Below, one piece after another: positions 1 to 64,000 of a stretch of 64,000 bases of DNA. The DNA is taken from assembly GCF_900105625.1 (NCBI RefSeq), contig NZ_FNSD01000001.1:2666001-2730000 (forward strand), given 5' to 3'. The notes under the pieces were generated by a model. That model had not been told where the DNA came from and searched no databases. It was given only the letters and a program-made list of their open reading frames with translations. The DNA is from Terriglobus roseus (GTDB lineage Bacteria; Acidobacteriota; Terriglobia; Terriglobales; Acidobacteriaceae). Position 1 is the first letter of the stretch; each line of letters starts with the position of its first letter. The position numbers and the translations under genes are program-made.

Positions 1-432
1 CAGGGTGTCGGCAGCGACCAGCGCGTTCAGCGTCAGCAGGTCGAGTGCGGGTGGGCAGTCGAGCAGTATAAAGGGGTAGCGCTCCCGGATGGAATCGAGC
101 GCTTCCTTCAGGCGGAACTCGCGCCGCTCCTGCTGTGCAAGGTCGAAGTTCGCACCGATCAGGTCTTTGCTGCTGGGGATGACAGAGAGGTGTTCGACCT
201 GCGTGGCGACGACAGCTTCCTCCGCGGTGCAGTCGCCCAGCAGCACGTCGTACGTGGACATGCGTTCCATGTCGCGGGAGATGCCGAGGCCGCCGCTGGC
301 GTTGGTCTGCGGATCGCAGTCCACCAGCAGTGTGTCCAGGCCGGTGAGTGCGATAGCTGCGGCCAGGTTGATGGCTGTCGTGGTCTTACCGACGCCGCCC
401 TTCTGGTTAACAATTGCGATGACTTTTCCCAT
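1..432 (-). CDS. parA: ParA/Soj chromosome-partitioning ATPase (C-terminus outside window)
   Basis: Partial gene: the first 144 codons are present and the frame is still open at base 1. The protein begins [18 protein letters not shown], carrying the deviant Walker A motif KGGVGKTT at residues 11-18. The A' motif LLVDCDPQ follows near residues 35-42 and a Walker B-like LLDCPPALD near residue 122. ParA ATPases bind DNA cooperatively and move ParB-parS complexes during chromosome segregation. The gene is downstream of rsmG on the same strand, with three parS-like sites between them, as in the classical rsmG-parA-parB cluster. parB is expected just beyond the left edge but is not visible. The ATG at 430-432 gives the exact family N-terminus. 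Confidence 0.95.
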
Positions 433-502
433 GTCTCTTCGCCAAGAGTAGCAGGGGCGAGTGGCTGGCCGGGAGTGCCAGCCGCGGAACACCGGGGACG
501 AG

Positions 503-518
503 TGTTCCACGTGGAACG
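503..518. promoter_or_regulatory. parS-like centromere site 1
   Basis: The 16-mer TGTTCCACGTGGAACG is a near-perfect palindrome, mismatched only at the outermost base pair. It matches the bacterial parS core (TGTTTCACGTGAAACA) with a compensated T-to-C change in each arm. It lies upstream of parA. Binding by ParB is inferred from sequence and position. Confidence 0.85.
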
Positions 519-540
519 TGGCCGAGGGATAGAAGAAAGA

Positions 541-556
541 TGTTCCACGTGGAACA
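541..556. promoter_or_regulatory. parS-like centromere site 2 (perfect palindrome)
   Basis: TGTTCCACGTGGAACA is a perfect 16-bp palindrome, the best of three copies within 91 bp between rsmG and parA. The spacing of the three copies (38 and 37 bp, start to start) is almost regular. This is a likely ParB nucleation site. Confidence 0.9.
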
Positions 557-577
557 TTGAGGTCAGGCCAGCTCAGA

Positions 578-593
578 CGTTCCACGTGGAACA
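578..593. promoter_or_regulatory. parS-like centromere site 3
   Basis: CGTTCCACGTGGAACA is palindromic except for the outermost pair and ends 3 bp from the rsmG stop codon. With the two sites at 503 and 541 it makes a compact parS cluster. Confidence 0.85.
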
Positions 594-596
594 TCG

Positions 597-1211
597 CTAC
601 ACGCGTTTCCAGCAGGCTATCCGGCCCTGCGAGGACGGGACGACCGCTTCCTCGATCAGGCTCCATCCCGCAAGCAGGCTTTCCTCACTCGCCGGCAGAT
701 ACCTAAGAAGTTTGCCTTCCGGCGCCACGCGCTCCTGGGCGATGGGCAACATTGCGGCAGCCTGATCGACCGCACGCATCGCCACCACCCCGAATACCCG
801 GTCCGCTGGCATGGACTCCACGCGTGACGACCAGACTTCCGCGTTCAATCCAAGGGACCGCAAGGCCTCGCGTAGGAAACTGGCCTTCTTGCCCTGCGAC
901 TCCGCAAGAGTCACCCGCAGAGTCGGCAGCGCGATCTGGAGCGGAATGCCCGGAAATCCGCCGCCGGAGCCGAAATCCATCAACGTGCCAGGAATATCCA
1001 CGAAGCGGGCTGCAAAGAGGCTCTCACCAATCTGCCGTTGGACCAGTTGTTCGGGATCGCGGATCGCCGTGAGATTGGTGCGGGCGTTCCAGAGCATCAG
1101 AAGGTCCAGATACTTGCTGACGCGAGGTACAAGGTCGGTTGCAAGGGCTGGACCCTCCGCGAGGTAGGGTTCCAGGAGTTCAGCGATGCGAATCTCGGAC
1201 AGAGCGGGCAT
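597..1211 (-). CDS. rsmG: 16S rRNA (guanine527-N7)-methyltransferase RsmG (GidB)
   Basis: A 204-residue protein of normal family length. It has the SAM-binding glycine-rich motif [13 protein letters not shown] (residues 79-91), followed by the family-typical [12 protein letters not shown] (about 104-115). RsmG uses S-adenosylmethionine to methylate N7 of G527 in the 530 loop of 16S rRNA. Its loss gives low-level streptomycin resistance in several bacteria. Its start codon directly abuts the stop codon of the upstream C26 hydrolase gene, so the two are probably co-transcribed. Downstream lie the parS sites and parA, the normal neighbourhood. mnmE, often its neighbour, is about 57 kb away at the right end of this window. 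Confidence 0.95.
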
Positions 1212-1967
1212 CTACCGGGCCGACGTCGTTTCCGCAACCTGCAGGAAGGCTGCAAAAAGCGCACGTGAGGCGGCGCTTGTCTCGGTTGTCCGTTCCGGAT
1301 GCCACTGCACGCCAATCAGCCAGTGGTTGGGATCAGCACCCTCCACCGCCTCGATAACGGCGTCCGCTGGGCAGCGCCCGACCACACGAAGCTCGGCGCC
1401 CGCAATGGCAATCGCCTGATGGTGGCTCGAGTTCACGGAGAGACGCGAAAATTTATCATCTTCCGGGGTGCTTTCTGCAGATTCAGCAAGAATGCGCCCC
1501 AGTCGGCTATCGACCGGGAACAGGATCGAATGTGCGGTAATCACAGCACGCCCAGCGCGATGGTTGACGGGCACAGGGTCAATGTCCTGATGCAGCGTGC
1601 CGCCGTAGAAGACATTCATCGACTGCGTTCCGAAGCAGATCCCCAGCAGGGGCTTGCGTGTACGCTCTGCCGCGGCGAAGAGGGCCTTGTCCGTCTCCTC
1701 CCGCAGGTCATCCGCCTCGGCGCATTCCGGGATTCGGTCGTGGCCATAGTGAGACGGGTCGACGTCCGCGCCGCTGCCGGGAAGCAGGATGCCCTGCGCT
1801 GCATCGACCAGCGTGTCGATCTCGGAAGCGGAGTGAGTCAGTTCCAGTCGAACCGGGTCGCCACCGGCAGCGGTGACCGCAGCAGCATAGTTCATCCAGT
1901 TTGCGGTGTTGTACGGCTCGTCGAAGCTGGTCGGGACAGGAATAAGGATGCGTGGCTTGCTCATCAC
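1212..1967 (-). CDS. gamma-glutamyl-gamma-aminobutyrate hydrolase family protein (peptidase C26)
   Basis: A 251-residue class I glutamine amidotransferase-like hydrolase. The nucleophile is Cys111 in LLGICFGTQSMN and the catalytic pair is His223/Glu225 in GVQWHPERT. The oxyanion region GILLPGSGADVDPSHYG precedes the nucleophile, as in PuuD-type enzymes that cleave gamma-glutamyl amide bonds. There are no polyamine catabolism genes around it, so the physiological substrate cannot be named. The gene ends exactly where rsmG begins. A start one codon downstream (second Met) is equally possible. Confidence 0.88.
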   Translation of the reverse strand: MMSKPRILIPVPTSFDEPYNTANWMNYAAAVTAAGGDPVRLELTHSASEIDTLVDAAQGILLPGSGADVDPSHYGHDRIPECAEADDLREETDKALFAAAERTRKPLLGICFGTQSMNVFYGGTLHQDIDPVPVNHRAGRAVITAHSILFPVDSRLGRILAESAESTPEDDKFSRLSVNSSHHQAIAIAGAELRVVGRCPADAVIEAVEGADPNHWLIGVQWHPERTTETSAASRALFAAFLQVAETTSAR

Positions 1968-2028
1968 TGGTGATTCTACGACTGCTAGCTCTAAGAGACG
2001 GCTCTGCGGTCGGGAGAACCCTTAGCCG

Positions 2029-2814
2029 CTACAGTTGACCGCTGGGAACCTTCGCCTGACTCTCCGGCAGTGGCTCCGGCCGATTGAGTGATGAGTGCGC
2101 GTAATACTCGGCCGCGATCGTCTCCATCAGGCGCGACGTGAGCTTGTCCGCGTCTTTGGTAGTCATCCCGAGGGTCGGAATAGGTTCGCAGGCGACGAGT
2201 CGCAAGGGACGAGGAGTCAGATGGTAGGTGTGCATGGGCAGAAGTTCATAGGTGCCTATCAAGGCAAGCGGCACCAAGGGTACCTGCGCCTTGATCGCCA
2301 TGTAGGCAGCACCTGCCATGAACTGACGCACGTGCCCATCGGAGGAACGGCTGCCATCCGGGAAAATGAGGATGGGCATCCCGGCTTTCAGGCTGGCAAC
2401 ACCACGCATCAGCCCGGCGATCTGCGACCGCATGCTCGACTGATCAATCGGCACTTGGCCTGACCGGGTTAGGTGCCAGCCGATAAAGGGGTATCGAAAG
2501 AGATAATGATTGGCCAGAATGCGGAATTGGAAGGGAAGCGATCCGAAGAGCGCTGGCGTATCCATGTAGCTGAGGTGATTGCAGGCAAAGACGGCAGCCG
2601 TGGACAAGCGCAGGTTCTCTGGGTTGACCACCTTGACCGGGGAGAGCGCGATCCCAAGCATCAATTTTGCCCAAAACTGCGCCATGGCATGCTGCTGCCG
2701 GCCAGACTTATCCCACAGCGAAAACAGCAGGGAAAGCAGACCGCACACGACGGTGACAAAGGCCATCAGTGGAATCAGGACCAGATACGAGACCCAGGGG
2801 AGCAGCTTCTTCAC
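2029..2814 (-). CDS. plsC: 1-acyl-sn-glycerol-3-phosphate acyltransferase (PlsC family)
   Basis: A 261-residue membrane acyltransferase. An N-terminal hydrophobic helix (residues 6-32) is followed by the catalytic H-x4-D motif NHLSYMD (His80, Asp85). The phosphate-binding motif FPDGSRS (151-157) stands where FPEGTRS is usual. The family adds the second acyl chain to lysophosphatidate at the cytoplasmic membrane in phospholipid synthesis. The start overlaps the folC stop by 4 bp (ATGA), so the two genes are translationally coupled. A lyso-ornithine-lipid acyltransferase role cannot be excluded from sequence alone. Confidence 0.88.
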   Translation of the reverse strand: MKKLLPWVSYLVLIPLMAFVTVVCGLLSLLFSLWDKSGRQQHAMAQFWAKLMLGIALSPVKVVNPENLRLSTAAVFACNHLSYMDTPALFGSLPFQFRILANHYLFRYPFIGWHLTRSGQVPIDQSSMRSQIAGLMRGVASLKAGMPILIFPDGSRSSDGHVRQFMAGAAYMAIKAQVPLVPLALIGTYELLPMHTYHLTPRPLRLVACEPIPTLGMTTKDADKLTSRLMETIAAEYYAHSSLNRPEPLPESQAKVPSGQL

Positions 2815-4184
2815 GCGGTGGTGCCTCGCTCGATCCAGGCTTTTGCTTCTCCGACAAGATATACGGAACCGGAAACAACCACGCTGCCAGGCTGGCTCGT
2901 AGCGATCTGCATCGCTTCAGCAACTGACGCGCAGACAGTGACCGGCGTTTCCAATTCTGCGGCCACCTGCGCAAGTTCCTCGCCCGAGCTGGCACGGGAT
3001 GAGTTCACTGGGGCCAGCAGGATTCGATCGCCCGGCTCGTCGAAGCTCGGAAAGAGGATCTGCGCCATCTCTCGAACGGACTTGTCGCGCAGAGCCGAGA
3101 AGACAAGGGTTCGCGGGCCATTGAGGCGCCCGTCCTCGATGGCACGGGATAGGTAGGATCGCAGCGTCCATGCGCCTGCTGGATTATGCGCGACATCGAG
3201 GAGGATCGTCGCAGTTCCGCTTGGAGACGCAACGGATTCCAGACGTCCCGGCCACCGCGTTAGCCGAACCCCGGCTTCAATGGAGGACGGGGTAATGGCG
3301 GCAAGTAACTCATTTGACTGAAGTTCGATCGCTGCAGCGATTGCCAGTGCAAGATTTCGATTCTGGTGTTCGCCCGCGAGCGGAGAATCGACCAGGATTG
3401 TCTGGCCCTGTATCGGCAGCGGATACGCACCGGATGCCGCACCGCGCTCCGGCAAATAGATTGCTGCGTTGATGCCGGCAACGCCTAGACTCATTGCGAT
3501 CTCTCCAATGGCGATATTTGCCTCGGGATGCTGTGGCAGCGTCACCATGCGGCCGTCTTCGCGCAGGATGCCGGCCTTCTCGCGGGCAATCTCCGCCAGG
3601 GTATCTCCAAGCCATTCCGTGTGGTCCAGCGCGATGTCCGCAATGACCGAGACGCTTGGCTCAACGATGTTGGTGGCGTCCAGACGGCCGCCCATCCCTA
3701 CCTCAAGGACGGCGATATCTACCTGCGCCTCTGAGAACGCGAGGAAAGCAATAGCCGTAATCACCTCAAAAAAGCTCGGCAAGTGTGGCAGCTTGCCCTC
3801 GGTAACGAGCCGGTTGGCCGCGTCGTCCACTTTGAAGTACAAACGAGCGAAAGTGTCGTCGTCGATCTCAGCCAACGAGTTTTCGCCTGGCGTCGCTCCG
3901 CTCATCTGGATGCGCTCATTGACTCGGAGCATGTGTGGCGAGGTGTAAAGCCCCGTTTTTAAACCGCTTACGCTAAGAATGCTGGCAAGCGTTGCAGCCG
4001 TGGAACCCTTACCGTTGGTTCCGGCAATCAATACCGACTTGTACTTCGCCTGCGGATTCCCCAGCGCAGCAGCCAGCGTGCGCATATGGGCCAGGTCGAA
4101 CTTGCGACGCGCTGCGCCCGGCGCGGCGGGCGCAAGCTCGCCACTGAGGGCATAGAGATGTTCCACGGCAACCGCGTACGACAT
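2811..4184 (-). CDS. folC: bifunctional folylpolyglutamate synthase/dihydrofolate synthase FolC
   Basis: 457 residues from the chosen ATG at 4182-4184, beginning MSYAVAVEHLYAL. The frame stays open to 4442, but the longer version would overlap the divergent glycosyltransferase start and adds no conserved sequence. The Mur-ligase-type P-loop AGTNGKGSTAATLAS lies near residue 57, followed by TGLYTSPHMLRVNERI, the dihydropteroate-binding loop. EVGMGGRLDATN and LDHTEWLG are the metal and nucleotide residues, and LDVAHNP lies in the C-terminal domain. The enzyme adds glutamate to dihydropteroate and then to folates. It overlaps plsC by 4 bp downstream. Confidence 0.93.
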   Translation of the reverse strand: MSYAVAVEHLYALSGELAPAAPGAARRKFDLAHMRTLAAALGNPQAKYKSVLIAGTNGKGSTAATLASILSVSGLKTGLYTSPHMLRVNERIQMSGATPGENSLAEIDDDTFARLYFKVDDAANRLVTEGKLPHLPSFFEVITAIAFLAFSEAQVDIAVLEVGMGGRLDATNIVEPSVSVIADIALDHTEWLGDTLAEIAREKAGILREDGRMVTLPQHPEANIAIGEIAMSLGVAGINAAIYLPERGAASGAYPLPIQGQTILVDSPLAGEHQNRNLALAIAAAIELQSNELLAAITPSSIEAGVRLTRWPGRLESVASPSGTATILLDVAHNPAGAWTLRSYLSRAIEDGRLNGPRTLVFSALRDKSVREMAQILFPSFDEPGDRILLAPVNSSRASSGEELAQVAAELETPVTVCASVAEAMQIATSQPGSVVVSGSVYLVGEAKAWIERGTTA

Positions 4185-4256
4185 GGAGTGATTGTAGGCG
4201 AGTGGCAAGAGTTCCTGCTTCGTTCCATGGGGTAGATACACTGGACTGACACGGCG

Positions 4257-5375
4257 ATGCGAATTCTCTACGACCACCAAGCCTTCACGCTGCAGAACAC
4301 CGGTGGCATCACGCTGTACTTCTACGAGCTTTTGAAATATCTGCGCACGGTGCAGGGTGTCGAGACAACGACGCTGCTCGGATACTCCAGCACCAAGTGG
4401 CCACTGCAGTCGCAGACGGCTCCCCCAAACAGGCTGGTTCACTGGGGGCCGCGTCCTGTTGCCTCGGGCATGGCGACCTTTGTACTTAATGAGTTGCTGC
4501 TTAATCCGCTAGTGGTGGTATCTGGTCAGTTTGACGTGTATCACAACACGCTCTACCGCTTCATGCCCGGCGCGCGTGCCACAGCCCGCGTGGCAACGCA
4601 TCACGACTGCGTGCATGAGCGATTCCCTGAGTTGTTTCCCGACAGCGGCCGGATCGTTCGAACAAAGGCGAGGATGTTCCACGAAGCTGACCTGATTCTG
4701 TGCGTTTCATCCTCAAGTCGGGACGATCTGCTTCACTTCTACGACGTAGATCCTGCGCGGACACTTGTAGTGCACAACGGTGTCTCGCCGCCACAACGTA
4801 CTAGCAGTGGAGCGGGCGCACTGCTGAAGGTGGCGCGTCGGCCTTTCCTTCTGTACGTCGGAATTCGCGCTTCTTATAAGAACTTCGACGGCCTGTTAAC
4901 CGCTTTTGCCCGGTCGGGCTTGCATAGACACTTTGACCTGCTGGCGTTAGGGGGCGGCCCGCTCAATGCTGCTGAACAAGCTCAAATTGCCTTGCTCGGG
5001 CTGTCTGAGCAGGTGATATCCATCCCTTATGCACCGCCGGATCTTCTGGCGGAAGCGTACGCGCAGGCGACGCTCTTCGTCTATCCGTCGCTCTATGAGG
5101 GCTTCGGCATTCCGCCGCTGGAAGCCATGGCGAGCGAAACCCCAGCGCTGGTCGCGCGCAGCCCAGCCACGACAGAGGTCTGCGGCAACGCAGCAATCTT
5201 CTTCGAACCACAGGACAAGGCAGACTTTGCAGCGAAGCTGATCGCCGCAGTGGAAGACGAGCCTCTGAGGCGACAGCATGTGGACGCAGGGCTGGCACTG
5301 ATCCCACGTTATAAGTGGACACGCACGGCCGAACAGACATTGGCTGCCTATCGGTCACTGTTTAGCACTCGCTAG
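4257..5375 (+). CDS. GT4-type glycosyltransferase (exopolysaccharide locus)
   Basis: A 372-residue GT-B glycosyltransferase. The N-terminus contains NTGGITLYFYELLKYL, the acceptor-side Gly-rich loop. The C-terminal nucleotide-sugar domain has LYVGIRASYKNFDGLL and the E-x7-E motif EGFGIPPLE of GT family 4. Cytoplasmic sugar transfer to a lipid-linked polysaccharide precursor is the likely role, and the sugar is unknown. It is transcribed divergently from folC. It is convergent with the next glycosyltransferase: both stop codons share the palindrome CTAG at 5372-5375. Confidence 0.88.
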   Translation: MRILYDHQAFTLQNTGGITLYFYELLKYLRTVQGVETTTLLGYSSTKWPLQSQTAPPNRLVHWGPRPVASGMATFVLNELLLNPLVVVSGQFDVYHNTLYRFMPGARATARVATHHDCVHERFPELFPDSGRIVRTKARMFHEADLILCVSSSSRDDLLHFYDVDPARTLVVHNGVSPPQRTSSGAGALLKVARRPFLLYVGIRASYKNFDGLLTAFARSGLHRHFDLLALGGGPLNAAEQAQIALLGLSEQVISIPYAPPDLLAEAYAQATLFVYPSLYEGFGIPPLEAMASETPALVARSPATTEVCGNAAIFFEPQDKADFAAKLIAAVEDEPLRRQHVDAGLALIPRYKWTRTAEQTLAAYRSLFSTR

Positions 5376-6634
5376 TATTCATCGCGCAAATGCGGTGATG
5401 CGATCAGCGCCGCAAGAATGCGTTGCCATTCGGTTATGGTCACTTGGCGTGAAAAGTGTTCACGGTAAGCCTTGTAGCAACGCTCGCGCATGGCTTGCAG
5501 TGCGGCGGAGTCGTGCAATAGTTCGCGCATTTGGTCTGCAACACCCGCGGCTTCACCCGGTTCCAGTACCCACCCCAAGCCGTACCGCTCGATCCAGTGG
5601 GCAATGGCGCAGTTTCGAGGGCCGCAGAACAGCACGGGACGGCCGACCGCAAGCGCTCCAAAGAACTTCGATGGAACGACCGCGCCCACCCAACTGTCGC
5701 GAAGGCTCAGGATATGGACATCCGCGCTGCTTAGGCGCTCCTCGAGTGCGTTTGTCGCGGCGAAAGGGACGAACCGGATGTTGGTATCTTCTGGCGAGAC
5801 CTGCTCGCGCAAATGTGCCGCGCGATTGCCTTTGACACTCAGCGCCAGCACGGCAGATTCACCACGGAGGTGTCGCATGAGCGCCAACATATCGTCCGAG
5901 CTGTGCGCCCGTCCGAAGCTGCCGGAATACATAAGCGCGAGCGTCGCGTCACCGAAGATAGCAGCACGCTCGACCTTCGCTGTCGGCAGAGGCACTGTCG
6001 GCTCCGACAGTGCCCACGGCACCATCGTTACCAGATTCATCTGCGGATCGTATCCGCGCAGCAGGCCAGCCATGCACTGGCCCAGATCTGCCACCAGATC
6101 GCACGCACGGTAACTGGCCTGCATCAGGAGCCGCATGGTGCGCGGAATCAAGCTGCGGTGATCGATGGATCTGTCGGCATAAATGGCTTCAGGGTAAAGG
6201 TCGAAGCACCAATGCACGATGCGCGTGGACGGGTGGCACCAGCGCCAGACCGGCGCAATCAGCACACTGAAGAAAGGGTCCGTGCCGATCACGATCACAT
6301 CTGGAGAGTCAACTGTCACAAAGGCCAGCATCATCCAGTGCAGTAGCATCCAAAGCGCGTTCGCAGTGCGACCCGTAGATGTCGATTGTCGCCAGGCGGG
6401 TCGCCAGATACGCCGCAAGCTCACGCCATCCCATCCCTCACGCAGAGGGAAGCTGGCATTACCGTCGTCGCTTTGGCGATTGGCAGGAAATGCTGTCACG
6501 TCCCATCCAGAGGCGGCCATTGCTTGACAGAATTCACTCAGCAGCAGGGAACTGACAATCTGGTCAGGGTGCAGGAATTGATAGAAGACGTACAGATCAA
6601 GGCGCCGGTGATTCGTGTTGGTGCCGCTTTGCAT
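5372..6634 (-). CDS. glycosyltransferase, GT4-like (WcaI-type fold)
   Basis: About 420 residues from the ATG at 6632-6634. The frame continues to 6760 but the extra N-terminus is low-complexity and unlike the family. The N-terminal half contains LDLYVFYQFLHPDQIVSS and a hydrophobic stretch around MLLHWMMLAF. The C-terminal half has LALMYSGSFGRAHS, then DVHILSLRDSWVGAVVPSK and PVLFCGPRNCAIAHWI, as in GT-B transferases related to WcaI. It is probably a membrane-associated transferase of the polysaccharide locus, with unknown donor. An upstream Met at 6652 is an alternative start. Confidence 0.78.
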   Translation of the reverse strand: MQSGTNTNHRRLDLYVFYQFLHPDQIVSSLLLSEFCQAMAASGWDVTAFPANRQSDDGNASFPLREGWDGVSLRRIWRPAWRQSTSTGRTANALWMLLHWMMLAFVTVDSPDVIVIGTDPFFSVLIAPVWRWCHPSTRIVHWCFDLYPEAIYADRSIDHRSLIPRTMRLLMQASYRACDLVADLGQCMAGLLRGYDPQMNLVTMVPWALSEPTVPLPTAKVERAAIFGDATLALMYSGSFGRAHSSDDMLALMRHLRGESAVLALSVKGNRAAHLREQVSPEDTNIRFVPFAATNALEERLSSADVHILSLRDSWVGAVVPSKFFGALAVGRPVLFCGPRNCAIAHWIERYGLGWVLEPGEAAGVADQMRELLHDSAALQAMRERCYKAYREHFSRQVTITEWQRILAALIASPHLRDEY

Positions 6635-7013
6635 CCCTTGCTGCGTCCTCATCTGCCGGGCTACGCCTGCCGTACTAGAGTCTACTGCAGGCGACCGGCC
6701 CGTAAACGCGTCACGCGTTAATGGGTGGCAGCAATCGGAAGGCCTCTGCGTCGTGGGCATGACCCGTGTTGGTCGTAACGCGAGGTAAAGACAGCCAAAG
6801 CCGGGAATGGCGGGAAGTCAGTGGCGGTCACCGGCATGCCCTCGTACCGGCTTCCAGCGAGCTTGGCTGCTTCGCTAAATCCATGTTCCCGATCTATGTT
6901 TATTTTCGACGACCTGTACCGTGCCCGGCGCTAAGTGCGCAGGCAAAGCAGCATTTGCTCGATGTGCGACTGCTGCGCAGACCGTAGACGGCAGAGGGTG
7001 GAATGGAAAGCCA
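6635..7013. other. intergenic region between two minus-strand glycosyltransferase genes
   Basis: About 380 bp with no convincing coding region. Small open frames on both strands show no family features. It probably contains the promoter of the 5372-6634 gene. No repeat, terminator hairpin or RNA gene was recognised. Confidence 0.5.
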
Positions 7014-7946
7014 CTAAGGCACATTTGGCATTGAGCGTTCTCTGCACCTTGCTTTCCACGAAAGGATACGGTGAGCGCGTGTTGTGAAGAGGCGGCGGAT
7101 CAGACACTTCAAGGTCAACCTAGAGTACACAGGGTTCCTCCACTTCAACCGTTGCTTTGCCACGCGCAGCGCCAGCCGCAGTGTCTGAAGCGATCCCTCC
7201 AGAGGACTTCGATAGAGGTCAGTAAAGGCCTCTTCAGCGCGAAGCAACAGGCGGTAACGTTGCACGCTCATCAAGTTGTCGTAATCCATCACGGTCATCT
7301 GATGGTCCAACCGAATGCCCGCCGCGCGCCATACCTTCTTACCCGCTCGGTGCAGTTGATGGAAGATATACCAATCAGAATAGTCCAACGGAAACAGCGG
7401 ACTGTAGCCGCCAACCGCAAGCACATCACGCACGCGCAGGAGTGACCCGCTGTTGATGGCTGTGGCCTCGCCCGGTGCTATTCCGCTTTCACCCGCGGGG
7501 TATGGGACATGGTGGTTGCGTAGGACACGGTGAGGGGAGGCAGGAAAGCCCTGAGCGTAGACGCTGGGCACGATGGCCGCGACATCCGGCATGCGATCGA
7601 CTGCGCTGAGTACGTCCCCTATATCGCGCAAGAAGTTGGGCGGAAGTTCAGAATCTTGATCGAGCATCAAGATCCATTCCAAGTCTCGATCTTCGGCAAG
7701 GGCGGCAGAGGCGTTGAAGGCGCCAGCGATCCCGCTGTTTGCCGGGTCATGCCTGTAGATTAATCCCGCAGGTGGTTGGTCCAGAGGTTCTGCGCTGTTG
7801 TCCCACAGGAGGGCGGTATAGCGCCGATGTAGCGATGGGTCTGCGCTGAAGGCACTCGTTAGGCTTTGAAAGGTCACCGACTCCGCGATCGGAACGAGGT
7901 ATCGCACGATAACGATGAGGACCCGCGGCTCCCAAGCGTCGCTCAT
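7014..7946 (-). CDS. GT2-family glycosyltransferase (rhamnosyltransferase-like)
   Basis: A 310-residue GT-A glycosyltransferase. Residues 8-15 (RVLIVIVRY) form the first strand. LEWILMLDQDSELPPNFL contains the metal-binding DQD motif of rhamnosyltransferase-like GT2 enzymes. INSGSLLRVRDV and FPLDYSDWYIFHQL follow as acceptor-side motifs. The C-terminus is basic and may be membrane-associated. It overlaps the next upstream gene by 4 bp (ATGA at 7943-7946) and the two proteins are paralogues. Together with the Wzz-like gene they form one translationally coupled operon. The sugar specificity cannot be read from sequence. Confidence 0.88.
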   Translation of the reverse strand: MSDAWEPRVLIVIVRYLVPIAESVTFQSLTSAFSADPSLHRRYTALLWDNSAEPLDQPPAGLIYRHDPANSGIAGAFNASAALAEDRDLEWILMLDQDSELPPNFLRDIGDVLSAVDRMPDVAAIVPSVYAQGFPASPHRVLRNHHVPYPAGESGIAPGEATAINSGSLLRVRDVLAVGGYSPLFPLDYSDWYIFHQLHRAGKKVWRAAGIRLDHQMTVMDYDNLMSVQRYRLLLRAEEAFTDLYRSPLEGSLQTLRLALRVAKQRLKWRNPVYSRLTLKCLIRRLFTTRAHRILSWKARCRERSMPNVP

Positions 7947-8911
7947 TGCGGGATCACCTCACCCGGAAGGCCCGACGCCCCCTTTGCGATCGAGATGCTC
8001 CGTCGGGCTCGCAGATGCTCGCGCCAAATTTGCAGGCGCATCGCCGGGCGCATCGTCAGACGCATCCACAGATAACGGAGCGTAATCGTGGCATACCGCT
8101 TGTCGCGATACTGCTGCCACTGTCGTAGTGCGCGTAACAGCAGCCTTAGTGTTTGCACCAGATTTTCAAACGTCGAACGGTAGATCTGTAGGTAAGCATT
8201 CTCAGCAGCTAAGAAACTCTCGTAGCGTTCGGGAACCATGTCCTCATGGAAGTTCATACCACCCACGGAGTGTTTGAGCTCCAGATTGCCCGCGATGAAG
8301 ATGTGGCGGCCATGGCCGTACATCCGCTGAAAGGCATAGACGTCGGAAAGATCGAGCCAGAAATCGTCACTATAACCGCGAATCTCCCGGAGTGCGGAAA
8401 CACGCATCAGCGACGCGGAGTTCACGGCAAATCCATCGTCGCGCAGTAGACCCTGGAAGGTACGCTCCACAGGCGAGTTTCGATTAAGGGAACGAAAGCG
8501 TCGTGGCGAGACAATCTGACCGTGCGAGGAAATGAATGGGACGATGCTGCCGACTTCTGGCCGGTCCGCGAGAGCTCGGCTGTACTTCAGCAATCCTCGT
8601 AAGAAGTCCGCCGTCACTTCCGTGTCCTGGTCCAGCAGCAGCATCCACGGAATGTCCAATTCTATCGCCAGCGCGATGCCCTGGTTATAAGCGCCCGAGG
8701 TTCCAAGGTTCTGCTCTGTCCAGCCGTATTGGAATGTAAAAGCCAGTTGCGGATCAATCAAAGGAACAGGAGAGTTATCCCACAGCAGGACCGCGATTTC
8801 CCGTGCCAACTCCGAGTCATTGAGCGCGTCGGTGAGGCCTACAATCGTCTTCGAGTCAGCGAGCTGCATCTTATAACGAACGACGACAGCCAGTATTTGT
8901 GCCGAACTCAC
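7943..8911 (-). CDS. GT2-family glycosyltransferase, paralogue of the downstream gene
   Basis: 322 residues from a GTG start at 8909-8911 (N-terminus VSSAQILAVVVRY). This start overlaps the stop of the Wzz-like gene by 4 bp (GTGA), which decides it over the open frame running to 8995. The metal motif is in PWMLLLDQDTEVTADFL, with VNSASLMRVSAL and FWLDLSDVYAFQRM as in the neighbour. It probably adds a sugar to the same repeat unit. Similarity in length and motifs to the 7014-7946 gene indicates tandem duplication followed by specialisation. Confidence 0.88.
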   Translation of the reverse strand: MSSAQILAVVVRYKMQLADSKTIVGLTDALNDSELAREIAVLLWDNSPVPLIDPQLAFTFQYGWTEQNLGTSGAYNQGIALAIELDIPWMLLLDQDTEVTADFLRGLLKYSRALADRPEVGSIVPFISSHGQIVSPRRFRSLNRNSPVERTFQGLLRDDGFAVNSASLMRVSALREIRGYSDDFWLDLSDVYAFQRMYGHGRHIFIAGNLELKHSVGGMNFHEDMVPERYESFLAAENAYLQIYRSTFENLVQTLRLLLRALRQWQQYRDKRYATITLRYLWMRLTMRPAMRLQIWREHLRARRSISIAKGASGLPGEVIPQ

Positions 8912-10158
8912 GACTTTCCGCCGAGTGCATCCAGCTTGACCGCCCAATCCGGAGACCGGCGCAGAAAGCGAATCATCCCGCCCCAGAGCACCCAAGCCAT
9001 TGGCACAAACAGACCGATGAAGAAGCCCGCCAGCAGTAGCTTCAGGCGCGACGGTCCCGACTTGTAATCCGGCGGAAGAGCGCGATCCACTACCTGGATC
9101 ACTGCACCTTCGCGAGCTTCATCGAGTTTGGCCGCTTCGAACTGCCGCGCCAGGATCTCGTACAGTGTCTCGTTGTATCGAACCTCACGAGTCTTCCGTC
9201 CATAGTCCAGCCCTAACTGGGGCAACTTTCCTTGTGGAACGATCGGGTCGCCAATGTTGCCGGACTGTCCGCCACCAAGCTTGGTCAACTGTGCGCGCAA
9301 ACTCGACAGTTCCTGCTGGGCGGAGATCAGGTCCACGTTGCCGGTGCCAGAGTAGGTCTGCATGGACTGTATCTGGACTTCCTTCGCCGCAATTTGGGCG
9401 CGAAGGCCTGCTGTCGTCTCAATCAATGCCCGCGCCTGGCTGTCGAGCTGGATCAGACCGCTGGTCTGCTGGATGCGCTTCAATTCTTCTTCGCTCGTAG
9501 TCAGGTTGGTCTTAACCTGAGCCAGCTGCTGTTCCAGAAACAGTCGCCGTTGCGAGGCCTCACCGAGCGCAAGCGAGGAGGATAATCTTTGATACTCCTG
9601 AATCCAGCCGTTCGCCAATTCAGCTGCGCGCTGCGGCGACTTCTCCGTGACCGAGATACGGATCAGTCCGTCTTTGCCCGTACCATCGAACTTGGTGATG
9701 TTCTCCAAATCACGGCGAACCAGCGAGTGATATTTCTCTTTGAACTCGTCGTCCAGATGGAAGTGTCGGATCATGCCGTCTTCCACGGTCACACTTTTCA
9801 TCAGGCCGATATAAAGGTCTGTGGTGCTTTTGATTCCGGCTCCGCCACCGAGCCCGGCCAGCGACCCAAGTCCGCCCAGTTGAGCGAGCAACGATGAGGA
9901 CGAACTCGCCTGCTGCGGTGGAAGGATGCTGGTCGTGGCTGTGTAAACCTTCGGTTCAAGAGATGCAATTACGAAACCAAGAGCTCCACAGGTGACGGCA
10001 CTGATGAGCAACATTCTCATCCGTCGCCGCAACAAGATCAGGATGTCCAGCACGGAGACTTCTAATGGAATGGAGTCAGAGGTTGGCTCTACCGCGGAGG
10101 CTGGTAGGTGCTGCACGGTTTTACTCACGCCAGATTCGCTACCTTGTTCCTGCACCAT
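8908..10158 (-). CDS. Wzz-family polysaccharide chain-length determinant / co-polymerase
   Basis: A 416-residue inner-membrane protein. A cytoplasmic N-terminus is followed by a membrane helix at about residues 50-68 (MRMLLISAVTCGALGFVIAS). A large periplasmic part rich in coiled coil (about 190-300, with AAKEVQIQSMQTYSG) comes next. A second helix near residue 380 (LKLLLAGFFIGLFVPMAWVL) is preceded by the proline-rich DRALPPDYKSGPSR typical of Wzz proteins. There is no C-terminal tyrosine kinase domain. It regulates polysaccharide chain length together with a Wzy polymerase. No wzx or wzy gene is in this window. It is the first gene of the coupled operon with the two GT2 genes. Confidence 0.9.
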   Translation of the reverse strand: MVQEQGSESGVSKTVQHLPASAVEPTSDSIPLEVSVLDILILLRRRMRMLLISAVTCGALGFVIASLEPKVYTATTSILPPQQASSSSSLLAQLGGLGSLAGLGGGAGIKSTTDLYIGLMKSVTVEDGMIRHFHLDDEFKEKYHSLVRRDLENITKFDGTGKDGLIRISVTEKSPQRAAELANGWIQEYQRLSSSLALGEASQRRLFLEQQLAQVKTNLTTSEEELKRIQQTSGLIQLDSQARALIETTAGLRAQIAAKEVQIQSMQTYSGTGNVDLISAQQELSSLRAQLTKLGGGQSGNIGDPIVPQGKLPQLGLDYGRKTREVRYNETLYEILARQFEAAKLDEAREGAVIQVVDRALPPDYKSGPSRLKLLLAGFFIGLFVPMAWVLWGGMIRFLRRSPDWAVKLDALGGKS

Positions 10159-10359
10159 CGTAGTCTCAGCACCGTCGTTTCGCGAGCGCGCCGGGCACGT
10201 CCGCTCTCCCTAACGCTACACGAAATACGCGACCACGTGCAGTTCTATGGCAAGGGGTGACGAGCGCGCTCGCCATGCTGTCCTTGGGCGGGGCGCCTAA
10301 GCGATATCATCGAACAATCCCGTGCGGTATGCCCTACGCATGCCATCTAAAGGCACCCA

Positions 10360-12072
10360 TTGCAGTTCTCCCGAAATCGAATTATTTGCGCCGCGATCCT
10401 TCTGGGCGTCTACGGCACAGAATGCGCCGCATACGCCCAAAGTGGAGACGATACCCCGTCACATCTCGAAGTTGCGAATGCAGGGCGCGGCACGGCCGGC
10501 TCATCCTTCATCCCAGTCGATAGTTGGATCACGAGCTCCGCAATTCGCCTGTACGAACTGGGTTATCTGCCTACGTTGTATCTCGGTTTGCGCCCATGGA
10601 CACGAGTATCGCTTGCACATGCCCTGAAACTTTCGGAGACGGAGCTTTTACAGGGCGATCCGGGCGGGGAGGCTGTCGAGATTTTTGATCGCCTGCGACA
10701 CGAGTTGCGAGCGGAATCGGAAGACCCCACAGCAAGCGCAGCCCGCATTACTCCGGAGTATGGCTACACGCGTGTGCGGGCCATCAGCGGCAACGTCCTG
10801 ACCGACAGCTACCACTTTGGCCAGACGATCGTTAACGACTACGGCAGGCCCACGCAGAACGGTGCGAACAGCATCAGTGGTTTCGCTGCGCACGGCGTGG
10901 CCGGGCGCTTCTCTCTCAGCTTCCGCGGTGAGTATCAGCACGCGCCGGCTGGACCAGGGTTTACGCCCGCCGTCGCAACCGAACTCACCCTCATTGATCG
11001 GCCCGACCTGCGATTCCCGGCACCGATTGTTGCTGCCGGTCCTGTAGCGTCAAGCGACGTCTTTCGGATTGTGGAAGCTGATGCATCGGTTCATTTGCTG
11101 GGGCATGAGATCTCCTTTGGCAAGCAGGACGCTTGGTTGGGGCCCGCGCAGGGAGCCAGCATGATCTGGTCAAACAATGCTGAGAGCCCTTACACCTTTC
11201 GCATCAACCGCGTGGAGCCTCTTTGGGTTCCGGGACTATCCCGTGTAACCGGCCTCTTCCGGTATGAATTCCGAGTGGGCAGCCTGAAAGGCCACACCGT
11301 TCCTAATTCCCCGTGGATTCATAGCGAGAAGGTCAGTTTCAAGCCTACGCCCGACCTCGAGTTTGGGTTCTCGCGTTCCGTCATTTGGGGTGGCAAGGAA
11401 CATGTACCCATTACCCTGGGCAGTTTTTGGCGAAGCTTCGTCAGTCTAACCGGGGTAAATCCTGCGGTGAAGGCCTCGCGCGAAGATCCTGGTGCGCGCT
11501 TCTCGCAGTTTGATTTTTCCTGGCGGATCCCTTGGCAGAGCCACCTCATAACCCTCTACACCGATTCCATCACGCATGACAACGTCTTTCCGATATCCAA
11601 CCCGGAACGCAGCGGATGGCGACCAGGCATCTATCTTTCGCGACTGCCTTGGCTGAAGCGAGCGGATCTTCGCGTGGAAGCCGCCAACACGGATACGAGT
11701 GTCCGCACCTTGGACAAGGGCCAGTACACCTATTGGGAAACGGCGCAACCAGAGGGCTACACGAACAAAGGTCAGCTGATGGGCGACTGGATCGGACGGC
11801 AGGGCAAGGGTGGCCAAGCGTGGTTGACGTGGCATCTGCATCCGGGTGAGTTCGTACAGTTGGACTGGCGCATGGCGAAGGCATCCAACCTGTTCCTTGC
11901 CGGCGGCACCACGCAGCAACAGCTCGGCTTGAGCACGACCTTCCGGCCTCGTCGCGACATTGAGATTAGTGGCGCGCTAAAGGGCGAGGTGTGGCGTGCT
12001 CCGCTGATGTCTGCGGGTACGCACAGCAATGTCTATGGAGAAGCGCAGGTGCGCTGGTACTTCAAGCCGTAA
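10360..12072 (+). CDS. capsule assembly Wzi-like outer-membrane beta-barrel protein
   Basis: A 570-residue protein from a TTG start, since no upstream ATG fits. A signal peptide covers about residues 1-27 (RIICAAILLGVYG, cleavage after YAQ). WITSSAIRLYELGYLP and HLLGHEISFGKQDAWLGPAQG match the Wzi family, where an outer-membrane barrel anchors or exports group 1 capsule. Many alternating hydrophobic strands follow, ending in VRWYFKP. It is divergent from the Wzz operon, from which it is separated by about 200 bp, consistent with one polysaccharide locus. The start codon is the uncertain part. Confidence 0.82.
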   Translation: MQFSRNRIICAAILLGVYGTECAAYAQSGDDTPSHLEVANAGRGTAGSSFIPVDSWITSSAIRLYELGYLPTLYLGLRPWTRVSLAHALKLSETELLQGDPGGEAVEIFDRLRHELRAESEDPTASAARITPEYGYTRVRAISGNVLTDSYHFGQTIVNDYGRPTQNGANSISGFAAHGVAGRFSLSFRGEYQHAPAGPGFTPAVATELTLIDRPDLRFPAPIVAAGPVASSDVFRIVEADASVHLLGHEISFGKQDAWLGPAQGASMIWSNNAESPYTFRINRVEPLWVPGLSRVTGLFRYEFRVGSLKGHTVPNSPWIHSEKVSFKPTPDLEFGFSRSVIWGGKEHVPITLGSFWRSFVSLTGVNPAVKASREDPGARFSQFDFSWRIPWQSHLITLYTDSITHDNVFPISNPERSGWRPGIYLSRLPWLKRADLRVEAANTDTSVRTLDKGQYTYWETAQPEGYTNKGQLMGDWIGRQGKGGQAWLTWHLHPGEFVQLDWRMAKASNLFLAGGTTQQQLGLSTTFRPRRDIEISGALKGEVWRAPLMSAGTHSNVYGEAQVRWYFKP

Positions 12073-12074
12073 CT

Positions 12075-12944
12075 TCAGCGCGGACCAGGGCGTTTTTCCT
12101 TGCTGACTTTGGCAGCGTCCAACCGCCGTCCGAGTGCCTCGAACGCAGGCGTCGGTCCCGACCATTTCAGGCTGTCCACACTCTCAAACAGCGGCAAGTC
12201 CGCGCGCAGGGTGGCCAAGTCGCGGAAGAGCAGCGCATTCCCCCATTCCGCGCGTAGGGTCGCATTCAGACCACGCGGATTGCTGACACTAACACCCCAC
12301 CGCAGCGGATCTTCCGGGATCGCTTCAAAGTGGCCGTACTTCGCCAGCACCGCGGCAGCACCCTTTGCGCCCCATCCCCGTAGGCCGGGGAAGCCGTCGG
12401 CCGCGTCGCCCACCAGCGCCAGGTAATCCGGGATGGACTCCGGCTTCACTCCGAACTTTGTTACCACACCGGCCTCGTCGCGCAGTTCGCGTTTGCGCCG
12501 ATCAAACTGCAGCACACGCGTGCCGACGACGCACTGCGCAAGGTCCTTGTCCGGGGTGCAGATGAGGACGCGATCAACGCGCGGGTCACGCGCTGCGATG
12601 GCTGCGGCTGAGGCGAGGGCGTCATCCGCCTCCTGCTCGACCATGGCCCAAACCGTGACGCCCATTGCGGCGAGCGCTTCCTCCAGCAAAGGGAACTGTG
12701 CCCACAGGTCCGGATTGATGCCGGCGCCCGTCTTGTAGCCGGGCCAGAGGTCATTGCGAAAGGATTCGATCACCTGGTCCGTCGCAACGCCAATGTGGGT
12801 GGCGCCGTCCTTCACCAACGCCAGGATGGATGCGAGGACGCCTTTCACTGCACCGACCTCGCGACCGTCCGCCTCTCGCACCGAGGGCCACGCGTAGAAG
12901 TGCCGGAAGAGCTCGTAGGTGCCGTCGATCAGGTGAACATCCAT
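12075..12944 (-). CDS. 5'-3' exonuclease family protein (FEN/Pol I N-terminal type)
   Basis: A 289-residue stand-alone 5' nuclease. The N-terminus MDVHLIDGTYELFRHFYA has the first metal aspartate. MVEQEADDALAS and ICTPDKDLAQCV carry the central acidic cluster. DYLALVGDAADGFPGLRGWGAKGA is the helix-3-turn region with the remaining aspartates and the DNA-binding helix-hairpin-helix. Such proteins resemble the 5' nuclease domain of DNA polymerase I and the XNI/FEN group. They remove RNA primers or flaps. The gene is convergent with the Wzi gene, only 2 bp apart. Confidence 0.88.
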   Translation of the reverse strand: MDVHLIDGTYELFRHFYAWPSVREADGREVGAVKGVLASILALVKDGATHIGVATDQVIESFRNDLWPGYKTGAGINPDLWAQFPLLEEALAAMGVTVWAMVEQEADDALASAAAIAARDPRVDRVLICTPDKDLAQCVVGTRVLQFDRRKRELRDEAGVVTKFGVKPESIPDYLALVGDAADGFPGLRGWGAKGAAAVLAKYGHFEAIPEDPLRWGVSVSNPRGLNATLRAEWGNALLFRDLATLRADLPLFESVDSLKWSGPTPAFEALGRRLDAAKVSKEKRPGPR

Positions 12945-12996
12945 GAAGGAAGGCTACAGTGTGCCAGATGTTGGTGGCTCTCCGGGCCAATGAAAA

Positions 12997-13027
12997 CCCA
13001 CGTCTCGGGATCGAGACGTGGGGCACC
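12997..13027. repeat. hairpin repeat, family 2, copy 1
   Basis: A perfect 11-bp stem (CCCACGTCTCG pairing with CGAGACGTGGG, loop GGAT) followed by GCACC. A diverged relative lies at 60237-60268 (CCCATGTTTC... GACATGGGGCACCC). It lies between the exonuclease gene and msrA, both minus-strand, so it may also serve as a terminator, but there is no T-tract. Confidence 0.65.
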
Positions 13028-13047
13028 CTCAGTGGAGATGGATTCCG

Positions 13048-13563
13048 TTAAACGGCTGCTTCTACGGCGCGCTTTGGTAACTTCCATTCCGGGCGGATCC
13101 AGTGGCAGGTGTAGCCATAAGGAATGCGCTGCAGATAGTCCTGATGCTCCGGCTCCGCGAGCCAGAACGGACCAGCCGCGCCAACCTCCGTGACCACCTT
13201 ACCCGGCCACAGGCCACTCGCGTCTACGTCCGCGATGGTGTCTTCCGCAATGCGCTTTTGCTCGTCAGTTGTGTAGAAGATTGCCGAGCGATAGCTTTCG
13301 CCGCGGTCGTTTCCCTGGCGATTCGGTGTGCTTGGGTCGTGAATCTGAAAGAAAAATTCCAGGATCTTGCGATAGCTGATCTTCTCTGGATCGAATACGA
13401 CCTCTACTGCCTCAGCATGTGTACCGTGGTTGCGATAGGTCGCGTTTGCAATGTTGCCGCCGCTGTAGCCGACACGCGTACTGACCACGCCGGGGTAGTC
13501 GCGCAGCAGCTCCTGCATGCCCCAGAAACATCCACCCGCCAGAATCGCCGTTTCGGTCGCCAT
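13048..13563 (-). CDS. msrA: peptide-methionine (S)-S-oxide reductase MsrA
   Basis: 171 residues from the ATG at 13561-13563, which is preceded by AGGAGA in good register. The frame is open to 13638, but that version would overlap the divergent gene. The active-site motif GGCFWG (Cys12) begins the protein and YSGG follows. Conserved [11 protein letters not shown] and a C-terminal [10 protein letters not shown], with the likely recycling Cys, complete the family pattern. The enzyme reduces methionine-S-sulfoxide in proteins and depends on thioredoxin. No msrB is visible next to it. Confidence 0.95.
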
Positions 13564-13630
13564 TGTCAGAATCTCCTGTGTATTGGATGCGGTGCAAGTG
13601 CGCTGGGCGTCACCCGCGTAGCATCGGTTC

Positions 13631-13927
13631 ATGGCCATGAACTACACGGTGATCGCGCAGAGTCGCGATGAGATACTCGACCCGGAAAATGCACCAAGCC
13701 TGACGATGTGGCCATACCTGATTCAGACATCGCAGGAAACGCTGTTGCGTACGATTTCTGTCTACACGGATAAGGGCACCTCGCGCGAGCAGGCGCGAGT
13801 CCTCTACATGAATACCGTCGCGCTGACTTTGTGGCGCGCCATGGGACGCACACCGACGATCCTCTTGGAGCAGCACAGGCCTCCGAAAACCGCCTTGCTG
13901 GCATTCGGGGTGCCGTTTTCTGAATAA
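13631..13927 (+). CDS. hypothetical protein, 98 residues
   Basis: A small soluble protein with no signal peptide or membrane helix, not recognised as a named family. It contains [20 protein letters not shown] and a basic, helical middle ([20 protein letters not shown]). It is divergent from msrA with 67 bp between the start codons. Codon use and composition look protein-like. The second Met at 13637 is an alternative start. It may be expressed from the shared msrA promoter region. No function is proposed. Confidence 0.5.
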
Positions 13928-14006
13928 CGCATCTGACCGTTAAGGCGCTCAGCGGGCATCGCCGCCGCCGTCTGTTTAGGATGGAGTGGTTCCCACGGAG
14001 ACGCCT

Positions 14007-14138
14007 GTGACTGCACCCAACGAAACGCCCCCCGCCGCGCGCGGCTTTCGACTGTCCACCGATACCTGGGCTGTCATCCTTTCGCTTGCAGTGGCCTTGC
14101 TGGTCAAGCTGCACGCGATTGGACGTGTGCCTTGGTAA
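14007..14138 (+). CDS. 43-residue single-helix membrane protein upstream of the YeiH-type transporter
   Basis: GTG start, TAA stop. The protein reads TAPNETPPAARGFRL, then STDTWAVILSLAVALLVKL and ends GRVPW, giving one membrane helix at about residues 21-37. Its stop overlaps the transporter's TTG start by 7 bp in another frame. Longer members of the YeiH/PSE family carry a similar N-terminal segment (serine, acidic residue, Trp-Ala-Val, hydrophobic helix). The short frame may therefore be the detached first helix of the transporter, either a real separate subunit, a frameshift product or a sequence error. It is too short for most gene finders. Confidence 0.5.
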   Translation: MTAPNETPPAARGFRLSTDTWAVILSLAVALLVKLHAIGRVPW

Positions 14139-15214
14139 CTGCACACGTGGAAAAGACATCGCCGCTTGGCTTGCTGCCAGGCGTCGCCCTGCTTGCTGCG
14201 GTTGGGTTGGCAGGTAAGTTCATTGAGCAATCCATCACCGCGTTCGGCAAGTCGCACGCGGCTGCGCTCAGGGCACACCACCTGGCTCTCCCGAACATTG
14301 AGTATGTGTTGTGGGCAATCCTGATCGGCATGCTTATTACCAATACGGTTGGCCTGCCGCGCATCTTCCGTGCCGGCGTTGCGACTTATGAATTTTGGCT
14401 AAAGGCCGGCATCATCCTGTTGGGCGCGCGCTTCATCCTGGGCGACATTCTCAAGCTCGGTTCGGTATCGCTGGCGCTGGTCTGCATTGAGTTGGTGCTT
14501 GCACTGACATTCATGACCTTCCTCGGCCGCGGGTTCAAACTGCCACCCAAGCTGGTGACGCTGTTGGCCGTCGGGTCATCCGTCTGTGGGGTGTCTGCAA
14601 TCATCGCCACGCAGGGCGCCATTGAGGCTGACGAGGAGGATTCGTCGGTCGCCATTGCGGCGATCCTTGCGCTCGGCGCACTCTCGCTCTTTATCTTTCC
14701 GGTCGTTGGTCACGCACTGCACATGAGCGACCAAGCTTACGGTGTGTGGACTGGTCTGGCCGTGGACAATACCGCGGAGACCGCTGCGGCGGGTTCACTG
14801 TTTAGCGAGACGGCGGGCAAGTTTGCCGTGCTTGTAAAGACCTGCCGCAACGCCATGATTGGCTTCGTCGTACTGGGCTATGCCATCTACTGGGCATCGC
14901 GCGGCGAGGCTGCCGTCATCGGCAACAAGGCGTCGTTCCTCTGGAAGAAATTTCCGAAGTTTGTGCTCGGCTTCCTTCTGATCTCTGCGCTGGCAACCTT
15001 CGGTGTCTTCGATAAGGCGCAACTGACTACTCTTGGCAACCTTTCACGCTGGGCGTTCCTTTTGACGTTCGCCGGTGTGGGGTTACGCACCAGCTTCCGA
15101 GATCTGGCGAAGCAGGGTCTGAAGCCATTCGCTGTCGGTGCCATCGGCGAGGTGGTCATCGCCATGATCACGCTTGGTCTGGTGCTTGGCGCAGACCGCT
15201 GGCTGCACCTCTAG
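14132..15214 (+). CDS. YeiH family putative sulfate/anion exporter (PF03601)
   Basis: A 360-residue integral membrane protein with about ten hydrophobic helices. Family motifs are WLKAGIILLGARFILGDIL, SVCGVSAIIATQGAIEADEE and the inner repeat around GVWTGLAVDNTAETAAAGSL. The start is uncertain: TTG at 14132, or a GTG at 14147. The preceding 43-residue frame resembles the first helix of longer homologues. Members are annotated as putative sulfate exporters, but transport has hardly been tested. No cysteine or taurine degradation genes are nearby, so the substrate stays open. Confidence 0.85.
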   Translation: MVTAHVEKTSPLGLLPGVALLAAVGLAGKFIEQSITAFGKSHAAALRAHHLALPNIEYVLWAILIGMLITNTVGLPRIFRAGVATYEFWLKAGIILLGARFILGDILKLGSVSLALVCIELVLALTFMTFLGRGFKLPPKLVTLLAVGSSVCGVSAIIATQGAIEADEEDSSVAIAAILALGALSLFIFPVVGHALHMSDQAYGVWTGLAVDNTAETAAAGSLFSETAGKFAVLVKTCRNAMIGFVVLGYAIYWASRGEAAVIGNKASFLWKKFPKFVLGFLLISALATFGVFDKAQLTTLGNLSRWAFLLTFAGVGLRTSFRDLAKQGLKPFAVGAIGEVVIAMITLGLVLGADRWLHL

Positions 15215-15233
15215 GCACATAGTCCTGACGCAT

Positions 15234-15743
15234 TTAAGTCGTTGCCGGTCGTGCCTGAATGAGTGTCTTGTGCCGTCGTAGCAGTAGCACCAGTGCTCGC
15301 CGCAGATAGATGGCTACCACTGGTGTCACAAGTGCGGCGATCGCTGCCCAGACCACCAGCGCATGCCACTCCCACTTCCACATCACGTGCACCATCTGTA
15401 TTGGATGGTGACTCAGGTGCTTGATCTGCGTAGCGGTCAGCGGCAGGCGCCGCGTGTGAAAGAGGAAGACACCCAGCTGTAGGAATGGTAAGAAGAGCAG
15501 CACATGCAGTGGCGCCACCAGATGCGTTCCGATCTGTGAGGCAATCTGGTTCAAGCCGAACAACCACGCAAGAAACATGACGAGCAGCGTGGTCAACCCG
15601 ACCGAGGGGTTGATGCCGATCGCCATGCCAAGTGCCAGGCTCCACGCCATGCGTCGTGGCGTTACGCCACCGCGTAACAGTCGCAGCAAAGGCCGCAGCA
15701 CCTTGCAACGAAGAAACTCTCGGAGTGTCTCAGGAACCAGCAT
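15234..15743 (-). CDS. DUF2062 membrane protein (full-length copy)
   Basis: 169 residues from the ATG at 15741-15743. The frame is open to a TTG at 15857, but the paralogue at 17 kb aligns only from this Met. The DUF2062 core is visible: RRMAWSLALGMAIGINPSV, LVMFLAWLFGLNQIASQIGT and LVAPLHVLLFLPFLQLG, then FHTRRLPLTATQI and a last helix (WHALVVWAAIAALVTPVV). The protein is an inner-membrane one of unknown function. A second, damaged copy lies at 17008-17405, with the beta-barrel gene between them. Confidence 0.78.
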   Translation of the reverse strand: MLVPETLREFLRCKVLRPLLRLLRGGVTPRRMAWSLALGMAIGINPSVGLTTLLVMFLAWLFGLNQIASQIGTHLVAPLHVLLFLPFLQLGVFLFHTRRLPLTATQIKHLSHHPIQMVHVMWKWEWHALVVWAAIAALVTPVVAIYLRRALVLLLRRHKTLIQARPATT

Positions 15744-16305
15744 CGTCTGTATAGGACGCGAATGTGGTGCGCATGGTGGGTCTGCTTCGCGAAGCCATCG
15801 AAATGCTTGAGTCAAGTAACGCGTGCGGATGCTTGCGTTCCAGATTGGTTTCACCAAAAAGGGTCATCGAATTGAACTAGTTACGCATAAGTGTCCGAAC
15901 ATCGGAAGGGTACGGCAGCATGCGCCATCTGAAAGCTTTCGCGCCAGGTCCGGATCAAATTTGGGCAACCACTCAGTCCATCTCGCGGTCTATCTATACA
16001 TCGCTTGCTCGTAAGTCAGCAGCTGATCGTACATAACTGGTGAGTTACCGAACGCAGCAACTTACCCCTAACTCCTTTTACCGTCGCCCGGCCAACCTAT
16101 AGCCGTGCAGACGTGCGCCCCTGGAGTCTGTCATTGCCGGCTAGCCACGCAGCATCGTGGCCCATACCGGCAAGGCAATATTCAACCCCAAGACGACGGT
16201 GCCATGCGGTAGCGCCCTCGGAACCAATCGGCGCATCGAGACGGGCCATCGGTTCGAACGACTCGCTGCGTCCGATGAACCACCGCATACATTCTGGAGG
16301 TCACG
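15744..16305. other. long intergenic region between DUF2062 and an outer-membrane barrel gene
   Basis: About 560 bp divergent region. Part (15744-15857) is an open extension of the DUF2062 frame with no homology to the paralogue. The rest has only short open frames on both strands and no recognised RNA, repeat or terminator. Position 16293-16303 carries the ribosome-binding site (GGAGGT) of the barrel gene. Promoters for both flanking genes must lie here. Confidence 0.45.
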
Positions 16306-16995
16306 ATGTTTACTACCCTTAAGCGCTCCCTTCCCATGCTGGCTCTGCTGGCAGTTGCCGCAAAGATGCCCGCACAGTTTTACAAGTACCTGCCGGAACA
16401 TGGTGGAAGCATCTCCGTGGGAGCCACGGGTAACTTCGTGAAGCCACTCACTACTAATGAGAGTCCGTATACGTTCAACTCGGTCGTCAACGGAGTTACG
16501 TTGACGAATACCGTAACCAACCAGGAGCAGTACATCACCTCCTCGGTGGGCTTCCTGACTTCGCTGCAGTTCCATCCTGTGCCGTGGGCCGGCGTTGAGG
16601 TGAACTACGGATACCAGCACTACTCCGAGCGTTACAACTACAACATCACGGGGCGTGCCGGAACACAGGTCGCAAGTATTCCAACCACGACCCATGAAGC
16701 CACGGCTGCGTACCAGTTCCATCCGAAGCACATTCCGTTCCAGCCCTTCGTAAACGTCGGCGGAGGCGCCATCGACTTCGTGCCGACGGCCGGTGGACAG
16801 AACCAGTGGCGCGGAGCAGGCCTGGTTGAAACGGGCTTCGAGATTGCGATGCCGAACACCGGTCGCAAGCTTGCGCTCCGTCTGCAGGGCCGTGGCCTGT
16901 TCTACCGTGCACCGAACTTCAACAATGCAGCACTGAGCACCCGTAGCTGGCGCGTCAGTGCAGAGCCGAGCGCGAGCTTTGTGTATCGCTTCTAA
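16306..16995 (+). CDS. outer-membrane beta-barrel protein
   Basis: 229 residues with a strong ribosome-binding site (CTGGAGGTCACG) before the ATG. A signal peptide covers about residues 1-23 (LPMLALLAVAAKMPAQ). The rest is made of alternating strands rich in Tyr, Gly and Asn: VEVNYGYQHYSERYNYNI, HEATAAYQFHPKHIPFQPF, FVNVGGGAIDFV and KLALRLQGRGLFYR. It ends in SASFVYRF with the terminal Phe typical of barrel insertion signals. This suggests an eight-stranded OmpW/OmpA-like barrel of unknown function. A rho-independent terminator follows directly, so it is probably monocistronic. Confidence 0.78.
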   Translation: MFTTLKRSLPMLALLAVAAKMPAQFYKYLPEHGGSISVGATGNFVKPLTTNESPYTFNSVVNGVTLTNTVTNQEQYITSSVGFLTSLQFHPVPWAGVEVNYGYQHYSERYNYNITGRAGTQVASIPTTTHEATAAYQFHPKHIPFQPFVNVGGGAIDFVPTAGGQNQWRGAGLVETGFEIAMPNTGRKLALRLQGRGLFYRAPNFNNAALSTRSWRVSAEPSASFVYRF

Positions 16996-17017
16996 CTCGT
17001 CACTTAGTCAGCAATTA

Positions 17018-17050
17018 AAAAGGCGCGCACCTATCCGGGGCGCGCCTTTA
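17018..17050 (+). terminator. rho-independent terminator after the beta-barrel gene
   Basis: The stem AAAGGCGCGC pairs with GCGCGCCTTT around a short loop, with A-rich sequence upstream and T-rich downstream, so it could act in both directions. The end of the damaged DUF2062 copy on the other strand runs into this hairpin. Confidence 0.85.
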
Positions 17051-17405
17051 TCTTTCGGCGAGGTGTGGTTGACCTGTGCGGCGTTGAGCGGCATGTGGCG
17101 TATGCGGAAAAGATAGACGCCACCTCAACGAAAAGCACGAAGAGCAGCAAGTGGAATGGCGCCAAGACGTGTGTGCCGATCTGCGATGCGACCTGGTTGA
17201 GGCTGAAGATCCATGCGAGCGCGATGACTACGAGCGTGGTGATTTCCACAGAAGGATTGACCCCGATGACCATGCCAAGGGCCAGGCTCCAAGCCATGCA
17301 ACGAGTCGTGATGCCATCCCGCAACAGGCACAGCACGGGTCGAAGGATCTTATGGCGGAAGAACCACGCATGGATTCCCGAATCAACATAAGCGGGAGAA
17401 CGCAA
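17031..17405 (-). pseudogene. frameshifted, truncated DUF2062 paralogue
   Basis: The readable frame (124 residues) matches the 15.2-kb DUF2062 protein through RCMAWSLALGMVIGVNPSV, LAWIFSLNQVASQIGTHVL and the next helix, then diverges. In another frame the sequence continues RIRHMPLNAAQVNHT, aligning with HTRRLPLTATQIKHL of the intact copy. Adding one T to the run at 17108-17111 (AAAA on the plus strand) joins the two parts without gaps. Even when repaired the copy ends at about 17008, inside the neighbouring terminator, and lacks the last membrane helix. The only available start is a TTG. A decaying duplicate fits best; a sequencing error in the homopolymer is the alternative. Confidence 0.75.
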
Positions 17406-17505
17406 GATGTTGTTGATTCACTGTGTGACGACGGTTTCATGCGAAGGACGAAGGTTGTAGTCACGCGGATGCGCGGTGGACAGGTTTATCCGTAAGCCAG
17501 CCGCT

Positions 17506-18003
17506 TCACAGGCATGTCGCGTGAAGCTCTTCGGGCACAAACCGCTGCCATTGGTCCGATTCTGCCACTTGCCGGATGTGTGCGTCTCTGTCTTTCAGGA
17601 ATTGGGTGAAGTAGCTTCTAAGAACCACCCGCTCTGCAACGATTCCAAGTACTCCGAGCGGCGCACGGAAGGTGAGTTCGTCTTCCATGCATGTTCCCTC
17701 GGTGATCGGGTGGAAGGTGTGACGATGAGCGAAGTTAGCGAACATCCCTCGCGTCATAGCGTCCTCGAAGCAGAAGGGCGGCTCGTACCGAGTGATCAGG
17801 CTGGTGTGTCGGAGTATGACGCCGAAGTGGCGCCCACGCCATGTAACGCTCTGTCCGGGACCGATGATGCCATGCGTCACACCATCAATGGCCTGCTCCC
17901 GTGTGGCAGCGGCGCTTTCGACATGAAGATCAATGCTGAGCGAAAGCAGAAAGACCCGCATGGCCGGTGCGGCAATGCGGGTCTCGAGCTTGATGGTCGT
18001 CAT
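17506..18003 (-). CDS. SRPBCC-fold protein (polyketide cyclase/START-like)
   Basis: A 165-residue soluble protein starting MTTIKLETRIAAPAMRVF, the first strand and helix of the SRPBCC ligand-binding fold. GPGQSVTWRGRHFGVILRH, YEPPFCFEDAMTRG and a long C-terminal helix after MEDELTFRAPLGVLG complete it. Proteins of this type (SRPBCC/COG4276-like) usually lack a known ligand. The gene starts 2 bp downstream of the thrS stop on the same strand, so both may share a transcript. No function can be assigned. Confidence 0.75.
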   Translation of the reverse strand: MTTIKLETRIAAPAMRVFLLSLSIDLHVESAAATREQAIDGVTHGIIGPGQSVTWRGRHFGVILRHTSLITRYEPPFCFEDAMTRGMFANFAHRHTFHPITEGTCMEDELTFRAPLGVLGIVAERVVLRSYFTQFLKDRDAHIRQVAESDQWQRFVPEELHATCL

Positions 18004-18005
18004 GG

Positions 18006-20066
18006 TTAGAGCGTAGCGCTCTTGTCGTCCAGCAGTGTCTTGCAGCGAGCGATGAAGTCGGCCAGCGGGACGGAACCCTCATCGCCCTTGCCGCGCGTGC
18101 GAACGCTGACTGCGTTGGCTTCGGATTCCTTGTCGCCCATGATCAGAACGAAGGGAATCTTCTGCAGGGCGAGTTCGCGGATCTTTGCCTTCATCTGTTC
18201 GTTGCGTGCGTCGAGTTCCACGCGCAGGCCGATGGTTTCGAGTTCCGCCTTAACTTTCTTGGCATACTCGGTGTGCTTCTCGCTGATGGGCACGAGGCCG
18301 ATCTGGATGGGCGCGAGCCACAGCGGGAAGGCGCCGGCGTAGTGCTCGATGAGCACACCGAAGAAGCGTTCCACCGAGCCGAAGAGTGCGCGGTGCACCA
18401 TGACGGGCTGGTGCTTCTCGCCGTCTTCGCCGGTGTATTCCAACTCGAAGCGCTTAGGCAGGTTGAAGTCGAACTGCACGGTGCTTAGCTGCCAGAGGCG
18501 GCCGAGCACGTCGACTAGTTTGACATCGATCTTGGGACCGTAGAAAGCAGCTTCGCCGGGGATTTCCTTGTAGGGAATGCCCTTGCGGCCAAGTGCCGTC
18601 TTGAGGCCGTTGACGGCGAGTTCCCAGTCTTCGGGCGCGCCGACGTAGCTCTTGGCGTCGTTCTTGTCCCAGGTGGAGAGCTCGACCTTGAACTCGGTGA
18701 AACCGAATTTGTGCAGGACTTCCTCGGCGAACTCGACGCATGCAACGACTTCGTCTTCGATCTGCTGCGGTGTGCAGAAAATGTGCGCGTCGTCCTGCGT
18801 AAAGCCGCGGACGCGCAGCAGGCCGTGCATGGTGCCGCTGCGCTCATAACGGTAGACGTTGCCCAGTTCGGCGTAACGCACGGGCAGGTCGCGATAGCTC
18901 TTGGGGCTGTTCTTGTAGATGAGGATGTGACCCGGGCAGTTCATGGGCTTCAGCCGATACTCGGCGTCATCCAGCTCCATGGGCGCGTACATGTTGTCGC
19001 CGTAGAAGCCTTCGTGGCCGCTGATCTTCCAGAGTTCGCGACGCATGACGTGCGGCGTTACGACGAGGTCGTAGCCGCGGCGCAGGCACTCTTCGCGCAT
19101 CCAGTCTTCCATCGTCTTGCGGATGATGGCGCCCTTGGGGTGCCAGAAGATCAGGCCCGATCCTGCAAGCTCCTGGATGCTGAAGAGGTCGAGCTGTTTG
19201 CCGAGGACACGGTGGTCGCGGGCCTTGATCTCTTCCAGGTGCTTGAAGTGTGCGTCGAGTTCCTTCTGCGTGTAGAAGGCGGTGCCGTAGATGCGCTGCA
19301 GCTGTGGGTTCTTCTCGTCGCCGAGCCAGTAGGCGCCGGCTATGCTCATCACCTTGAAGGCCTTGACGCGGCCGGTGGAGGGCACGTGCGGTCCGCGGCA
19401 GAAGTCGACGAACTCGCCGTTGCGATAGAAGCTGACGTTCTCGCCGGGCTTGGTGAACTTCGAGATGAAGTGCATCTTCATGAAGTCGCCCTGCTCTTCG
19501 TAGCCGGTCAGCGCTTCTTCATGCGAGATGTACTCGTGGCGGAAGGGCTCGTTGCGCGCGACGACTTCGGCCATCTTGGTTTCAATGGCAGCGAGGTCAT
19601 CAGGCGTGAAGGGCTTCTCACGCAGGATGTCGTAGAAAAAGCCGCTGTCAGTCGCGGGTCCGTGGCCGAGTTTTACGTCGGGGTATAGCTCCGTGATGGC
19701 GGTCGCCATAACGTGTGCGGCCGAGTGGCGGACGACACGCAGCGATTCGGGATCCTGCTCTTTCAGCAGCCACAGGTGCACGTCCTCGTTCAGAGGCTCG
19801 GACAGGTCGACGATGCGCTCTGCAGACGCGGCCTCGGCGTACATGCTCTCTTCGGTCTGGGCGCCGCGATGCGCGTCATCCGTCTGCTCCTCGGCGCCAT
19901 CGGTCGTGTTGCCTGCTGCGGTGCGAATGCGCGCGATGACGACTGCATCGGCAAGCCGCGGCGAAATGCTGTGCGCAATAGCAAAAGGCGTGGTGCCGCG
20001 TGCAACTTCGCGCACGCTGCCATCGGGAAGGGTTACTTTGATCGGGTCGCTCACGATATCACTCAC
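18006..20066 (-). CDS. thrS: threonyl-tRNA synthetase
   Basis: 686 residues from GTG at 20066; GTG at 20054 and ATG at 20126 are alternatives, while the open frame to 20306 would overlap the cupin gene. The order is: TGS domain (DPIKVTLPDGSVREV), N2 editing domain (RHSAAHVMATAI, CRGPHVPSTG), class II catalytic core with motif 2 around YRYERSGTMHGLLRVRGFTQDD and motif 3, then the anticodon-binding domain. The catalytic zinc ligands are in KPMNCPGHILIYK and related positions. The TGS domain carries an acidic insertion of about 35 residues (after ARIRTAAGN, before ERIVDLSEPL). The enzyme charges tRNA-Thr with threonine using ATP. Confidence 0.95.
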   Translation of the reverse strand: MSDIVSDPIKVTLPDGSVREVARGTTPFAIAHSISPRLADAVVIARIRTAAGNTTDGAEEQTDDAHRGAQTEESMYAEAASAERIVDLSEPLNEDVHLWLLKEQDPESLRVVRHSAAHVMATAITELYPDVKLGHGPATDSGFFYDILREKPFTPDDLAAIETKMAEVVARNEPFRHEYISHEEALTGYEEQGDFMKMHFISKFTKPGENVSFYRNGEFVDFCRGPHVPSTGRVKAFKVMSIAGAYWLGDEKNPQLQRIYGTAFYTQKELDAHFKHLEEIKARDHRVLGKQLDLFSIQELAGSGLIFWHPKGAIIRKTMEDWMREECLRRGYDLVVTPHVMRRELWKISGHEGFYGDNMYAPMELDDAEYRLKPMNCPGHILIYKNSPKSYRDLPVRYAELGNVYRYERSGTMHGLLRVRGFTQDDAHIFCTPQQIEDEVVACVEFAEEVLHKFGFTEFKVELSTWDKNDAKSYVGAPEDWELAVNGLKTALGRKGIPYKEIPGEAAFYGPKIDVKLVDVLGRLWQLSTVQFDFNLPKRFELEYTGEDGEKHQPVMVHRALFGSVERFFGVLIEHYAGAFPLWLAPIQIGLVPISEKHTEYAKKVKAELETIGLRVELDARNEQMKAKIRELALQKIPFVLIMGDKESEANAVSVRTRGKGDEGSVPLADFIARCKTLLDDKSATL

Positions 20067-20150
20067 AGGTAACAGGATACTGCGCTGGCGCCCAGGCAAT
20101 CGCGGAATCGGCGAGACTATGCCCATTCCTCCCGTGTATGCTGCGGAACC

Positions 20151-20648
20151 ATGACAACTCGTCGCGATCTTTGCCTCTCCTTGCCCGCCCTCGCAATGCT
20201 TGCAGAAACGTTCGGCGGCGGTGCCTTTGCCCAGTCTGCTCCAGCCGCTGCCGAGGCGAAGCCTGACCCGGCAAAGATCGCAAGGGGCACGGCGACCTTC
20301 GCGCACAATACGATCTTCCGCGGCGATCAGCTGCCCATCAAGACAAGCAGCACCGGCAGTTCACAGGCCGTAATCCAGGGCGTCCTGCCGACGGGTGAGG
20401 GCGTGGAGATGCACAACACCGTGCTGCTACCGGGTATGGCGCCCCATCCTCCGCATCAGCACATGCATTCTGAGTGGCTCTTCCTGCGTGAGGGAGATGT
20501 GGAATGGGTCGTGGACGGCAAGCCCCAGCCGGCCCATGCCGGCGACGTTCTTTATGCGGCGAGCATGCAGATGCACGGCCTGCGGAATGTGGGGACGGTG
20601 CCCGCAAAGTACTTTGTGATGGCGGTCGGACCCAACCTGAAGGGCTAG
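20151..20648 (+). CDS. secreted cupin-domain protein with Tat-like signal
   Basis: 165 residues. The N-terminus MTTRRDLCLSLPALAML has a twin-arginine motif and a hydrophobic stretch, with cleavage near AFAQS. The single cupin barrel shows motif 1 HPPHQHMHSEWLFLREGDVEW (metal-binding His, Glu) and motif 2 HAGDVLYAASMQMHGLRN. It is probably a periplasmic metal-dependent cupin of unknown substrate. It is divergent from thrS with about 85 bp between starts. The Tat signal suggests folding and metal loading in the cytoplasm before export. Confidence 0.82.
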   Translation: MTTRRDLCLSLPALAMLAETFGGGAFAQSAPAAAEAKPDPAKIARGTATFAHNTIFRGDQLPIKTSSTGSSQAVIQGVLPTGEGVEMHNTVLLPGMAPHPPHQHMHSEWLFLREGDVEWVVDGKPQPAHAGDVLYAASMQMHGLRNVGTVPAKYFVMAVGPNLKG

Positions 20649-20820
20649 CGCCGCCAGGCAGAACCTTCAGCAGCTCCTCAGGTAACGCACGCAAAGGTTG
20701 TAGGAGTATGAACGGCCGTGGAATAGAAGGGCCGCGTTCTCAAGCCTACTTTTGAAGTCAGGCAGCCCCTTCATCACGTCTCCCCGGCTGCACTCGGATC
20801 GTCCGGAGTGCGCGCACCAC

Positions 20821-21039
20821 ATGTCAATCGAATGCCGTCCGTCTAATGTCTGTAGCGATGTTCGCTGTGAAATTTGCGGTCAGGGCTTCCTGTTGTACGG
20901 GGAACGACGTAATGCGGTCGATCGCGATTCCGTGCGTGCGACGGTGCAGAAGAGGCTGAGAGAGCAGCACAACGAACAGCAGCATCCGGAAGCGGGATTT
21001 CTCGTGGATTGGGCACCGGTGACTGCAGAGGCCAGCTGA
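20821..21039 (+). CDS. small CxxC protein, copy 1 of a tandem pair
   Basis: 72 residues from the ATG at 20821. The N-terminus has Cys5, Pro7, Cys11, then DVRCEICGQGF with the CxxC at residues 16-19. A basic helical stretch follows, RDSVRATVQKRLREQH. It aligns without gaps to the protein at 21147: Ile3, Cys5, Pro7, Asp13-Val14, Cys16, Cys19-Gly20, Gly22-Phe23, Glu28, Arg35, Arg39, Leu46, Gln49-His50 are identical. The pair is a tandem duplication. A metal-binding knuckle or a regulator is possible, but the family is not recognised. The frame is open further upstream to 20752. Confidence 0.6.
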   Translation: MSIECRPSNVCSDVRCEICGQGFLLYGERRNAVDRDSVRATVQKRLREQHNEQQHPEAGFLVDWAPVTAEAS

Positions 21040-21146
21040 GGCCATCTTCCGAGCGGAGCGGTACCCCAAATTGGGGGCGGCATCCGGTCGGCAACCGAAG
21101 ATGTAGAACAACTGGCGCGCAACTGCGTCGTGCGATTTGAGGACGA

Positions 21147-21431
21147 ATGAACATCCCATGCCTTCCCACGGAGACCAGCTTTGATGTGCAATGCCCGGTG
21201 TGCGGCTGCGGATTCATGCTCTTAACAGAGCCGACTCTGCTACTGCTGCGTGGCACACTGCGCCGCATTGCGCGTCAGTCTCTGGCGGCGCAACATGAAT
21301 TTCCGTCGCAGGCCGGTGGCCATGTGCATCCGCAGGAGGTCTTTGACCTCGAGGGCTGGGAGGGAGATCCCGCGCAGTCCACCGGTGGATGGGAGCGGGA
21401 AGCAGGCACGCGACTTGGCTACAAGTGCTGA
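21147..21431 (+). CDS. small CxxC protein, copy 2 of a tandem pair
   Basis: 94 residues, with a GAGG ribosome-binding site just before the ATG. It begins MNIPCLPTETSFDVQCPVC and continues GCGFMLL, with CxxC at 16-19 and an extra Cys21. The middle LRRIARQSLAAQH is the counterpart of the helix in copy 1. It has a longer C-terminus, rich in Gly, Trp and acidic residues, ending in Cys. A 107-bp gap separates the two. Only one CxxC pair is present per chain, so a zinc site would need the additional cysteines or a dimer. Unknown function. Confidence 0.65.
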   Translation: MNIPCLPTETSFDVQCPVCGCGFMLLTEPTLLLLRGTLRRIARQSLAAQHEFPSQAGGHVHPQEVFDLEGWEGDPAQSTGGWEREAGTRLGYKC

Positions 21432-21524
21432 ACTCCGCCGCCGGCGAATTCTTGCGTCTGTAAGAATCGTTCGACCTCGAAATACCATCCCATTCCTGTA
21501 GTTCCAATCTCCAGGAGTATCCCG

Positions 21525-22151
21525 ATGGCAAACCTGCTCAAGATCGACGTCAGCCCGCGTGGCGACGCATCCTACTCACGCCAGCTTGGCGAGACCTTCT
21601 CCGCCGGATTCCAGGCAGCGCATCCCGGCAGCACCGTGGTGGCCCGCGATCTCGCGAAGAACCAGCCCACTTTTGTGGACGTTCAGTGGATCGGCGGCGC
21701 GTTTTCCCCTCCCGATCAACTGACCGACGCGCATAAGGCAGCACTGAAGCTCTCCGACGAGATCATCGCGGAGGTGAAGGCGGCCGATCACATCCTGATC
21801 ACGACGCCCATGTACAACTTCCAGGTTCCGGCCGTACTCAAGGCCTGGATCGATCACCTTGTGCGCGTTGGCGTCACGGTGAACTACACGGCAAATGGCC
21901 CGGAGGGCCAGCTTCACGGCAAGAAGGTGACGGTCATCGTGGCCAGTGCAGGCGAGTATCTCGCGGGCACGTCCGGCGCAGCGTATGACCTGTTGACTCC
22001 TTACCTGAAGCACATCTTCGGCTTCATAGGCCTGACGGATGTCACGTTCCTGGGCGCTGGCGGCGCCAGCGGCATTCAGTACGGCAAGATCAGTGAAGAA
22101 GACTGGAAGAAGCCCTACGTTGAGAAAGCTACTGAGCTCGCAAAGGCGTAA
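21525..22151 (+). CDS. azoR: FMN-dependent NADH-azoreductase
   Basis: 208 residues with ribosome-binding site CAGGAG. It is a flavodoxin-like NAD(P)H:quinone/azo oxidoreductase. The N-terminal LLKIDVSPRGDASYSRQLGE binds FMN phosphate. TTPMYNFQVPAVLKAWIDHL and VASAGEYLAG are the family FMN and active-site loops. The homodimeric enzyme reduces quinones and azo compounds in two-electron steps and protects against thiol and quinone stress. It is monocistronic, with a strong terminator just after the stop codon. Confidence 0.92.
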   Translation: MANLLKIDVSPRGDASYSRQLGETFSAGFQAAHPGSTVVARDLAKNQPTFVDVQWIGGAFSPPDQLTDAHKAALKLSDEIIAEVKAADHILITTPMYNFQVPAVLKAWIDHLVRVGVTVNYTANGPEGQLHGKKVTVIVASAGEYLAGTSGAAYDLLTPYLKHIFGFIGLTDVTFLGAGGASGIQYGKISEEDWKKPYVEKATELAKA

Positions 22152-22167
22152 CTCGCTCGAAGGACAG

Positions 22168-22196
22168 AAAAGGACGGCGAAAGCCGTCCCTTTTTT
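22168..22196 (+). terminator. rho-independent terminator after azoR
   Basis: Stem AAAAGGACGGC pairing with GCCGTCCCTTTT, loop GAAA, followed by a run of six T. It lies 16 bp after the azoR stop. The A-rich 5' side also makes it usable for the convergent YVTN gene. Confidence 0.9.
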
Positions 22197-22211
22197 GCGG
22201 ATTAGGGTTCG

Positions 22212-23204
22212 TTATCGCAGCCGGGCCCAGTCCATGCCATCGGGCTCACCACCTACATCGATATGGCTTGCAACAGTCAGGGTCTTAAGGTCGATGACCG
22301 CGACATAGTTGTCTGGCGTGCAGGCAACAAAGGCACGCGCTCCGCCAGGCTCCATCTGAATACCAGCCGCACCGTGGCCGATCGGCAGCCGTTTCACCTC
22401 GGCGTGCGTATGTGCATCCAGAATCACAAGATCCGGCGCACCGAGCAACGACAGCACCGCATAACGGCCATCCAGCGTGAACTTCAAGCGGTTCACACTT
22501 TTTACATTTGCCTGAAGTGTCGCCGTTACCTTCTTCGTCCTGCGGTCAATCACGGACACCGTGCCGTCCTGCGCGTTAGCGACCCACAACTCCCGGCCGT
22601 CGGGCGATAGGTCGAAGCCCTCCGCACCCTTGCCGACCGGCACCACGGTCGCGGTCCAGTCGGTGTGATCGCGCATGGTGACCTGCTCGAAGAACGAGAC
22701 AGTTGCAGACGCCACGTTGATCGTAACGACCTCTTTACCATCAGGCGCAACCCACAGCATATGCGTGCGGTCCTGGCCGGTGCCCACCACAGTGTCCACC
22801 TTGCCGGTCGTCCGATCGACACTACCAAATACCTTGGAGCCTTCCGCTGTGAACCATGGCCTCCCATCCGCAAAAGCCAGCCCATGTGCGCCCCGCAAGG
22901 GAGCCAAGTCGATTGACGGGAGCGCCTTGCCGCGCACCAGATCGATCACCGCAATCGTATGCAGCGACCAGCCGCCGCCATAGTTTGAAACCCAGGCAGT
23001 CCGGCCGTCCGCTGAGGCGATCACCTCATGCGGGTCGTCACCAACGGGAGCCTTGGCCGTCACCTTCAGCGTTTTCGGATCTACGATCGCCAGGGTGTGG
23101 TCGTGCTTTGAGAGCACCAGCAGCGATCCGGTCTGGGCAGTCAAAGCAGGCAGCAGAGCGGCGGAAAGAGCAGTGGCGGCGAGGAAGGGCATCGCGATTT
23201 TCAT
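22212..23204 (-). CDS. secreted YVTN/YncE-type beta-propeller protein
   Basis: 330 residues from the ATG at 23202-23204, followed by a signal peptide (MPFLAATALSAALLPALTAQ). It contains repeated blades of about 40 residues such as LLVLSKHDHTLAIVDPKTL, EVIASADGRTAWVSNYGGG, DGRELWVANAQDGTVSVID and GGARAFVACTPDNYVAVID. This is the pattern of YncE-like seven-bladed propellers. It is likely a periplasmic protein that binds protein or ligand, with no catalytic residues recognised. It is convergent with azoR across a shared terminator. Confidence 0.85.
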   Translation of the reverse strand: MKIAMPFLAATALSAALLPALTAQTGSLLVLSKHDHTLAIVDPKTLKVTAKAPVGDDPHEVIASADGRTAWVSNYGGGWSLHTIAVIDLVRGKALPSIDLAPLRGAHGLAFADGRPWFTAEGSKVFGSVDRTTGKVDTVVGTGQDRTHMLWVAPDGKEVVTINVASATVSFFEQVTMRDHTDWTATVVPVGKGAEGFDLSPDGRELWVANAQDGTVSVIDRRTKKVTATLQANVKSVNRLKFTLDGRYAVLSLLGAPDLVILDAHTHAEVKRLPIGHGAAGIQMEPGGARAFVACTPDNYVAVIDLKTLTVASHIDVGGEPDGMDWARLR

Positions 23205-23308
23205 AGGTAGAAGGCTACTCCGGTTAGCGCGAGCGGGAGATCGCATATTCGGTGCAACTTGTAGTTGCGTGCGGCCACCGGGCGGCGGCTCGAGTCATCT
23301 GACTGTGG

Positions 23309-23743
23309 ATGAAAACGGCAGATCCCTACCAGCTGCAACGCTTCCTCGACGCGCAACGGGCTGTCTTCGAAACCGTGCTTGCGGAACTCGCCGCGGGCGA
23401 GAAGCGCAGCCATTGGATGTGGTTCATCTTCCCTCAGATGGCCGGCCTGGGTTTCAGCAGTATGGCCCAACGATACGCCATCAGCGGTTTGGAGGAGGCT
23501 CGTGCGTACCTTATGCATCGTGTGCTTGGCCCGCGCTTGCGCGAGTCTACGGCGCTGGTGAATGCGACTCAGGGCCGCTCCCTGAGCCAGATCTTCGGAT
23601 CGCCGGATGACATGAAATTCCACTCCTCTGTAACACTCTTCGCGCGAGCCACGGATGAGCCTGAAAACGATTTCAAGGCAGCTCTTGAGAAGTACTTCAA
23701 GGGTCGTGAGGACGCGGCAACCGTCAGCCGGTTGTCGCGGTGA
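23309..23743 (+). CDS. DUF1810 family protein
   Basis: 144 residues with no signal peptide. Family motifs are DPYQLQRFLDAQ near the start, RSHWMWFIFPQMAGLGFS, AQRYAISGLEEARAYLMH and the C-terminal DDMKFHSSVTLFARATDE. DUF1810 proteins are small, helical and of unknown function. Some are annotated after a calpastatin similarity that has no experimental basis. It overlaps the following DUF72 gene by 4 bp (GTGA), so the two are translationally coupled. Confidence 0.85.
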   Translation: MKTADPYQLQRFLDAQRAVFETVLAELAAGEKRSHWMWFIFPQMAGLGFSSMAQRYAISGLEEARAYLMHRVLGPRLRESTALVNATQGRSLSQIFGSPDDMKFHSSVTLFARATDEPENDFKAALEKYFKGREDAATVSRLSR

Positions 23744-24477
23744 GTCGCGATAGGGTATTTATCGGCACCGCGGGATGGTCAGTTCCGCGCGCAGTCGCCG
23801 ATCAGGCTCCGGGGGAAGGCTCGCATCTACATCGATATGCGAGACAGCTGAAGTGTGCCGAGATCAACTCGTCCTTCTATCGCCCGCACAAGCAGGTCAC
23901 TTACTCGAAGTGGGCCGCGGCTGTTCCGTCAGGCTTCCGCTTCGCAGTGAAGATGCCACGAGCGCTGACGCATGAGGGTGCATTGGCACCTGACCAGGAG
24001 ACCCTGCAGCGGTTCCTCGACGAGACGTCCGCACTTGGTGATAAGCGCGGGCCTGTGTTGCTGCAATTGCCGCCCAAGCGCGCGCTTGATATTGTGCGTG
24101 CTTCGAACTTCCTAACTATGTTCCGCGCTTGCTATGCGGGGCCCGCCGCACTGGAACCACGGCATGTGAGCTGGTTCACGGAAGAGGCGAACGCGCTGCT
24201 CCGAAAGTTCGCGATTTGCCGCGTTGCAGCGGATCCCTTGCGTGCGCCAGAGGCTATGACACCCGCAGGCGATTCTTCGCTGATCTACTACCGTCTGCAT
24301 GGCTCGCCGCGAACGTATCACTCGTCATACGACGAAGCATATCTCGTGAACCTGTCCCGACATCTGGCGACGGCATCAGAGCTTGGCGCCGAGGCGTGGT
24401 GCATCTTTGACAACACGGCATCCGGCGCGGCGCTTGGCAATGCGCTTCAGCTGCGCGATCTGGTACGCACAGCCTGA
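23740..24477 (+). CDS. DUF72 family TIM-barrel protein
   Basis: 245 residues from a GTG that overlaps the upstream stop. It starts SRDRVFIGTAGWSVPRAV, the DUF72 signature GTAGW. CAEINSSFYRPHKQVTYSKW, FRFAVKMPRALTHE and GPVLLQLPPKRALD are further conserved blocks, and LIYYRLHGSPRTYHSSYDE and WCIFDNTASGAALGNAL end the fold. DUF72 proteins adopt a TIM-barrel related to endonuclease IV, but no reaction is established. It is coupled to DUF1810, and 29 bp separate it from the pyrimidine operon. Confidence 0.88.
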   Translation: MSRDRVFIGTAGWSVPRAVADQAPGEGSHLHRYARQLKCAEINSSFYRPHKQVTYSKWAAAVPSGFRFAVKMPRALTHEGALAPDQETLQRFLDETSALGDKRGPVLLQLPPKRALDIVRASNFLTMFRACYAGPAALEPRHVSWFTEEANALLRKFAICRVAADPLRAPEAMTPAGDSSLIYYRLHGSPRTYHSSYDEAYLVNLSRHLATASELGAEAWCIFDNTASGAALGNALQLRDLVRTA

Positions 24478-24506
24478 GCACGGTACCGTGATACATTGAC
24501 CTTCCT

Positions 24507-25763
24507 ATGGGCCTGAAGCCGCAACGGACCATCGACCACCTGAAAGAACTTCGGGCTCTGACCGGCGACGCGGAGGGCGCGCAACGCGTCGCATGGACAG
24601 ACACGTGGCTTCGCGGACGCGCTTGGTTCGATGACAAGCTCGTAGATCTCCCGGTAACGCGTGAACGGGATGAGGCCGGCAATGTGTGGGTAACATTGCA
24701 CGGCGATAGCGAGCGTTCGCTACTGCTGGGTGGGCACCTCGACTCAGTACCCAATGGCGGATGGCTCGATGGATGCCTCGGTGTGCTGGCTTCGCTTGAA
24801 GTAATGCGTGCCCTGAGCGAGCAGTACAACGGTCGACCGCCTGTCACGATTCGGGTCGTCGATTGGGCCGATGAAGAAGGCGCACGCTTCGGTCGAAGTC
24901 TCTTCGGCTCCGCAGCGTTCGCTGGCAACAGCAGCATCCTGGCTGACCGCGTCCGCACGGACAAAGATGGTGTGACGATGGAAGCGGCACTTGCACGCTG
25001 CGGTGTTGCAATCGACAACATCGACGCATGCACTGCCCAACGTACAAACGCCGCTGCCTATCTTGAGCTGCATATCGAACAGGGGCCGGTGCTTGAGAAC
25101 ATGGGGCTGCCGCTCGGCGTGGTCACAGGAACAAAGGGTGTCGAGCGGCATGCGATCACCTTTCATGGGCAGGAGGCGCACTCGGGTTCCACCCCGATGA
25201 CCGCTCGCCATGATGCGCTTGCGGCGTGCGCAAAGCTGGCGCTGGAGATCCGGACGATCGCTAGGAAGCACCCTGATGCCGTCGCGACGATGGGGAGCGT
25301 GAAGACGTTCCCGGGCATTGTCACCGCGGTCGTCGGCCGTTGCGAAGCCACGCTCGATATGCGCGATCTCGATGCTGATGTTCTTGCTCAGATGTTTCGT
25401 GAAGCCAAGGCCGCCAGCGAACGCTTCGCTGCAGAAGAGCGTTGCACCGTGCAGTGGTCGCGCATCTGGAACATTGAACCGGTGCCGTTCCATCCGCAAC
25501 TGCTTGCTTTCGCGGAGGATGCCGTGCGGGCGGTGGCGGGGACGGTACACCGACTGCCTTCGGGACCTCTGCATGACGCAGCCGAGGTTGCGCGCGCCGG
25601 TATTCCTACCGTCATGCTTTTCACCCAGTCAGTTCACGGGATAAGCCACAACAAGATCGAAGACACGCGTGAGGAGCATCTCGCCATGGCGGTCGATGCG
25701 CTTCATCGGCTTGCTCTAAGCACCCTCGCGTGGATCCTCGCGGGTGCGGATAAACCGCGTTAG
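24507..25763 (+). CDS. M20-family N-carbamoyl-beta-alanine amidohydrolase (beta-ureidopropionase type)
   Basis: 418 residues of the M20/M28-fold amidase group that includes N-carbamoyl-amino-acid and allantoate hydrolases. Di-metal site residues are visible in LLGGHLDSVPNGGWLDGCLG (His, Asp), RVVDWADEEGARFGRSLFGS (Glu) and YLELHIEQGP (His). HGISHNKIEDT holds the last His. Homologues split ureido or amidine groups from N-carbamoyl-beta-alanine, N-carbamoyl-amino acids or allantoate. The following dihydropyrimidine dehydrogenase and dihydropyrimidinase genes point to the first, giving beta-alanine, CO2 and ammonia. It starts 121 bp before preT. Confidence 0.85.
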   Translation: MGLKPQRTIDHLKELRALTGDAEGAQRVAWTDTWLRGRAWFDDKLVDLPVTRERDEAGNVWVTLHGDSERSLLLGGHLDSVPNGGWLDGCLGVLASLEVMRALSEQYNGRPPVTIRVVDWADEEGARFGRSLFGSAAFAGNSSILADRVRTDKDGVTMEAALARCGVAIDNIDACTAQRTNAAAYLELHIEQGPVLENMGLPLGVVTGTKGVERHAITFHGQEAHSGSTPMTARHDALAACAKLALEIRTIARKHPDAVATMGSVKTFPGIVTAVVGRCEATLDMRDLDADVLAQMFREAKAASERFAAEERCTVQWSRIWNIEPVPFHPQLLAFAEDAVRAVAGTVHRLPSGPLHDAAEVARAGIPTVMLFTQSVHGISHNKIEDTREEHLAMAVDALHRLALSTLAWILAGADKPR

Positions 25764-25884
25764 TTCTTGCATGCCGTCGGCATCAATGCAATCATCGACG
25801 TTCCCGATGTGAAACAAAGATGTATCTGGAGTCGTTTCCCATGACGCTCGCGGCACTGCATCAACAACGGATAGGAATCGTGCG

Positions 25885-27228
25885 ATGAGTGACGACGCAG
25901 CGCAGACGTACTCGCGCGATCCGCGCTTCGGCGATCTGAAGTCCTCCCTCACTAAGGGGGCGGCGATGGCCGAGGCACACCGCTGCCTGTACTGCTTTGA
26001 CGCGCCCTGCATGAATGCGTGCCCCACGCACATCGATGTCCCTACGTTCCTCAAGAAGATCGCCAGCGACAATCGCATCGGCTCTGCACGCACGATCCTC
26101 GACGCCAATATTCTCGGCGCCAGTTGCGCGCGTGCCTGTCCGGTCGAAGTATTGTGCGAGGGAGCATGCGTCATGCATCATCACGGCCGACAGCCGATCC
26201 AGATCGGTCTGCTGCAGCGCTATGCGATGGAAGGCTTGCACTATGCGAAGTTGCCGCTGCCCTTTCCGCCGGCAGCTGACACGGGCAAGCGCGTTGCGTT
26301 GATCGGTGCCGGCCCCGCTTCGCTGGCCTGTGCCGCAGAACTGCGTCGCCATGGCATCGCTGCAACCATCTTCGACGCGCGTCCGCTGCCCGGCGGGCTG
26401 AACACCTACGGCATCGCCGAGTACAAGTTGCCCTTCGGCGTCGCGCTGCATGAGGTCGAACTTATCCGCGCGCTTGGAGTCGATTTTGTCGCAGACACAA
26501 GGGTTGACGCGGCGAAGCTCGCCGAGTTGGAACGCAACTTTGATGCGGTCTTTCTTGGCATGGGCCTGGGCGAGATCCATCGTCTTGGCATCCCCGGCGA
26601 GGATCTGCCAGGGGTCATGGATGCGCTCGATCTGATCGCCGGCTATAAGGGCGGGATGATCGCCACGTCACCCATGCGCGTGGCGGTTGTGGGCGCAGGC
26701 AACACGGCAATCGATGCTGCCATTGCAGCGAAGCGGCTGGGTGCCGCAGAGGTCACGATCCTCTATCGACGCGGAGCCGATCAGATGTCGGCATTCGCGT
26801 CAGAGTATGAGCACGCTCTGAAGGAGGGCATCGGCTTCGCCTGGTACGTGCAACCGGTTGCCATCAGCGGCAGCATTGGCGTCGAGGGCGTCACCCTGGC
26901 GCGCATGGAGGCGAGCGGCGATGGCTCCCTGGTCTCGATTGCCGGATCGGAGTTCACGCTCTCGTGTGACAGCGTTGTGCTCGCCATCGGCCAGGCGACA
27001 CACACGCACTTTCTCACGGAGGTTGTTGCGATGCAGCGTGGCCGCGTCGTCATTGACCGTGTGACGGGCCAGACGAGCCATCCAAAGTTCTACGCTGGCG
27101 GCGACTGCACCAACGGCGGCCGGCAGGTGGTGGACGCCGTAGCTGATGGCAAGCGCGCGGGCGTTGCGCTTGCTGCTGCACTGCTTGCAACTCCTGAAGA
27201 CCTAGGAGGTCAGTATGCCAACGCTTGA
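25885..27228 (+). CDS. preT: NAD-dependent dihydropyrimidine dehydrogenase, flavoprotein subunit PreT
   Basis: 447 residues. The N-terminus carries the adrenodoxin-reductase-type Fe-S module: RCLYCFDAPCMNACPTHID, then CARACPVEVLCEGACV, eight cysteines in all. Two dinucleotide folds follow: FAD-binding VALIGAGPASLACAAELR and NAD-binding VAVVGAGNTAIDAAIAAKRLG. The C-terminal YAGGDCTNGGRQVVDAVADG completes the FAD site. PreT passes electrons between NAD(H) and PreA in the reduction of uracil and thymine to their 5,6-dihydro forms. It overlaps preA by 14 bp, which supports a two-subunit complex made in equal amounts. Confidence 0.92.
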   Translation: MSDDAAQTYSRDPRFGDLKSSLTKGAAMAEAHRCLYCFDAPCMNACPTHIDVPTFLKKIASDNRIGSARTILDANILGASCARACPVEVLCEGACVMHHHGRQPIQIGLLQRYAMEGLHYAKLPLPFPPAADTGKRVALIGAGPASLACAAELRRHGIAATIFDARPLPGGLNTYGIAEYKLPFGVALHEVELIRALGVDFVADTRVDAAKLAELERNFDAVFLGMGLGEIHRLGIPGEDLPGVMDALDLIAGYKGGMIATSPMRVAVVGAGNTAIDAAIAAKRLGAAEVTILYRRGADQMSAFASEYEHALKEGIGFAWYVQPVAISGSIGVEGVTLARMEASGDGSLVSIAGSEFTLSCDSVVLAIGQATHTHFLTEVVAMQRGRVVIDRVTGQTSHPKFYAGGDCTNGGRQVVDAVADGKRAGVALAAALLATPEDLGGQYANA

Positions 27229-28621
27229 AAACACCTTCTGCGGCATCCCCTGCCTGAACCCGTTCTGGCTGGCATCGGCACCACCTACCAATTGCGGCGA
27301 ACAGGTTATGCGCGCCTTCGATGCTGGCTGGGGCGGCGCGGTGTGGAAGACCATCGGCGAGCCTGTCACAAACGTTTCGTCCCGGTACAGCTCCATCGAC
27401 TGGGAGGGCCGCAGAATGATGGGTCTGAACAATATCGAACTCATCAGCGATCGGCCCACCATCACGAACCTGCGCGAGATCGCCGAAGTCAAACGTCGAT
27501 ATCCCAAGCACGTTGTTATCGCATCGCTAATGGTTGAGAGCAAGCGCGAGCGCTGGCACGACATCGTGGCGAAGGTCGAAGACGCCGGTGCGGACGGTCT
27601 GGAACTGAACTTCGGATGCCCACACGGCATGAGTGAACGCGGTATGGGATCGGCAGTAGGGCAGGTTCCGGAATACGCGGAACGTATCACCTCCTGGGTC
27701 AAAGAAAAAGCGCGCACGCCGGTCATCGTGAAGCTGACTCCGAACATCAATGACATCCGCATGCCAGCGCGTGCAGCGAGGCGCGGTGGTGCAGACGCAC
27801 TCAGCGCGATCAACACCATTAACAGCATTACGGGCATCGATCTCGATACGCTGGAGCCGCGGCCAATGGTTGACGGTAACAGCACGCATGGCGGCTACTG
27901 CGGGCCAGCGGTAAAGCCGATCGCGTTGAGTATGGTGCAGCAGATCATGAGTGACGCCGACGCTGCGCTCCCTCTAAGCGGCATCGGCGGCGTGGCAACG
28001 TGGCGGGACGCTGTGGAGTTTCTCCTGCTCGGCGCGAGCAATGTGCAGGTCTGCACGGCAGTCATGCATTACGGCTACCGTCTCGTGGAGGACATGGCCG
28101 ACGGCATGCTGCAGTGGATGAGCGAGAAAGGCTACGAAACCATCGATGACTTCCGAGGTCTGTCATTACCGAAGATGCGTGAGTGGAAACAGCTCAACAT
28201 GAACTACAAGGTAGTTGCGCACATCGACGAATCGAAGTGCATCGGCTGCCAGCTTTGCTACACCGCCTGCTGGGACGGCGCGCACCAGTGTATTCATAAT
28301 GATCGCGTGCGCCAGAATCGTCTGACACCCGCCCAGACGCTGAGCGAAGGTGCTGGTCGCGTCAGCATGACACCAATCCCGAAGCTCGATAGCAACGGCC
28401 CAGGACTTCTGCATGGTGTCACACCACTGGAACGAATTCCACGTGTTGACGAGCATCACTGTGTCGGCTGCAATCTCTGCTCGCTTGTGTGTCCTGTGGA
28501 CGAGTGCATCACCATGGTGCCGATTGACAGCGGGCTGCCGACTTACACGTGGGAGCAGCGAGTGGCAGACGGCACTACACCGGCGAGCGCTGCCGACTGC
28601 GCGATCCCGACGGAGGTATAG
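27215..28621 (+). CDS. preA: NAD-dependent dihydropyrimidine dehydrogenase, catalytic subunit PreA
   Basis: 468 residues with ribosome-binding site AGGAGG inside the preT end. The dihydroorotate-dehydrogenase-like FMN barrel contains LNPFWLASAPPTNCGEQV, LNFGCPHGMSERGMGSAVGQ and PLSGIGGVATWRDAVEF, plus the pyrimidine-binding NTINSITGID region. A C-terminal ferredoxin part has two 4Fe-4S motifs: CIGCQLCYTACWD and CVGCNLCSLVCPVDEC. It reduces uracil or thymine to the dihydropyrimidine with electrons from PreT. It is about 50 residues longer than E. coli PreA owing to the linker and C-terminus. dihydropyrimidinase follows at once. Confidence 0.93.
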   Translation: MPTLENTFCGIPCLNPFWLASAPPTNCGEQVMRAFDAGWGGAVWKTIGEPVTNVSSRYSSIDWEGRRMMGLNNIELISDRPTITNLREIAEVKRRYPKHVVIASLMVESKRERWHDIVAKVEDAGADGLELNFGCPHGMSERGMGSAVGQVPEYAERITSWVKEKARTPVIVKLTPNINDIRMPARAARRGGADALSAINTINSITGIDLDTLEPRPMVDGNSTHGGYCGPAVKPIALSMVQQIMSDADAALPLSGIGGVATWRDAVEFLLLGASNVQVCTAVMHYGYRLVEDMADGMLQWMSEKGYETIDDFRGLSLPKMREWKQLNMNYKVVAHIDESKCIGCQLCYTACWDGAHQCIHNDRVRQNRLTPAQTLSEGAGRVSMTPIPKLDSNGPGLLHGVTPLERIPRVDEHHCVGCNLCSLVCPVDECITMVPIDSGLPTYTWEQRVADGTTPASAADCAIPTEV

Positions 28622-28626
28622 ATTCC

Positions 28627-30018
28627 ATGGGCATCCTGATACAGAACGGGACAGTGGTTACTGCGGAAGGTTCGCGCCGCTCCGATGTGCTGATTGAAGG
28701 CGAACGCATTGCAAAGGTAGCGCCGCGTATCGATGGCAGCGAGCATCGCATCGTCGATGCGGAGGGGCTGCTGGTGATGCCAGGTGGCATCGATGTGCAT
28801 ACGCATCTCGACATGCCGTTTGGTGGTACGGTCTCAGCGGATGACTACCGCACGGGAACCATCGCGGCCGCTGTCGGTGGAACGACCAGTGTCATCGATT
28901 TTGCTCTGCAGTCACGCGGCCACACGCTCGGTGAAGCGCTGGAAACATGGCTCGCCAAGTCGCGCGACAAAGCCTGTATCGACTATTCGCTTCATATGGC
29001 GATCACAGATCTTGGTCCGAATGGCGAGTCGCTCGACGAGATGGAAGCTATGGTTGCTGCCGGCGTTACAAGCTTCAAGCTCTTCATGGCCTACCCGAAT
29101 GTCCTGATGATCGATGATGGTCTGATGTTTCGGGTGATGCAGAAGGCCGCGGCGATCGATGCTCTGTGCTGTATTCACGCGGAGAATGGAGCAGCTATCG
29201 ATGTTGTGGTCGCGCAGATGCTTGCGGAGGGTAAGACGGCGCCCCACTTTCACGCGCACTCGCGTTCTGCAAAGGCTGAAGCGGAAGCAACACATCGCGC
29301 CATCGCGTTGGCTGAGATGACAGGCTGTGCGGTCTACATCGTCCATCTGTCCAACGAGGAAGCACTGCGCGAGTTGAAGCATGCGCAGCGTCACTATCAC
29401 CGCGCGCTGGCTGAGACGTGTACGCAGTATCTTGTGCTCTCCATCGAAGACCAGATGCCTGGTGAAAGCTGGAACGAATCAAAGTTTGTCTTCACGCCGC
29501 CGCTGCGTAAGAAGAAGAATCAGGAGCCACTGTGGCGCGCACTTGATGACGGCACGCTCTCGGTTGTGAGCACCGATCATTGCCCATTCACGACGGAGCA
29601 AAAGGCACTCGGACGCGATGACTTCAGCAAGATTCCGAACGGCGGGCCGGGCATAGAAAACCGTCTGCAAATTCTTTGGCACTTCGGCGTGAACAGTGGC
29701 CGCATCTCGCCAGAGCGTTTTGTGGAGTTGACGTCGACGGCGCCGGCACACATCTTCGGTATGACACAGAAGGGCGAACTCAAGCCCGGCAAAGACGCGG
29801 ACATCCTCTTATGGGACCCGAAGCAGCGCTATACCATCCAGGCGGCCACGCAGTGCATGGCGACGGACTACAACATGTTCGAAGGCTGGACGGTGCAGGG
29901 AAATGCAAGGCACGTCTTCAGCCGCGGTGAACTTGTAGTTGAAGACGGGGAGTGGATCGGCGAGACGGGACGCGGCAGGTTCATCGCGCGTTCGGCTAAC
30001 GCGGGCGGTTTCGCCTGA
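28627..30018 (+). CDS. hydA: dihydropyrimidinase
   Basis: 463 residues from the ATG at 28627, behind a GGAGG site; the frame is open upstream inside preA and that part is ignored. It is a cyclic amidohydrolase of the dihydropyrimidinase/hydantoinase family. Zinc ligands are seen in GGIDVHTHLDMPFGG, the carboxylated lysine in TSFKLFMAYPN, and further His/Asp in CIHAENG, YIVHLSNEEAL and VVSTDHCPF. The enzyme hydrolyses dihydrouracil to N-carbamoyl-beta-alanine. The stop overlaps the next ATG (TGATG), so the transporter is coupled. Confidence 0.93.
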   Translation: MGILIQNGTVVTAEGSRRSDVLIEGERIAKVAPRIDGSEHRIVDAEGLLVMPGGIDVHTHLDMPFGGTVSADDYRTGTIAAAVGGTTSVIDFALQSRGHTLGEALETWLAKSRDKACIDYSLHMAITDLGPNGESLDEMEAMVAAGVTSFKLFMAYPNVLMIDDGLMFRVMQKAAAIDALCCIHAENGAAIDVVVAQMLAEGKTAPHFHAHSRSAKAEAEATHRAIALAEMTGCAVYIVHLSNEEALRELKHAQRHYHRALAETCTQYLVLSIEDQMPGESWNESKFVFTPPLRKKKNQEPLWRALDDGTLSVVSTDHCPFTTEQKALGRDDFSKIPNGGPGIENRLQILWHFGVNSGRISPERFVELTSTAPAHIFGMTQKGELKPGKDADILLWDPKQRYTIQAATQCMATDYNMFEGWTVQGNARHVFSRGELVVEDGEWIGETGRGRFIARSANAGGFA

Positions 30019-31433
30019 TGATCACGACTTCCGTTGCGCCGGATACCTCGCTCGTCAACGATGACCTTGCGCCCACACAGCCATCGCAGCGGACCTGGAC
30101 GACGTATAACTTCATCGCGCTGTGGTTCAGCATGTCGATGGAGGTCACAACGTACATGCTCGCCTCGTCACTGATTGCGGGAGGCATGGACTGGAAGGAA
30201 GCGATCCTGACGATCCTGCTGGGTAACGTGATCGTTTGCATACCCATGATTCTGAATGCGCACGCAGGCGCGAAGTACGGCATTCCGTTCCCCGTCTTCG
30301 TGCGCGCCAGCTTTGGCCTGCGAGGCGCAAACCTGCCGGCAATGTTGCGAGCAATCGTTGCGTGTGGATGGTTCGGCATCCAGTCGTGGATCGGCGGCCA
30401 GTCCATTCATGCCATGCTTGGCGTCCTTGCACCCGCGCTCGCGGCGCAGCCCATCACGTTGTGGATCTGCTTCCTTGGCTTCTGGTTGTTAAACATGATC
30501 GTGGTGTGGCGCGGCGTGGAGAGCATCCGCTTTCTCCAGAGCTACTCCGCCCCGTTCATGCTGGTGATGTCGCTAGTTCTGCTCTTCTGGATGCTGCATA
30601 AGGCAGGCGGCTTTGGTCCGATGCTGGCCGCGCCATCGCACTTCACCACTCGGAAGAGCTTCCTGCATTTCTTCTTCCCGTCGCTGACAGCGATGGTGGG
30701 TTATTGGGCAACACTGTCACTCAACATCCCAGACTTTACGCGGTACTCCAAATCGCAGGAGTCACAGATCGTCGGACAGGCATTCGGGCTGCCTGTGTCG
30801 ATGGTGCTCTACAGCTTCATTGGGATCGCGGTGACATCAGCCTCGACTGTCATCTTCGGTACCCCGGTCTGGAGCCCCATCGATCTACTTGGCCGCTTCC
30901 ATCAACCATTGGTAGCGGGGATCGCCCTCATCTGCATCCTTATCGCGACGTTGAATGTGAACATTGGCGCGAATGTCGTTTCGCCCTCGAATGACTTTGC
31001 GAACCTGGCGCCACGCTACATCAGCTTTCGTACAGGCGGCATGATCACCGGCTTTCTCGGACTGGCCATGATGCCCTGGAAACTGATGTCCAGTTTCGGC
31101 AATTACATCTTCGGCTGGCTGATCGGCTACAGCGGCCTGCTGGGCCCGGTCGCGGGAATCATGGTCGCCGATTACTTTGTGCTGCGTGGAACAAAACTTC
31201 ATACAGGTTCGCTTTATCATCGCGGCGGCCCGTACGAGTACACTGGCGGCGTCAACATTCGCGCGATCGTAGCGCTGGTGTGCGGCGTGGCCGCCGCCCT
31301 GATCGGTCTATTCGTCCCGGCGCTGCGCTTTCTCTATGACTATGCGTGGTTCGTCGGTTTTTTTCTGAGCGGCACGCTGTATGTGGTCCTCATGAAGACT
31401 GCAACGGCACAAAGTACTTCGAATGAAGCGTAG
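30018..31433 (+). CDS. NCS1-family nucleobase (uracil/cytosine/allantoin-type) transporter
   Basis: 471 residues with about twelve membrane helices. NCS1 features are WTTYNFIALWFSMSMEVTT in helix 1, GIPFPVFVRASFGLRGANL between helices 2 and 3, and FGIQSWIGGQSIHAMLG. NIPDFTRYSK follows helix 5, and NVVSPSNDFANLAPRYISFR is the typical LeuT-fold helix 8 region. Proteins of this family import nucleobases or hydantoins with Na+ or H+. Its place inside the catabolic operon, overlapping hydA by 1 bp, makes uracil or thymine the likely cargo. Confidence 0.9.
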   Translation: MITTSVAPDTSLVNDDLAPTQPSQRTWTTYNFIALWFSMSMEVTTYMLASSLIAGGMDWKEAILTILLGNVIVCIPMILNAHAGAKYGIPFPVFVRASFGLRGANLPAMLRAIVACGWFGIQSWIGGQSIHAMLGVLAPALAAQPITLWICFLGFWLLNMIVVWRGVESIRFLQSYSAPFMLVMSLVLLFWMLHKAGGFGPMLAAPSHFTTRKSFLHFFFPSLTAMVGYWATLSLNIPDFTRYSKSQESQIVGQAFGLPVSMVLYSFIGIAVTSASTVIFGTPVWSPIDLLGRFHQPLVAGIALICILIATLNVNIGANVVSPSNDFANLAPRYISFRTGGMITGFLGLAMMPWKLMSSFGNYIFGWLIGYSGLLGPVAGIMVADYFVLRGTKLHTGSLYHRGGPYEYTGGVNIRAIVALVCGVAAALIGLFVPALRFLYDYAWFVGFFLSGTLYVVLMKTATAQSTSNEA

Positions 31434-31459
31434 AACTCGAGAGCAGGGCGGGATCGCAC

Positions 31460-32803
31460 ATGGCTGAACTAACGTCGCAGGAAGTCGTTGACCTCACACG
31501 CACCCTGAACTACGGCACGTGGCGCTTCCAAAAGGGCTGGATACCCATGCACATCGCTGACGCGGAAGGCTGCGAGATCATCGACGGTAACGGTAAACGC
31601 TATCTCGACTTCAGTTCGCAGTTAATGTGCTCGAATCTCGGACACAAGAACGCAGCGGTCATCGCCGCGATCGCGGAGCAGGCCCAGCAACTCGCGTATG
31701 CCATGCCGGGCTACGCAACGACAGCACGTGCCGAGTTGTCTCAGTTGCTGTTAGAAGTGTTGCCGCAAGGTCTGAAGAAGTTCTTCTTCACTACCAGCGG
31801 GACCGAAGCCAATGAAGCCGCGTTCAAGATCGCTCGCATGTACACAGGCAAGAACAAGATCATTGCACGGTACCGCAGTTATCATGGCTCGACTTCCGGG
31901 TCGATTGCTGCAACGGGCGATCCGCGTCGGTGGGCGATGGAACCCGCAGGCAAGTCGCCGGGGGTAATCTTTGCGCCGGAAGCTTTCTGCTATCGCTGTC
32001 CGTTGGGGCACGTTCCGTCGTCCTGCGGCAACGCGTGTGCGAATTACATCGAGCACATGATCGTAAATGAGAGCGATGTCGCCGCAGTGATCGTGGAACC
32101 CATTGTCGGCACAAATGGCGTCATCGTCCCGCCCGCCGACTACATGCCGAGACTTCGCGAGATCTGTACGAAGCACAACGTCCTGCTGATCGCAGACGAA
32201 GTCATGAGCGGTTGGGGACGTACCGGCAAGTGGTTTGCCATGGAGCACTGGGGCGTTACACCCGACATTCTGGTCACAGCAAAGGGCATCACCAGTGCCT
32301 ACGTTCCGCTCGGGCTCTGCGCCACGAATGAGAAGATTGCTGCGTATTTCGAAGACCATTACTTCTCGCACGGTCACACCTACGAGGCGCATCCGATCAC
32401 GCTGAAACCGGCGGTTGCAACTATCAGGGAGATGCAGCGACTCGGTCTCGTTGAACGCTCCGCCGAGCTTGGGATTTATCTAGGCGATAAGCTCCGCGAG
32501 TTGCGGGAGAGACATATCTGCGTTGGCGAAGTGCGAGGTAAGGGCCTTTTCTGGGCCCTCGACCTGGTCAAGAATCGCGCGACTAAGGAGCCTTTCGCAA
32601 CCTATGCCGATAAGGTTAGTGGCAAGCCGCTTCTCGTCGATCAGATCGCAGCAAAGTGCGTGGCTGACGGCATGACCGTGCAATCCTGGGTGTCGCACTT
32701 TGTGATTGCACCGCCGTTGATTGTGTCGAAGGAGCAGATTGATTTTGGTGTAGCTCTATTGGACAAGCACTTAGCGATGGCTGATGACCAATGCACTGCT
32801 TGA
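31460..32803 (+). CDS. class-III PLP aminotransferase, probably beta-alanine:pyruvate type
   Basis: 447 residues. Fold type I class III features: FSSQLMCSNLGHKN near the N-terminus, FFTTSGTEANEAAFKIAR (phosphate binding), YRSYHGST, LLIADEVMSGWGRTGKW (PLP Asp), and the Schiff-base lysine in LVTAKGITSAYVPLG. Such enzymes use beta-alanine, GABA or other omega-amino donors. The end product of the preceding genes is beta-alanine, so conversion to malonate semialdehyde is the natural role. No malonate semialdehyde dehydrogenase gene is nearby. A small gap of 26 bp separates it from the transporter. A weak inverted repeat follows its stop. Confidence 0.88.
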   Translation: MAELTSQEVVDLTRTLNYGTWRFQKGWIPMHIADAEGCEIIDGNGKRYLDFSSQLMCSNLGHKNAAVIAAIAEQAQQLAYAMPGYATTARAELSQLLLEVLPQGLKKFFFTTSGTEANEAAFKIARMYTGKNKIIARYRSYHGSTSGSIAATGDPRRWAMEPAGKSPGVIFAPEAFCYRCPLGHVPSSCGNACANYIEHMIVNESDVAAVIVEPIVGTNGVIVPPADYMPRLREICTKHNVLLIADEVMSGWGRTGKWFAMEHWGVTPDILVTAKGITSAYVPLGLCATNEKIAAYFEDHYFSHGHTYEAHPITLKPAVATIREMQRLGLVERSAELGIYLGDKLRELRERHICVGEVRGKGLFWALDLVKNRATKEPFATYADKVSGKPLLVDQIAAKCVADGMTVQSWVSHFVIAPPLIVSKEQIDFGVALLDKHLAMADDQCTA

Positions 32804-32807
32804 GTCT

Positions 32808-32834
32808 TATTCATGGGCAAAACATGCATGAATA
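32808..32834. terminator. weak bidirectional hairpin between convergent genes
   Basis: The inverted repeat TATTCATG / CATGAATA, spaced by 11 bp, lies between the end of the pyrimidine operon and the convergent barrel gene. It has no T-run, so termination is only suggested by position. Confidence 0.35.
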
Positions 32835-32847
32835 GGTACTGTTTGCG

Positions 32848-33414
32848 TTACCAAACGCGGAAGCTGACGCCTGCGCTCACACCATACGGATGCAGCGTGC
32901 CGAAGGTGAACTGCGGCCACATCTGGTACTCGACATCGATCACGCGGAAGTGAATGTTGTCGTTGTGCGCCCAGTATTCCAGGCCAGCTCCAGGCGCCAA
33001 CACAAAGTAGTTGCCGGTAGCCAGGCCGTACGGGAATCTCATGTGACCTAGTCCGACAGGCATCTTGGCGTAGGGCACCCAGCCCACCGGTTTGAAGCTG
33101 ATCTTCGGCCCGACCAGGTAGGTATCCTGCGTGACGCCGTTTTTGCTGCCCCACCGCATGATGCGGGCCTCGGCTTCGATGCCGACATAGCGATGGATAT
33201 TCGCGTCGACATAGATCGTCGGCGCGTAGAACGTCAGCTTGCCATAGTCGCTCCGGTAGACTGAGCCCGCGATGCCGACGGTGGTGTAGAGGCCGGGGCC
33301 AACGCCCGCTGGCTTGGCCTGTGCGGGGGCAGTTGACGCCGCCGTGAGAGCGAATAACACGGCGGCGAACTGGCAGAGAAAGCGGTGCGAACGCTTGCGA
33401 AGTTCTGCGATCAC
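32848..33414 (-). CDS. outer-membrane beta-barrel protein
   Basis: 188 residues. A signal peptide covers about residues 1-33 (FLCQFAAVLFALTAASTAPAQA). Strands follow with alternating hydrophobic pattern: LYTTVGIAGSVYRSDYGKL, YVGIEAEARIMRW, TYLVGPKISFKPV, GLEYWAHNDNIHFRVIDVEY. It ends HPYGVSAGVSFRVW with an aromatic terminal residue. It resembles small OmpA/PagP-size barrels often seen in acidobacterial genomes. The start overlaps the stop of the giant Ig-repeat gene by 4 bp (ATGA), so the barrel is probably made from the same mRNA and may work with it. Confidence 0.75.
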   Translation of the reverse strand: MIAELRKRSHRFLCQFAAVLFALTAASTAPAQAKPAGVGPGLYTTVGIAGSVYRSDYGKLTFYAPTIYVDANIHRYVGIEAEARIMRWGSKNGVTQDTYLVGPKISFKPVGWVPYAKMPVGLGHMRFPYGLATGNYFVLAPGAGLEYWAHNDNIHFRVIDVEYQMWPQFTFGTLHPYGVSAGVSFRVW

Positions 33415-36400
33415 TGCGTCACCGTCATCGTGAGACCTTGCGAGAGTGTGACACCAGTACCCTGTCCGACCGCACTGATCGAAATCCCGTACTTGCCTGC
33501 TGGCGTGCTCTGCTGGTTGATGGTGCCGCAGCCGATCACAGGCATCAGGCAGGCGGCCAGCAGCAACAGCAGCAGTGCGGGTACATTGCGGCGACGGCGA
33601 CCGAAAGCCAGCAGCGCCAGCACCGCACCCGCGGGTAACAGTGCGAGTGCGCTGGAGCCATGCGAGGTCTGGACGCTTGCAGAGGCTGCTCCACCAGAGG
33701 TCAGCGGAGATCCGGTGTCAATGTTTACTTTGACCGTTACCGTACCATTGGCAGGCAGCACGATGCTGTCCTTCTCAAAGGTGCAGGTCGCGGCATAGGG
33801 GAGACCACCGCAACCGAGGGTGATGGTGTCTGAGAAGCCGTCGTTGGAGTGGATGGTGATCTGCGCCGTCGAATATTGCTTGGTCACCACACTGAAGGTC
33901 GTGGGTGTGACAGACAGCGTGAAATTGGTAGCAGAGCTGGTGGTGATGTCGGTGGGGGACGATACCGACGCTGAGTAGGAAGCATCGCCACTGTAGCTTG
34001 CAGTGATCAGGCCAGGAATGGCCGAGCCCTGCACATTGAGTGTTGCGATTCCGTTGGCGCCGACGCTGCTGCTGCCGATAACACCGGACGCTGTGCTGAA
34101 GGTCGTTACGCCGGTCGGCGAAACTGGCCCGTCATACTTCAATACCGAGATGAGTGTTAACACGCCGCCACTCAGTGTCGTTGGTAAGGTCGCAGTGACG
34201 GTGTTCTGTGTCGGCCGCAGGTTCACGACCATCTGCAAAGCTGCCGATACGGATGCCAGATCCGACACATCGCCGGCGTAAGACGCTGTGATGCTGTGTG
34301 TCCCGGCAGTGAAGGCACTCGGAACAAGAGTCGCCACACCGCCGGCCAGAGCCGATGTCCCCAGGAGCTTCGTGCCGTCCATGAAGCGGACGTTCCCGGT
34401 CGCCAGCGCACCAGTAACCGTGCTCACGGTCGCCGTCAGCGTCGGCTGAGCCAGCGTCAGGGTCGGGTTGCTGCTGCTGGCCACAGAGATCTGCGTGGCT
34501 TGCTGAATCTGCTCATTCACTGCAGCCGCAGTGGACGTCGAGTTGTTGCTGTCTCCTACATAGATGGCAGTCAGGGAGTGGATACCGGGCGCCAGTGTGC
34601 TCGTGGTGAAGACGGCGGTTCCGCTGGTCGAAAGCGCCGCCTGACCAATGGTGGTGGTGCCATCCAGGAAGTTGACGTTGCCCGTGGGCGCTCCGCCATT
34701 GCCCGTAACGTGTACGGTCAGGACCAACGGCGCGCTAAAAACAGCGGGGTTAGCGCTGGTGGTCAGAACGCTCTGCGAACTGGCATTGCGGATGGTCTCA
34801 GTCAGCACGACCGAGTCATTCCCCGCGTAGCGGATGTCACCGCTATAGGTGGCAATGATGTTGTGCGAACCGACAGTCAGCGTGGACGTTGTCAGAGCTG
34901 CCGCGCCCGCACCGTTGACGGCAACGGTGCCAAGGATAGTCGCGCCTTCATGGAAGACGATGGTTCCCGTGGGTGCCGCCGTCACTCCGCTGTTGGCAGC
35001 GGCTCCTGCGACCTGCGCCGTGAAGGTCACGGCATTGCCGCCGATGGCGGGGTTGACATTGGAGCTGATGGAGACCGTCGTGGGATCAACCACCGCTTGG
35101 AGCATCGTCGTCGACGAGCTGGTTGCGTGGGTGCTGTCGCCACTGTAAACCGCGACGATGCTGTGCTGCGCAACGGAGAAGTTGGAGATCGCCAGCGAAG
35201 CAACACCGGAGGCGTTGATTGCTACCGTGCCAAGATTCGTGCCGCCATCCTGGAAGATAACCGAGCCCGTCAGGTTGGTAAGGCCACTCGCGACGCTCGC
35301 CTGAAGGGTAACGGTATCGCCAAAGTGCGAGGTTGGTGCACTGCTTGTCAGCATTGTCGTGGTCGTCGCTGCGGTGATCGTGACGGTGAAGCTCTGCGAT
35401 TGTGCCGGTGCGTTGTTTGAGTCGCCAGCATACTGCGCGATGATGACATGCGTGCCGACAGTGAGCGTGGAGCTCGCGAAGGTAGCGCGGCCAGACGAGA
35501 GTGTCAGTGTGGTCAGCGCGCTGCCGTTATCGGTAAGAATGACGGACGGGTTGGCGGCTAGAACGGCATCGCTGGTCAGCGATGTCGTGAGTGTGATCGA
35601 CGTACCGTAGACAGCGGAGGCGGCCGATCCCGTGAGTGTCAACACGGTGTTGCCGATGGTGACTGTGACCGGTGCCGTGCTGGATGCGCTGACTCCGTAG
35701 TTCAGGTCGGCGTTATAGGTCGCTACGATGTTGTGCGATCCAACAGACAGGTTCGACACCGTAAGGGTAGCCACGGCGCCGGCGTTGAGCGCTGACGTTC
35801 CCAGGACAATGGCGCCATCCGTGAAGGTGACGTTGCCGGTTGCCTTCACGCCCGCAGTGTTGACCGTCGCAGTCATCGTCAGCGGCTTGCCGCCGGCAAG
35901 TGTCGACGAGCTGAGGCTGAGCAGCGTCGTGGATGTAGAAGTCTGCACCGTCTGCAAGAGGGCTGCGGATGCACTGACATCGTAGTTGGTGCTGCCACCG
36001 AAGCTGGCCGTGATGTTGTGCGATCCAACAGTCAGTGTGCTCGTGGAAAGCACAGCAGAGCCGTTGGTGACGGACTGGCTACCGAGGACTGTCGCGCCGT
36101 CATAGAAGGTAACAATGCCGGAGAGCGTTCCGACGGCCGTTTGTCCTGCTGCGACCGTGACCGTGGCGGTGAGTTGCACGGTGCTTCCAGCGTTCGCACT
36201 GGGAGCGCTGGAGGCAAGTACCGTATTCGTCGAGAGGCGGTTGACAGTGACCATGGCGTTGACCGATGTACTGGTCAGATTGGAGTTATCGCCTGCGTAG
36301 ACAGCCGTGATTGCATCCGATCCCGGTACCAGGGTTGAAGTCACGAGGACCGCGCTGCCATTCGCATCCAGCGTGCCTGTTCCCAGGATGGTTGCACCGG

Positions 36401-38897
36401 ACTTGAAGGTGACAGTGCCCGTAGGAACGGGACCGCCATTGCTGGTGACGTTCGCCGTCAACGTGACGTTAGTGCCAACGAGCGCAGTCGAAGGGCTGGC
36501 AGACAGTAGTGTGCTGCTGGAAACGCGGTTTACAGTCTGTGTCAGCGCAGCCGATGTGCTCGCCTGGCTGGTCACGTCGCCGGGGAAGCTAGCCGTGATC
36601 TGGTGAGCTCCACTGGAGAGTGTATGTGTGGTGAAGGTCGCTACGCCACCGGTCAGGTTGCCGGTGCCGATGGCGACGCCGCCATCCAGGAATGTAATCA
36701 CACCGCTGGTCACAGGGGTCCCGGCTGTCAGAGTCGCGCGGAAGGTGACGTCCTGCAGCACCGACGAAGGATTCAGCAAAGAGACGACGCTGATCTGGGT
36801 GGACTGGACGATGCTCTGAGTGACCGTGTTCGAGATGACGGAGGCGTTGCTGGCATCACCCGAGTAGCTAGCGGTGATGGTGTGCTGGCCCAGGCTGAGT
36901 GAGCCCGTGGTGATGGTCGCTATGCCGTTGGCGCTCAATGCGACCGCTGGCCCAATGGGCGTAGTGCCATCCAGAAAGGTGACTGTGCCGGTTGGAACAA
37001 CGGTTCCCTGGGTCTCACTTACGACCGCGGTGAACGTCACCGGCTGCGACACGGCAGCCGGGTTCAGGCTGCTGCTCAGGACGGTCTGAGTGGGCTCAAC
37101 GCTCAATACCTGCCCGTAGACGGTGACTACATCGGGTGCATTCGATGCGTCGGAGTGCATGGTCAGCGAGCCATAGGTGACGCCGTTCACGGGGCTGATC
37201 ACCGTCGGTGCGAACTCTACGCCCAGCGAACATTGTGCGCCTACGGCGAGGACCGTCATGGTGGAGCCGCAGGTGGTGGTGGTCGCGCTCAAAGCAGACT
37301 GGTTGAAGTCAAAGAGGCCCGGTGTCAGGGGTTTATTGCCTTCGTTATCGATCAGTACCTGCTGCGGTGCGGAGGTCTTGCTGACGCGGATCGTGTCGTA
37401 TTGCAGCAAGGACGATGTGGCCGAGACGAACCGAATGACATTGTGGAAGTAGTCCGCAATGTAGATGTTTCCCTTGCCGTCCATCGATAAGGCATAAGGG
37501 CCATACAGCATCGCAAGATTCGCGTTCTGCCCGTCTGCCTGGTACGAAGTCAGACCGTTACCGATAATGCTGCTGATGTTGCCGCCAACAGCGTCCACAC
37601 GACGAATACGGTTATTGCCAGAGTCCGCAATGTAGAGGTTTCCGGCCGGATCGAATACAAGGGCAGCGGGTCCCTTCAAGTGAGCGCTGGTTGCCAGACC
37701 ACCATCGCCGTCGAAGCCGGCTGTACCCAAGACGCCAGCAATCGTCTGAATGCGACCGACGGCATCAATGCGCCGCACGGCATGGTTGGACAGATCTGCG
37801 ATGTACAACAATCCATCCGGGCCAAAGGTAAGGCTCCACGGATCTTTCAATGCTGCCAGCACAGCCAGGGCACCGTCGCCTGCAGTTGCGATGGGGCCGC
37901 CGGCGATGGTGGTGATAATTCCAGTGAGCGCGTCCACGCGGCGAATCGCGTTATTACCAGTATCCGCAATGTACAGATTGCCATCGGCATCGAATGCGAT
38001 ACCGTTGGGCGCGGCCAGTTTGGCAGACGTAGCGACGAGGCCGTCACCGGCCCATCCGCTTGCAAGGCTCTGTCCTGCAACGGTCGTCATGATGCCGGAG
38101 ACTGCATCCACGCGACGGATGGTGTTGTTGCCGCTGTCGGCGATGTACAGGTTGCCGGCTCCGTCCAGGGCCAGGCCCGTGGGTCCGCTCACACCAGCCG
38201 CAGTTGCTGGTCCGTTATCGCCATTGTTGCTCGGATAGCCAATGCCCGCGTAGGTGGTGATGTTGCCGCTCTTATCCACCTTGCGGATGCGTGCGTTGAT
38301 CGTGTCGGAGATGTAATAGACGCCAGCATCATCTGCCACAACGCCCTGGGGCAGGTAGAGGGTGGCCGAGATCGCAGGCATGCCTTCGTCGGTGGGACGG
38401 TAGCGCCAGTCGTTGCTGATGCCTGCAGCAGTGCCTGTTAGACCAAAGTGGACGACAGCCCTCGGGCCGGTCGCGGCGACGTCGATCAGTTGGCTGGCCA
38501 GAACATGGTTGGTACCGTCAACCAGTTCAACAGCGCCGCTGCGGCGTCCCGAAGCCGTGGGTGACACCGTAACATTGACCGTGCACGTCTGGATCAGCGG
38601 ATAGGATTGGGTGGTGCATGAACCGCTGCCCGCGTCCTGGAAGTCGAGACCCGTCTCACCCTGCGTCAACACGCGGATTGCCGCTACGGTACCGTGCACC
38701 GTAAGGACCACTGTCCGGGTGCTGGCAGGCGATCCGACCGCAACGGGACCAGGGAAGTGCTGTACGGGGGCCTGCGCACCAGCAGACGCCGCCCAGGTCA
38801 GGGCAGCAGCGGTGCAGAGAAGGGATGCGTGGCGGTAAATTCCGGAGAATTTTGAGCGCAGAAATGCGCTGACCCGCAGAACAGGTTTGGTCGACAT
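33411..38897 (-). CDS. giant surface protein: NHL propeller plus about eleven Ig-like repeats
   Basis: 1828 residues. A signal peptide (about 1-42, ending ASAGAQA) and a short beta domain come first. Five or six NHL repeats (about residues 170-500) follow, each with the pattern GNLYIADSGNNTIRRVD and TIAG. About eleven Ig-like repeats of some 90-95 residues come next, marked by TGTVTFLDG / IGTG / SLSVGSHNITASYSGD variants. The C-terminus has a beta domain (TITLGCGGLPYAATCTF), a membrane segment around ALALLPAGAVLALLAFGRRR and a second, lipobox-like LLAACLMPVIGC, then a short tail. This fits a surface or secreted adhesin-like protein. It overlaps the downstream barrel gene by 4 bp. Internal repeats are diverged, not recent. 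Confidence 0.85.
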   Translation of the reverse strand: MSTKPVLRVSAFLRSKFSGIYRHASLLCTAAALTWAASAGAQAPVQHFPGPVAVGSPASTRTVVLTVHGTVAAIRVLTQGETGLDFQDAGSGSCTTQSYPLIQTCTVNVTVSPTASGRRSGAVELVDGTNHVLASQLIDVAATGPRAVVHFGLTGTAAGISNDWRYRPTDEGMPAISATLYLPQGVVADDAGVYYISDTINARIRKVDKSGNITTYAGIGYPSNNGDNGPATAAGVSGPTGLALDGAGNLYIADSGNNTIRRVDAVSGIMTTVAGQSLASGWAGDGLVATSAKLAAPNGIAFDADGNLYIADTGNNAIRRVDALTGIITTIAGGPIATAGDGALAVLAALKDPWSLTFGPDGLLYIADLSNHAVRRIDAVGRIQTIAGVLGTAGFDGDGGLATSAHLKGPAALVFDPAGNLYIADSGNNRIRRVDAVGGNISSIIGNGLTSYQADGQNANLAMLYGPYALSMDGKGNIYIADYFHNVIRFVSATSSLLQYDTIRVSKTSAPQQVLIDNEGNKPLTPGLFDFNQSALSATTTTCGSTMTVLAVGAQCSLGVEFAPTVISPVNGVTYGSLTMHSDASNAPDVVTVYGQVLSVEPTQTVLSSSLNPAAVSQPVTFTAVVSETQGTVVPTGTVTFLDGTTPIGPAVALSANGIATITTGSLSLGQHTITASYSGDASNASVISNTVTQSIVQSTQISVVSLLNPSSVLQDVTFRATLTAGTPVTSGVITFLDGGVAIGTGNLTGGVATFTTHTLSSGAHQITASFPGDVTSQASTSAALTQTVNRVSSSTLLSASPSTALVGTNVTLTANVTSNGGPVPTGTVTFKSGATILGTGTLDANGSAVLVTSTLVPGSDAITAVYAGDNSNLTSTSVNAMVTVNRLSTNTVLASSAPSANAGSTVQLTATVTVAAGQTAVGTLSGIVTFYDGATVLGSQSVTNGSAVLSTSTLTVGSHNITASFGGSTNYDVSASAALLQTVQTSTSTTLLSLSSSTLAGGKPLTMTATVNTAGVKATGNVTFTDGAIVLGTSALNAGAVATLTVSNLSVGSHNIVATYNADLNYGVSASSTAPVTVTIGNTVLTLTGSAASAVYGTSITLTTSLTSDAVLAANPSVILTDNGSALTTLTLSSGRATFASSTLTVGTHVIIAQYAGDSNNAPAQSQSFTVTITAATTTTMLTSSAPTSHFGDTVTLQASVASGLTNLTGSVIFQDGGTNLGTVAINASGVASLAISNFSVAQHSIVAVYSGDSTHATSSSTTMLQAVVDPTTVSISSNVNPAIGGNAVTFTAQVAGAAANSGVTAAPTGTIVFHEGATILGTVAVNGAGAAALTTSTLTVGSHNIIATYSGDIRYAGNDSVVLTETIRNASSQSVLTTSANPAVFSAPLVLTVHVTGNGGAPTGNVNFLDGTTTIGQAALSTSGTAVFTTSTLAPGIHSLTAIYVGDSNNSTSTAAAVNEQIQQATQISVASSSNPTLTLAQPTLTATVSTVTGALATGNVRFMDGTKLLGTSALAGGVATLVPSAFTAGTHSITASYAGDVSDLASVSAALQMVVNLRPTQNTVTATLPTTLSGGVLTLISVLKYDGPVSPTGVTTFSTASGVIGSSSVGANGIATLNVQGSAIPGLITASYSGDASYSASVSSPTDITTSSATNFTLSVTPTTFSVVTKQYSTAQITIHSNDGFSDTITLGCGGLPYAATCTFEKDSIVLPANGTVTVKVNIDTGSPLTSGGAASASVQTSHGSSALALLPAGAVLALLAFGRRRRNVPALLLLLLAACLMPVIGCGTINQQSTPAGKYGISISAVGQGTGVTLSQGLTMTVTQ

Positions 38898-39210
38898 GGA
38901 TTGTTACTTCTTCCTTCAATCGGCTGGCGTAGCCGGTCATGGGGGAACCGGAACGGGACAAGAAGACAGGAGCAGGGGAATAACATCAGTAACTTCGGAG
39001 GGCGCTCGGTTGCAGCCGCCTCTATGACTTACTGACGAGAGTTTCGCATGCACCAAGTGGCTGTAGAAATGGCGCATCCGGGGGATAAGAAACAAGTTGG
39101 AGTCACTTTCAGCCCCCAGGCTGTGTTATGCAGATTCATTCATTGCTTCGGTAGGACGATCGGTCTGCGCAGGTATTTGCATCACCAAAGTATTGTTGAA
39201 AGAGGCAAGC
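38898..39210. other. divergent intergenic region between the Ig-repeat gene and pckG
   Basis: About 310 bp that must hold promoters for both genes. A small GC-rich hairpin (GGCTGGCGTAGCC, 38921-38933) lies in the 5' leader of the Ig gene. Open frames across pckG's leader (from 39048 and 39097) have no conserved sequence. The AGAGG before 39211 is the pckG ribosome-binding site. No known riboswitch core was recognised. Confidence 0.45.
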
Positions 39211-41049
39211 ATGGAAGTTATTGCAATGAATACGCCGCCGACAACCAACCGGCACCTCATTCGCTGGGTGGAGAAGACGGCAGCTTTATGCGAGCCTGCG
39301 CGAATCTACTGGGTGGACGGATCGGCCGAGGAGAATGCACGACTCTGCCAGGAGCTGGTTGACGCCGGGACATTCACGAGGCTGGATGCAGCGAAGTGGC
39401 CCGGTTGTTTCTATGCTCGTTCTTCTCCGAATGACGTTGCGCGCGTGGAAGACCGCACATTTATCTGCTCGCTTTCGAAAGACGCTGCTGGTCCGACCAA
39501 TAACTGGGAAGACCCTTTTGTTATGCGCAAGAAGCTGAAGGCTCTTTTCAAGGGCTGCATGCGCGGTCGCACCATGTATGTCATGCCATTTTCCATGGGA
39601 CCCATCGGTTCTCCGATGTCGCAGATCGGTGTGCAACTGACTGACTCGGCTTATGCGGTGGTTAACATGCGGATCATGGCCCGCGTCGGCGCGCCCGTCT
39701 ATAAAGAAATCGACAAGGACGTGAAACGCGTCGTGCCGTGCGTCCACTCCGTTGGTGCGCCGCTGCAGCCGGGCGAGCAGGATGTGTCATGGCCGCAGAA
39801 CGACACGAAGTACATTGTTCATTACCCTGAAACCCGCGAGATCTGGTCTTACGGGTCCGGTTACGGTGGCAACGCGCTGCTGGGCAAGAAGTGCTTCGCT
39901 CTGCGCATCGCCAGCAACATTGGACGCGATGAAGGCTGGATGGCCGAACACATGCTCATCGTGGGCGTTGAAAGTCCGCTCAACGAGCACGGCGTTACCG
40001 AGAAGACCTACGTCGCCGCGGCGTTCCCATCCGCCTGCGGCAAGACCAACTTCGCCATGCTGATCCCGCCCGACGGCTTCGAGGGGTGGAAAGTCTGGAC
40101 CGTTGGCGACGACATCGCCTGGATCAAGCCGGACGCAACCGGCCAGCTCCGCGCCATCAATCCGGAGACAGGCTTCTTCGGCGTTGCACCCGGCACCGGC
40201 GACAAGACCAATCCGAACGCGATGGCGACGCTGCGCTCCAACAGCATCTTCACCAATGTGGCGCTGGTCACGGAGAACGGCGTGCCCAACGGCGACGTCT
40301 GGTGGGAGGGCATGACGGACACGCCACCTGCCGAGTGCCTGGACTGGCGCGGCAATCCGTGGACGCCTGAGAGCAAGACGCCCGCAGCGCATCCCAACGG
40401 CCGCTTCACCGCGCCTGCGTCGCAGTGCCCGACGATCGACCCAAGCTGGGAAGACCCGGAGGGCGTCCTGATCAGCGCCATCATCTTTGGCGGCCGCCGC
40501 CGCGAGACTATGCCACTCGTCTACCAGGCGTTCAACTGGAGCGCTGGCGTCTACGTCGGCGCAACCATGGGCAGCGAGCAGACGGCGGCAGCAGGCGGCA
40601 CCGTCGGCACCGTCCGGCGCGATCCCATGGCCATGCTGCCCTTCTGCGGTTACCACATGGGCGACTACTTCCGGCACTGGCTGCGCATGCAGCGCGAGCT
40701 GTCGGCGACGCCGCGTATCTTCCACGTCAACTGGTTCCGCAAGGACGAGAACGGCAAGTTTCTCTGGCCCGGCTTTGGGGAGAACATGCGCGTGCTCAAG
40801 TGGGTCGTCGACCGCACCCGCGGCCGCGTTCGCGGACAGGAGACACCCATCGGCTGGACGCCCAAGTACGGCGACATCAACTGGAAGGGCATGGACTTCT
40901 CGGAGGCTCAGTTTAACGAGCTCCAGAAGGTCGACCGCGCAACCTGGAAGAAAGAGGTCATGGGGCATGAGGAGGTCTTCCTGCTCCTCCACGACCGGCT
41001 GCCGCCCGAGATGATCTACGAACGGGAGTTGCTTATCTGCAGACTGTAG
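39211..41049 (+). CDS. pckG: phosphoenolpyruvate carboxykinase (GTP)
   Basis: 612 residues from the ATG at 39211; the frame is open upstream to a TTG at 39097 but the family starts here. Key blocks are [16 protein letters not shown] (PEP/oxaloacetate site), [20 protein letters not shown], the P-loop kinase-like [18 protein letters not shown] with the reactive Cys, and [13 protein letters not shown] (metal). [20 protein letters not shown] and [19 protein letters not shown] follow, as in GTP-type enzymes. It converts oxaloacetate and GTP to PEP, GDP and CO2 in gluconeogenesis. It is monocistronic, with a terminator about 260 bp further on. Confidence 0.96.
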
Positions 41050-41201
41050 TGACCGAGAGGCTGGCGGAGACACCAGCCTCTCCGGTCAACGACCCATTCT
41101 GGAACTGCCCCACTTTTCTCGGCGGTTTCTCTCGGACCGCTAAACGAGCCGCTCCCGATCCAACTCGGTTCAACGACCCCTCCCCCCCCTCTCCGAAAAC
41201 C

Positions 41202-41297
41202 GTAAAGATTAGATTCCAAAGGAGTTGACGTTTCCCGAAACGGCAAAAATCAGATTCAAAACGACTTACACGCAAAAATCAGATTACAAAGGACTTA
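41202..41297. repeat. three A-rich imperfect 25-bp repeats downstream of pckG
   Basis: Three units at 41202-41226, 41243-41268 and 41272-41297 share AAAxATxAGATTxxAAAxG and a GACTTA/GAGTT end. The last two are almost identical (GCAAAAATCAGATT then ACAAAGGACTTA or CAAAACGACTTA). Their A/T content is unusual for this GC-rich DNA. The surrounding 41050-41569 region has no gene. A pyrimidine run near 41180-41195 and the terminator at 41310 are the only other features. Confidence 0.7.
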
Positions 41298-41309
41298 CAG
41301 CCAAAACAG

Positions 41310-41338
41310 AAAGGGAGAGCCGCCTGGGCTCTCCCTTT
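41310..41338 (+). terminator. rho-independent terminator downstream of pckG
   Basis: Stem AAAGGGAGAGCC pairing with GGGCTCTCCCTTT, loop GCCT, followed by T-rich sequence. It is about 260 bp after the pckG stop, behind the A-rich repeats. Confidence 0.88.
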
Positions 41339-41569
41339 TCTTCTGCTTTCATTGTATCGCCCGTGTCAAGCGAATCGGACCGATCGGTCGTGGCGGAAGT
41401 GTGACATCAGGGTGCGGACTCCATGCTTCGTCTTCGGAAGGAGCATGGTGGGCCTCTTCTGCTATCGAAGAACGCTGGCATCCCGTGCGGGGTGTTGCGC
41501 GCGAGAAGTTCTTGACCCCGGCCGTGTGACGCACTACCACTGAACCAGCGGTGGACTGGCGCGGAGGTC

Positions 41570-42562
41570 ATGGCGATGGAAGCGTGGCGGGAACGGTTTC
41601 GACCTCTGAAGGCACGCCTTTCCAGATTCATCGTGGGCGGCACAGCCATCCTCTTCCTCGGGCTCATGTCCGGAGCCAGCGGCGCCAGGGCACAGGCTGC
41701 ATCCACAGCGGTGCCGAAGCAGGAATTCGATGTCGCCTCCGTACGCCTGAACAAGGACGGTGTCACCCCGCAAAGCCCGGTTTTCACCAACATGGATCTG
41801 GATCCCGGCGATCTGTTCGTGCCGACGCATGGTGTCTTCGCCCTTCGAAACAAGTCGCTGCGAACGCTCATCGCCTTTGCCTACAAGATGTCCGGCGATC
41901 AGCAGAACTTCCTCAAACAGAACGTGCCGGATTTCGTGCTGTCCGAGCGCTTCGACATCCAGGCACGGTCGCTGAACAAAGACGCGACGAAGGACGACTA
42001 TCGCGCCATGATGCGATCGCTGCTGGAAGAGCGCTTTCGCCTGAAAGTGCACAACGAGACACGCGAAGCCAAGGTCTACGACCTGTTGCTGGCGTCACCC
42101 GGCAAACTCGGCCGCACGCTTCGCCTGCACCCCGTGGATGACAAGACCTGCGACGGGAGTGATTCGAAGCAGCAGAGCTCGAAGCTGATGCCGGACGGCT
42201 ATCCGGCCATCTGCGGCGCCATCTCTGAGTTGCCATGGGGCGGTAAGCCGACGGAGACCAGGTACAGCATGGGGCTGGGCGGGCGCAATGTTCCAGTGTC
42301 GCTCCTGGCCGCAGCGCTCACCGCTCCGTATACGGGCGATACCGGCCTGGACCATGCGGTGATCGATACGACCGGCATCGCCGGAAACGTGGACTTCACC
42401 CTGCGACTGGGTTATGACGAGATTGAGTCCACCAACACCCCGGATACCGCTCCACTCTTTGCACAGGAGTTGCGCGACCAATTGGGGATGAAGCTGAAGG
42501 CGGACAAAGGCACCATCAACGTCTACGTCGTGGATCACGTGGAACACCTGATCGAGAACTAA
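41570..42562 (+). CDS. secreted DUF3738 (TIGR03435) protein
   Basis: 330 residues (starting at ATG 41570 or 41576). A signal peptide runs to about residue 42 (IVGGTAILFLGLMSGASGARAQA). Family blocks: QEFDVASVRLNKDG, LRNKSLRTLIAFAYKMS, FDIQARSLN, YRAMMRSLLEERFRLKVHNETRE, then HAVIDTTGIAGNVDFTL and the C-terminal DQLGMKL. DUF3738 is abundant in soil Acidobacteriota and has no known activity. This copy is upstream of the blaI-like gene, with 280 bp of repeats between, so it is probably a separate transcription unit. It is the most diverged of the three DUF3738 domains in this stretch. Confidence 0.88.
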   Translation: MAMEAWRERFRPLKARLSRFIVGGTAILFLGLMSGASGARAQAASTAVPKQEFDVASVRLNKDGVTPQSPVFTNMDLDPGDLFVPTHGVFALRNKSLRTLIAFAYKMSGDQQNFLKQNVPDFVLSERFDIQARSLNKDATKDDYRAMMRSLLEERFRLKVHNETREAKVYDLLLASPGKLGRTLRLHPVDDKTCDGSDSKQQSSKLMPDGYPAICGAISELPWGGKPTETRYSMGLGGRNVPVSLLAAALTAPYTGDTGLDHAVIDTTGIAGNVDFTLRLGYDEIESTNTPDTAPLFAQELRDQLGMKLKADKGTINVYVVDHVEHLIEN

Positions 42563-42599
42563 CGCCTACCGGGTCTCCCGCTCCGACAGCGGCAAACGG

Positions 42600-42719
42600 C
42601 ATACGACAAGAGATAGGCGACAAGGGACAAGCGACAAGGGACGACGGGCGGACTGAAGGTCCGCGACCTCCCAGCCCTGGGTCCCGGATGGGTGAAGACA
42701 TTGCGGGCTGAAGGCCCGC
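42600..42719. repeat. tandem GACAAG units and two TGAAG-loop hairpins
   Basis: Within the 280-bp gap before the BlaI-type gene. The unit GACAAG with short spacers occurs four times (42604-42640). Then two hairpins with the same loop follow: GCGGAC-TGAAG-GTCCGC (42648-42664) and GCGGGC-TGAAG-GCCCGC (42703-42719), each followed by GAC. These look like a REP-type dispersed repeat placed next to a simple repeat. No coding frame is supported here. Confidence 0.7.
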
Positions 42720-42767
42720 GACAAACTTCCCTGGAAGGAACATCGCACACGGACCATAAAAAACTTC

Positions 42768-42827
42768 TTGCATGCCACATACACGTGTAGTAGATCTACA
42801 TCTGTTCAAGACAAACAGCTGTAGTAG
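42768..42827 (+). promoter_or_regulatory. candidate promoter and BlaI/MecI-type operator
   Basis: TTGCAT (42768) and TAGATC (42791) with 17-bp spacing could be a weak -35/-10 pair. Over the -10 lies the palindrome GTAGATCTAC (42790-42799). A second element, AACAGCTGTA (42814-42823), matches the TACANNTGTA core of BlaI/MecI/CopY operators with one mismatch. The octamer TGTAGTAG occurs twice (42786, 42820). The position just before the repressor gene suggests autoregulation. Binding is not shown. Confidence 0.45.
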
Positions 42828-42842
42828 CAAGAGGGCGAAACG

Positions 42843-43232
42843 ATGGCGGCTCCAAGACTGTCGAACCTGGAATTCCGGATCATGGAGGTCCTGTGGGATC
42901 GCGGGGAAGTCTCCATCCGCGAGGTCTGCGAGGTCCTGGAGGCGGCGACTGCCGGGAAGCGTGCGCCCGCCTACACGACGGTCCAGACTACCGTGTACCG
43001 CATGGAGACCAAGGGCATCGTGCGGCGTGTGCGCAAGTCCGGCAACCTGCACCTGTTCAAGGCGGCCGTCACGCGCGAGTCGGCGCAACGCACCCTGATT
43101 GACGAACTGCTTGGGTTCTTCGGTGGCAGCGGTATGCCGGTGATGGCCCACCTGATCCAGAGCGGCAAGCTCACGCTGGACGATGTCAAGGAAGCTGAAC
43201 GCGAACTGCAGAAGAAGGGAAAGAAGTCATGA
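42843..43232 (+). CDS. BlaI/MecI/CopY-family transcriptional repressor
   Basis: 129 residues. The winged-helix domain begins LSNLEFRIMEVLWDRGEVSI and contains PAYTTVQTTVYRMETKGIV, the recognition helix region, followed by the beta wing (RRVRKSGNLHLFKAAVT). The C-terminal dimerisation half (LLGFFGGSGMPVMAHLIQS) holds the region where BlaR1-type peptidases cut such repressors. In beta-lactam systems the repressor leaves DNA after proteolysis triggered by the membrane sensor. The gene overlaps the M56 peptidase gene by 4 bp (ATGA), so the repressor and its presumed protease are coupled. There is no beta-lactamase gene in this window. Confidence 0.92.
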   Translation: MAAPRLSNLEFRIMEVLWDRGEVSIREVCEVLEAATAGKRAPAYTTVQTTVYRMETKGIVRRVRKSGNLHLFKAAVTRESAQRTLIDELLGFFGGSGMPVMAHLIQSGKLTLDDVKEAERELQKKGKKS

Positions 43233-45115
43233 GCCATCTCACGATCTCGCCACATCCGTTCCTGATCGCGCTGTTCCGACACCTTTGGCAGACCACGCTG
43301 TTCGCGCTGGCGCTCGCCGTCCTGGCGATGCTGCTGCGGGGGAACCGCGCGGCCCTTCGCTTCCGTGTCTGGATGCTGGCATCGGTAAAGTTCCTGCTGC
43401 CGTTGTCGTTGCTGATCTCGGCCGGGCAGCATCTGCGGCCCGAGAAGCTGCAGACCGTCGCACCGGTGGCCTTCACCATGGTGATGCAGGGCGCACCGGA
43501 TGACGTTGCGTTGGGCACACTCTCCCTTCCAGTGCAGCCGCGAACACAGGCGCAAGGGCAGGTTCCGCATGACGTGACGACCCTCCTGCTGATCGCATGG
43601 GCGTGTGGCGCGCTGACGCTGTTGGCCGTGTGGGCGCGGCGCTGGACTGCTCTCTTCCGCGCGGTGCGCAGCGGCGACAGCGCGGGGCGACATGAGGGCA
43701 TTCGAGCGGTGCGCGTGGCAGCGCCGTTTGAGCCGGGTGTCTTCGGTATTCTGCGGCCGGTGCTGGTGTTGCCGCATGGTCTGGAAGCAGCGCTCACACC
43801 GACGCAGATGACCGCGGTGCTGGCGCATGAGATCTCGCATTTGCGCCGCCGCGACAACCTGACGGCCGCGATTCATATGGTGGTGCAGACCCTCTTCTGG
43901 TTTCACCCCATGGTGTGGATGATTGGAAGGCGGCTGGTCAAGGAGCGTGAGGCAGCCTGCGATGCTGCCGTGCTCGAGATGCGCATCGACCCTGCTGCGT
44001 ATGCCGAAGGCATCCTGAAAGTCTGCCGCCTGTACCTCGAAGCTCCGTTGCCGTGTGTTGCGGGTGTCACCGGTGCCGACCTGAAGCAGCGCATCCGGAG
44101 CATTGCCACGGGCAACGTGGGCCGGCAACTGCGTCGCGTACATGCGGTGGGTCTGGGCGTCCTTGGCATCGTCGCGATCAGTGCACCGGTCGCATTCGGT
44201 GTCCTGCATGCAGCGGTGTTGAAGTCCGCGATGAAACATCCGTCCGCGGCAGCGGTCTTGCATGCGGCGCTTTCGCCTGAGATGACCGTCACGCCAACGC
44301 CAAAGCTGCGACTGCCCCAGGCACCGCCACCGCCTCCTGTACCGCCACCCCCACCACCGCCGCCTGATCCCATCGCCACCAACATGCCGGCCATTCCCGC
44401 GATGACCAACGTGCAGGTCCATCCCAGCAACCCGTATATGCCCGGTACTGGATATGGTTTTGAGCAACCAACGGACCTGACCCATGTGCGATTTCGCGCG
44501 TCGAATAACACCGTAGCCGACATGATCTCGTTCGCTTATGGTGTGCAGGCAAAGCAGATTATCGATGGGCCGCGATGGATCGATACGGAACGCTATGACG
44601 TGACGGCGAACGTAGTGTCACCGCAGGTTCCACCGGAGCAGATCCAGGCGATGATGCGACGGATGCTGGCCGACCACTTCGGTATCCGCGTCCATCCTGC
44701 CCGCCGCGATCTACAGGTGTATGTCCTTACCGTCAGCAAGGATGGCCACCATCTGCGCCCGGACGAGACGAATCCCCATGGCCTGCCGCGCCTCAATCTC
44801 ATGGGTGCGGGCACACTGGTCGTGAGCAATGCCAGTATCCGTGACTTTTGCAGCTCGCTGCAGGGTTATGCCGTCGATCGGCCGCTGGTGGATCGCACCG
44901 GTCTCAACGGTCGCTGGTACTTCGATCTGCAGTGGCATCCGGATGCAGCCTTCTTTGCCGCGCTCAATATGGCGGAGCCACGCAATCTTGCCGACGATAA
45001 GTCTCCGCCGCTGCTGATTGCCATCCGCCAGCAACTGGGTTTGAATGTGGAACCTACGACCCTCCCCATGAATGTTCTCGTGCTTGACCGCGCCTCTCGT
45101 CCCAGGGCTGACTGA
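43229..45115 (+). CDS. M56 (BlaR1-type) membrane metallopeptidase with C-terminal DUF3738 sensor domain
   Basis: 628 residues. The N-terminal half is an M56 peptidase: membrane helices at about residues 19-37, 47-65 and 117-135, the zinc motif AHEISH (His200, Glu201, His204), and EREAACDAAV near 239-248 with the third ligand. A further helix lies at about 306-325. Residues 366-380 are almost all proline. The rest (about 395-628) is a DUF3738 domain with FRASNNTVADMISFAYGVQ, IQAMMRRMLADHFGIRVHP, VDRPLVDRTGLNG and PMNVLVLDR. In BlaR1/MecR1 this position holds a penicillin-binding sensor, so DUF3738 probably acts as the extracytoplasmic ligand sensor. The likely target is the adjacent repressor. 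Confidence 0.9.
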   Translation: MSHLTISPHPFLIALFRHLWQTTLFALALAVLAMLLRGNRAALRFRVWMLASVKFLLPLSLLISAGQHLRPEKLQTVAPVAFTMVMQGAPDDVALGTLSLPVQPRTQAQGQVPHDVTTLLLIAWACGALTLLAVWARRWTALFRAVRSGDSAGRHEGIRAVRVAAPFEPGVFGILRPVLVLPHGLEAALTPTQMTAVLAHEISHLRRRDNLTAAIHMVVQTLFWFHPMVWMIGRRLVKEREAACDAAVLEMRIDPAAYAEGILKVCRLYLEAPLPCVAGVTGADLKQRIRSIATGNVGRQLRRVHAVGLGVLGIVAISAPVAFGVLHAAVLKSAMKHPSAAAVLHAALSPEMTVTPTPKLRLPQAPPPPPVPPPPPPPPDPIATNMPAIPAMTNVQVHPSNPYMPGTGYGFEQPTDLTHVRFRASNNTVADMISFAYGVQAKQIIDGPRWIDTERYDVTANVVSPQVPPEQIQAMMRRMLADHFGIRVHPARRDLQVYVLTVSKDGHHLRPDETNPHGLPRLNLMGAGTLVVSNASIRDFCSSLQGYAVDRPLVDRTGLNGRWYFDLQWHPDAAFFAALNMAEPRNLADDKSPPLLIAIRQQLGLNVEPTTLPMNVLVLDRASRPRAD

Positions 45116-45124
45116 ATCTTTCGC

Positions 45125-45145
45125 TTGACTCCTAAATCTTTAGGA
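45125..45145 (+). promoter_or_regulatory. candidate promoter element with 7-bp inverted repeat
   Basis: TTGACT (45125-45130) overlaps the perfect inverted repeat TCCTAAA-TC-TTTAGGA (45130-45145), about 150 bp before the next DUF3738 gene and only 10 bp after the peptidase stop. A good -10 is not obvious. The layout suggests an operator just after a -35, so the downstream three genes may have their own regulated promoter. Confidence 0.4.
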
Positions 45146-45278
45146 GATACTTCTGATCCATAACGGAACAAAAAACGGCTGTATCCGTATCTTTTCGGAT
45201 GACGCTTTCACCGCTCCAGCGTCCGATGGTTACACGGCACCTGCACATACACTGTTCGAGCACCCCTTGGAGGCGCGC

Positions 45279-46469
45279 ATGGCTTTGGTTTGGAAGCAAC
45301 GGCTTAGCCGTTCTGTAGTCCTCGCTGTCCTTACCGCGGGTCTTCCCGGCACGTGCGCGTTGCTGCCGCAGGTTGCCGTGGCACAGGCCGCACCTGCGGC
45401 CAACACAGACATTGCGGGCACCTGGCAAGGGACGTTGCACCTGGGCAAGGATCTCCGTGCGGTCATCAAGATTGATAAGACGACCGATGGCGCTCTGAAG
45501 TCGACCATGTGGAGCATCGACCAGAATGGCGGCCCCATCCCGGTGAAGACGACAACCTTTGTGGGTGGTGCGCTGAAGCTGGACATCGACGCGATAGGTG
45601 GAACTTACGAAGGGAAGATGTCGCCCGACAACGCCACCCTGACGGGCACGTTCACGCAGGGGGACCGGCCTACGCCGTTGATTCTGCTGCGTGCCACGCC
45701 GGAAACGGCATGGGCCATCCCTGCGCCTCCGCCGAAGATCCCGCCCATGGACCCGAAGGCGGATCCGGGCATTGAGATTGCCACCATCAAGCCCTCGCCG
45801 CCGGACGCGAAGGGAAAGAACTTCGGCGGTGCGCCACGGAAATTTCAGACGCGCAACACCACGCTGAGCGATCTGATGATGTTTGCCTTCGATGTGCAGC
45901 AGAAGCAGATCCTGAACGGGCCGGCGTGGATGGAGAGTGACCACTTCGACCTGATGCTGCAGCCGGACCTGCCGGGTGCGCCGAGTGAGGCGCAGGTGCG
46001 ATCCATGATGCGCAAGCTGCTGGCGGACCGCTTCGGACTGAAGTTCCATAAGGAGCAGAAGGAAATGGCGGCCTATGTCCTGACAGTCGCCAAGTCCGGA
46101 CCGAAGCTGACGAAGAGCGAGGGCGATCCGGATTCGCCGCACTCCTTCTTCTTTACGCAGTTGGGCAACTTGACCTTCCGCAATGCCACCATGGATGATT
46201 TTGCGCATGGCATGCAGTCTGCGGTCTTCGACCGTCCTGTTGTGAACAAGACAGGCGTGGAGGGCCACTTCGATGGCCGCCTCAAGTGGAATCCCGATGA
46301 GACGCAGTTCGCGGTATTCGGTGTGAAGGTTGTGCCCAGCGATGCCCCGGACGCACCACCACCCGTCTACCAGGCAATTCAGGATCAGATCGGTCTGAAA
46401 CTGGACGCAACAAGAACGCAGGTCGACGTACTGGTTTTGGATCACGTTGAAAAGCCAAGCGATAACTAG
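45279..46469 (+). CDS. secreted DUF3738 (TIGR03435) protein with an extra N-terminal beta domain
   Basis: 396 residues from the ATG at 45279, preceded by TTGGAGG at good distance; a TTG at 45267 is in frame. A signal peptide ends near VAVAQA (about residue 37). Residues about 42-140 form a beta-rich module (DIAGTWQGTLHLGKDLRAVI, TGTFTQGDRPTPLILLR), then a proline linker. The DUF3738 part (from about 168) has RNTTLSDLMMFAFDVQQKQI, VRSMMRKLLADRFGLKFHK, FDRPVVNKTGVEGHFDG and the end VDVLVLDHVEKPS. It is closer to the sensor domain of the M56 protein than to the 41.6-kb copy. The receptor gene follows directly. Confidence 0.88.
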   Translation: MALVWKQRLSRSVVLAVLTAGLPGTCALLPQVAVAQAAPAANTDIAGTWQGTLHLGKDLRAVIKIDKTTDGALKSTMWSIDQNGGPIPVKTTTFVGGALKLDIDAIGGTYEGKMSPDNATLTGTFTQGDRPTPLILLRATPETAWAIPAPPPKIPPMDPKADPGIEIATIKPSPPDAKGKNFGGAPRKFQTRNTTLSDLMMFAFDVQQKQILNGPAWMESDHFDLMLQPDLPGAPSEAQVRSMMRKLLADRFGLKFHKEQKEMAAYVLTVAKSGPKLTKSEGDPDSPHSFFFTQLGNLTFRNATMDDFAHGMQSAVFDRPVVNKTGVEGHFDGRLKWNPDETQFAVFGVKVVPSDAPDAPPPVYQAIQDQIGLKLDATRTQVDVLVLDHVEKPSDN

Positions 46470-46470
46470 G

Positions 46471-49400
46471 GTGAAGCAGCAACGTTGGTCGGCGATAGCA
46501 TGGCGCGCATTGGGCGCCCTCGTTCTGCTGCCTGCCGCACTGGCTGGCGCGGCGGAGTATCACGGTCGCGTCTTCTTCGGCACGGTTCCGGTACCGGGTG
46601 CGACGGTCACCGCGACGCGCGATGGCAAGACGCTTTCCACCATCACGGATGAGCAGGGAATCTACCAGTTCCCCGACATCGCCGATGGCGGCTGGCATCT
46701 GCACGTGGAGATGCCGGGCTTCGGGGCGGCCGATCAGGATGTCGCCATTGCAGCCGTCACGCCCGCCGGCCGGTGGGATCTGAAACTGTTGCCACTGGCT
46801 GAGATCCTCGCCTCCGCCAGCCGTCAGCGCACCATCGTGGCGCCCGCTCTTGTGCCACGCGCTGTGGCAAAGCCAGCCGCAACCGATGCAAAAAAAGACA
46901 CCCCAGGCGAGGCCCCTCCCCCTCCTCCCGATGACAACAGTGCGAAGAGCGCCGATGCCCTGCTGATCAGTGGCAGCGAGAGCAATGCGGCCACCTCGAA
47001 GTACAACCTGGCGCCGGCCTTCGGCAACCGCCGGTCGAACTCCAAGAGCCTGTACAACGGCAGCATCGGCGCAATCGTCGGGCGGTCCTTGTTCGATGCG
47101 CGGCCTTACTCGTTGACCGGCCTGCCGACACCGAAGGGCGACTACAGCCGCGTGACGGTGGCTGCAACGCTCGGCGGCCCGCTGAATATTCCGCCGTTGC
47201 TGCGCCACGGTCCGAACTTCTTCCTGGGCTATCAGTGGACACGCAACCGCGAGGCCTCCACCATTTCGGGCCTGGTGCCAACAGCAGCGCAGCGCGGTGG
47301 CGACTTGAGCGGCACGCTGGATTCAGCGGGGAATCCTGTTGCGGTTCGCGACCCCATTACGGGGAATCCCCTGACCGGTGTGCTGCCTGTCAGCGCGCAG
47401 GCGCGGGCGCTGCTGGCGCTGTATCCGCTGCCGAATCTGGCGGGAAACACGAGCTACAACTACCAGACACAGGTGCTGAACGGCACGCACGCCGACGCGC
47501 TCCAACTGCGCATGGATAAGGGCATCGGCAAGCGTGACCAGATCTATGGTGGCTTTGCCTTCCGCAGCCTGCGCGGCGACACGGAGAACCTCTTCGCCTT
47601 TCGCGATGGTACGAAGACGCTGGGTATCGATGCCAACGTGCACTGGTCGCATCGGTTTCCACACCACATCCTGCTGGATACGGGGTATCGCTTCTCCCGC
47701 CTGAGAACGGATGTGCAGCCCTACTTTGAGAATCGGCAGAATGTGTCAGGCGCCGCAGGCATCACCGGCAACGCGCAGGACCCTATGAACTATGGGCCGC
47801 CGGATCTTGTGTTCTCCAGCATCTATCCGCTCACGGATGGTGTCAGCGCCTTCAATCGCAACCGGACGGATGCACTCTCGATGCTCGCCACATGGACGCA
47901 CGGCCGGCACGTGACCTCCTTCGGCGGCGACCTGCGGCGGCAGGAGTACAACCAGCTGCAGCAGTCGAATCCGCGTGGTGCCTTCACCTTCACGGGCGCC
48001 GCTACAAAGGGCGCGGCGACGACTGGCGGCTCGGACATTGCAGACTTCCTGCTGGGTGTGCCGGACACCAGCCGCGTCGCGTTTGGCAATGCGGACAAGT
48101 ATTTTCGCCAGACCGTGCTCGACGGCTTTGTCTCCGACGACTGGCGTCTGAAGCCGGAGCTGACGATCAACGCAGGCATGCGTTGGGACTACGGGTCGCC
48201 GATGACGGAACTCTTCGGACGGCTGGTCAATCTCGATATCGCGCCGGGCTTCACCTCGGCGCAGCCGGTGATCGGCAGCAGCCCAACCGGGGCACTGACC
48301 GGCACGTCGTATCCGTCCTCGCTTGTGCGGCCCGACCGTCGCAAGTTCGAGCCACGAGTCTCCATCGCGCTGCGTCCCGATCCGACATCGACCATGGTGA
48401 TCCGCGCAGGCTATGGCATCTACGTGGACACGTCGGTCTACCTCGCCGCCGTGCAGCAGATGGCGCAGCAGTCTCCGCTGTCCAAGAGCGTGAGTGTCAG
48501 CAACAGCAGCACCTGCCCGTTGACGCTGGCCGATGGCTTCCGTAACTGTGCCGGCACCACGGCGAGCACGTTTGCCATCGACCCAAACTTCCGCGTGGGC
48601 TATGCGCAAAGCTGGAACCTTTCCGTGCAGCGCGACCTGCCGGGATCGATGGTGGTCACCGGCACCTACAGCGGCGTGAAGGGCACGCGCGGGCCGCAGC
48701 AGTTTCTGCCGAACACGTATCCCATCGGCGGTGTGAACCCGTGCCCGCAGTGCCTGGCTGGTTATGTCTATCGCACATCGAACGGCGACTCCATCCGCCA
48801 CGCAGCGCAGGTGCAGTTGCGGCGGCGTCTGCGCAGCGGCCTGGCCGCGCAGCTTGATTACACCTATGCGCGTTCCATCGATAACGATTCGGAGCTCGGC
48901 GGTGCGGGGCATCTTGTCGGCGCATCCAGCAATGACAGCAGCAGCACCAGCACCGGCACAACATCAGCGACCGCGCAGAACTGGCGCGACCTGCGTGCGG
49001 AACGCAGCAACTCCAGCTTTGACCAGCGGCACCTGCTTTCCGCGCAGGTGCAGTACACCTCCGGCATGGGCATGCATGCGGGTACGTTGATGACCGGCTG
49101 GAGCGGCCGTCTGTTGAAGGAGTGGACTGCGACGGCAACCATCTCTGCAGGCGCGGGCCTGCCGGAGACGCCGGTCTATCTTGCCGCGGTCCCGGGCACG
49201 GGCGTCACCGGAACACTGCGCGCGAATCGTAACGTTGGTGTGCCTGTGAGCCAGAACGTGAACGGCTATCACCTGAATGCCGCGGCCTACGCCACACCCG
49301 CAGCAGGGCAGTGGGGGAACGCTGGTCGCAACTCCATCACGGGGCCCAACCAGTTCTCGTTGGATGGTTCGCTCGGCCGGACCTTCCGTCTGCGCGACAA

Positions 49401-49554
49401 GCTGAACCTGGATGTGCGGATGGATGCGAACAACCTGTTGAATCATCCGGTCTACACCACGTGGAACAACATCACCAATAGCACCACCTTCGGCCTGCCA
49501 GCGGCTACCAATGCCATGCGCACCATGCAGCTCACGGGGAGGCTCCGCTTCTGA
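46471..49554 (+). CDS. Oar-like TonB-dependent outer-membrane receptor
   Basis: About 1027 residues from GTG 46471, right after the previous stop (a TTG at 46447 would overlap it). A signal sequence (ALGALVLLPAALAGAAEY) leads into a carboxypeptidase-regulatory/Cna-B-like domain (YHGRVFFGTVPVPGATVTAT to about residue 100). A linker rich in Pro and Asp follows (GEAPPPPPDDNS), then the plug and barrel with VAATLGGPLNIPPLLRHGPN, SDDWRLKPELTINAGMRWDY and RAGYGIYVDTS. It ends LTGRLRF with a terminal Phe. No clear TonB box is seen. Such receptors are numerous in Acidobacteriota and take up large or polymeric nutrients. It is coupled to the VWFA gene by TGATG. Confidence 0.88.
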   Translation: MKQQRWSAIAWRALGALVLLPAALAGAAEYHGRVFFGTVPVPGATVTATRDGKTLSTITDEQGIYQFPDIADGGWHLHVEMPGFGAADQDVAIAAVTPAGRWDLKLLPLAEILASASRQRTIVAPALVPRAVAKPAATDAKKDTPGEAPPPPPDDNSAKSADALLISGSESNAATSKYNLAPAFGNRRSNSKSLYNGSIGAIVGRSLFDARPYSLTGLPTPKGDYSRVTVAATLGGPLNIPPLLRHGPNFFLGYQWTRNREASTISGLVPTAAQRGGDLSGTLDSAGNPVAVRDPITGNPLTGVLPVSAQARALLALYPLPNLAGNTSYNYQTQVLNGTHADALQLRMDKGIGKRDQIYGGFAFRSLRGDTENLFAFRDGTKTLGIDANVHWSHRFPHHILLDTGYRFSRLRTDVQPYFENRQNVSGAAGITGNAQDPMNYGPPDLVFSSIYPLTDGVSAFNRNRTDALSMLATWTHGRHVTSFGGDLRRQEYNQLQQSNPRGAFTFTGAATKGAATTGGSDIADFLLGVPDTSRVAFGNADKYFRQTVLDGFVSDDWRLKPELTINAGMRWDYGSPMTELFGRLVNLDIAPGFTSAQPVIGSSPTGALTGTSYPSSLVRPDRRKFEPRVSIALRPDPTSTMVIRAGYGIYVDTSVYLAAVQQMAQQSPLSKSVSVSNSSTCPLTLADGFRNCAGTTASTFAIDPNFRVGYAQSWNLSVQRDLPGSMVVTGTYSGVKGTRGPQQFLPNTYPIGGVNPCPQCLAGYVYRTSNGDSIRHAAQVQLRRRLRSGLAAQLDYTYARSIDNDSELGGAGHLVGASSNDSSSTSTGTTSATAQNWRDLRAERSNSSFDQRHLLSAQVQYTSGMGMHAGTLMTGWSGRLLKEWTATATISAGAGLPETPVYLAAVPGTGVTGTLRANRNVGVPVSQNVNGYHLNAAAYATPAAGQWGNAGRNSITGPNQFSLDGSLGRTFRLRDKLNLDVRMDANNLLNHPVYTTWNNITNSTTFGLPAATNAMRTMQLTGRLRF

Positions 49555-51698
49555 TGCGTAAACGCCTGCTTCTATTCGCTGCTCTCCTCACTGCGCCGCT
49601 CCATGCGCAGACCATTGGCACCAATCAGCCCACGGGCAAGGACGGAACGTACACGCTCAGCGTGAAGTCGCAACTGGTGGTGGAGACGGTTGTCATCAAG
49701 GACAAGTCGGGCAAGTTCATTCCGGGACTCTCCGCGAAGGACTTCACGATCACGGAAGACGGCACGCCGCAGACGATCCGCCTCTTTGAGCACCAGTCGC
49801 TGCCGGAGGATGCGGCGCCGCTGCCGCCTCAGAGCCCTGATGACGAGAAGCTGACGCTCTACAAGACGCTGGCCCGCACGGCGATCGCATCGGAGAGCGC
49901 AAAGGGAAACAAGTACAAAGATCATCGGCTGATGGCGATGTATTTCGACATGACGGCAATGCGTCCTGAGGACCAGGAGCGCGCGCTGCTGGCTGCACAG
50001 AAGTTCATTCGTACGCAGATGACGCCCGCGGACCTGATCGCGATTCTGCGCTACAGCGGTGGGTCGGTCGATGTGTTGCAGGACTTCAGTGATGATCGCA
50101 ACCGGCTGCTCAGCATTCTTGAGACGATGATCGTTGGCGAGGGGCAGGGCGACGTCGAATCCTCTGATGATGCCGGCAGCGCCGACACCGGTGCGGCCTT
50201 TGGGCAGGACTCCGGTGAGTTCAACATCTTCAACACCGATCGCCAACTCAGTGCGTTGCAGACCGCGGCGCGCATGCTTGGCGGCATGAATGAGAAGAAG
50301 TCTCTGCTGTACTTTGCCAGTGGTCTGCGATTGAACGGTAACGACAACCAGGCGCAGTTGCATGCCACGGTCGATGCCGCGGTACGAGCGGGTGTTTCGT
50401 TCTGGCCCATCGATGCGCGCGGCCTGGTCGCGATGGCGCCCATGGGAGATGCAACGCAGGGTTCGCCCGGCAATGCCGGTATGTACAGCGGCACGGCAGC
50501 GCTGGCCACCACGGATCGTTTTCAGAAGTCACAGGACACGCTCTACTCGCTGGCGGCCGATACGGGTGGCAAGGCGCTGATCGATAACAACGACCTGACA
50601 CGCGGCATCGTCAATGCGCAGCATGCGGTTTCGGACTATTACATCCTCGGCTACTACACGACCAACACGGCGATGAACGGCCGCTTCCGCAAGGTGAAGA
50701 TTACGGCTGACGGCGTCGCCAATGCCACGCTGGACTATCGCCAGGGCTACTACGCGGGTAAGGAGTTCGGTAAGTTCAACGGCACGGAAAAAGAGCGGCA
50801 ACTGGAAGATGCGCTTGCCCTGGAAGATCCTGTCACCGACCTGACCATTGCGATGGAGGTCAACTACTTTCAGTTGAATCGCGCGGAGTATTACGTGCCC
50901 ATCACCGTCAAGATTCCTGGCCGCGAACTGGCCCTCGCGAAACGGCTTGGTGGCGAACACACTCTCATCGATTTCGTCTGTGAGGTGAAGGACCTTGCGG
51001 GTGGCATGACCGTCTCCAACGTCCGTGACAATGTCAACATCAAGCTGAGCGACGCAACAGCGGCCGACCTGGCCAAGCGGCCCGTCGAGTACGACGCAGG
51101 CTTCACGCTCTCGCCCGGCCGCTACAGCATCAAGTTCCTCGCACGCGATGATGAGACGGGGCGCATCGGCACCTACCAGACCACCTTTATCATTCCGAAT
51201 CTCAACAAGGTGGTCGAGCGTATTCCCATCAGCTCCGTTGTCCTGAGCAGCCAGCGCTCCGACGTGAACAGTGCCCTGTTCAATGCAGCGCACGGCAAGG
51301 AGCAGGCACGCAACGACGCAGCCAATCCGCTGGTGGAGAATGGCGCGAAGCTGATCCCGAGTGTCACGCGCGTCTTCCGCACGGACCGCGAAATGTACGT
51401 CTTTCTACAGGCGTACACGACGCCCCCTGCAACCGCCGCAGCACCAGCCCCTGCCAGCGACGCGAAGAAGGATCTTGTCGCCTACGTCACGCTCTACCGA
51501 GACGGCAAAAAGGTCTACCAGAGCCAGGGAATCGCGAGCACACCCATCCCCACCTCGCGCCTTGGCATCACGCCGCTGTCGCTCACGGTACCGTTGGGAG
51601 GCCTGACGGCCGGCGAGTACCAATGCCAGGTGACCGTGCTGGACGCCGCGGGGAATCGTGCGGCCTTCTGGCAGGGGCAGATGGCCTTGGTGAACTGA
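49554..51698 (+). CDS. secreted VWFA-related acidobacterial protein (TIGR03436 type)
   Basis: 714 residues. A signal peptide (MRKRLLLFAALLTAPLHAQ) is followed by VVETVVIKDKSGKFIPGLSAKDFTITEDGTPQ, the start of the TIGR03436 region. The VWA-like core has MAMYFDMTAMRPEDQERAL, with Asp132 and Thr134 where the metal-binding DxSxS would be, then LYFASGLRLNGND and FWPIDARGL. The last third is beta-rich (KLIPSVTRVFRTDREMYVFL, LTAGEYQCQVTVLDAAGNRA). The MIDAS-type motif is altered (D-M-T-A-M), so metal binding is doubtful. The start overlaps the receptor stop by 1 bp. It is probably an extracytoplasmic partner of the receptor or the DUF3738 protein. Confidence 0.87.
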   Translation: MRKRLLLFAALLTAPLHAQTIGTNQPTGKDGTYTLSVKSQLVVETVVIKDKSGKFIPGLSAKDFTITEDGTPQTIRLFEHQSLPEDAAPLPPQSPDDEKLTLYKTLARTAIASESAKGNKYKDHRLMAMYFDMTAMRPEDQERALLAAQKFIRTQMTPADLIAILRYSGGSVDVLQDFSDDRNRLLSILETMIVGEGQGDVESSDDAGSADTGAAFGQDSGEFNIFNTDRQLSALQTAARMLGGMNEKKSLLYFASGLRLNGNDNQAQLHATVDAAVRAGVSFWPIDARGLVAMAPMGDATQGSPGNAGMYSGTAALATTDRFQKSQDTLYSLAADTGGKALIDNNDLTRGIVNAQHAVSDYYILGYYTTNTAMNGRFRKVKITADGVANATLDYRQGYYAGKEFGKFNGTEKERQLEDALALEDPVTDLTIAMEVNYFQLNRAEYYVPITVKIPGRELALAKRLGGEHTLIDFVCEVKDLAGGMTVSNVRDNVNIKLSDATAADLAKRPVEYDAGFTLSPGRYSIKFLARDDETGRIGTYQTTFIIPNLNKVVERIPISSVVLSSQRSDVNSALFNAAHGKEQARNDAANPLVENGAKLIPSVTRVFRTDREMYVFLQAYTTPPATAAAPAPASDAKKDLVAYVTLYRDGKKVYQSQGIASTPIPTSRLGITPLSLTVPLGGLTAGEYQCQVTVLDAAGNRAAFWQGQMALVN

Positions 51699-51730
51699 TT
51701 CGACTTGTTGCTGGGCCCCTTTAATGATTT

Positions 51731-51752
51731 GTCATCCTGAGCGCAGCGCAGT
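51731..51752 (+). repeat. partial copy of the dispersed GTCATCCTGAGC repeat
   Basis: GTCATCCTGAGCGCAGCGCAGT. The first half of the family-1 repeat, lying 28 bp before the full copy at 51780. Other copies are at 52295 and 60337, with tandem partial copies after 52317. Confidence 0.8.
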
Positions 51753-51779
51753 GGCTTTCTCACCCTTCCCCAATATTTT

Positions 51780-51822
51780 GTCATCCTGAGCGGAGCGCAG
51801 CGCAGTCGAAGGACCTGCATTC
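51780..51822 (+). repeat. family-1 repeat, left end of a GIY-YIG gene unit
   Basis: 43 bp, from GTCATCCTGAGCGGAGCG to GAAGGACCTGCATTC. Its reverse complement occurs at 52295-52337 with one mismatch. Together they enclose the GIY-YIG nuclease gene. Confidence 0.9.
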
Positions 51823-51852
51823 TGCTCGCGGTAGTTAAGATGTGCGGGGAAG

Positions 51853-52275
51853 TCAGTCCTCACCCTCCGCGTCTTTCTTCTGATCCGCAGCGAGCGACCG
51901 CTCCATGTTCACCTGATAGCGCCTCCGAAGCTCCGCAAGCCGGCGCTCCTCCGGTGTCCACTTGTACAGTGCAACGGGTTTCCACCAACGCTCACTCAAG
52001 TCGATCCATGCGGGATTCATCCGCTCGATCAGCCAGAGCTTCTTGTCGCGTCGCCAGCCCTTCAGCTGCTTCTCGCGCGCGATGGCGGAATTCACATATT
52101 GGTAGCGTTCGTAGTACACGAGGCGATTGCAGCGGTACTTTGCTGAGTAGCCCTCGTAGGAACCCGACCTATGCTCGTGTATGCGTGGAATCAGGCGACC
52201 GGTAATGCCAACGTAGAGATTTCGGCTTCGGCTGGCAACGATATACACGAAGTAGGAGTGCTCTTTCACCCGCAC
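51853..52275 (-). CDS. GIY-YIG family nuclease
   Basis: 140 residues. The GIY-YIG core is FVYIVASRSRNLYVGITG, with the two Tyr/Val-Gly elements, then the catalytic Arg/His region RLIPRIHEHRSGSYEGYSAKY, the Tyr pair in LVYYERYQYVNSAIAREKQL, including the likely metal-binding Glu, and LKGWRRDKKLWLIE. A basic and charged C-terminal tail of about 50 residues follows. It belongs to the small single-domain (UPF0213-like) group, which includes structure-specific and homing-type nucleases. It lies between inverted copies of the dispersed 43-bp repeat, 30 bp inside one and 19 bp inside the other. Function could be repeat processing or mobility, or ordinary DNA repair. Confidence 0.9.
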   Translation of the reverse strand: MRVKEHSYFVYIVASRSRNLYVGITGRLIPRIHEHRSGSYEGYSAKYRCNRLVYYERYQYVNSAIAREKQLKGWRRDKKLWLIERMNPAWIDLSERWWKPVALYKWTPEERRLAELRRRYQVNMERSLAADQKKDAEGED

Positions 52276-52294
52276 ATTTTAGCTGCCGTAGGCG

Positions 52295-52337
52295 GAATGC
52301 AGGTCCTTCGACTTCGCTGCGCTCCGCTCAGGATGAC
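52295..52337 (-). repeat. family-1 repeat, right end of a GIY-YIG gene unit
   Basis: 43 bp, from GAATGCAGGTCCTTCGACTT to the end CAGGATGAC. Inverted relative to the copy at 51780-51822 with 42 of 43 positions equal. The unit between the outer ends is 558 bp. Confidence 0.9.
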
Positions 52338-52456
52338 AAATTCTTGTGAGGGATGAGAGAAAGCAACTGCGCTGCGCTCAGGATGACAAGTCCCGTGAGG
52401 ATGAGAGACAAGGCGGCTGCGCTCCGCTCAGGATGACAAGTCTCTTGCGGGATGAC
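52317..52456. repeat. about 50-bp tandem repeat derived from the family-1 end
   Basis: Three units begin CTGCGCTxCGCTCAGGATGA at about 52317, 52367 and 52416, each followed by CAA, a short variable part, and GTGAGGGATGAGAGA or a shortened version. The third unit is truncated after GCGGGATGACAA. The array fills most of the gap between the GIY-YIG gene and the UvrA-like gene. Confidence 0.8.
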
Positions 52457-52565
52457 AACCTCCTAGGAGCCGTAGCGGACCGAGCTGAGATGTACATTTG
52501 CGGCCGTTTCAGCGCGAAGGAGACCTTGTCCTTCCGCAATCCACTCCGCCTGCATCCCATGGATC

Positions 52566-55073
52566 ATGAGCAGCAGAGCCACAGATGGTTTCGTGAAGGT
52601 ACGCGGGGCGCGCGAGCACAACCTGAAGAACATTGACGTCGACATCCCGCGTGATGCGCTGGTGGTCTTCACTGGTGTATCGGGATCGGGTAAGTCTTCG
52701 CTTGCCTTCGGCACACTCTATGCGGAGGCGCAGCGGCGGTACCTCGAATCTGTTTCGCCCTATGCTCGACGGCTCTTTCATCAACTCAGTGTGCCCGCGG
52801 TGGACTCCATTGACGGCTTGCCGCCCGCCGTGGCGCTGCAACAGCAGCGAGGCACACCGACGACGCGCTCTTCCGTCGGCAGCGTCACCACGCTGTCCAA
52901 CCTCTTCCGCATGCTCTACTCGCGCGCCGGGCACTACCTGCAGCATCGTCCCATGCTGTACGCGGAGTCGTTCTCCTACAACCGCGTGGAAGGCGCCTGC
53001 CCCGTGTGTCATGGCCTGGGCCGCATCTACGACGTGACGGAAGAGTCGATGGTGCACGATCCGTCTCTCTCCATCCGCGAGCGTGCCGTGACCGCATGGC
53101 CCACGGCATGGCAGGGGCAGAACCTTCGCGACATCCTGGTAACGATGGGCTACGACGTGGATCGCCCATGGAAGGATCTGCCGAAGAAGGACCGGCAGTG
53201 GATCCTGTTCACGGAAGATCAGCCGTCGGTACCGGTATACGCGGGCCTGACACCGGCAGAGACGAAGCGTGCGCTGAAGGCGAAGATGGAGCCAAGCTAC
53301 CAGGGCACCTTCACCAGCGCCCGTCGGTACGTCATGGAGACGTTTACCAAGTCGCAGTCCGCGATGATGAAGAAGCGCGTGTCGGCATACATGCTGAGCA
53401 CGGAGTGCAGCATGTGTCATGGCAAACGGCTGCGGTCGGACGCGCTCGATGTGACCTTCGCCGGCCTCGATATCTCCGACATGGGCAACCAGCCCATGAA
53501 GAGCATTCGCGCGTTGCTGACACCCTTTGCGACCGGTAAGACGAAGGACGAGACACACACACCGGAAAAGGTTCTGGCAGCGAAGACCATCACGAAAGAC
53601 ATCGTCTCGCGGCTGGATGTTTTGATTGATCTCGGCCTGGGCTATCTCGCGCCGGAGCGCAGTACGCCGACCCTCTCGCCGGGCGAGTTGCAACGCCTGC
53701 GACTTGCAACGCAGTTGCACTCGAACCTTTTCGGTGTGGTCTATGTGCTTGATGAGCCATCAGCGGGACTGCATCCGTCCGACACGCGAACGCTGCTGCA
53801 GGCATTGGATTCGCTGAAGCAGGCGGGCAATTCCTTATTCGTTGTGGAGCATGAGGTCGATGTCATCGAGCACGCCGACTGGATCGTGGATGTGGGGCCG
53901 CGCGCCGGAACGAACGGCGGTGAGATCCTCTACAGCGGCAAGCCCGAAGGTCTGACGCATGTGAAGAACTCCGAGACGGCGAAGTATGTCTTTGGCCGTT
54001 TCCATGCAACGCCGCGTACAACGCGCGAGCCTGCTGGGTGGCTGCGGCTTGAAGGGGTGACGCGCAACAATCTTGAAGCGCTGGATGTGGCGTTGCCGCT
54101 GGGGATCTTCACCTCTGTCACCGGCGTCTCGGGCTCCGGGAAGTCCACGCTGATCAGCCAGGCTCTGGTTGAGTTCATGAGTGAGCATCTTGGCCAGTCG
54201 ATCGATACGCCTGAGCCTGACGATGATCCCTCGGCAGAGCCCGTGCCGATCACAACGGGAGGTCGACTCGCGGGCGGCCAGGAGAGGATTCGCCGGCTGG
54301 TGCAGGTCGATCAGAAGCCCATCGGCCGCACGCCGCGCTCGAACATGGCGACGTATACGGGCCTGTTCGATCACGTGCGTAAGCTCTTCGCAGCAACGCC
54401 GATGGCGCGCACGCGCCGCTACGATGCTGGACGTTTTTCCTTCAATGTCGCGAAGGGCCGCTGCGAGACTTGCCAGGGCGAAGGCTTCGTCTGTGTTGAG
54501 CTGCTGTTCCTGCCAAGCGTCTACTCACCGTGTCCCACATGCAATGGTGCCCGCTTCAACGCGAAGACGCTCGAAGTCATCCTGCGCGGCAAGACGATCG
54601 CCGATGTCCTTGGTATGACCGTCGAATCGGCGCATGCCTTCTTCAAGGAAGACACGACCATTGAGCGCGCGTTGCGGATCCTGCTTGAAGTTGGCCTTGG
54701 CTACCTGCGACTGGGACAGCCCGCGACGGAACTCTCCGGCGGCGAGGCGCAACGCATCAAGCTGGCGACGGAACTGCAGCGACCACAGCGTGGCGATACG
54801 CTGTACGTACTGGACGAGCCGACAACGGGACTTCATCCATCGGACGTGGAACGGCTGATGAAGCAGCTTGACGGCCTGGTGGATGCAGGCAACACGGTCG
54901 TTGTCGTCGAGCATGACATGCACGTGGTGGCCAGCAGTGATTGGGTCATCGATATCGGTCCGGGCGCAGGGGATGAGGGTGGCAAAGTTGTCGTTGCCGG
55001 AACGCCCGCGCATGTGGCCGCACACAAGGGTGGCAGGACAGCGCCGTTTCTGGCGAAGTTCAGGGACGGATAG
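52566..55073 (+). CDS. UvrA-like ABC ATPase lacking the UvrB-binding region (UvrA2 type)
   Basis: 835 residues, about 100 shorter than housekeeping UvrA. Two ABC modules: Walker [21 protein letters not shown] (about 37) and [11 protein letters not shown] (about 518), signatures [15 protein letters not shown] (altered from LSGGE) and [15 protein letters not shown]. Zinc modules: CETCQGEGF with CPTC in the second half is complete. In the first half only ACPVCHGLG and CSMCHGKRL are present, and the stretch between [10 protein letters not shown] and [10 protein letters not shown] is far too short for the UvrB-binding domain. UvrA2-type proteins are linked to DNA damage tolerance or drug resistance without a full UvrABC role. 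Probably not the main UvrA. Confidence 0.88.
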
Positions 55074-55131
55074 AACGGCAAGCGCAACCTGTGACTCTTA
55101 GCCTCAACATGACGCGACACGGTGCAGGGCA

Positions 55132-55290
55132 ATGACTTGTAAGCGATGCCGTGTGCGGATGCGTGAAATCACAGGCCACATCTTCCACGGCAGGCGGAAG
55201 TTCCGGTGCCCGAAGTGCAATCGCGCCAAGATGAAGAAGCCCCAAAACTCCAGGAAGCGCGAGAAGAGGGCGCGTCCTCTGGATACTTGA
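55132..55290 (+). CDS. 52-residue basic zinc-ribbon protein
   Basis: Short frame: [18 protein letters not shown], then [11 protein letters not shown] and a lysine/arginine-rich tail ending PLDT. Two CxxC pairs (Cys3/Cys6 and Cys26/Cys29) are spaced for a zinc ribbon. It starts 58 bp after the UvrA-like gene on the same strand and ends 3 bp from the convergent multicopper oxidase gene. A nucleic-acid-binding mini-protein co-transcribed with the UvrA paralogue is plausible. No ribosome-binding site is strong (GCAGGGCA). Confidence 0.6.
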
Positions 55291-55293
55291 CGC

Positions 55294-56940
55294 TTACGCC
55301 ACAACCTCAAACGGCCGCATCATGTCATTGGCCTCGTGTTCCAGAATGTGGCAGTGGTACAGGTACTTTCCGATATAGCCTTCGAACTTCATGATGACGC
55401 GGGTCACGGTGCGCGGCGGGCATTGCACCGTGTCTTTCCAGCCCATCTCATGCGCTGCGGGCTTCTCGGCATCGGCGATGTAGACGCGCTTTTTGTTCAT
55501 CAGCAGTTCCGTCAGGTCGAAGGGCTGACGGTCCAGCACCTGGAAGCGCACCAGGTGAATGTGCATGGGATGGGTGTCTTCGGTAAGGTTCACAAACTCC
55601 CAGATCTCCGTGCTGTTGAGCTTCGGCTTCTCCGTGGTCGGCTCATGCCAATGCTTGCGATTGAGCAGCATCACCATCGTCTGTTCGTACTGATCTTTGT
55701 AGTCATGCAGGGTGATGGTGCGGGTCTGCACCGCTTCCTGCTCGCGGATTCGTACGACCGGTGGAAGCGCTGGGGGCGCGACGTTGTTTGCCGTGGAGGT
55801 CGCGTGCGCGGCAACGCGAAACTGCAGCATGTCCTGTGCGCCGGTACGCATCTGCACGTTCTGTCCGGCCATCCTGCTGAAGTCGATCAGGATGTCGGCA
55901 CGTTCGGCACAGCCCAGGATCAGCCGTTGCTGTTTCACCGGTGAGGGCAGCAGGCCCTGGTCGCTGCCAATCTGCGTGAAGGTCGCATTGCCTGAGAGCG
56001 ACAGCACGTAAAAACGGCTGTTGGCCGTATTGACGATGCGGAAGCGATAGAGCCGTGGCTCCACCTCGAGGTACGGCTTGATCCTGCCATTCACCATCAG
56101 GCCGTCCGCGTAGAACTCTGAGACCCAAGGGCTGTTGGCATCACCGCTGGTGCCGTAGAAGAGCTGACCATCCTGGCTGAAGTTGCGGTCATAAAGGACG
56201 AGCGGCACCTCGTACTTTCCCTTCGGCAGGTTCAGCGCGTCTTCTTTTTCGTCGCGCAGCAGCAGCATGCCAACCAGGCCAGCATAGGTGTTGAGACGGT
56301 TCAATCCCATGGCGTGATCGTGATACCAAAGCGTTGCTGCCTCCTGCTGCATGGGGTAGATGCAGGTGCGGCTGCCGCCCACAGGAAACCAGTCCTCCGG
56401 ATAACCGTCGTACTTCGACGGCACCTTCGCGCCATGAAGATGAGCCACGGTGCGGACCTGCGGCACATCGTGTCCGCTGCCATGAAGCGAGTAGTCAATG
56501 GGAAGAAAGTGTTGCTGTGGGAGCTGGTTCACCCAGGTGATCTCGATCGGCTGGTGTGCGCGCGCTTCAATCACGGGCGCCATCGCGTCCGGGCCGTAGC
56601 TCCACATGCGCGTGGTCGGTACATCGCGATGGACCTTCGCGTGGATCTCGCGCATGGTGACGGTCAGCCGATGATGCGGGCCGCCGGGTCGAATGATCTC
56701 GGGCAGTGGCAGGGGGTCGACAAATGGTGCGAGCTGCAGTGTATGCAGCATGGGTACGTTCGCTGCCTGGTTGACGGGTGCGGCTGTCCTGGAGATGCCG
56801 CCCATCTTCATGCCGGGCATCGCCTGCGCGATTGCGCGTTCCGTTCCGTAAAGCAGACCGAGGGCTGCGGCCTGTTCCAGAAAAGCGCGACGCGACTGTG
56901 GCAAGAAGAACTCCGATGCTTGGGGGCAAGAAAAGACCAC
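55294..56940 (-). CDS. multicopper oxidase (CotA/bilirubin oxidase-like) with Tat-type signal
   Basis: 548 residues from a GTG start, which is uncertain; a TTG 12 codons further in is possible. The N-terminal QSRRAFLEQAAALGLLYG is a twin-arginine-type signal. The four copper motifs are visible: AHLHGAKVP, WYHDHAMGLNRLN, HPMHIHLVRFQV and YHCHILEHEANDMM with Met as likely axial ligand. A Met-rich patch (MPGMKMGG) lies just after the signal. Such three-domain oxidases couple oxidation of phenolics, bilirubin or Cu(I)/Mn(II) to reduction of O2 to water, in the periplasm. It is convergent with the small zinc-ribbon gene. No copper exporter is nearby. Confidence 0.92.
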   Translation of the reverse strand: MVFSCPQASEFFLPQSRRAFLEQAAALGLLYGTERAIAQAMPGMKMGGISRTAAPVNQAANVPMLHTLQLAPFVDPLPLPEIIRPGGPHHRLTVTMREIHAKVHRDVPTTRMWSYGPDAMAPVIEARAHQPIEITWVNQLPQQHFLPIDYSLHGSGHDVPQVRTVAHLHGAKVPSKYDGYPEDWFPVGGSRTCIYPMQQEAATLWYHDHAMGLNRLNTYAGLVGMLLLRDEKEDALNLPKGKYEVPLVLYDRNFSQDGQLFYGTSGDANSPWVSEFYADGLMVNGRIKPYLEVEPRLYRFRIVNTANSRFYVLSLSGNATFTQIGSDQGLLPSPVKQQRLILGCAERADILIDFSRMAGQNVQMRTGAQDMLQFRVAAHATSTANNVAPPALPPVVRIREQEAVQTRTITLHDYKDQYEQTMVMLLNRKHWHEPTTEKPKLNSTEIWEFVNLTEDTHPMHIHLVRFQVLDRQPFDLTELLMNKKRVYIADAEKPAAHEMGWKDTVQCPPRTVTRVIMKFEGYIGKYLYHCHILEHEANDMMRPFEVVA

Positions 56941-57002
56941 GCACAGTCTCCTATGCGTGGTCCGATCGTATGACGGTTTGGTGAAAGCCCAGTGAAATGG
57001 CG

Positions 57003-58676
57003 TTAGTTGCCGCTGGTAACCTTGCCCGTTGCTGGATCCAGCGTGACGACCGCGGCGTTGGGTGCTGCGGCGCCGTTGCTGAAGTCGAACATGCCCAGCA
57101 GCGAGCCAGCCATGCTGTCGAACGAACCGTTGCCGATGCGAGTGCCACCAAGGAAGGTGTCTTCGATGAAGCGTGTGATGGAGCTCTGATCGGTCAACGT
57201 GTCGTCCACATAGTTCTTCTTTGCCCAGGGAGAGATGACCAGCAGCGGCTGACGAGTACCGTAACCGCAGCGGCCCTGTGCCGCCGGCTTGCCATCGGCA
57301 CCAGCGAGAGCAGCCTTGGCAGCGGTTGCGCTGATGCAGGTGCTTGCGCCGTTGATCTTGTCTGCGATGGTTGCCGAACCATTGATCAGGGCGTTCGCAT
57401 GGTCATACCAACCATCCGAGTCGTCGTACGCGATGATGATCGCGGTTGAAGACCAGAAGCTCGACTTCTGGATTGCGTTGATCATGTTCACCGTGAAGGT
57501 TTGCTCGTCCAGCGGATTGCTGTTGCCGGCGTGTGCGTCCTGAAACTTTGGCGCTTTCAGGAAGCTGACAGCGGGCAGATTGCCTGCAGCGAGCGCATCG
57601 GTGAAGTCATGTGTGTCGTACTGGTGGTTCGCTGCGTCCGTGGTGCCGATGGCGGCAACGCTGGTGGGACGCAAGTGCTGCAGATTCGCCGTGCTGGCGT
57701 AGTACTGGAACGGCTGGTGATGAGGCACGTAGTCAGGCTGGGCCGCGGTGACGCCCGACTTCGTCAGCGTGGTGGAGGTGCTCGAACGGCCGCAACCCGT
57801 AGTGCTGTTGCTGTTGGTGACGCTTAGGTCAAAGCCGCCTTCAAAGAAACCCCACGTGAGGCCCTTGGCATTCAGCAGGTCACCAATGTTCTTACCGGAC
57901 ATGCTGCCCTGCGCCGAGGAGGTGCTGCACACATCGCCGAAGGGATCGATATCGGCGATCAGGGTCGTTCCACCATTGCCGTCCGGGACGACGTTAGAGC
58001 CTGTGACCAGGCCCACACCGTTGATGACGCCGTTCGTCTGACCGCTGACCAGGTTGATGGCGCCGGGCGTCGATGGTCCGAAGTTTGTTGAGAACGAGTT
58101 GTCGTTCATCGCATAGTGCTGCGCGTAGTTCCACATGCCGGTGACGGTGTTGCCATCGAAGTAGGCCATGGTGAGCGCCTTGGTCGCAGCGACAGCCGAT
58201 GCTCCCGTTGCGGTCGCGATCGTCGAACTGTCGGCCGTGCCCACGCTCAAGGGGAACTGGTCCATCTTGCCGCCGTTGTAGGCTGCCTGTTCGTCCGGAT
58301 AATTGTGGTCCTGCGATGCGGTCACAGCCTGGCCGGGCGCGAGCCGAAAAGGATTGCTCGCAGCGGCGCCGTTAGCGACGCTCATGTTCGGGTTCGACGT
58401 CAGCAGGCCGGGATACTTCACGTAGTTGTTCGTGGTCGTCGGCGTGCCGGTCGCTGCCGTGAAGTTTGTCTCGCCGGGCAGATTCAGTGCATTGGGGTAG
58501 GTGCCAAAGTAGTGATCGAACGAGATGTTCTCACCGAAGATGACCACCACATGCTTGATCGCTGCAGAGCTGGTGGTCGCGACGATGGGGGCGTTCAAGG
58601 ACGGCAGAGGAGTCGTGGCGCATCCAGTCACGAAAATCGAGGACAGCAACAACGACGCGCAGGCTTTACGAACCAT
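57003..58676 (-). CDS. phosphoesterase-family lipoprotein (phospholipase C/acid phosphatase type)
   Basis: 557 residues from the ATG at 58674-58676, with AAGGAA upstream. The signal ends in a lipobox, SSIFVTGC. The catalytic region begins KHVVVIFGENISFDHYFGTY, the metal-binding Glu-Asn motif of the phosphoesterase (PF04185) family. Metal-binding Asp/His follow in SQDHNYPDEQ, FLKAPKFQDAHAGNSNPLDEQ and IIIAYDDSDGWYDHA. RQPLLVISPWAKKNYVDDTL ends the core. It is probably an outer- or inner-membrane-anchored enzyme that splits phosphomonoesters or phosphocholine lipids. It stands alone between the oxidase and mnmE. Confidence 0.88.
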   Translation of the reverse strand: MVRKACASLLLSSIFVTGCATTPLPSLNAPIVATTSSAAIKHVVVIFGENISFDHYFGTYPNALNLPGETNFTAATGTPTTTNNYVKYPGLLTSNPNMSVANGAAASNPFRLAPGQAVTASQDHNYPDEQAAYNGGKMDQFPLSVGTADSSTIATATGASAVAATKALTMAYFDGNTVTGMWNYAQHYAMNDNSFSTNFGPSTPGAINLVSGQTNGVINGVGLVTGSNVVPDGNGGTTLIADIDPFGDVCSTSSAQGSMSGKNIGDLLNAKGLTWGFFEGGFDLSVTNSNSTTGCGRSSTSTTLTKSGVTAAQPDYVPHHQPFQYYASTANLQHLRPTSVAAIGTTDAANHQYDTHDFTDALAAGNLPAVSFLKAPKFQDAHAGNSNPLDEQTFTVNMINAIQKSSFWSSTAIIIAYDDSDGWYDHANALINGSATIADKINGASTCISATAAKAALAGADGKPAAQGRCGYGTRQPLLVISPWAKKNYVDDTLTDQSSITRFIEDTFLGGTRIGNGSFDSMAGSLLGMFDFSNGAAAPNAAVVTLDPATGKVTSGN

Positions 58677-58794
58677 GGGGAGTTCCTTCCCGGCTGGGAT
58701 TAGGGTGTGTTCTTGTCCCTCCATAGTGGTGGCAGTGCTGCTGAGAATGATGAAACGCAGGTCAACGCGCGATGAATCCCTTGAGTCGATCGAA

Positions 58795-60189
58795 CTACTT
58801 TCCGATGCAGAAGCTGGAGAAGATCAGGTTCAACACATCGTCCGCGGTAGTCTGTCCGGTCAGTTCATCCAGTGCCCGCAGGGCTTCATACACGTCCAGC
58901 AGAATCATCTCGTGCGGCAGCTCTCGGATCGCTGCAGACCGCGCCATTGCTAGCGATGACGCAGCGTTGGCGACGGCATTTCGCTGCCGCAGGTTGGTGA
59001 GCGTGGCGCCACCATCGCCCGTCTGAGCACTGCCGCGCGCAAGCGAAAGAATACCCGCGCGCAAGGCCTCAACACCCTCGCCGCTGACTGCCGAGACCCA
59101 AATGGTCTGGCGCGTAAAGTCGCTCCGCTGGTTTGTCCAGGAAACCTCGTCAGGCAGCCTCTCGCGCAGCAGGTCGATCTTGTTGCGCACCTCGATCACA
59201 GGCCGCCCGAGCAGGGACTCCTTCAGCGATACCTCTTCATCCGTCTCCGCCGCGGTAGCGTCGACCACCAGCAGAACAGCGTCGGCGTCCGCAATGGTCT
59301 GGCGCGAGCGCGCGACACCCATGCTCTCTGCCTCGTCGACCGTCTCCCGGAGGCCGGCCGTGTCCAGCAACTCCACCGGCACGCCTTCCATGCTGATGTG
59401 CTCGGAGATGACATCGCGCGTGGTGCCCGGGGTCGCCGTCACGATCGCACGATCCCGCTCGACCAGCCGATTAAAGAGGGAACTCTTACCGGCATTGGGA
59501 CGACCAACGATCGCCAGTCGCAGACCCTCACGCATGAGCCGCCCGTGCGCGAAGCTTGTAAGCAGGGTGTTCAGAGAAGTCTCGATGGCTGCGATGGGCG
59601 CATCGATCTCTGCCGCAGACAGGGTGTCGAGGTCGTCTTCGGCGAAGTCGATGCCTGCTTCAAGCGCCGCGATGAGGGAGATGAGCGCATCTTTCGCAGG
59701 CCGTATTGCCGTGGCAATGCTGCCACCCATCTGCTGTGCTGCCAGCTTCGCCTGACCCAGTGTCTGCGCATCGATGAGGTCGCGTACGGCCTCTGCTTCG
59801 GTCAGGTCGAGGCGACCGCGAAGAAAGGCTCTCTCGGTGAATTCTCCGGGCCTTGCAGGCTGTGCGCCGCGATCGACGCAGGCGCGCACCAGCCAGTCCA
59901 GGACCACTGGCGCACCGTGCGTCGCGATCTCCACGAGATCCTCACCGGTGTAACTGTGCGGTGCTTTGAAGAAAGTGATGAGCGCATCGTCGACGCGGGC
60001 TCCGCTCTCGTCGCGGAGGATGGCGTACTGGGCCAGGCGGGGGGTGTTTGTGTTGATGGATGGTACGAGGTTTTGGGCGATCGTGATTGCTGCCGGGCCG
60101 GAGAGACGCACGATGCCGATGCCGCCGCGTCCTGCGGGAGTGGCGATGGCGACGATGGAGGTGTCGTCCAGCAGGGTGGCGGCTGTCAT
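58795..60189 (-). CDS. mnmE: tRNA uridine-5-carboxymethylaminomethyl modification GTPase MnmE
   Basis: 464 residues of full length. The N-terminal THF-binding domain has IVAIATPAGRGGIGIVRLSG and PGEFTERAFLRGRLDLTEAEAV. The inserted G domain has GRPNAGKSSLFNRLV (G1), TPGTTRDVI (G2), DTAGLRE (G3) and NKID (G4). The C-terminus ends FCIGK with the catalytic Cys. With MnmG it adds the cmnm group to wobble uridine 34 of some tRNAs. It is downstream of jag and yidC on the same strand, as usual. mnmG is absent here, and rsmG is 57 kb away. Confidence 0.96.
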   Translation of the reverse strand: MTAATLLDDTSIVAIATPAGRGGIGIVRLSGPAAITIAQNLVPSINTNTPRLAQYAILRDESGARVDDALITFFKAPHSYTGEDLVEIATHGAPVVLDWLVRACVDRGAQPARPGEFTERAFLRGRLDLTEAEAVRDLIDAQTLGQAKLAAQQMGGSIATAIRPAKDALISLIAALEAGIDFAEDDLDTLSAAEIDAPIAAIETSLNTLLTSFAHGRLMREGLRLAIVGRPNAGKSSLFNRLVERDRAIVTATPGTTRDVISEHISMEGVPVELLDTAGLRETVDEAESMGVARSRQTIADADAVLLVVDATAAETDEEVSLKESLLGRPVIEVRNKIDLLRERLPDEVSWTNQRSDFTRQTIWVSAVSGEGVEALRAGILSLARGSAQTGDGGATLTNLRQRNAVANAASSLAMARSAAIRELPHEMILLDVYEALRALDELTGQTTADDVLNLIFSSFCIGK

Positions 60190-60236
60190 GGGTTGATTCT
60201 ATGGATTTGTGGGAGGGGTCGCGCTTTCGCGCTGGT

Positions 60237-60268
60237 CCCATGTTTCAGAAGCGAGACATGGGGCACCC
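60237..60268. repeat. hairpin repeat, family 2, copy 2
   Basis: CCCATGTTTC pairing with GAGACATGGG (one mismatch) around AGAAGC, then GCACCC. Related to the copy at 12997-13027 with compensated or tolerated changes in the stem. Confidence 0.6.
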
Positions 60269-60336
60269 GGGGTTAGTGGCTGGAAGGTGCTGGGGGCGGC
60301 GGGACGGGATCCCGGCACATTTTGTCACAGCCAGCG

Positions 60337-60379
60337 GAATGCAGGTCCTTCGACTTCGCTGCGCTTCGCTCAGGATGAC
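60337..60379 (-). repeat. full family-1 dispersed repeat
   Basis: 43 bp, GAATGCAGGTCCTTCGACTT to CTCAGGATGAC. It differs from the 52295 copy at one position. No nuclease gene accompanies it. Confidence 0.88.
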
Positions 60380-60525
60380 AGCGCTGTGAGAGGGAGCAGT
60401 GTTCCGAGCGAGGAGCAGTGGCCAGAAAAGGGGATGTAAGCGATGCCCGGCCCGAAGCCGGGCTATCATTGCATCTCCCAGCAGCACGGACACGCGCGAA
60501 GCGTGTTGAGAACGGTGCGAAGCAC

Positions 60526-61077
60526 TTAGCGCCGGCGGAAGCGTTCGCGGATTTTGTTGGCTCGCTCGTCGCTCTCGCGGCTGCGCCAGTTTTCCGGGTA
60601 CAGGACCACGAAGCGGGTCGGGCCTTCACCGCTGGACTCGGTCCGCATGCCCTCTGCACCCTTCAAGGCCAGGTGCAGCATACGGCGTTCCCGGCTGCTC
60701 ATGGGGTCGAAGGAATAGGGGCGGCCACTGGTCTTGACGGCAGCGATGCCTTCCTTTGCGGTGTTCAACAACTCGCGATTGCGTGCGGCCTTGAAACCGT
60801 TCGCGTCGAACGAGATGCGGTCATGCTCTTCCGGCTCAAGGCGCAGGATCTTTGCGCAAATGTGTTCCAGTGCACGCAGCACCTCGCCATCGCGAGCGGT
60901 CAGCAGATCGGCATCGGGGCCGCTCAGCTCCACGTAGATCACGCGGTCTTCCAGGCCATCCGGATCGGCCGCGCCGGCCCCGGCAGTGATGCGGAAGCGA
61001 AGCTTCATGCCACCCGTGGTGGTCAGCATTTTCAGGAAGTCTTGGGTCTGCTGTGCTGCCGTCTTCAGGTCTTGCAT
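60526..61077 (-). CDS. jag: Jag/SpoIIIJ-associated R3H-domain RNA-binding protein
   Basis: 183 residues from the ATG at 61075-61077; the open frame to 61158 has no homology. The KH-like middle contains LEDRVIYVELSGPDADLL and GEVLRALEHICAKIL with a GxxG-like region. The C-terminal R3H domain shows SGRPYSFDPMSSRERRMLHLAL and ends in arginine-rich KIRERFRRR. Jag (KhpB) binds RNA in the cytoplasm and is encoded next to yidC in most bacteria. It lies 111 bp downstream of yidC here. Confidence 0.9.
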   Translation of the reverse strand: MQDLKTAAQQTQDFLKMLTTTGGMKLRFRITAGAGAADPDGLEDRVIYVELSGPDADLLTARDGEVLRALEHICAKILRLEPEEHDRISFDANGFKAARNRELLNTAKEGIAAVKTSGRPYSFDPMSSRERRMLHLALKGAEGMRTESSGEGPTRFVVLYPENWRSRESDERANKIRERFRRR

Positions 61078-61188
61078 ACTGCTCTCCCGGGATCGCCTCC
61101 GCCCCTGCGGTTGTCGTCCGTTACGCGGTGGCTTCGTTGCAATACACACCGGCTGCAACGTGGGTTGCAGCCGGTGGCGTTCTGTTGA

Positions 61189-62979
61189 TTATCGCTTGCC
61201 CTGGATGGTCTTGGCCTGCGGTGCGCCCACCTTGCGACGAGCGCGCTTGGCGGCAAGTTCCCGCATCTCACGGCCTTCCTTCGTTTGGTTCATGCCAAAC
61301 TGCGCTGCCACCATCATCAGGTTGCCAACGCACCAGTACAGAGCCAGACCGGAGGAGTAGTTCCAGGTGATGAAGCCGGAGAAGACCGGCATCATGAAGG
61401 CCATCATCTTCTGCTGCTGCGGATCCATACCCGGTGCCGGCATATAGAACTGCGTCAGGAACTGCGACAGCACCATGATGACGGGCAGCACGTGATATGG
61501 GTCGGCGGCCGTCAGATCATGCAGCCAGAACCAATGCGCCTCGCGCAGTTCGACCACCTTGGGCAGCATGCCCAGCATGGCAAACAGCAGCGGGAAGGTC
61601 AGCAGCGTGGGAACGCATCCGCCCAGCATGTTGACGCCATTGTCCTTCTGCAGCGCCTGGATCTCGACGTTCATGTCGGCGCGCTTCGGGTCGGTCAGCT
61701 TGTACTTTGCATACTTCGCCTTGATGGCGTCCATCTGCGGCTGGATGCGCTGCATCTTCAGGCCGCTCTTCAGGCTCTGATAGCGGAAGGGCAGCAGCAC
61801 CAGGTTGACCACAACGGTCAACGTAACGATGGCCCAGCCCCAGTTGCTGGCGAAGTGGTCGTGAATCCAGTTCAGGAACCAGAAGAGGAACTTCGCGATG
61901 GGGCCCCAGAAGCCAAAGTCCACGACCGGTTCCAGCGTGGCAGACGAACCGCTGACGGCAATGCCCTTCAGCACTTCGACCGACTTGGGACCGGCATAGA
62001 TGCGCGTCGAGGTGGCGCCATTGGTATCGCCTACGGCAATACCGACAACCGGCACGTCAACCGGCTTGCCACTGCTCTTGCCGTCTTTCTGAAGCTTGGC
62101 GACGTCGATGGTGTTGTGCAGCGTTACCGCGGTGGCGGAGCCTGCCATGTCCGGCAGGAACATCGCGGCGAAGTAGCCATCGGAGGTGCCGGCATAGTCC
62201 AGCGGACTGTTGAGGGTCTCGCCGCCGCTGACCTTCTTGAAGTCGGTGTGCTCGGCCTTGCCATCACGCATGGTCTCAATGCGCGATCCGTTGTAGTCCA
62301 GCACCTGGTCCTGATCGCCAAAGCCAGCGGGCCACGCCAGCAGCGCGCGTACGGGCGCGCCGTTGATCTTGACGCTGGTCTGGGCCTTCAACACATAGGT
62401 GCTGTCAAAGGTGAAGGTCTTGGTCGCTTCCACATTGCCCTGTACGAAATGGAAAGTCAGCGTCTGCGGCGCGGTGAGCGAGCCCGTCGCGCTGGGCACG
62501 AACATCGCGGCGCGAAGGCCGTTGGTCACGTTGCTGTCATAGGTGTAGAGCGACAGCGGGAAGCCGTACTGTTTGCTGGCCGCAGCGTTCACCAGGTCCA
62601 GCGGCGCGCCGTAGCGGTCGTGGAACTTCTTCAGAATCCAGCTGCGCACCTCGGCGCCGCGATTGCTGAAGGTGATCTTGTAGAGCTCGTTCTCGACGGT
62701 CGTCGTCGACTCTGCGGTAGCCGCAACGGCTGGCACGGGAGTAGCACTGGCAGCAGGCTGCTGAACGGCGTTCGCGTTGAACTGTGCGGTCTGGCCCGTT
62801 GGTGCGCTCTGCGGAGCCGAGCTCTGCGTCTGCGTCGTGGGCGGCTGCAGCGGCTGTTTCTGCTTGCTGCGGTAAAACTGCAGCCCGGCAAACACGCCAA
62901 GCATCACGACCATCATGACAAGGAAGGAGGTATTGCTGGTACCGCCTCCTCCTTGATTGGGGTTCTTAATCTCTGCCAC
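61189..62979 (-). CDS. yidC: membrane protein insertase YidC
   Basis: 596 residues of the Gram-negative type. The first membrane helix is at about residues 17-32 (SFLVMMVVMLGVFAGLQFY), then a Gln/Pro/Ala-rich linker and the large periplasmic P1 beta domain (about 90-370, with SNRGAEVRSWILKKFHDRYG). The insertase core follows: HDHFASNWGWAIVTLTVVVN, LLPFRYQSLKSGLKMQRIQP with the conserved groove Arg, and the last helices around FSGFITWNYSSGLALYWCVG. The basic C-terminal tail ends KTIQGKR. It inserts and folds inner-membrane proteins with or without Sec. The rnpA and rpmH genes that normally precede it are not in the window. Confidence 0.96.
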   Translation of the reverse strand: MAEIKNPNQGGGGTSNTSFLVMMVVMLGVFAGLQFYRSKQKQPLQPPTTQTQSSAPQSAPTGQTAQFNANAVQQPAASATPVPAVAATAESTTTVENELYKITFSNRGAEVRSWILKKFHDRYGAPLDLVNAAASKQYGFPLSLYTYDSNVTNGLRAAMFVPSATGSLTAPQTLTFHFVQGNVEATKTFTFDSTYVLKAQTSVKINGAPVRALLAWPAGFGDQDQVLDYNGSRIETMRDGKAEHTDFKKVSGGETLNSPLDYAGTSDGYFAAMFLPDMAGSATAVTLHNTIDVAKLQKDGKSSGKPVDVPVVGIAVGDTNGATSTRIYAGPKSVEVLKGIAVSGSSATLEPVVDFGFWGPIAKFLFWFLNWIHDHFASNWGWAIVTLTVVVNLVLLPFRYQSLKSGLKMQRIQPQMDAIKAKYAKYKLTDPKRADMNVEIQALQKDNGVNMLGGCVPTLLTFPLLFAMLGMLPKVVELREAHWFWLHDLTAADPYHVLPVIMVLSQFLTQFYMPAPGMDPQQQKMMAFMMPVFSGFITWNYSSGLALYWCVGNLMMVAAQFGMNQTKEGREMRELAAKRARRKVGAPQAKTIQGKR

Positions 62980-63085
62980 GGTTTCCTTGTCTACAGGCGC
63001 AGCCCTGCCACGCCGGATTTATCCATCTCCCATGATAAATGGCACGGGAAACGGGCTCGTGAAAGTAAATGGGCTGAGCCGTGCT

Positions 63086-63607
63086 TTAGTGTGATGCAGT
63101 CTGCGGCGGGTAGATGAGGTCGGAGGGGCGGTAGCCGCTTGCTTCCAGCTGCCGATGGATCGTTCGCAGCGTGTCGGCGGGGAGTGCAGGGGTGCGCGAG
63201 AGGATCCAACCGTATTTCCGGCTGGGCTCGCCGACGATTGCCCAGCGATACTGCGGGTCGAGGCCAATGACCCAGTAGTCGCCATAGAACGGCCAGAAGA
63301 ACGTGACCTTGAGCTTCGCGCCGGTGGTCCTGTCTACTACCTTCGCTTTGCCTTTGGCGATCTTAATCGAGCCATCTGCCTGAGTGCAGGCGTTCCGGAC
63401 GGAGATCTCCGTGCCACTCATTGCGTACTCGGCCGTCACATCGCGGACGCACTTCTTCTCGAATCGATTGGGAATGCGCGCGATCTCGTACCAGCGGCCC
63501 AGGTAGCGCTGCAGGTCGACGCGATCCACTGTCCTCAGCGGCGTCTGGGCACGCCCTGAAGTACTTAGCGCGATGGCGAGCGCAGCAAACGATCGCAACA
63601 GCTTCAT
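63086..63607 (-). CDS. bacterial lipocalin (Blc-like)
   Basis: 173 residues. A signal peptide ([19 protein letters not shown]) lacks a lipobox Cys, so the protein is probably soluble in the periplasm rather than lipidated. The lipocalin signature [19 protein letters not shown] is present, followed by [18 protein letters not shown] and the C-terminal [13 protein letters not shown] helix. Blc-type lipocalins bind fatty acids or lysophospholipids and help envelope maintenance. It is the first gene upstream of yidC in the same direction, 106 bp apart. Confidence 0.9.
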
Positions 63608-63703
63608 GGATTCCCTCCGGTACGGGGCGGTTACGGCCCTTTGTCTTCAGAACATCATCTATCGCACGGCCCGGATTGGGAACTGTTCGTGCTATCAAGT
63701 GTC

Positions 63704-64000
63704 ATGGGAAACCTCGTAGTCGTTGGCAGCCTGAATATGGATATGGTCAGCACCGTGGACCGGATGCCCGCGCCCGGCGAGACGGTCACTGGCAGCGGCT
63801 TCTCCACCGTGCCCGGCGGCAAGGGTGCGAACCAGGCGGTCGCGGCCGCCCGGCTCGGCGCGAGTGTCTCGATGCTGGGGTGCGTCGGCTCCGACAGCTT
63901 TGGTGCCACGCTGCAGCAGGGCCTGCATGCCGAGGGCATCGATAACTCCGCGGTACAGGAGTGTCCGGGCTCGAGCGGAGTTGCAGCGATCACCGTAGCC
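63704..64000 (+). CDS. rbsK: ribokinase / PfkB-family sugar kinase (C-terminus outside window)
   Basis: 99 codons are present and the frame is open to the edge. The start [20 protein letters not shown], then [19 protein letters not shown] and [11 protein letters not shown], is the PfkB signature 1 with the GGKGANQ motif of ribokinase. [19 protein letters not shown] follows. Ribokinase phosphorylates D-ribose to ribose-5-phosphate. Other PfkB kinases with this N-terminus exist, so the substrate is not certain. It is divergent from the lipocalin gene. Confidence 0.85.

Follow-up and report, generated by a model that had tools for sequence, protein, structure and literature searches.

A predicted membrane-protease switch of the BlaR1/BlaI type in a soil acidobacterium, with an uncharacterised secreted domain in place of the penicillin-sensing part

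The window (the whole stretch of 64,000 nucleotides that was analysed) comes from an acidobacterial soil bacterium and encodes, as judged from its sequence, a membrane-protease switch of the BlaR1/BlaI type in which DUF3738, an uncharacterised and widespread secreted domain, replaces the penicillin-sensing part. Its genes are located on the plus strand in the order BlaI repressor, M56-DUF3738 protease, secreted DUF3738 protein, outer-membrane barrel and VWFA protein (Table 1). The predicted output of this switch is indicated to be an outer-membrane barrel operon and not antibiotic resistance, and we consider it likely that the one-step signalling device with its DUF3738 sensor controls its own cell-envelope operon. 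The combination of a BlaR1/BlaI kind of device with DUF3738 as sensor is a recurrent acidobacterial system, and because the same order recurs across many genomes the gene arrangement is not a matter of chance. In the literature searched no publication on such a switch was found, nor any mention of TIGR03435/DUF3738 or TIGR03436, which are both annotated as families of unknown function.

Table 1. Coordinates of genes and putative control elements in the window
Feature	Position	Strand	Profile match or remark
Free secreted DUF3738 protein, 330 aa	41570..42562	+	PF12543 E 3e-38; upstream of the promoter
Promoter-like TTGCAT-N17-TAGATC	42768..42796	+	predicted by reading the sequence; overlaps the operator
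Candidate BlaI operator ATACACGTGTAGTA, TACA-N2-TGTA dyad	42779..42792	+	64 bp 5' of the BlaI start
Second operator-like copy AAACAGCTGTAGTA	42813..42826	+	15.5 bits, close to the top score of shuffled sequence; one mismatch to TACANNTGTAGTA
BlaI-family winged-helix repressor, 129 aa	42843..43232	+	PF03965 E 2e-20; matches BlaI/MecI structures
M56 (BlaR1-family) metallopeptidase, 628 aa, with proline-rich linker and C-terminal DUF3738	43229..45115	+	PF05569, PF12543
Possible internal promoter TTGACT-N17-TACTTC	45125..45153	+	in the spacer between the M56 and secreted DUF3738 genes
Perfect palindrome CTCCTAAATCTTTAGGAG	45129..45146	+	within the possible internal promoter
Secreted protein, 396 aa: signal peptide, unnamed TWQGTL domain, DUF3738	45279..46469	+	PF12543 E 2e-57
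Oar-like outer-membrane barrel, 1027 aa, with CarboxypepD_reg domain	46471..49554	+	PF25183 E 3e-154, PF13620
Secreted VWFA protein, 714 aa	49554..51698	+	TIGR03436 E 1e-69; overlaps the barrel gene by 1 bp

Architecture of the operon

Gene order and domain architecture as described in the initial annotation agree with the profile matches and coordinates in the window, including the overlap of 4 bp between the repressor and M56 genes (42843-43232 and 43229-45115) and the gaps or overlaps of 1 bp among the last three genes (46469/46471; 49554/49554). The best start of the secreted DUF3738 gene is the ATG at 45279, which is preceded by a GGAGG site and leaves a spacer of 163 bp after the M56 gene, and the simplest start of the barrel gene is the GTG at 46471, with a gap of 1 bp after the secreted DUF3738 gene. 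The further DUF3738 gene upstream (41570-42562) had been overlooked; it is probably outside the control of the BlaI operator, since this operator sits downstream of it.

The M56 protein comprises the M56 domain (residues 21-291; PF05569, E 1e-32), a proline-rich linker (approximately residues 359-385) and DUF3738 (residues 431-621; PF12543, E 1e-47). Hydropathy peaks mark four transmembrane segments (18-36, 47-65, 116-134 and 307-325), with DUF3738 following the last one. Its site residues H200-E201-I-S-H204 and E241AACD245 correspond to the HExxH...ExxxD arrangement that is the gluzincin signature of BlaR1 (PMC9834060), and both HExxH (200-204) and E241xxxD245 are invariant across 43 M56-DUF3738 fusions. 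Profile matches and hydropathy are thus in line with the HEISH site, the membrane helices and the proline linker plus DUF3738 that had been read from the letters before. The same holds for the claim that DUF3738 stands in place of a penicillin-binding domain: neither a penicillin-binding nor a transpeptidase domain was found in the M56 protein, and DUF3738 is the sole domain C-terminal to M56. With the BlaR1 equivalog model the protein reaches 80.6 bits versus a cut-off of 400.

BlaI is located immediately 5' of 48 of the 55 M56-DUF3738 fusions. Its identity as a copper repressor of the CopY/CopR kind was rejected: the window BlaI, with one cysteine in its whole sequence, has no C-terminal CXC copper motif and reaches 51 bits with the CopY model (cut-off 122). 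Like the BlaR1/BlaI and MecR1/MecI pairs known from Staphylococcus and Bacillus, the system has a BlaI-type repressor, an M56 domain with HExxH...ExxxD, four transmembrane segments, a C-terminal extracytoplasmic domain, TACA/TGTA operators and a cluster that is predicted to be autoregulated. It differs in its sensor, which is DUF3738 instead of the class-D-beta-lactamase-like penicillin-binding domain of BlaR1/MecR1, and in its operon, which unlike that of BlaR1/BlaI encodes a secreted DUF3738 protein, an outer-membrane barrel and a VWFA protein. Whereas the scissile bond of BlaI is Asn-Phe, the window repressor has His-Leu at the aligned position, inside a conserved VMAHLIESGKL-like motif, which is a point against the mechanism favoured below.

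The barrel was initially labelled a TonB-dependent receptor. That it is an outer-membrane barrel is well founded in its PF25183 match, but the label is doubtful and this identity is not established: besides PF25183 and CarboxypepD_reg no Plug domain was detected in the window barrel. In a listing of domain families at E<=1 that omits 8 families with a single member, Plug (PF07715) occurs in none of 51 barrels of the window type, compared with 8 of 12 control Oar-like barrels. A related idea, in which DUF3738 replaces the plug and plug loss is specific to DUF3738-linked barrels, was rejected as stated, barrel-VWFA operons linked to DUF5666 being plugless too (0 of 13).

Linkage and operators across genomes

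With the barrel as query 60 loci with a window-type barrel were obtained from 200 genomes of the order. A DUF3738 gene directly precedes 58 of these barrels (control: 1 of 24 other barrels) and a VWFA gene lies directly 3' of 51. The repeated genomic association on which the initial annotation had made its interpretation depend was found at 25 of the 60 loci, where an M56-DUF3738 gene belongs to the same gene run; at the other 35 it is absent from the run. That interpretation is partly supported: the association recurs, the operon as output gains support and DUF3738 as sensor gains indirect support, but the uptake of a nutrient by the receptor is not supported, no plug domain being detectable in the barrel. 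At the core of the association are DUF3738, barrel and VWFA, with M56/BlaI as an optional regulator. About half of the M56-DUF3738 genes are without a linked barrel, so that in these cases the sensor must work on its own or serve other outputs. A search of genome contigs yielded nothing but M56 relatives in other phyla, and a search of viral contigs gave no matches.

A BlaI-type dyad TACA-N2-TGTAGTA is present at the BlaI promoter of every one of the 42 loci. Scored with a matrix derived from 42 homologous promoters, the window's own among them, the candidate operator at 42779-42792 reaches 25.5 bits and the best shuffled sequence 15.9. It is of the same TACANNTGTA type as the operators known for BlaI/MecI/CopY (PMC7253601), and exact TACANNTGTAGTA is present as a single copy in the window's 4.8-Mb genome, at the BlaI promoter. 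In a congener (G066) a distance of 0.85 Mb separates the barrel operon from the sensor locus. Exact TACTACNNNNGTAGTA is restricted in that genome to two sites, the sensor-locus promoter and the barrel-operon promoter, the latter copy standing directly 5' of the unlinked barrel gene. This operator pattern supports a regulation beyond co-location and, together with the single exact operator in the window's genome, adds weight to the earlier claim that the operon is the output of the switch. The unlinked operator in G066 also singles out one gene on which the predicted control could be tested directly. Control in trans as a general rule was rejected, because the operator was found at the barrel operon in one of the seven genomes with an unlinked sensor and is missing in six.

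The internal palindrome at 45129-45146 is a possible secondary BlaI operator, or could provide a separate control 5' of the secreted DUF3738 gene. It scores 11.8 bits on the operator matrix, which falls among the shuffled scores, and as a conserved operator it was rejected since no counterpart was found downstream of M56 in other loci.

Exchange and fold of DUF3738

Three proteins of the window match DUF3738/TIGR03435 at 132-195 bits (curated cut-off 22), and the window proteins are full matches of the acidobacterial families TIGR03435/DUF3738 and TIGR03436 (VWFA). Acidobacterial genomes have many copies of DUF3738 each; in the window's genome it occurs at 17 places. Fused and free forms are intermixed in the tree, which requires a minimum of 30 changes, and the whole secreted protein is present in 14 of 55 M56-DUF3738 fusions. 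The window M56 domain clusters with those of loci L052-L054 (SH-aLRT 98). Sensor and secreted protein appear interchangeable, because the secreted DUF3738 protein of the window and the extracytoplasmic half of the M56 sensor of L054 share 63% identity across 410 aa. This interchangeability and the position of the domain in the M56 protein lend indirect support to the earlier proposal of DUF3738 as sensor. The exchange also suggests a first testable role for the domain, namely as periplasmic recognition module of barrel-VWFA assemblies.

In the structure model of DUF3738 (pLDDT 72.5) two halves share their element order, and the modelled domain looks like a tandem duplication. It weakly resembles secretin N0 and TonB-receptor signalling (STN) folds, compared here as beta-alpha-beta-beta-alpha-beta-beta; the best VIA structure matches are the N0 region of InvG and N0 of PilQ, with weak Z scores of 3.9 and 3.7. 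Foldseek returned nothing at E<1 and the comparison of STN and DUF3738 profiles was not significant (P 0.04). For the DUF3738 domain of the M56 sensor itself, the model (pLDDT 56) is too poor for a fold search. A ligand site was not found in DUF3738.

Putative mechanism and alternative explanations

In the mechanism that we favour, BlaI would bind the dyads of the TACA/TGTA type that overlie the promoter near 42.78 kb and keep the operon of blaI, M56-DUF3738, secreted DUF3738, barrel and VWFA genes low. The M56 protein would be an inner-membrane protein whose zinc site faces the cytoplasm and whose DUF3738 lies in the periplasm. There this domain may recognise whatever partner or ligand is recognised by the secreted DUF3738 protein encoded beside the plug-less barrel. 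Candidates are the barrel, the VWFA protein that goes with it, or a substrate of the barrel-VWFA assembly in the periplasm. Binding would activate the protease, which would cleave BlaI and thus raise the amount of DUF3738, barrel and VWFA proteins. If so, the M56/BlaI chassis would be a transmembrane switch of general use to which different sensors can be fitted, and beta-lactam resistance one case of it.

A more specific version is tentative and rather doubtful: DUF3738 could be a tandem N0/STN-like periplasmic module docking in trans on the plug-less barrel, so that the M56 fusion reads the state of the barrel and destroys the repressor. As in FecA/FecR-type (STN) signalling, to whose N0/STN fold the domain has a weak resemblance, an outer-membrane barrel would be tied to cytoplasmic gene control via a periplasmic domain. 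The system differs from FecA/FecR in that the domain belongs to a separate protein and to an inner-membrane protease, in that a plug could not be detected in the barrel, and in that the window operon has no identified anti-sigma/ECF pair. If true, this would be an outer-membrane-to-repressor pathway on a BlaR1 chassis, parallel to FecA/FecR and without an anti-sigma factor.

It is unlikely that DUF3738 is not the signal receiver but rather a periplasmic tether or output, with the M56 part itself sensing a metal, the membrane state or a wall fragment. The extracytoplasmic loop of M56 is kept and the identity of DUF3738 varies among close M56 relatives whose M56 parts form one clade, which would suit such a role; yet DUF3738 is retained on every fusion studied, sits where the known BlaR1 sensor does and was repeatedly swapped with free DUF3738 copies from operons of this type, as fits a specificity-setting domain. 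In favour of sensing by M56, which has been proposed for PetP, there is also a BlaR1-family protease/BlaI-like regulator pair outside beta-lactam resistance, since cyanobacterial PetP acts on BlaI-like PetR in response to copper (PMC7896320). PetR/PetP resembles the window pair in serving other than antibiotic resistance and has a small regulon; it differs as a copper switch of plastocyanin/cytochrome c6, for which no DUF3738 or barrel operon is reported (PMC7896320).

The response of BlaR1/BlaI systems is induced by beta-lactams. DUF3738 might accordingly bind peptidoglycan or a beta-lactam-like ligand and form a wall-stress switch near BlaR1 in signal and mechanism, and a peptidoglycan fragment is reported as trigger of beta-lactam resistance in Bacillus licheniformis (PMC3305447). 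We regard this as the least probable explanation, with a sensor that lacks motifs and domains of penicillin-binding proteins and beta-lactamases and an operon that has no resistance gene, on which grounds beta-lactam sensing was rejected. Moreover, the DUF3738 profile gave chance matches alone against PDB sequences, with no detectable similarity to solved wall-binding proteins.

Finally, BlaI/M56 may regulate its own transcription alone, the DUF3738-barrel-VWFA genes being transcribed from their own promoter at about 45.1 kb. The promoter-like sequence with its palindrome 5' of the secreted DUF3738 gene and the 35 of 60 barrel operons without M56 would agree with this, but we hold it to be improbable, slightly more so than sensing by the M56 part. 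The exact operator directly 5' of the unlinked barrel gene in G066 argues against it, and in L052-L054 there is no room for a separate promoter because the barrel gene begins 4 bp past the M56 gene.

The BlaI/M56 pair and its locus

The locus most likely encodes a BlaR1/BlaI-like switch in which DUF3738 would stand in place of the penicillin sensor and whose output would be its own envelope operon. The mode of working would be similar to that of BlaR1/BlaI, but the system is not BlaR1 in the strict sense since a penicillin-binding sensor domain was tested for in the M56 protein and is absent. Of the BlaI/M56 pairs described outside antibiotic resistance, the closest is the copper-responsive PetR/PetP (PMC7896320). 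A literature search for DUF3738, TIGR03435 and TIGR03436 found no paper mentioning any of them.

Genes of the locus as assigned with Pfam/NCBIfam (window coordinates)
Feature	Position	Strand
DUF3738 gene	41570-42562	+
BlaI	42843-43232	+
M56 plus DUF3738	43229-45115	+
DUF3738 gene	45279-46469	+
Oar-like barrel, PF25183 with CarboxypepD_reg	46471-49554	+
TIGR03436 VWFA	49554-51698	+

The gene overlaps and gaps described in the initial annotation agree with these coordinates; it overlooked the DUF3738 gene at 41570. The left neighbour is a GTP-dependent PEP carboxykinase gene; to the right follow a small ORF, read as GIY-YIG-like, and a UvrA relative. At 41205-41300, 3' of the PEP carboxykinase gene, a unit like CAAAAATCAGATTACAAAGGACTTACAG is repeated three times in tandem in degenerate form. 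Further left, the minus strand (33411-38897) encodes a protein of 1828 aa, probably a large surface protein, in which NHL repeats precede eleven Big_3_5 Ig-like domains.

In BlaR1 of S. aureus the zinc site consists of H201ExxH and E242xxxD (PMC9834060), and the equivalent residues are invariant in the 43 M56-DUF3738 fusions compared. The M56 part matches solved BlaR1 in a sequence search (E 9e-4). The window protein has four hydrophobic segments, which by analogy with BlaR1 would put DUF3738 and the active site on opposite sides of the membrane. The repressor matches the BlaI and MecI structures in a sequence search and is strongly conserved where it aligns with the BlaI cleavage region, whereas the scissile Asn-Phe of BlaI is His-Leu at the aligned position. 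Three homologous loci (L142, L070, L082) carry two tandem M56-DUF3738 genes behind one BlaI gene, possibly a two-sensor arrangement. In another (L060 6917-9019, genome G137) the fusion gene is split by one in-frame TGA inside DUF3738 and adjoins a barrel operon that is otherwise intact.

Candidate operator

A TACTACA/TGTAGTA-type dyad, the operator type of BlaI, MecI and CopY, whose 10-base core is insufficient for binding (PMC7253601), was found with a matrix in 42/42 promoters of BlaI homologues, usually 20-50 bp 5' of the BlaI start. The candidate operator of the window scores 25.5 bits versus 15.9 for the best of ten shuffled windows; as the matrix was built from these 42 promoters including that of the window, the independent test is a plain-pattern search of the genome. 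In the 4.8-Mb genome an exact TACANNTGTAGTA is found once, at the BlaI promoter of this locus; an adjacent second site is among its matches with a single mismatch. In the congener G066 the BlaI-M56-DUF3738 locus and the DUF3738-DUF3738-barrel-VWFA operon are unlinked (2.26 and 1.41 Mb of C4, respectively), and its 4.4-Mb genome contains exact TACTACNNNNGTAGTA twice, once at the BlaI promoter and once directly 5' of the barrel gene. Of the seven genomes in which the sensor is unlinked, it is the only one with an operator at the barrel operon. Genome G077 has about ten TACTGCAWWTGTAGTA-form sites over many contigs versus one to five in most genomes, and the reversed control pattern is likewise frequent there; these sites could represent a repeated element or else the operator of a more extensive regulon.

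Association and architecture of the barrel

A barrel search in 200 genomes of the order yielded a 60-locus group (at least 47% identity, nearly full length) clearly separate from other barrels. All 60 loci are on the barrel-driven list and about twenty were also found by the M56-driven search. A DUF3738 gene lies directly 5' on the same strand in 58/60, a VWFA gene follows 3' in 51/60, and the upstream gene run contains M56-DUF3738 in 25/60; the samples include close relatives, so neither these nor the other genome counts given here are independent events. Only 1/24 other barrels in the same loci is directly 3' of DUF3738. Gene calls in homologous loci come from simple greedy ORF selection. 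The M56 tree, like all trees here a quick build with many weak branches, needs 11 changes for linkage to the barrel, which thus was gained or lost several times. The fusion itself is common in the family of the window and rare in the remaining phylum sample.

Related barrels outside the group are also paired with VWFA, but lie 3' of a small secreted DUF5666 protein. This plug-less barrel with TIGR03436 VWFA, preceded by DUF5666 and not DUF3738 (L159-L171; G012, G022, G089, G103 and other genomes), is a parallel version of the three-gene module.

Among the families listed, a Plug domain occurs in 0/51 barrel-group barrels, where at most one could be missed and eight single-member families lie outside the list, and in 0/13 of the DUF5666-linked barrels; it is present in 8/12 Oar-like control barrels of the same loci. 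CarboxypepD_reg and barrel are joined by a short Pro/Ala-rich linker. On this sequence evidence, a TonB-dependent plug as the import route is doubtful for this barrel type. Given that the Pfam model also misses 4/12 control barrels, the group may have a divergent plug.

Sensor and secreted DUF3738 proteins

M56-fused and free DUF3738 interleave in a tree of 171 domains; the number of changes is at least 30, and many of them fall on well supported branches. The complete secreted protein, with its N-terminal domain of about 115 residues (TWQGTL...YSIDQGG...YEGKLS...PLxLxRATPETAW), is present in 14 of 55 fusions. This domain matches no Pfam family and is conserved N-terminal to DUF3738 in secreted and fused forms; it sits at window 45390-45790 and in the M56 proteins of L052-L058, L060 and L062. 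The M56 domain of the window groups with L052-L054 (SH-aLRT 98), where the C-terminal part of the M56 protein shares 63% identity over 410 residues with the free 45279 protein of the window and the barrel gene starts 4 bp after the M56 gene. Since one protein there corresponds to two in the window, the sensor appears functionally linked to the barrel-adjacent secreted protein, and at sequence level the two would be interchangeable. The sensor DUF3738 of the window's own M56 protein is a different, fast-evolving one.

The two halves of the DUF3738 profile align end to end and in register (P 4e-4 to 2e-3), and in a model (pLDDT 72.5, pTM 0.59, three-sequence alignment) the elements of both follow a matching order. 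Foldseek returned no significant match to this model. Its best VIA matches are the type III secretin N0 region and the PilQ N0 domain (Z 3.9 and 3.7, values that are not proof of fold), and the others are mostly chains of baseplate hub or VgrG proteins; the aligned part extends over both halves. These proteins share the N0/TonB-receptor-signalling fold (PMC3093366), and a relationship of DUF3738 to the N0/STN fold is a lead. The genome of the window also encodes a 538-aa protein with two tandem DUF3738 domains (L091 10922-12538; G000:C1, about 2.507 Mb), and a similar protein is found in L132 (12455-14068).
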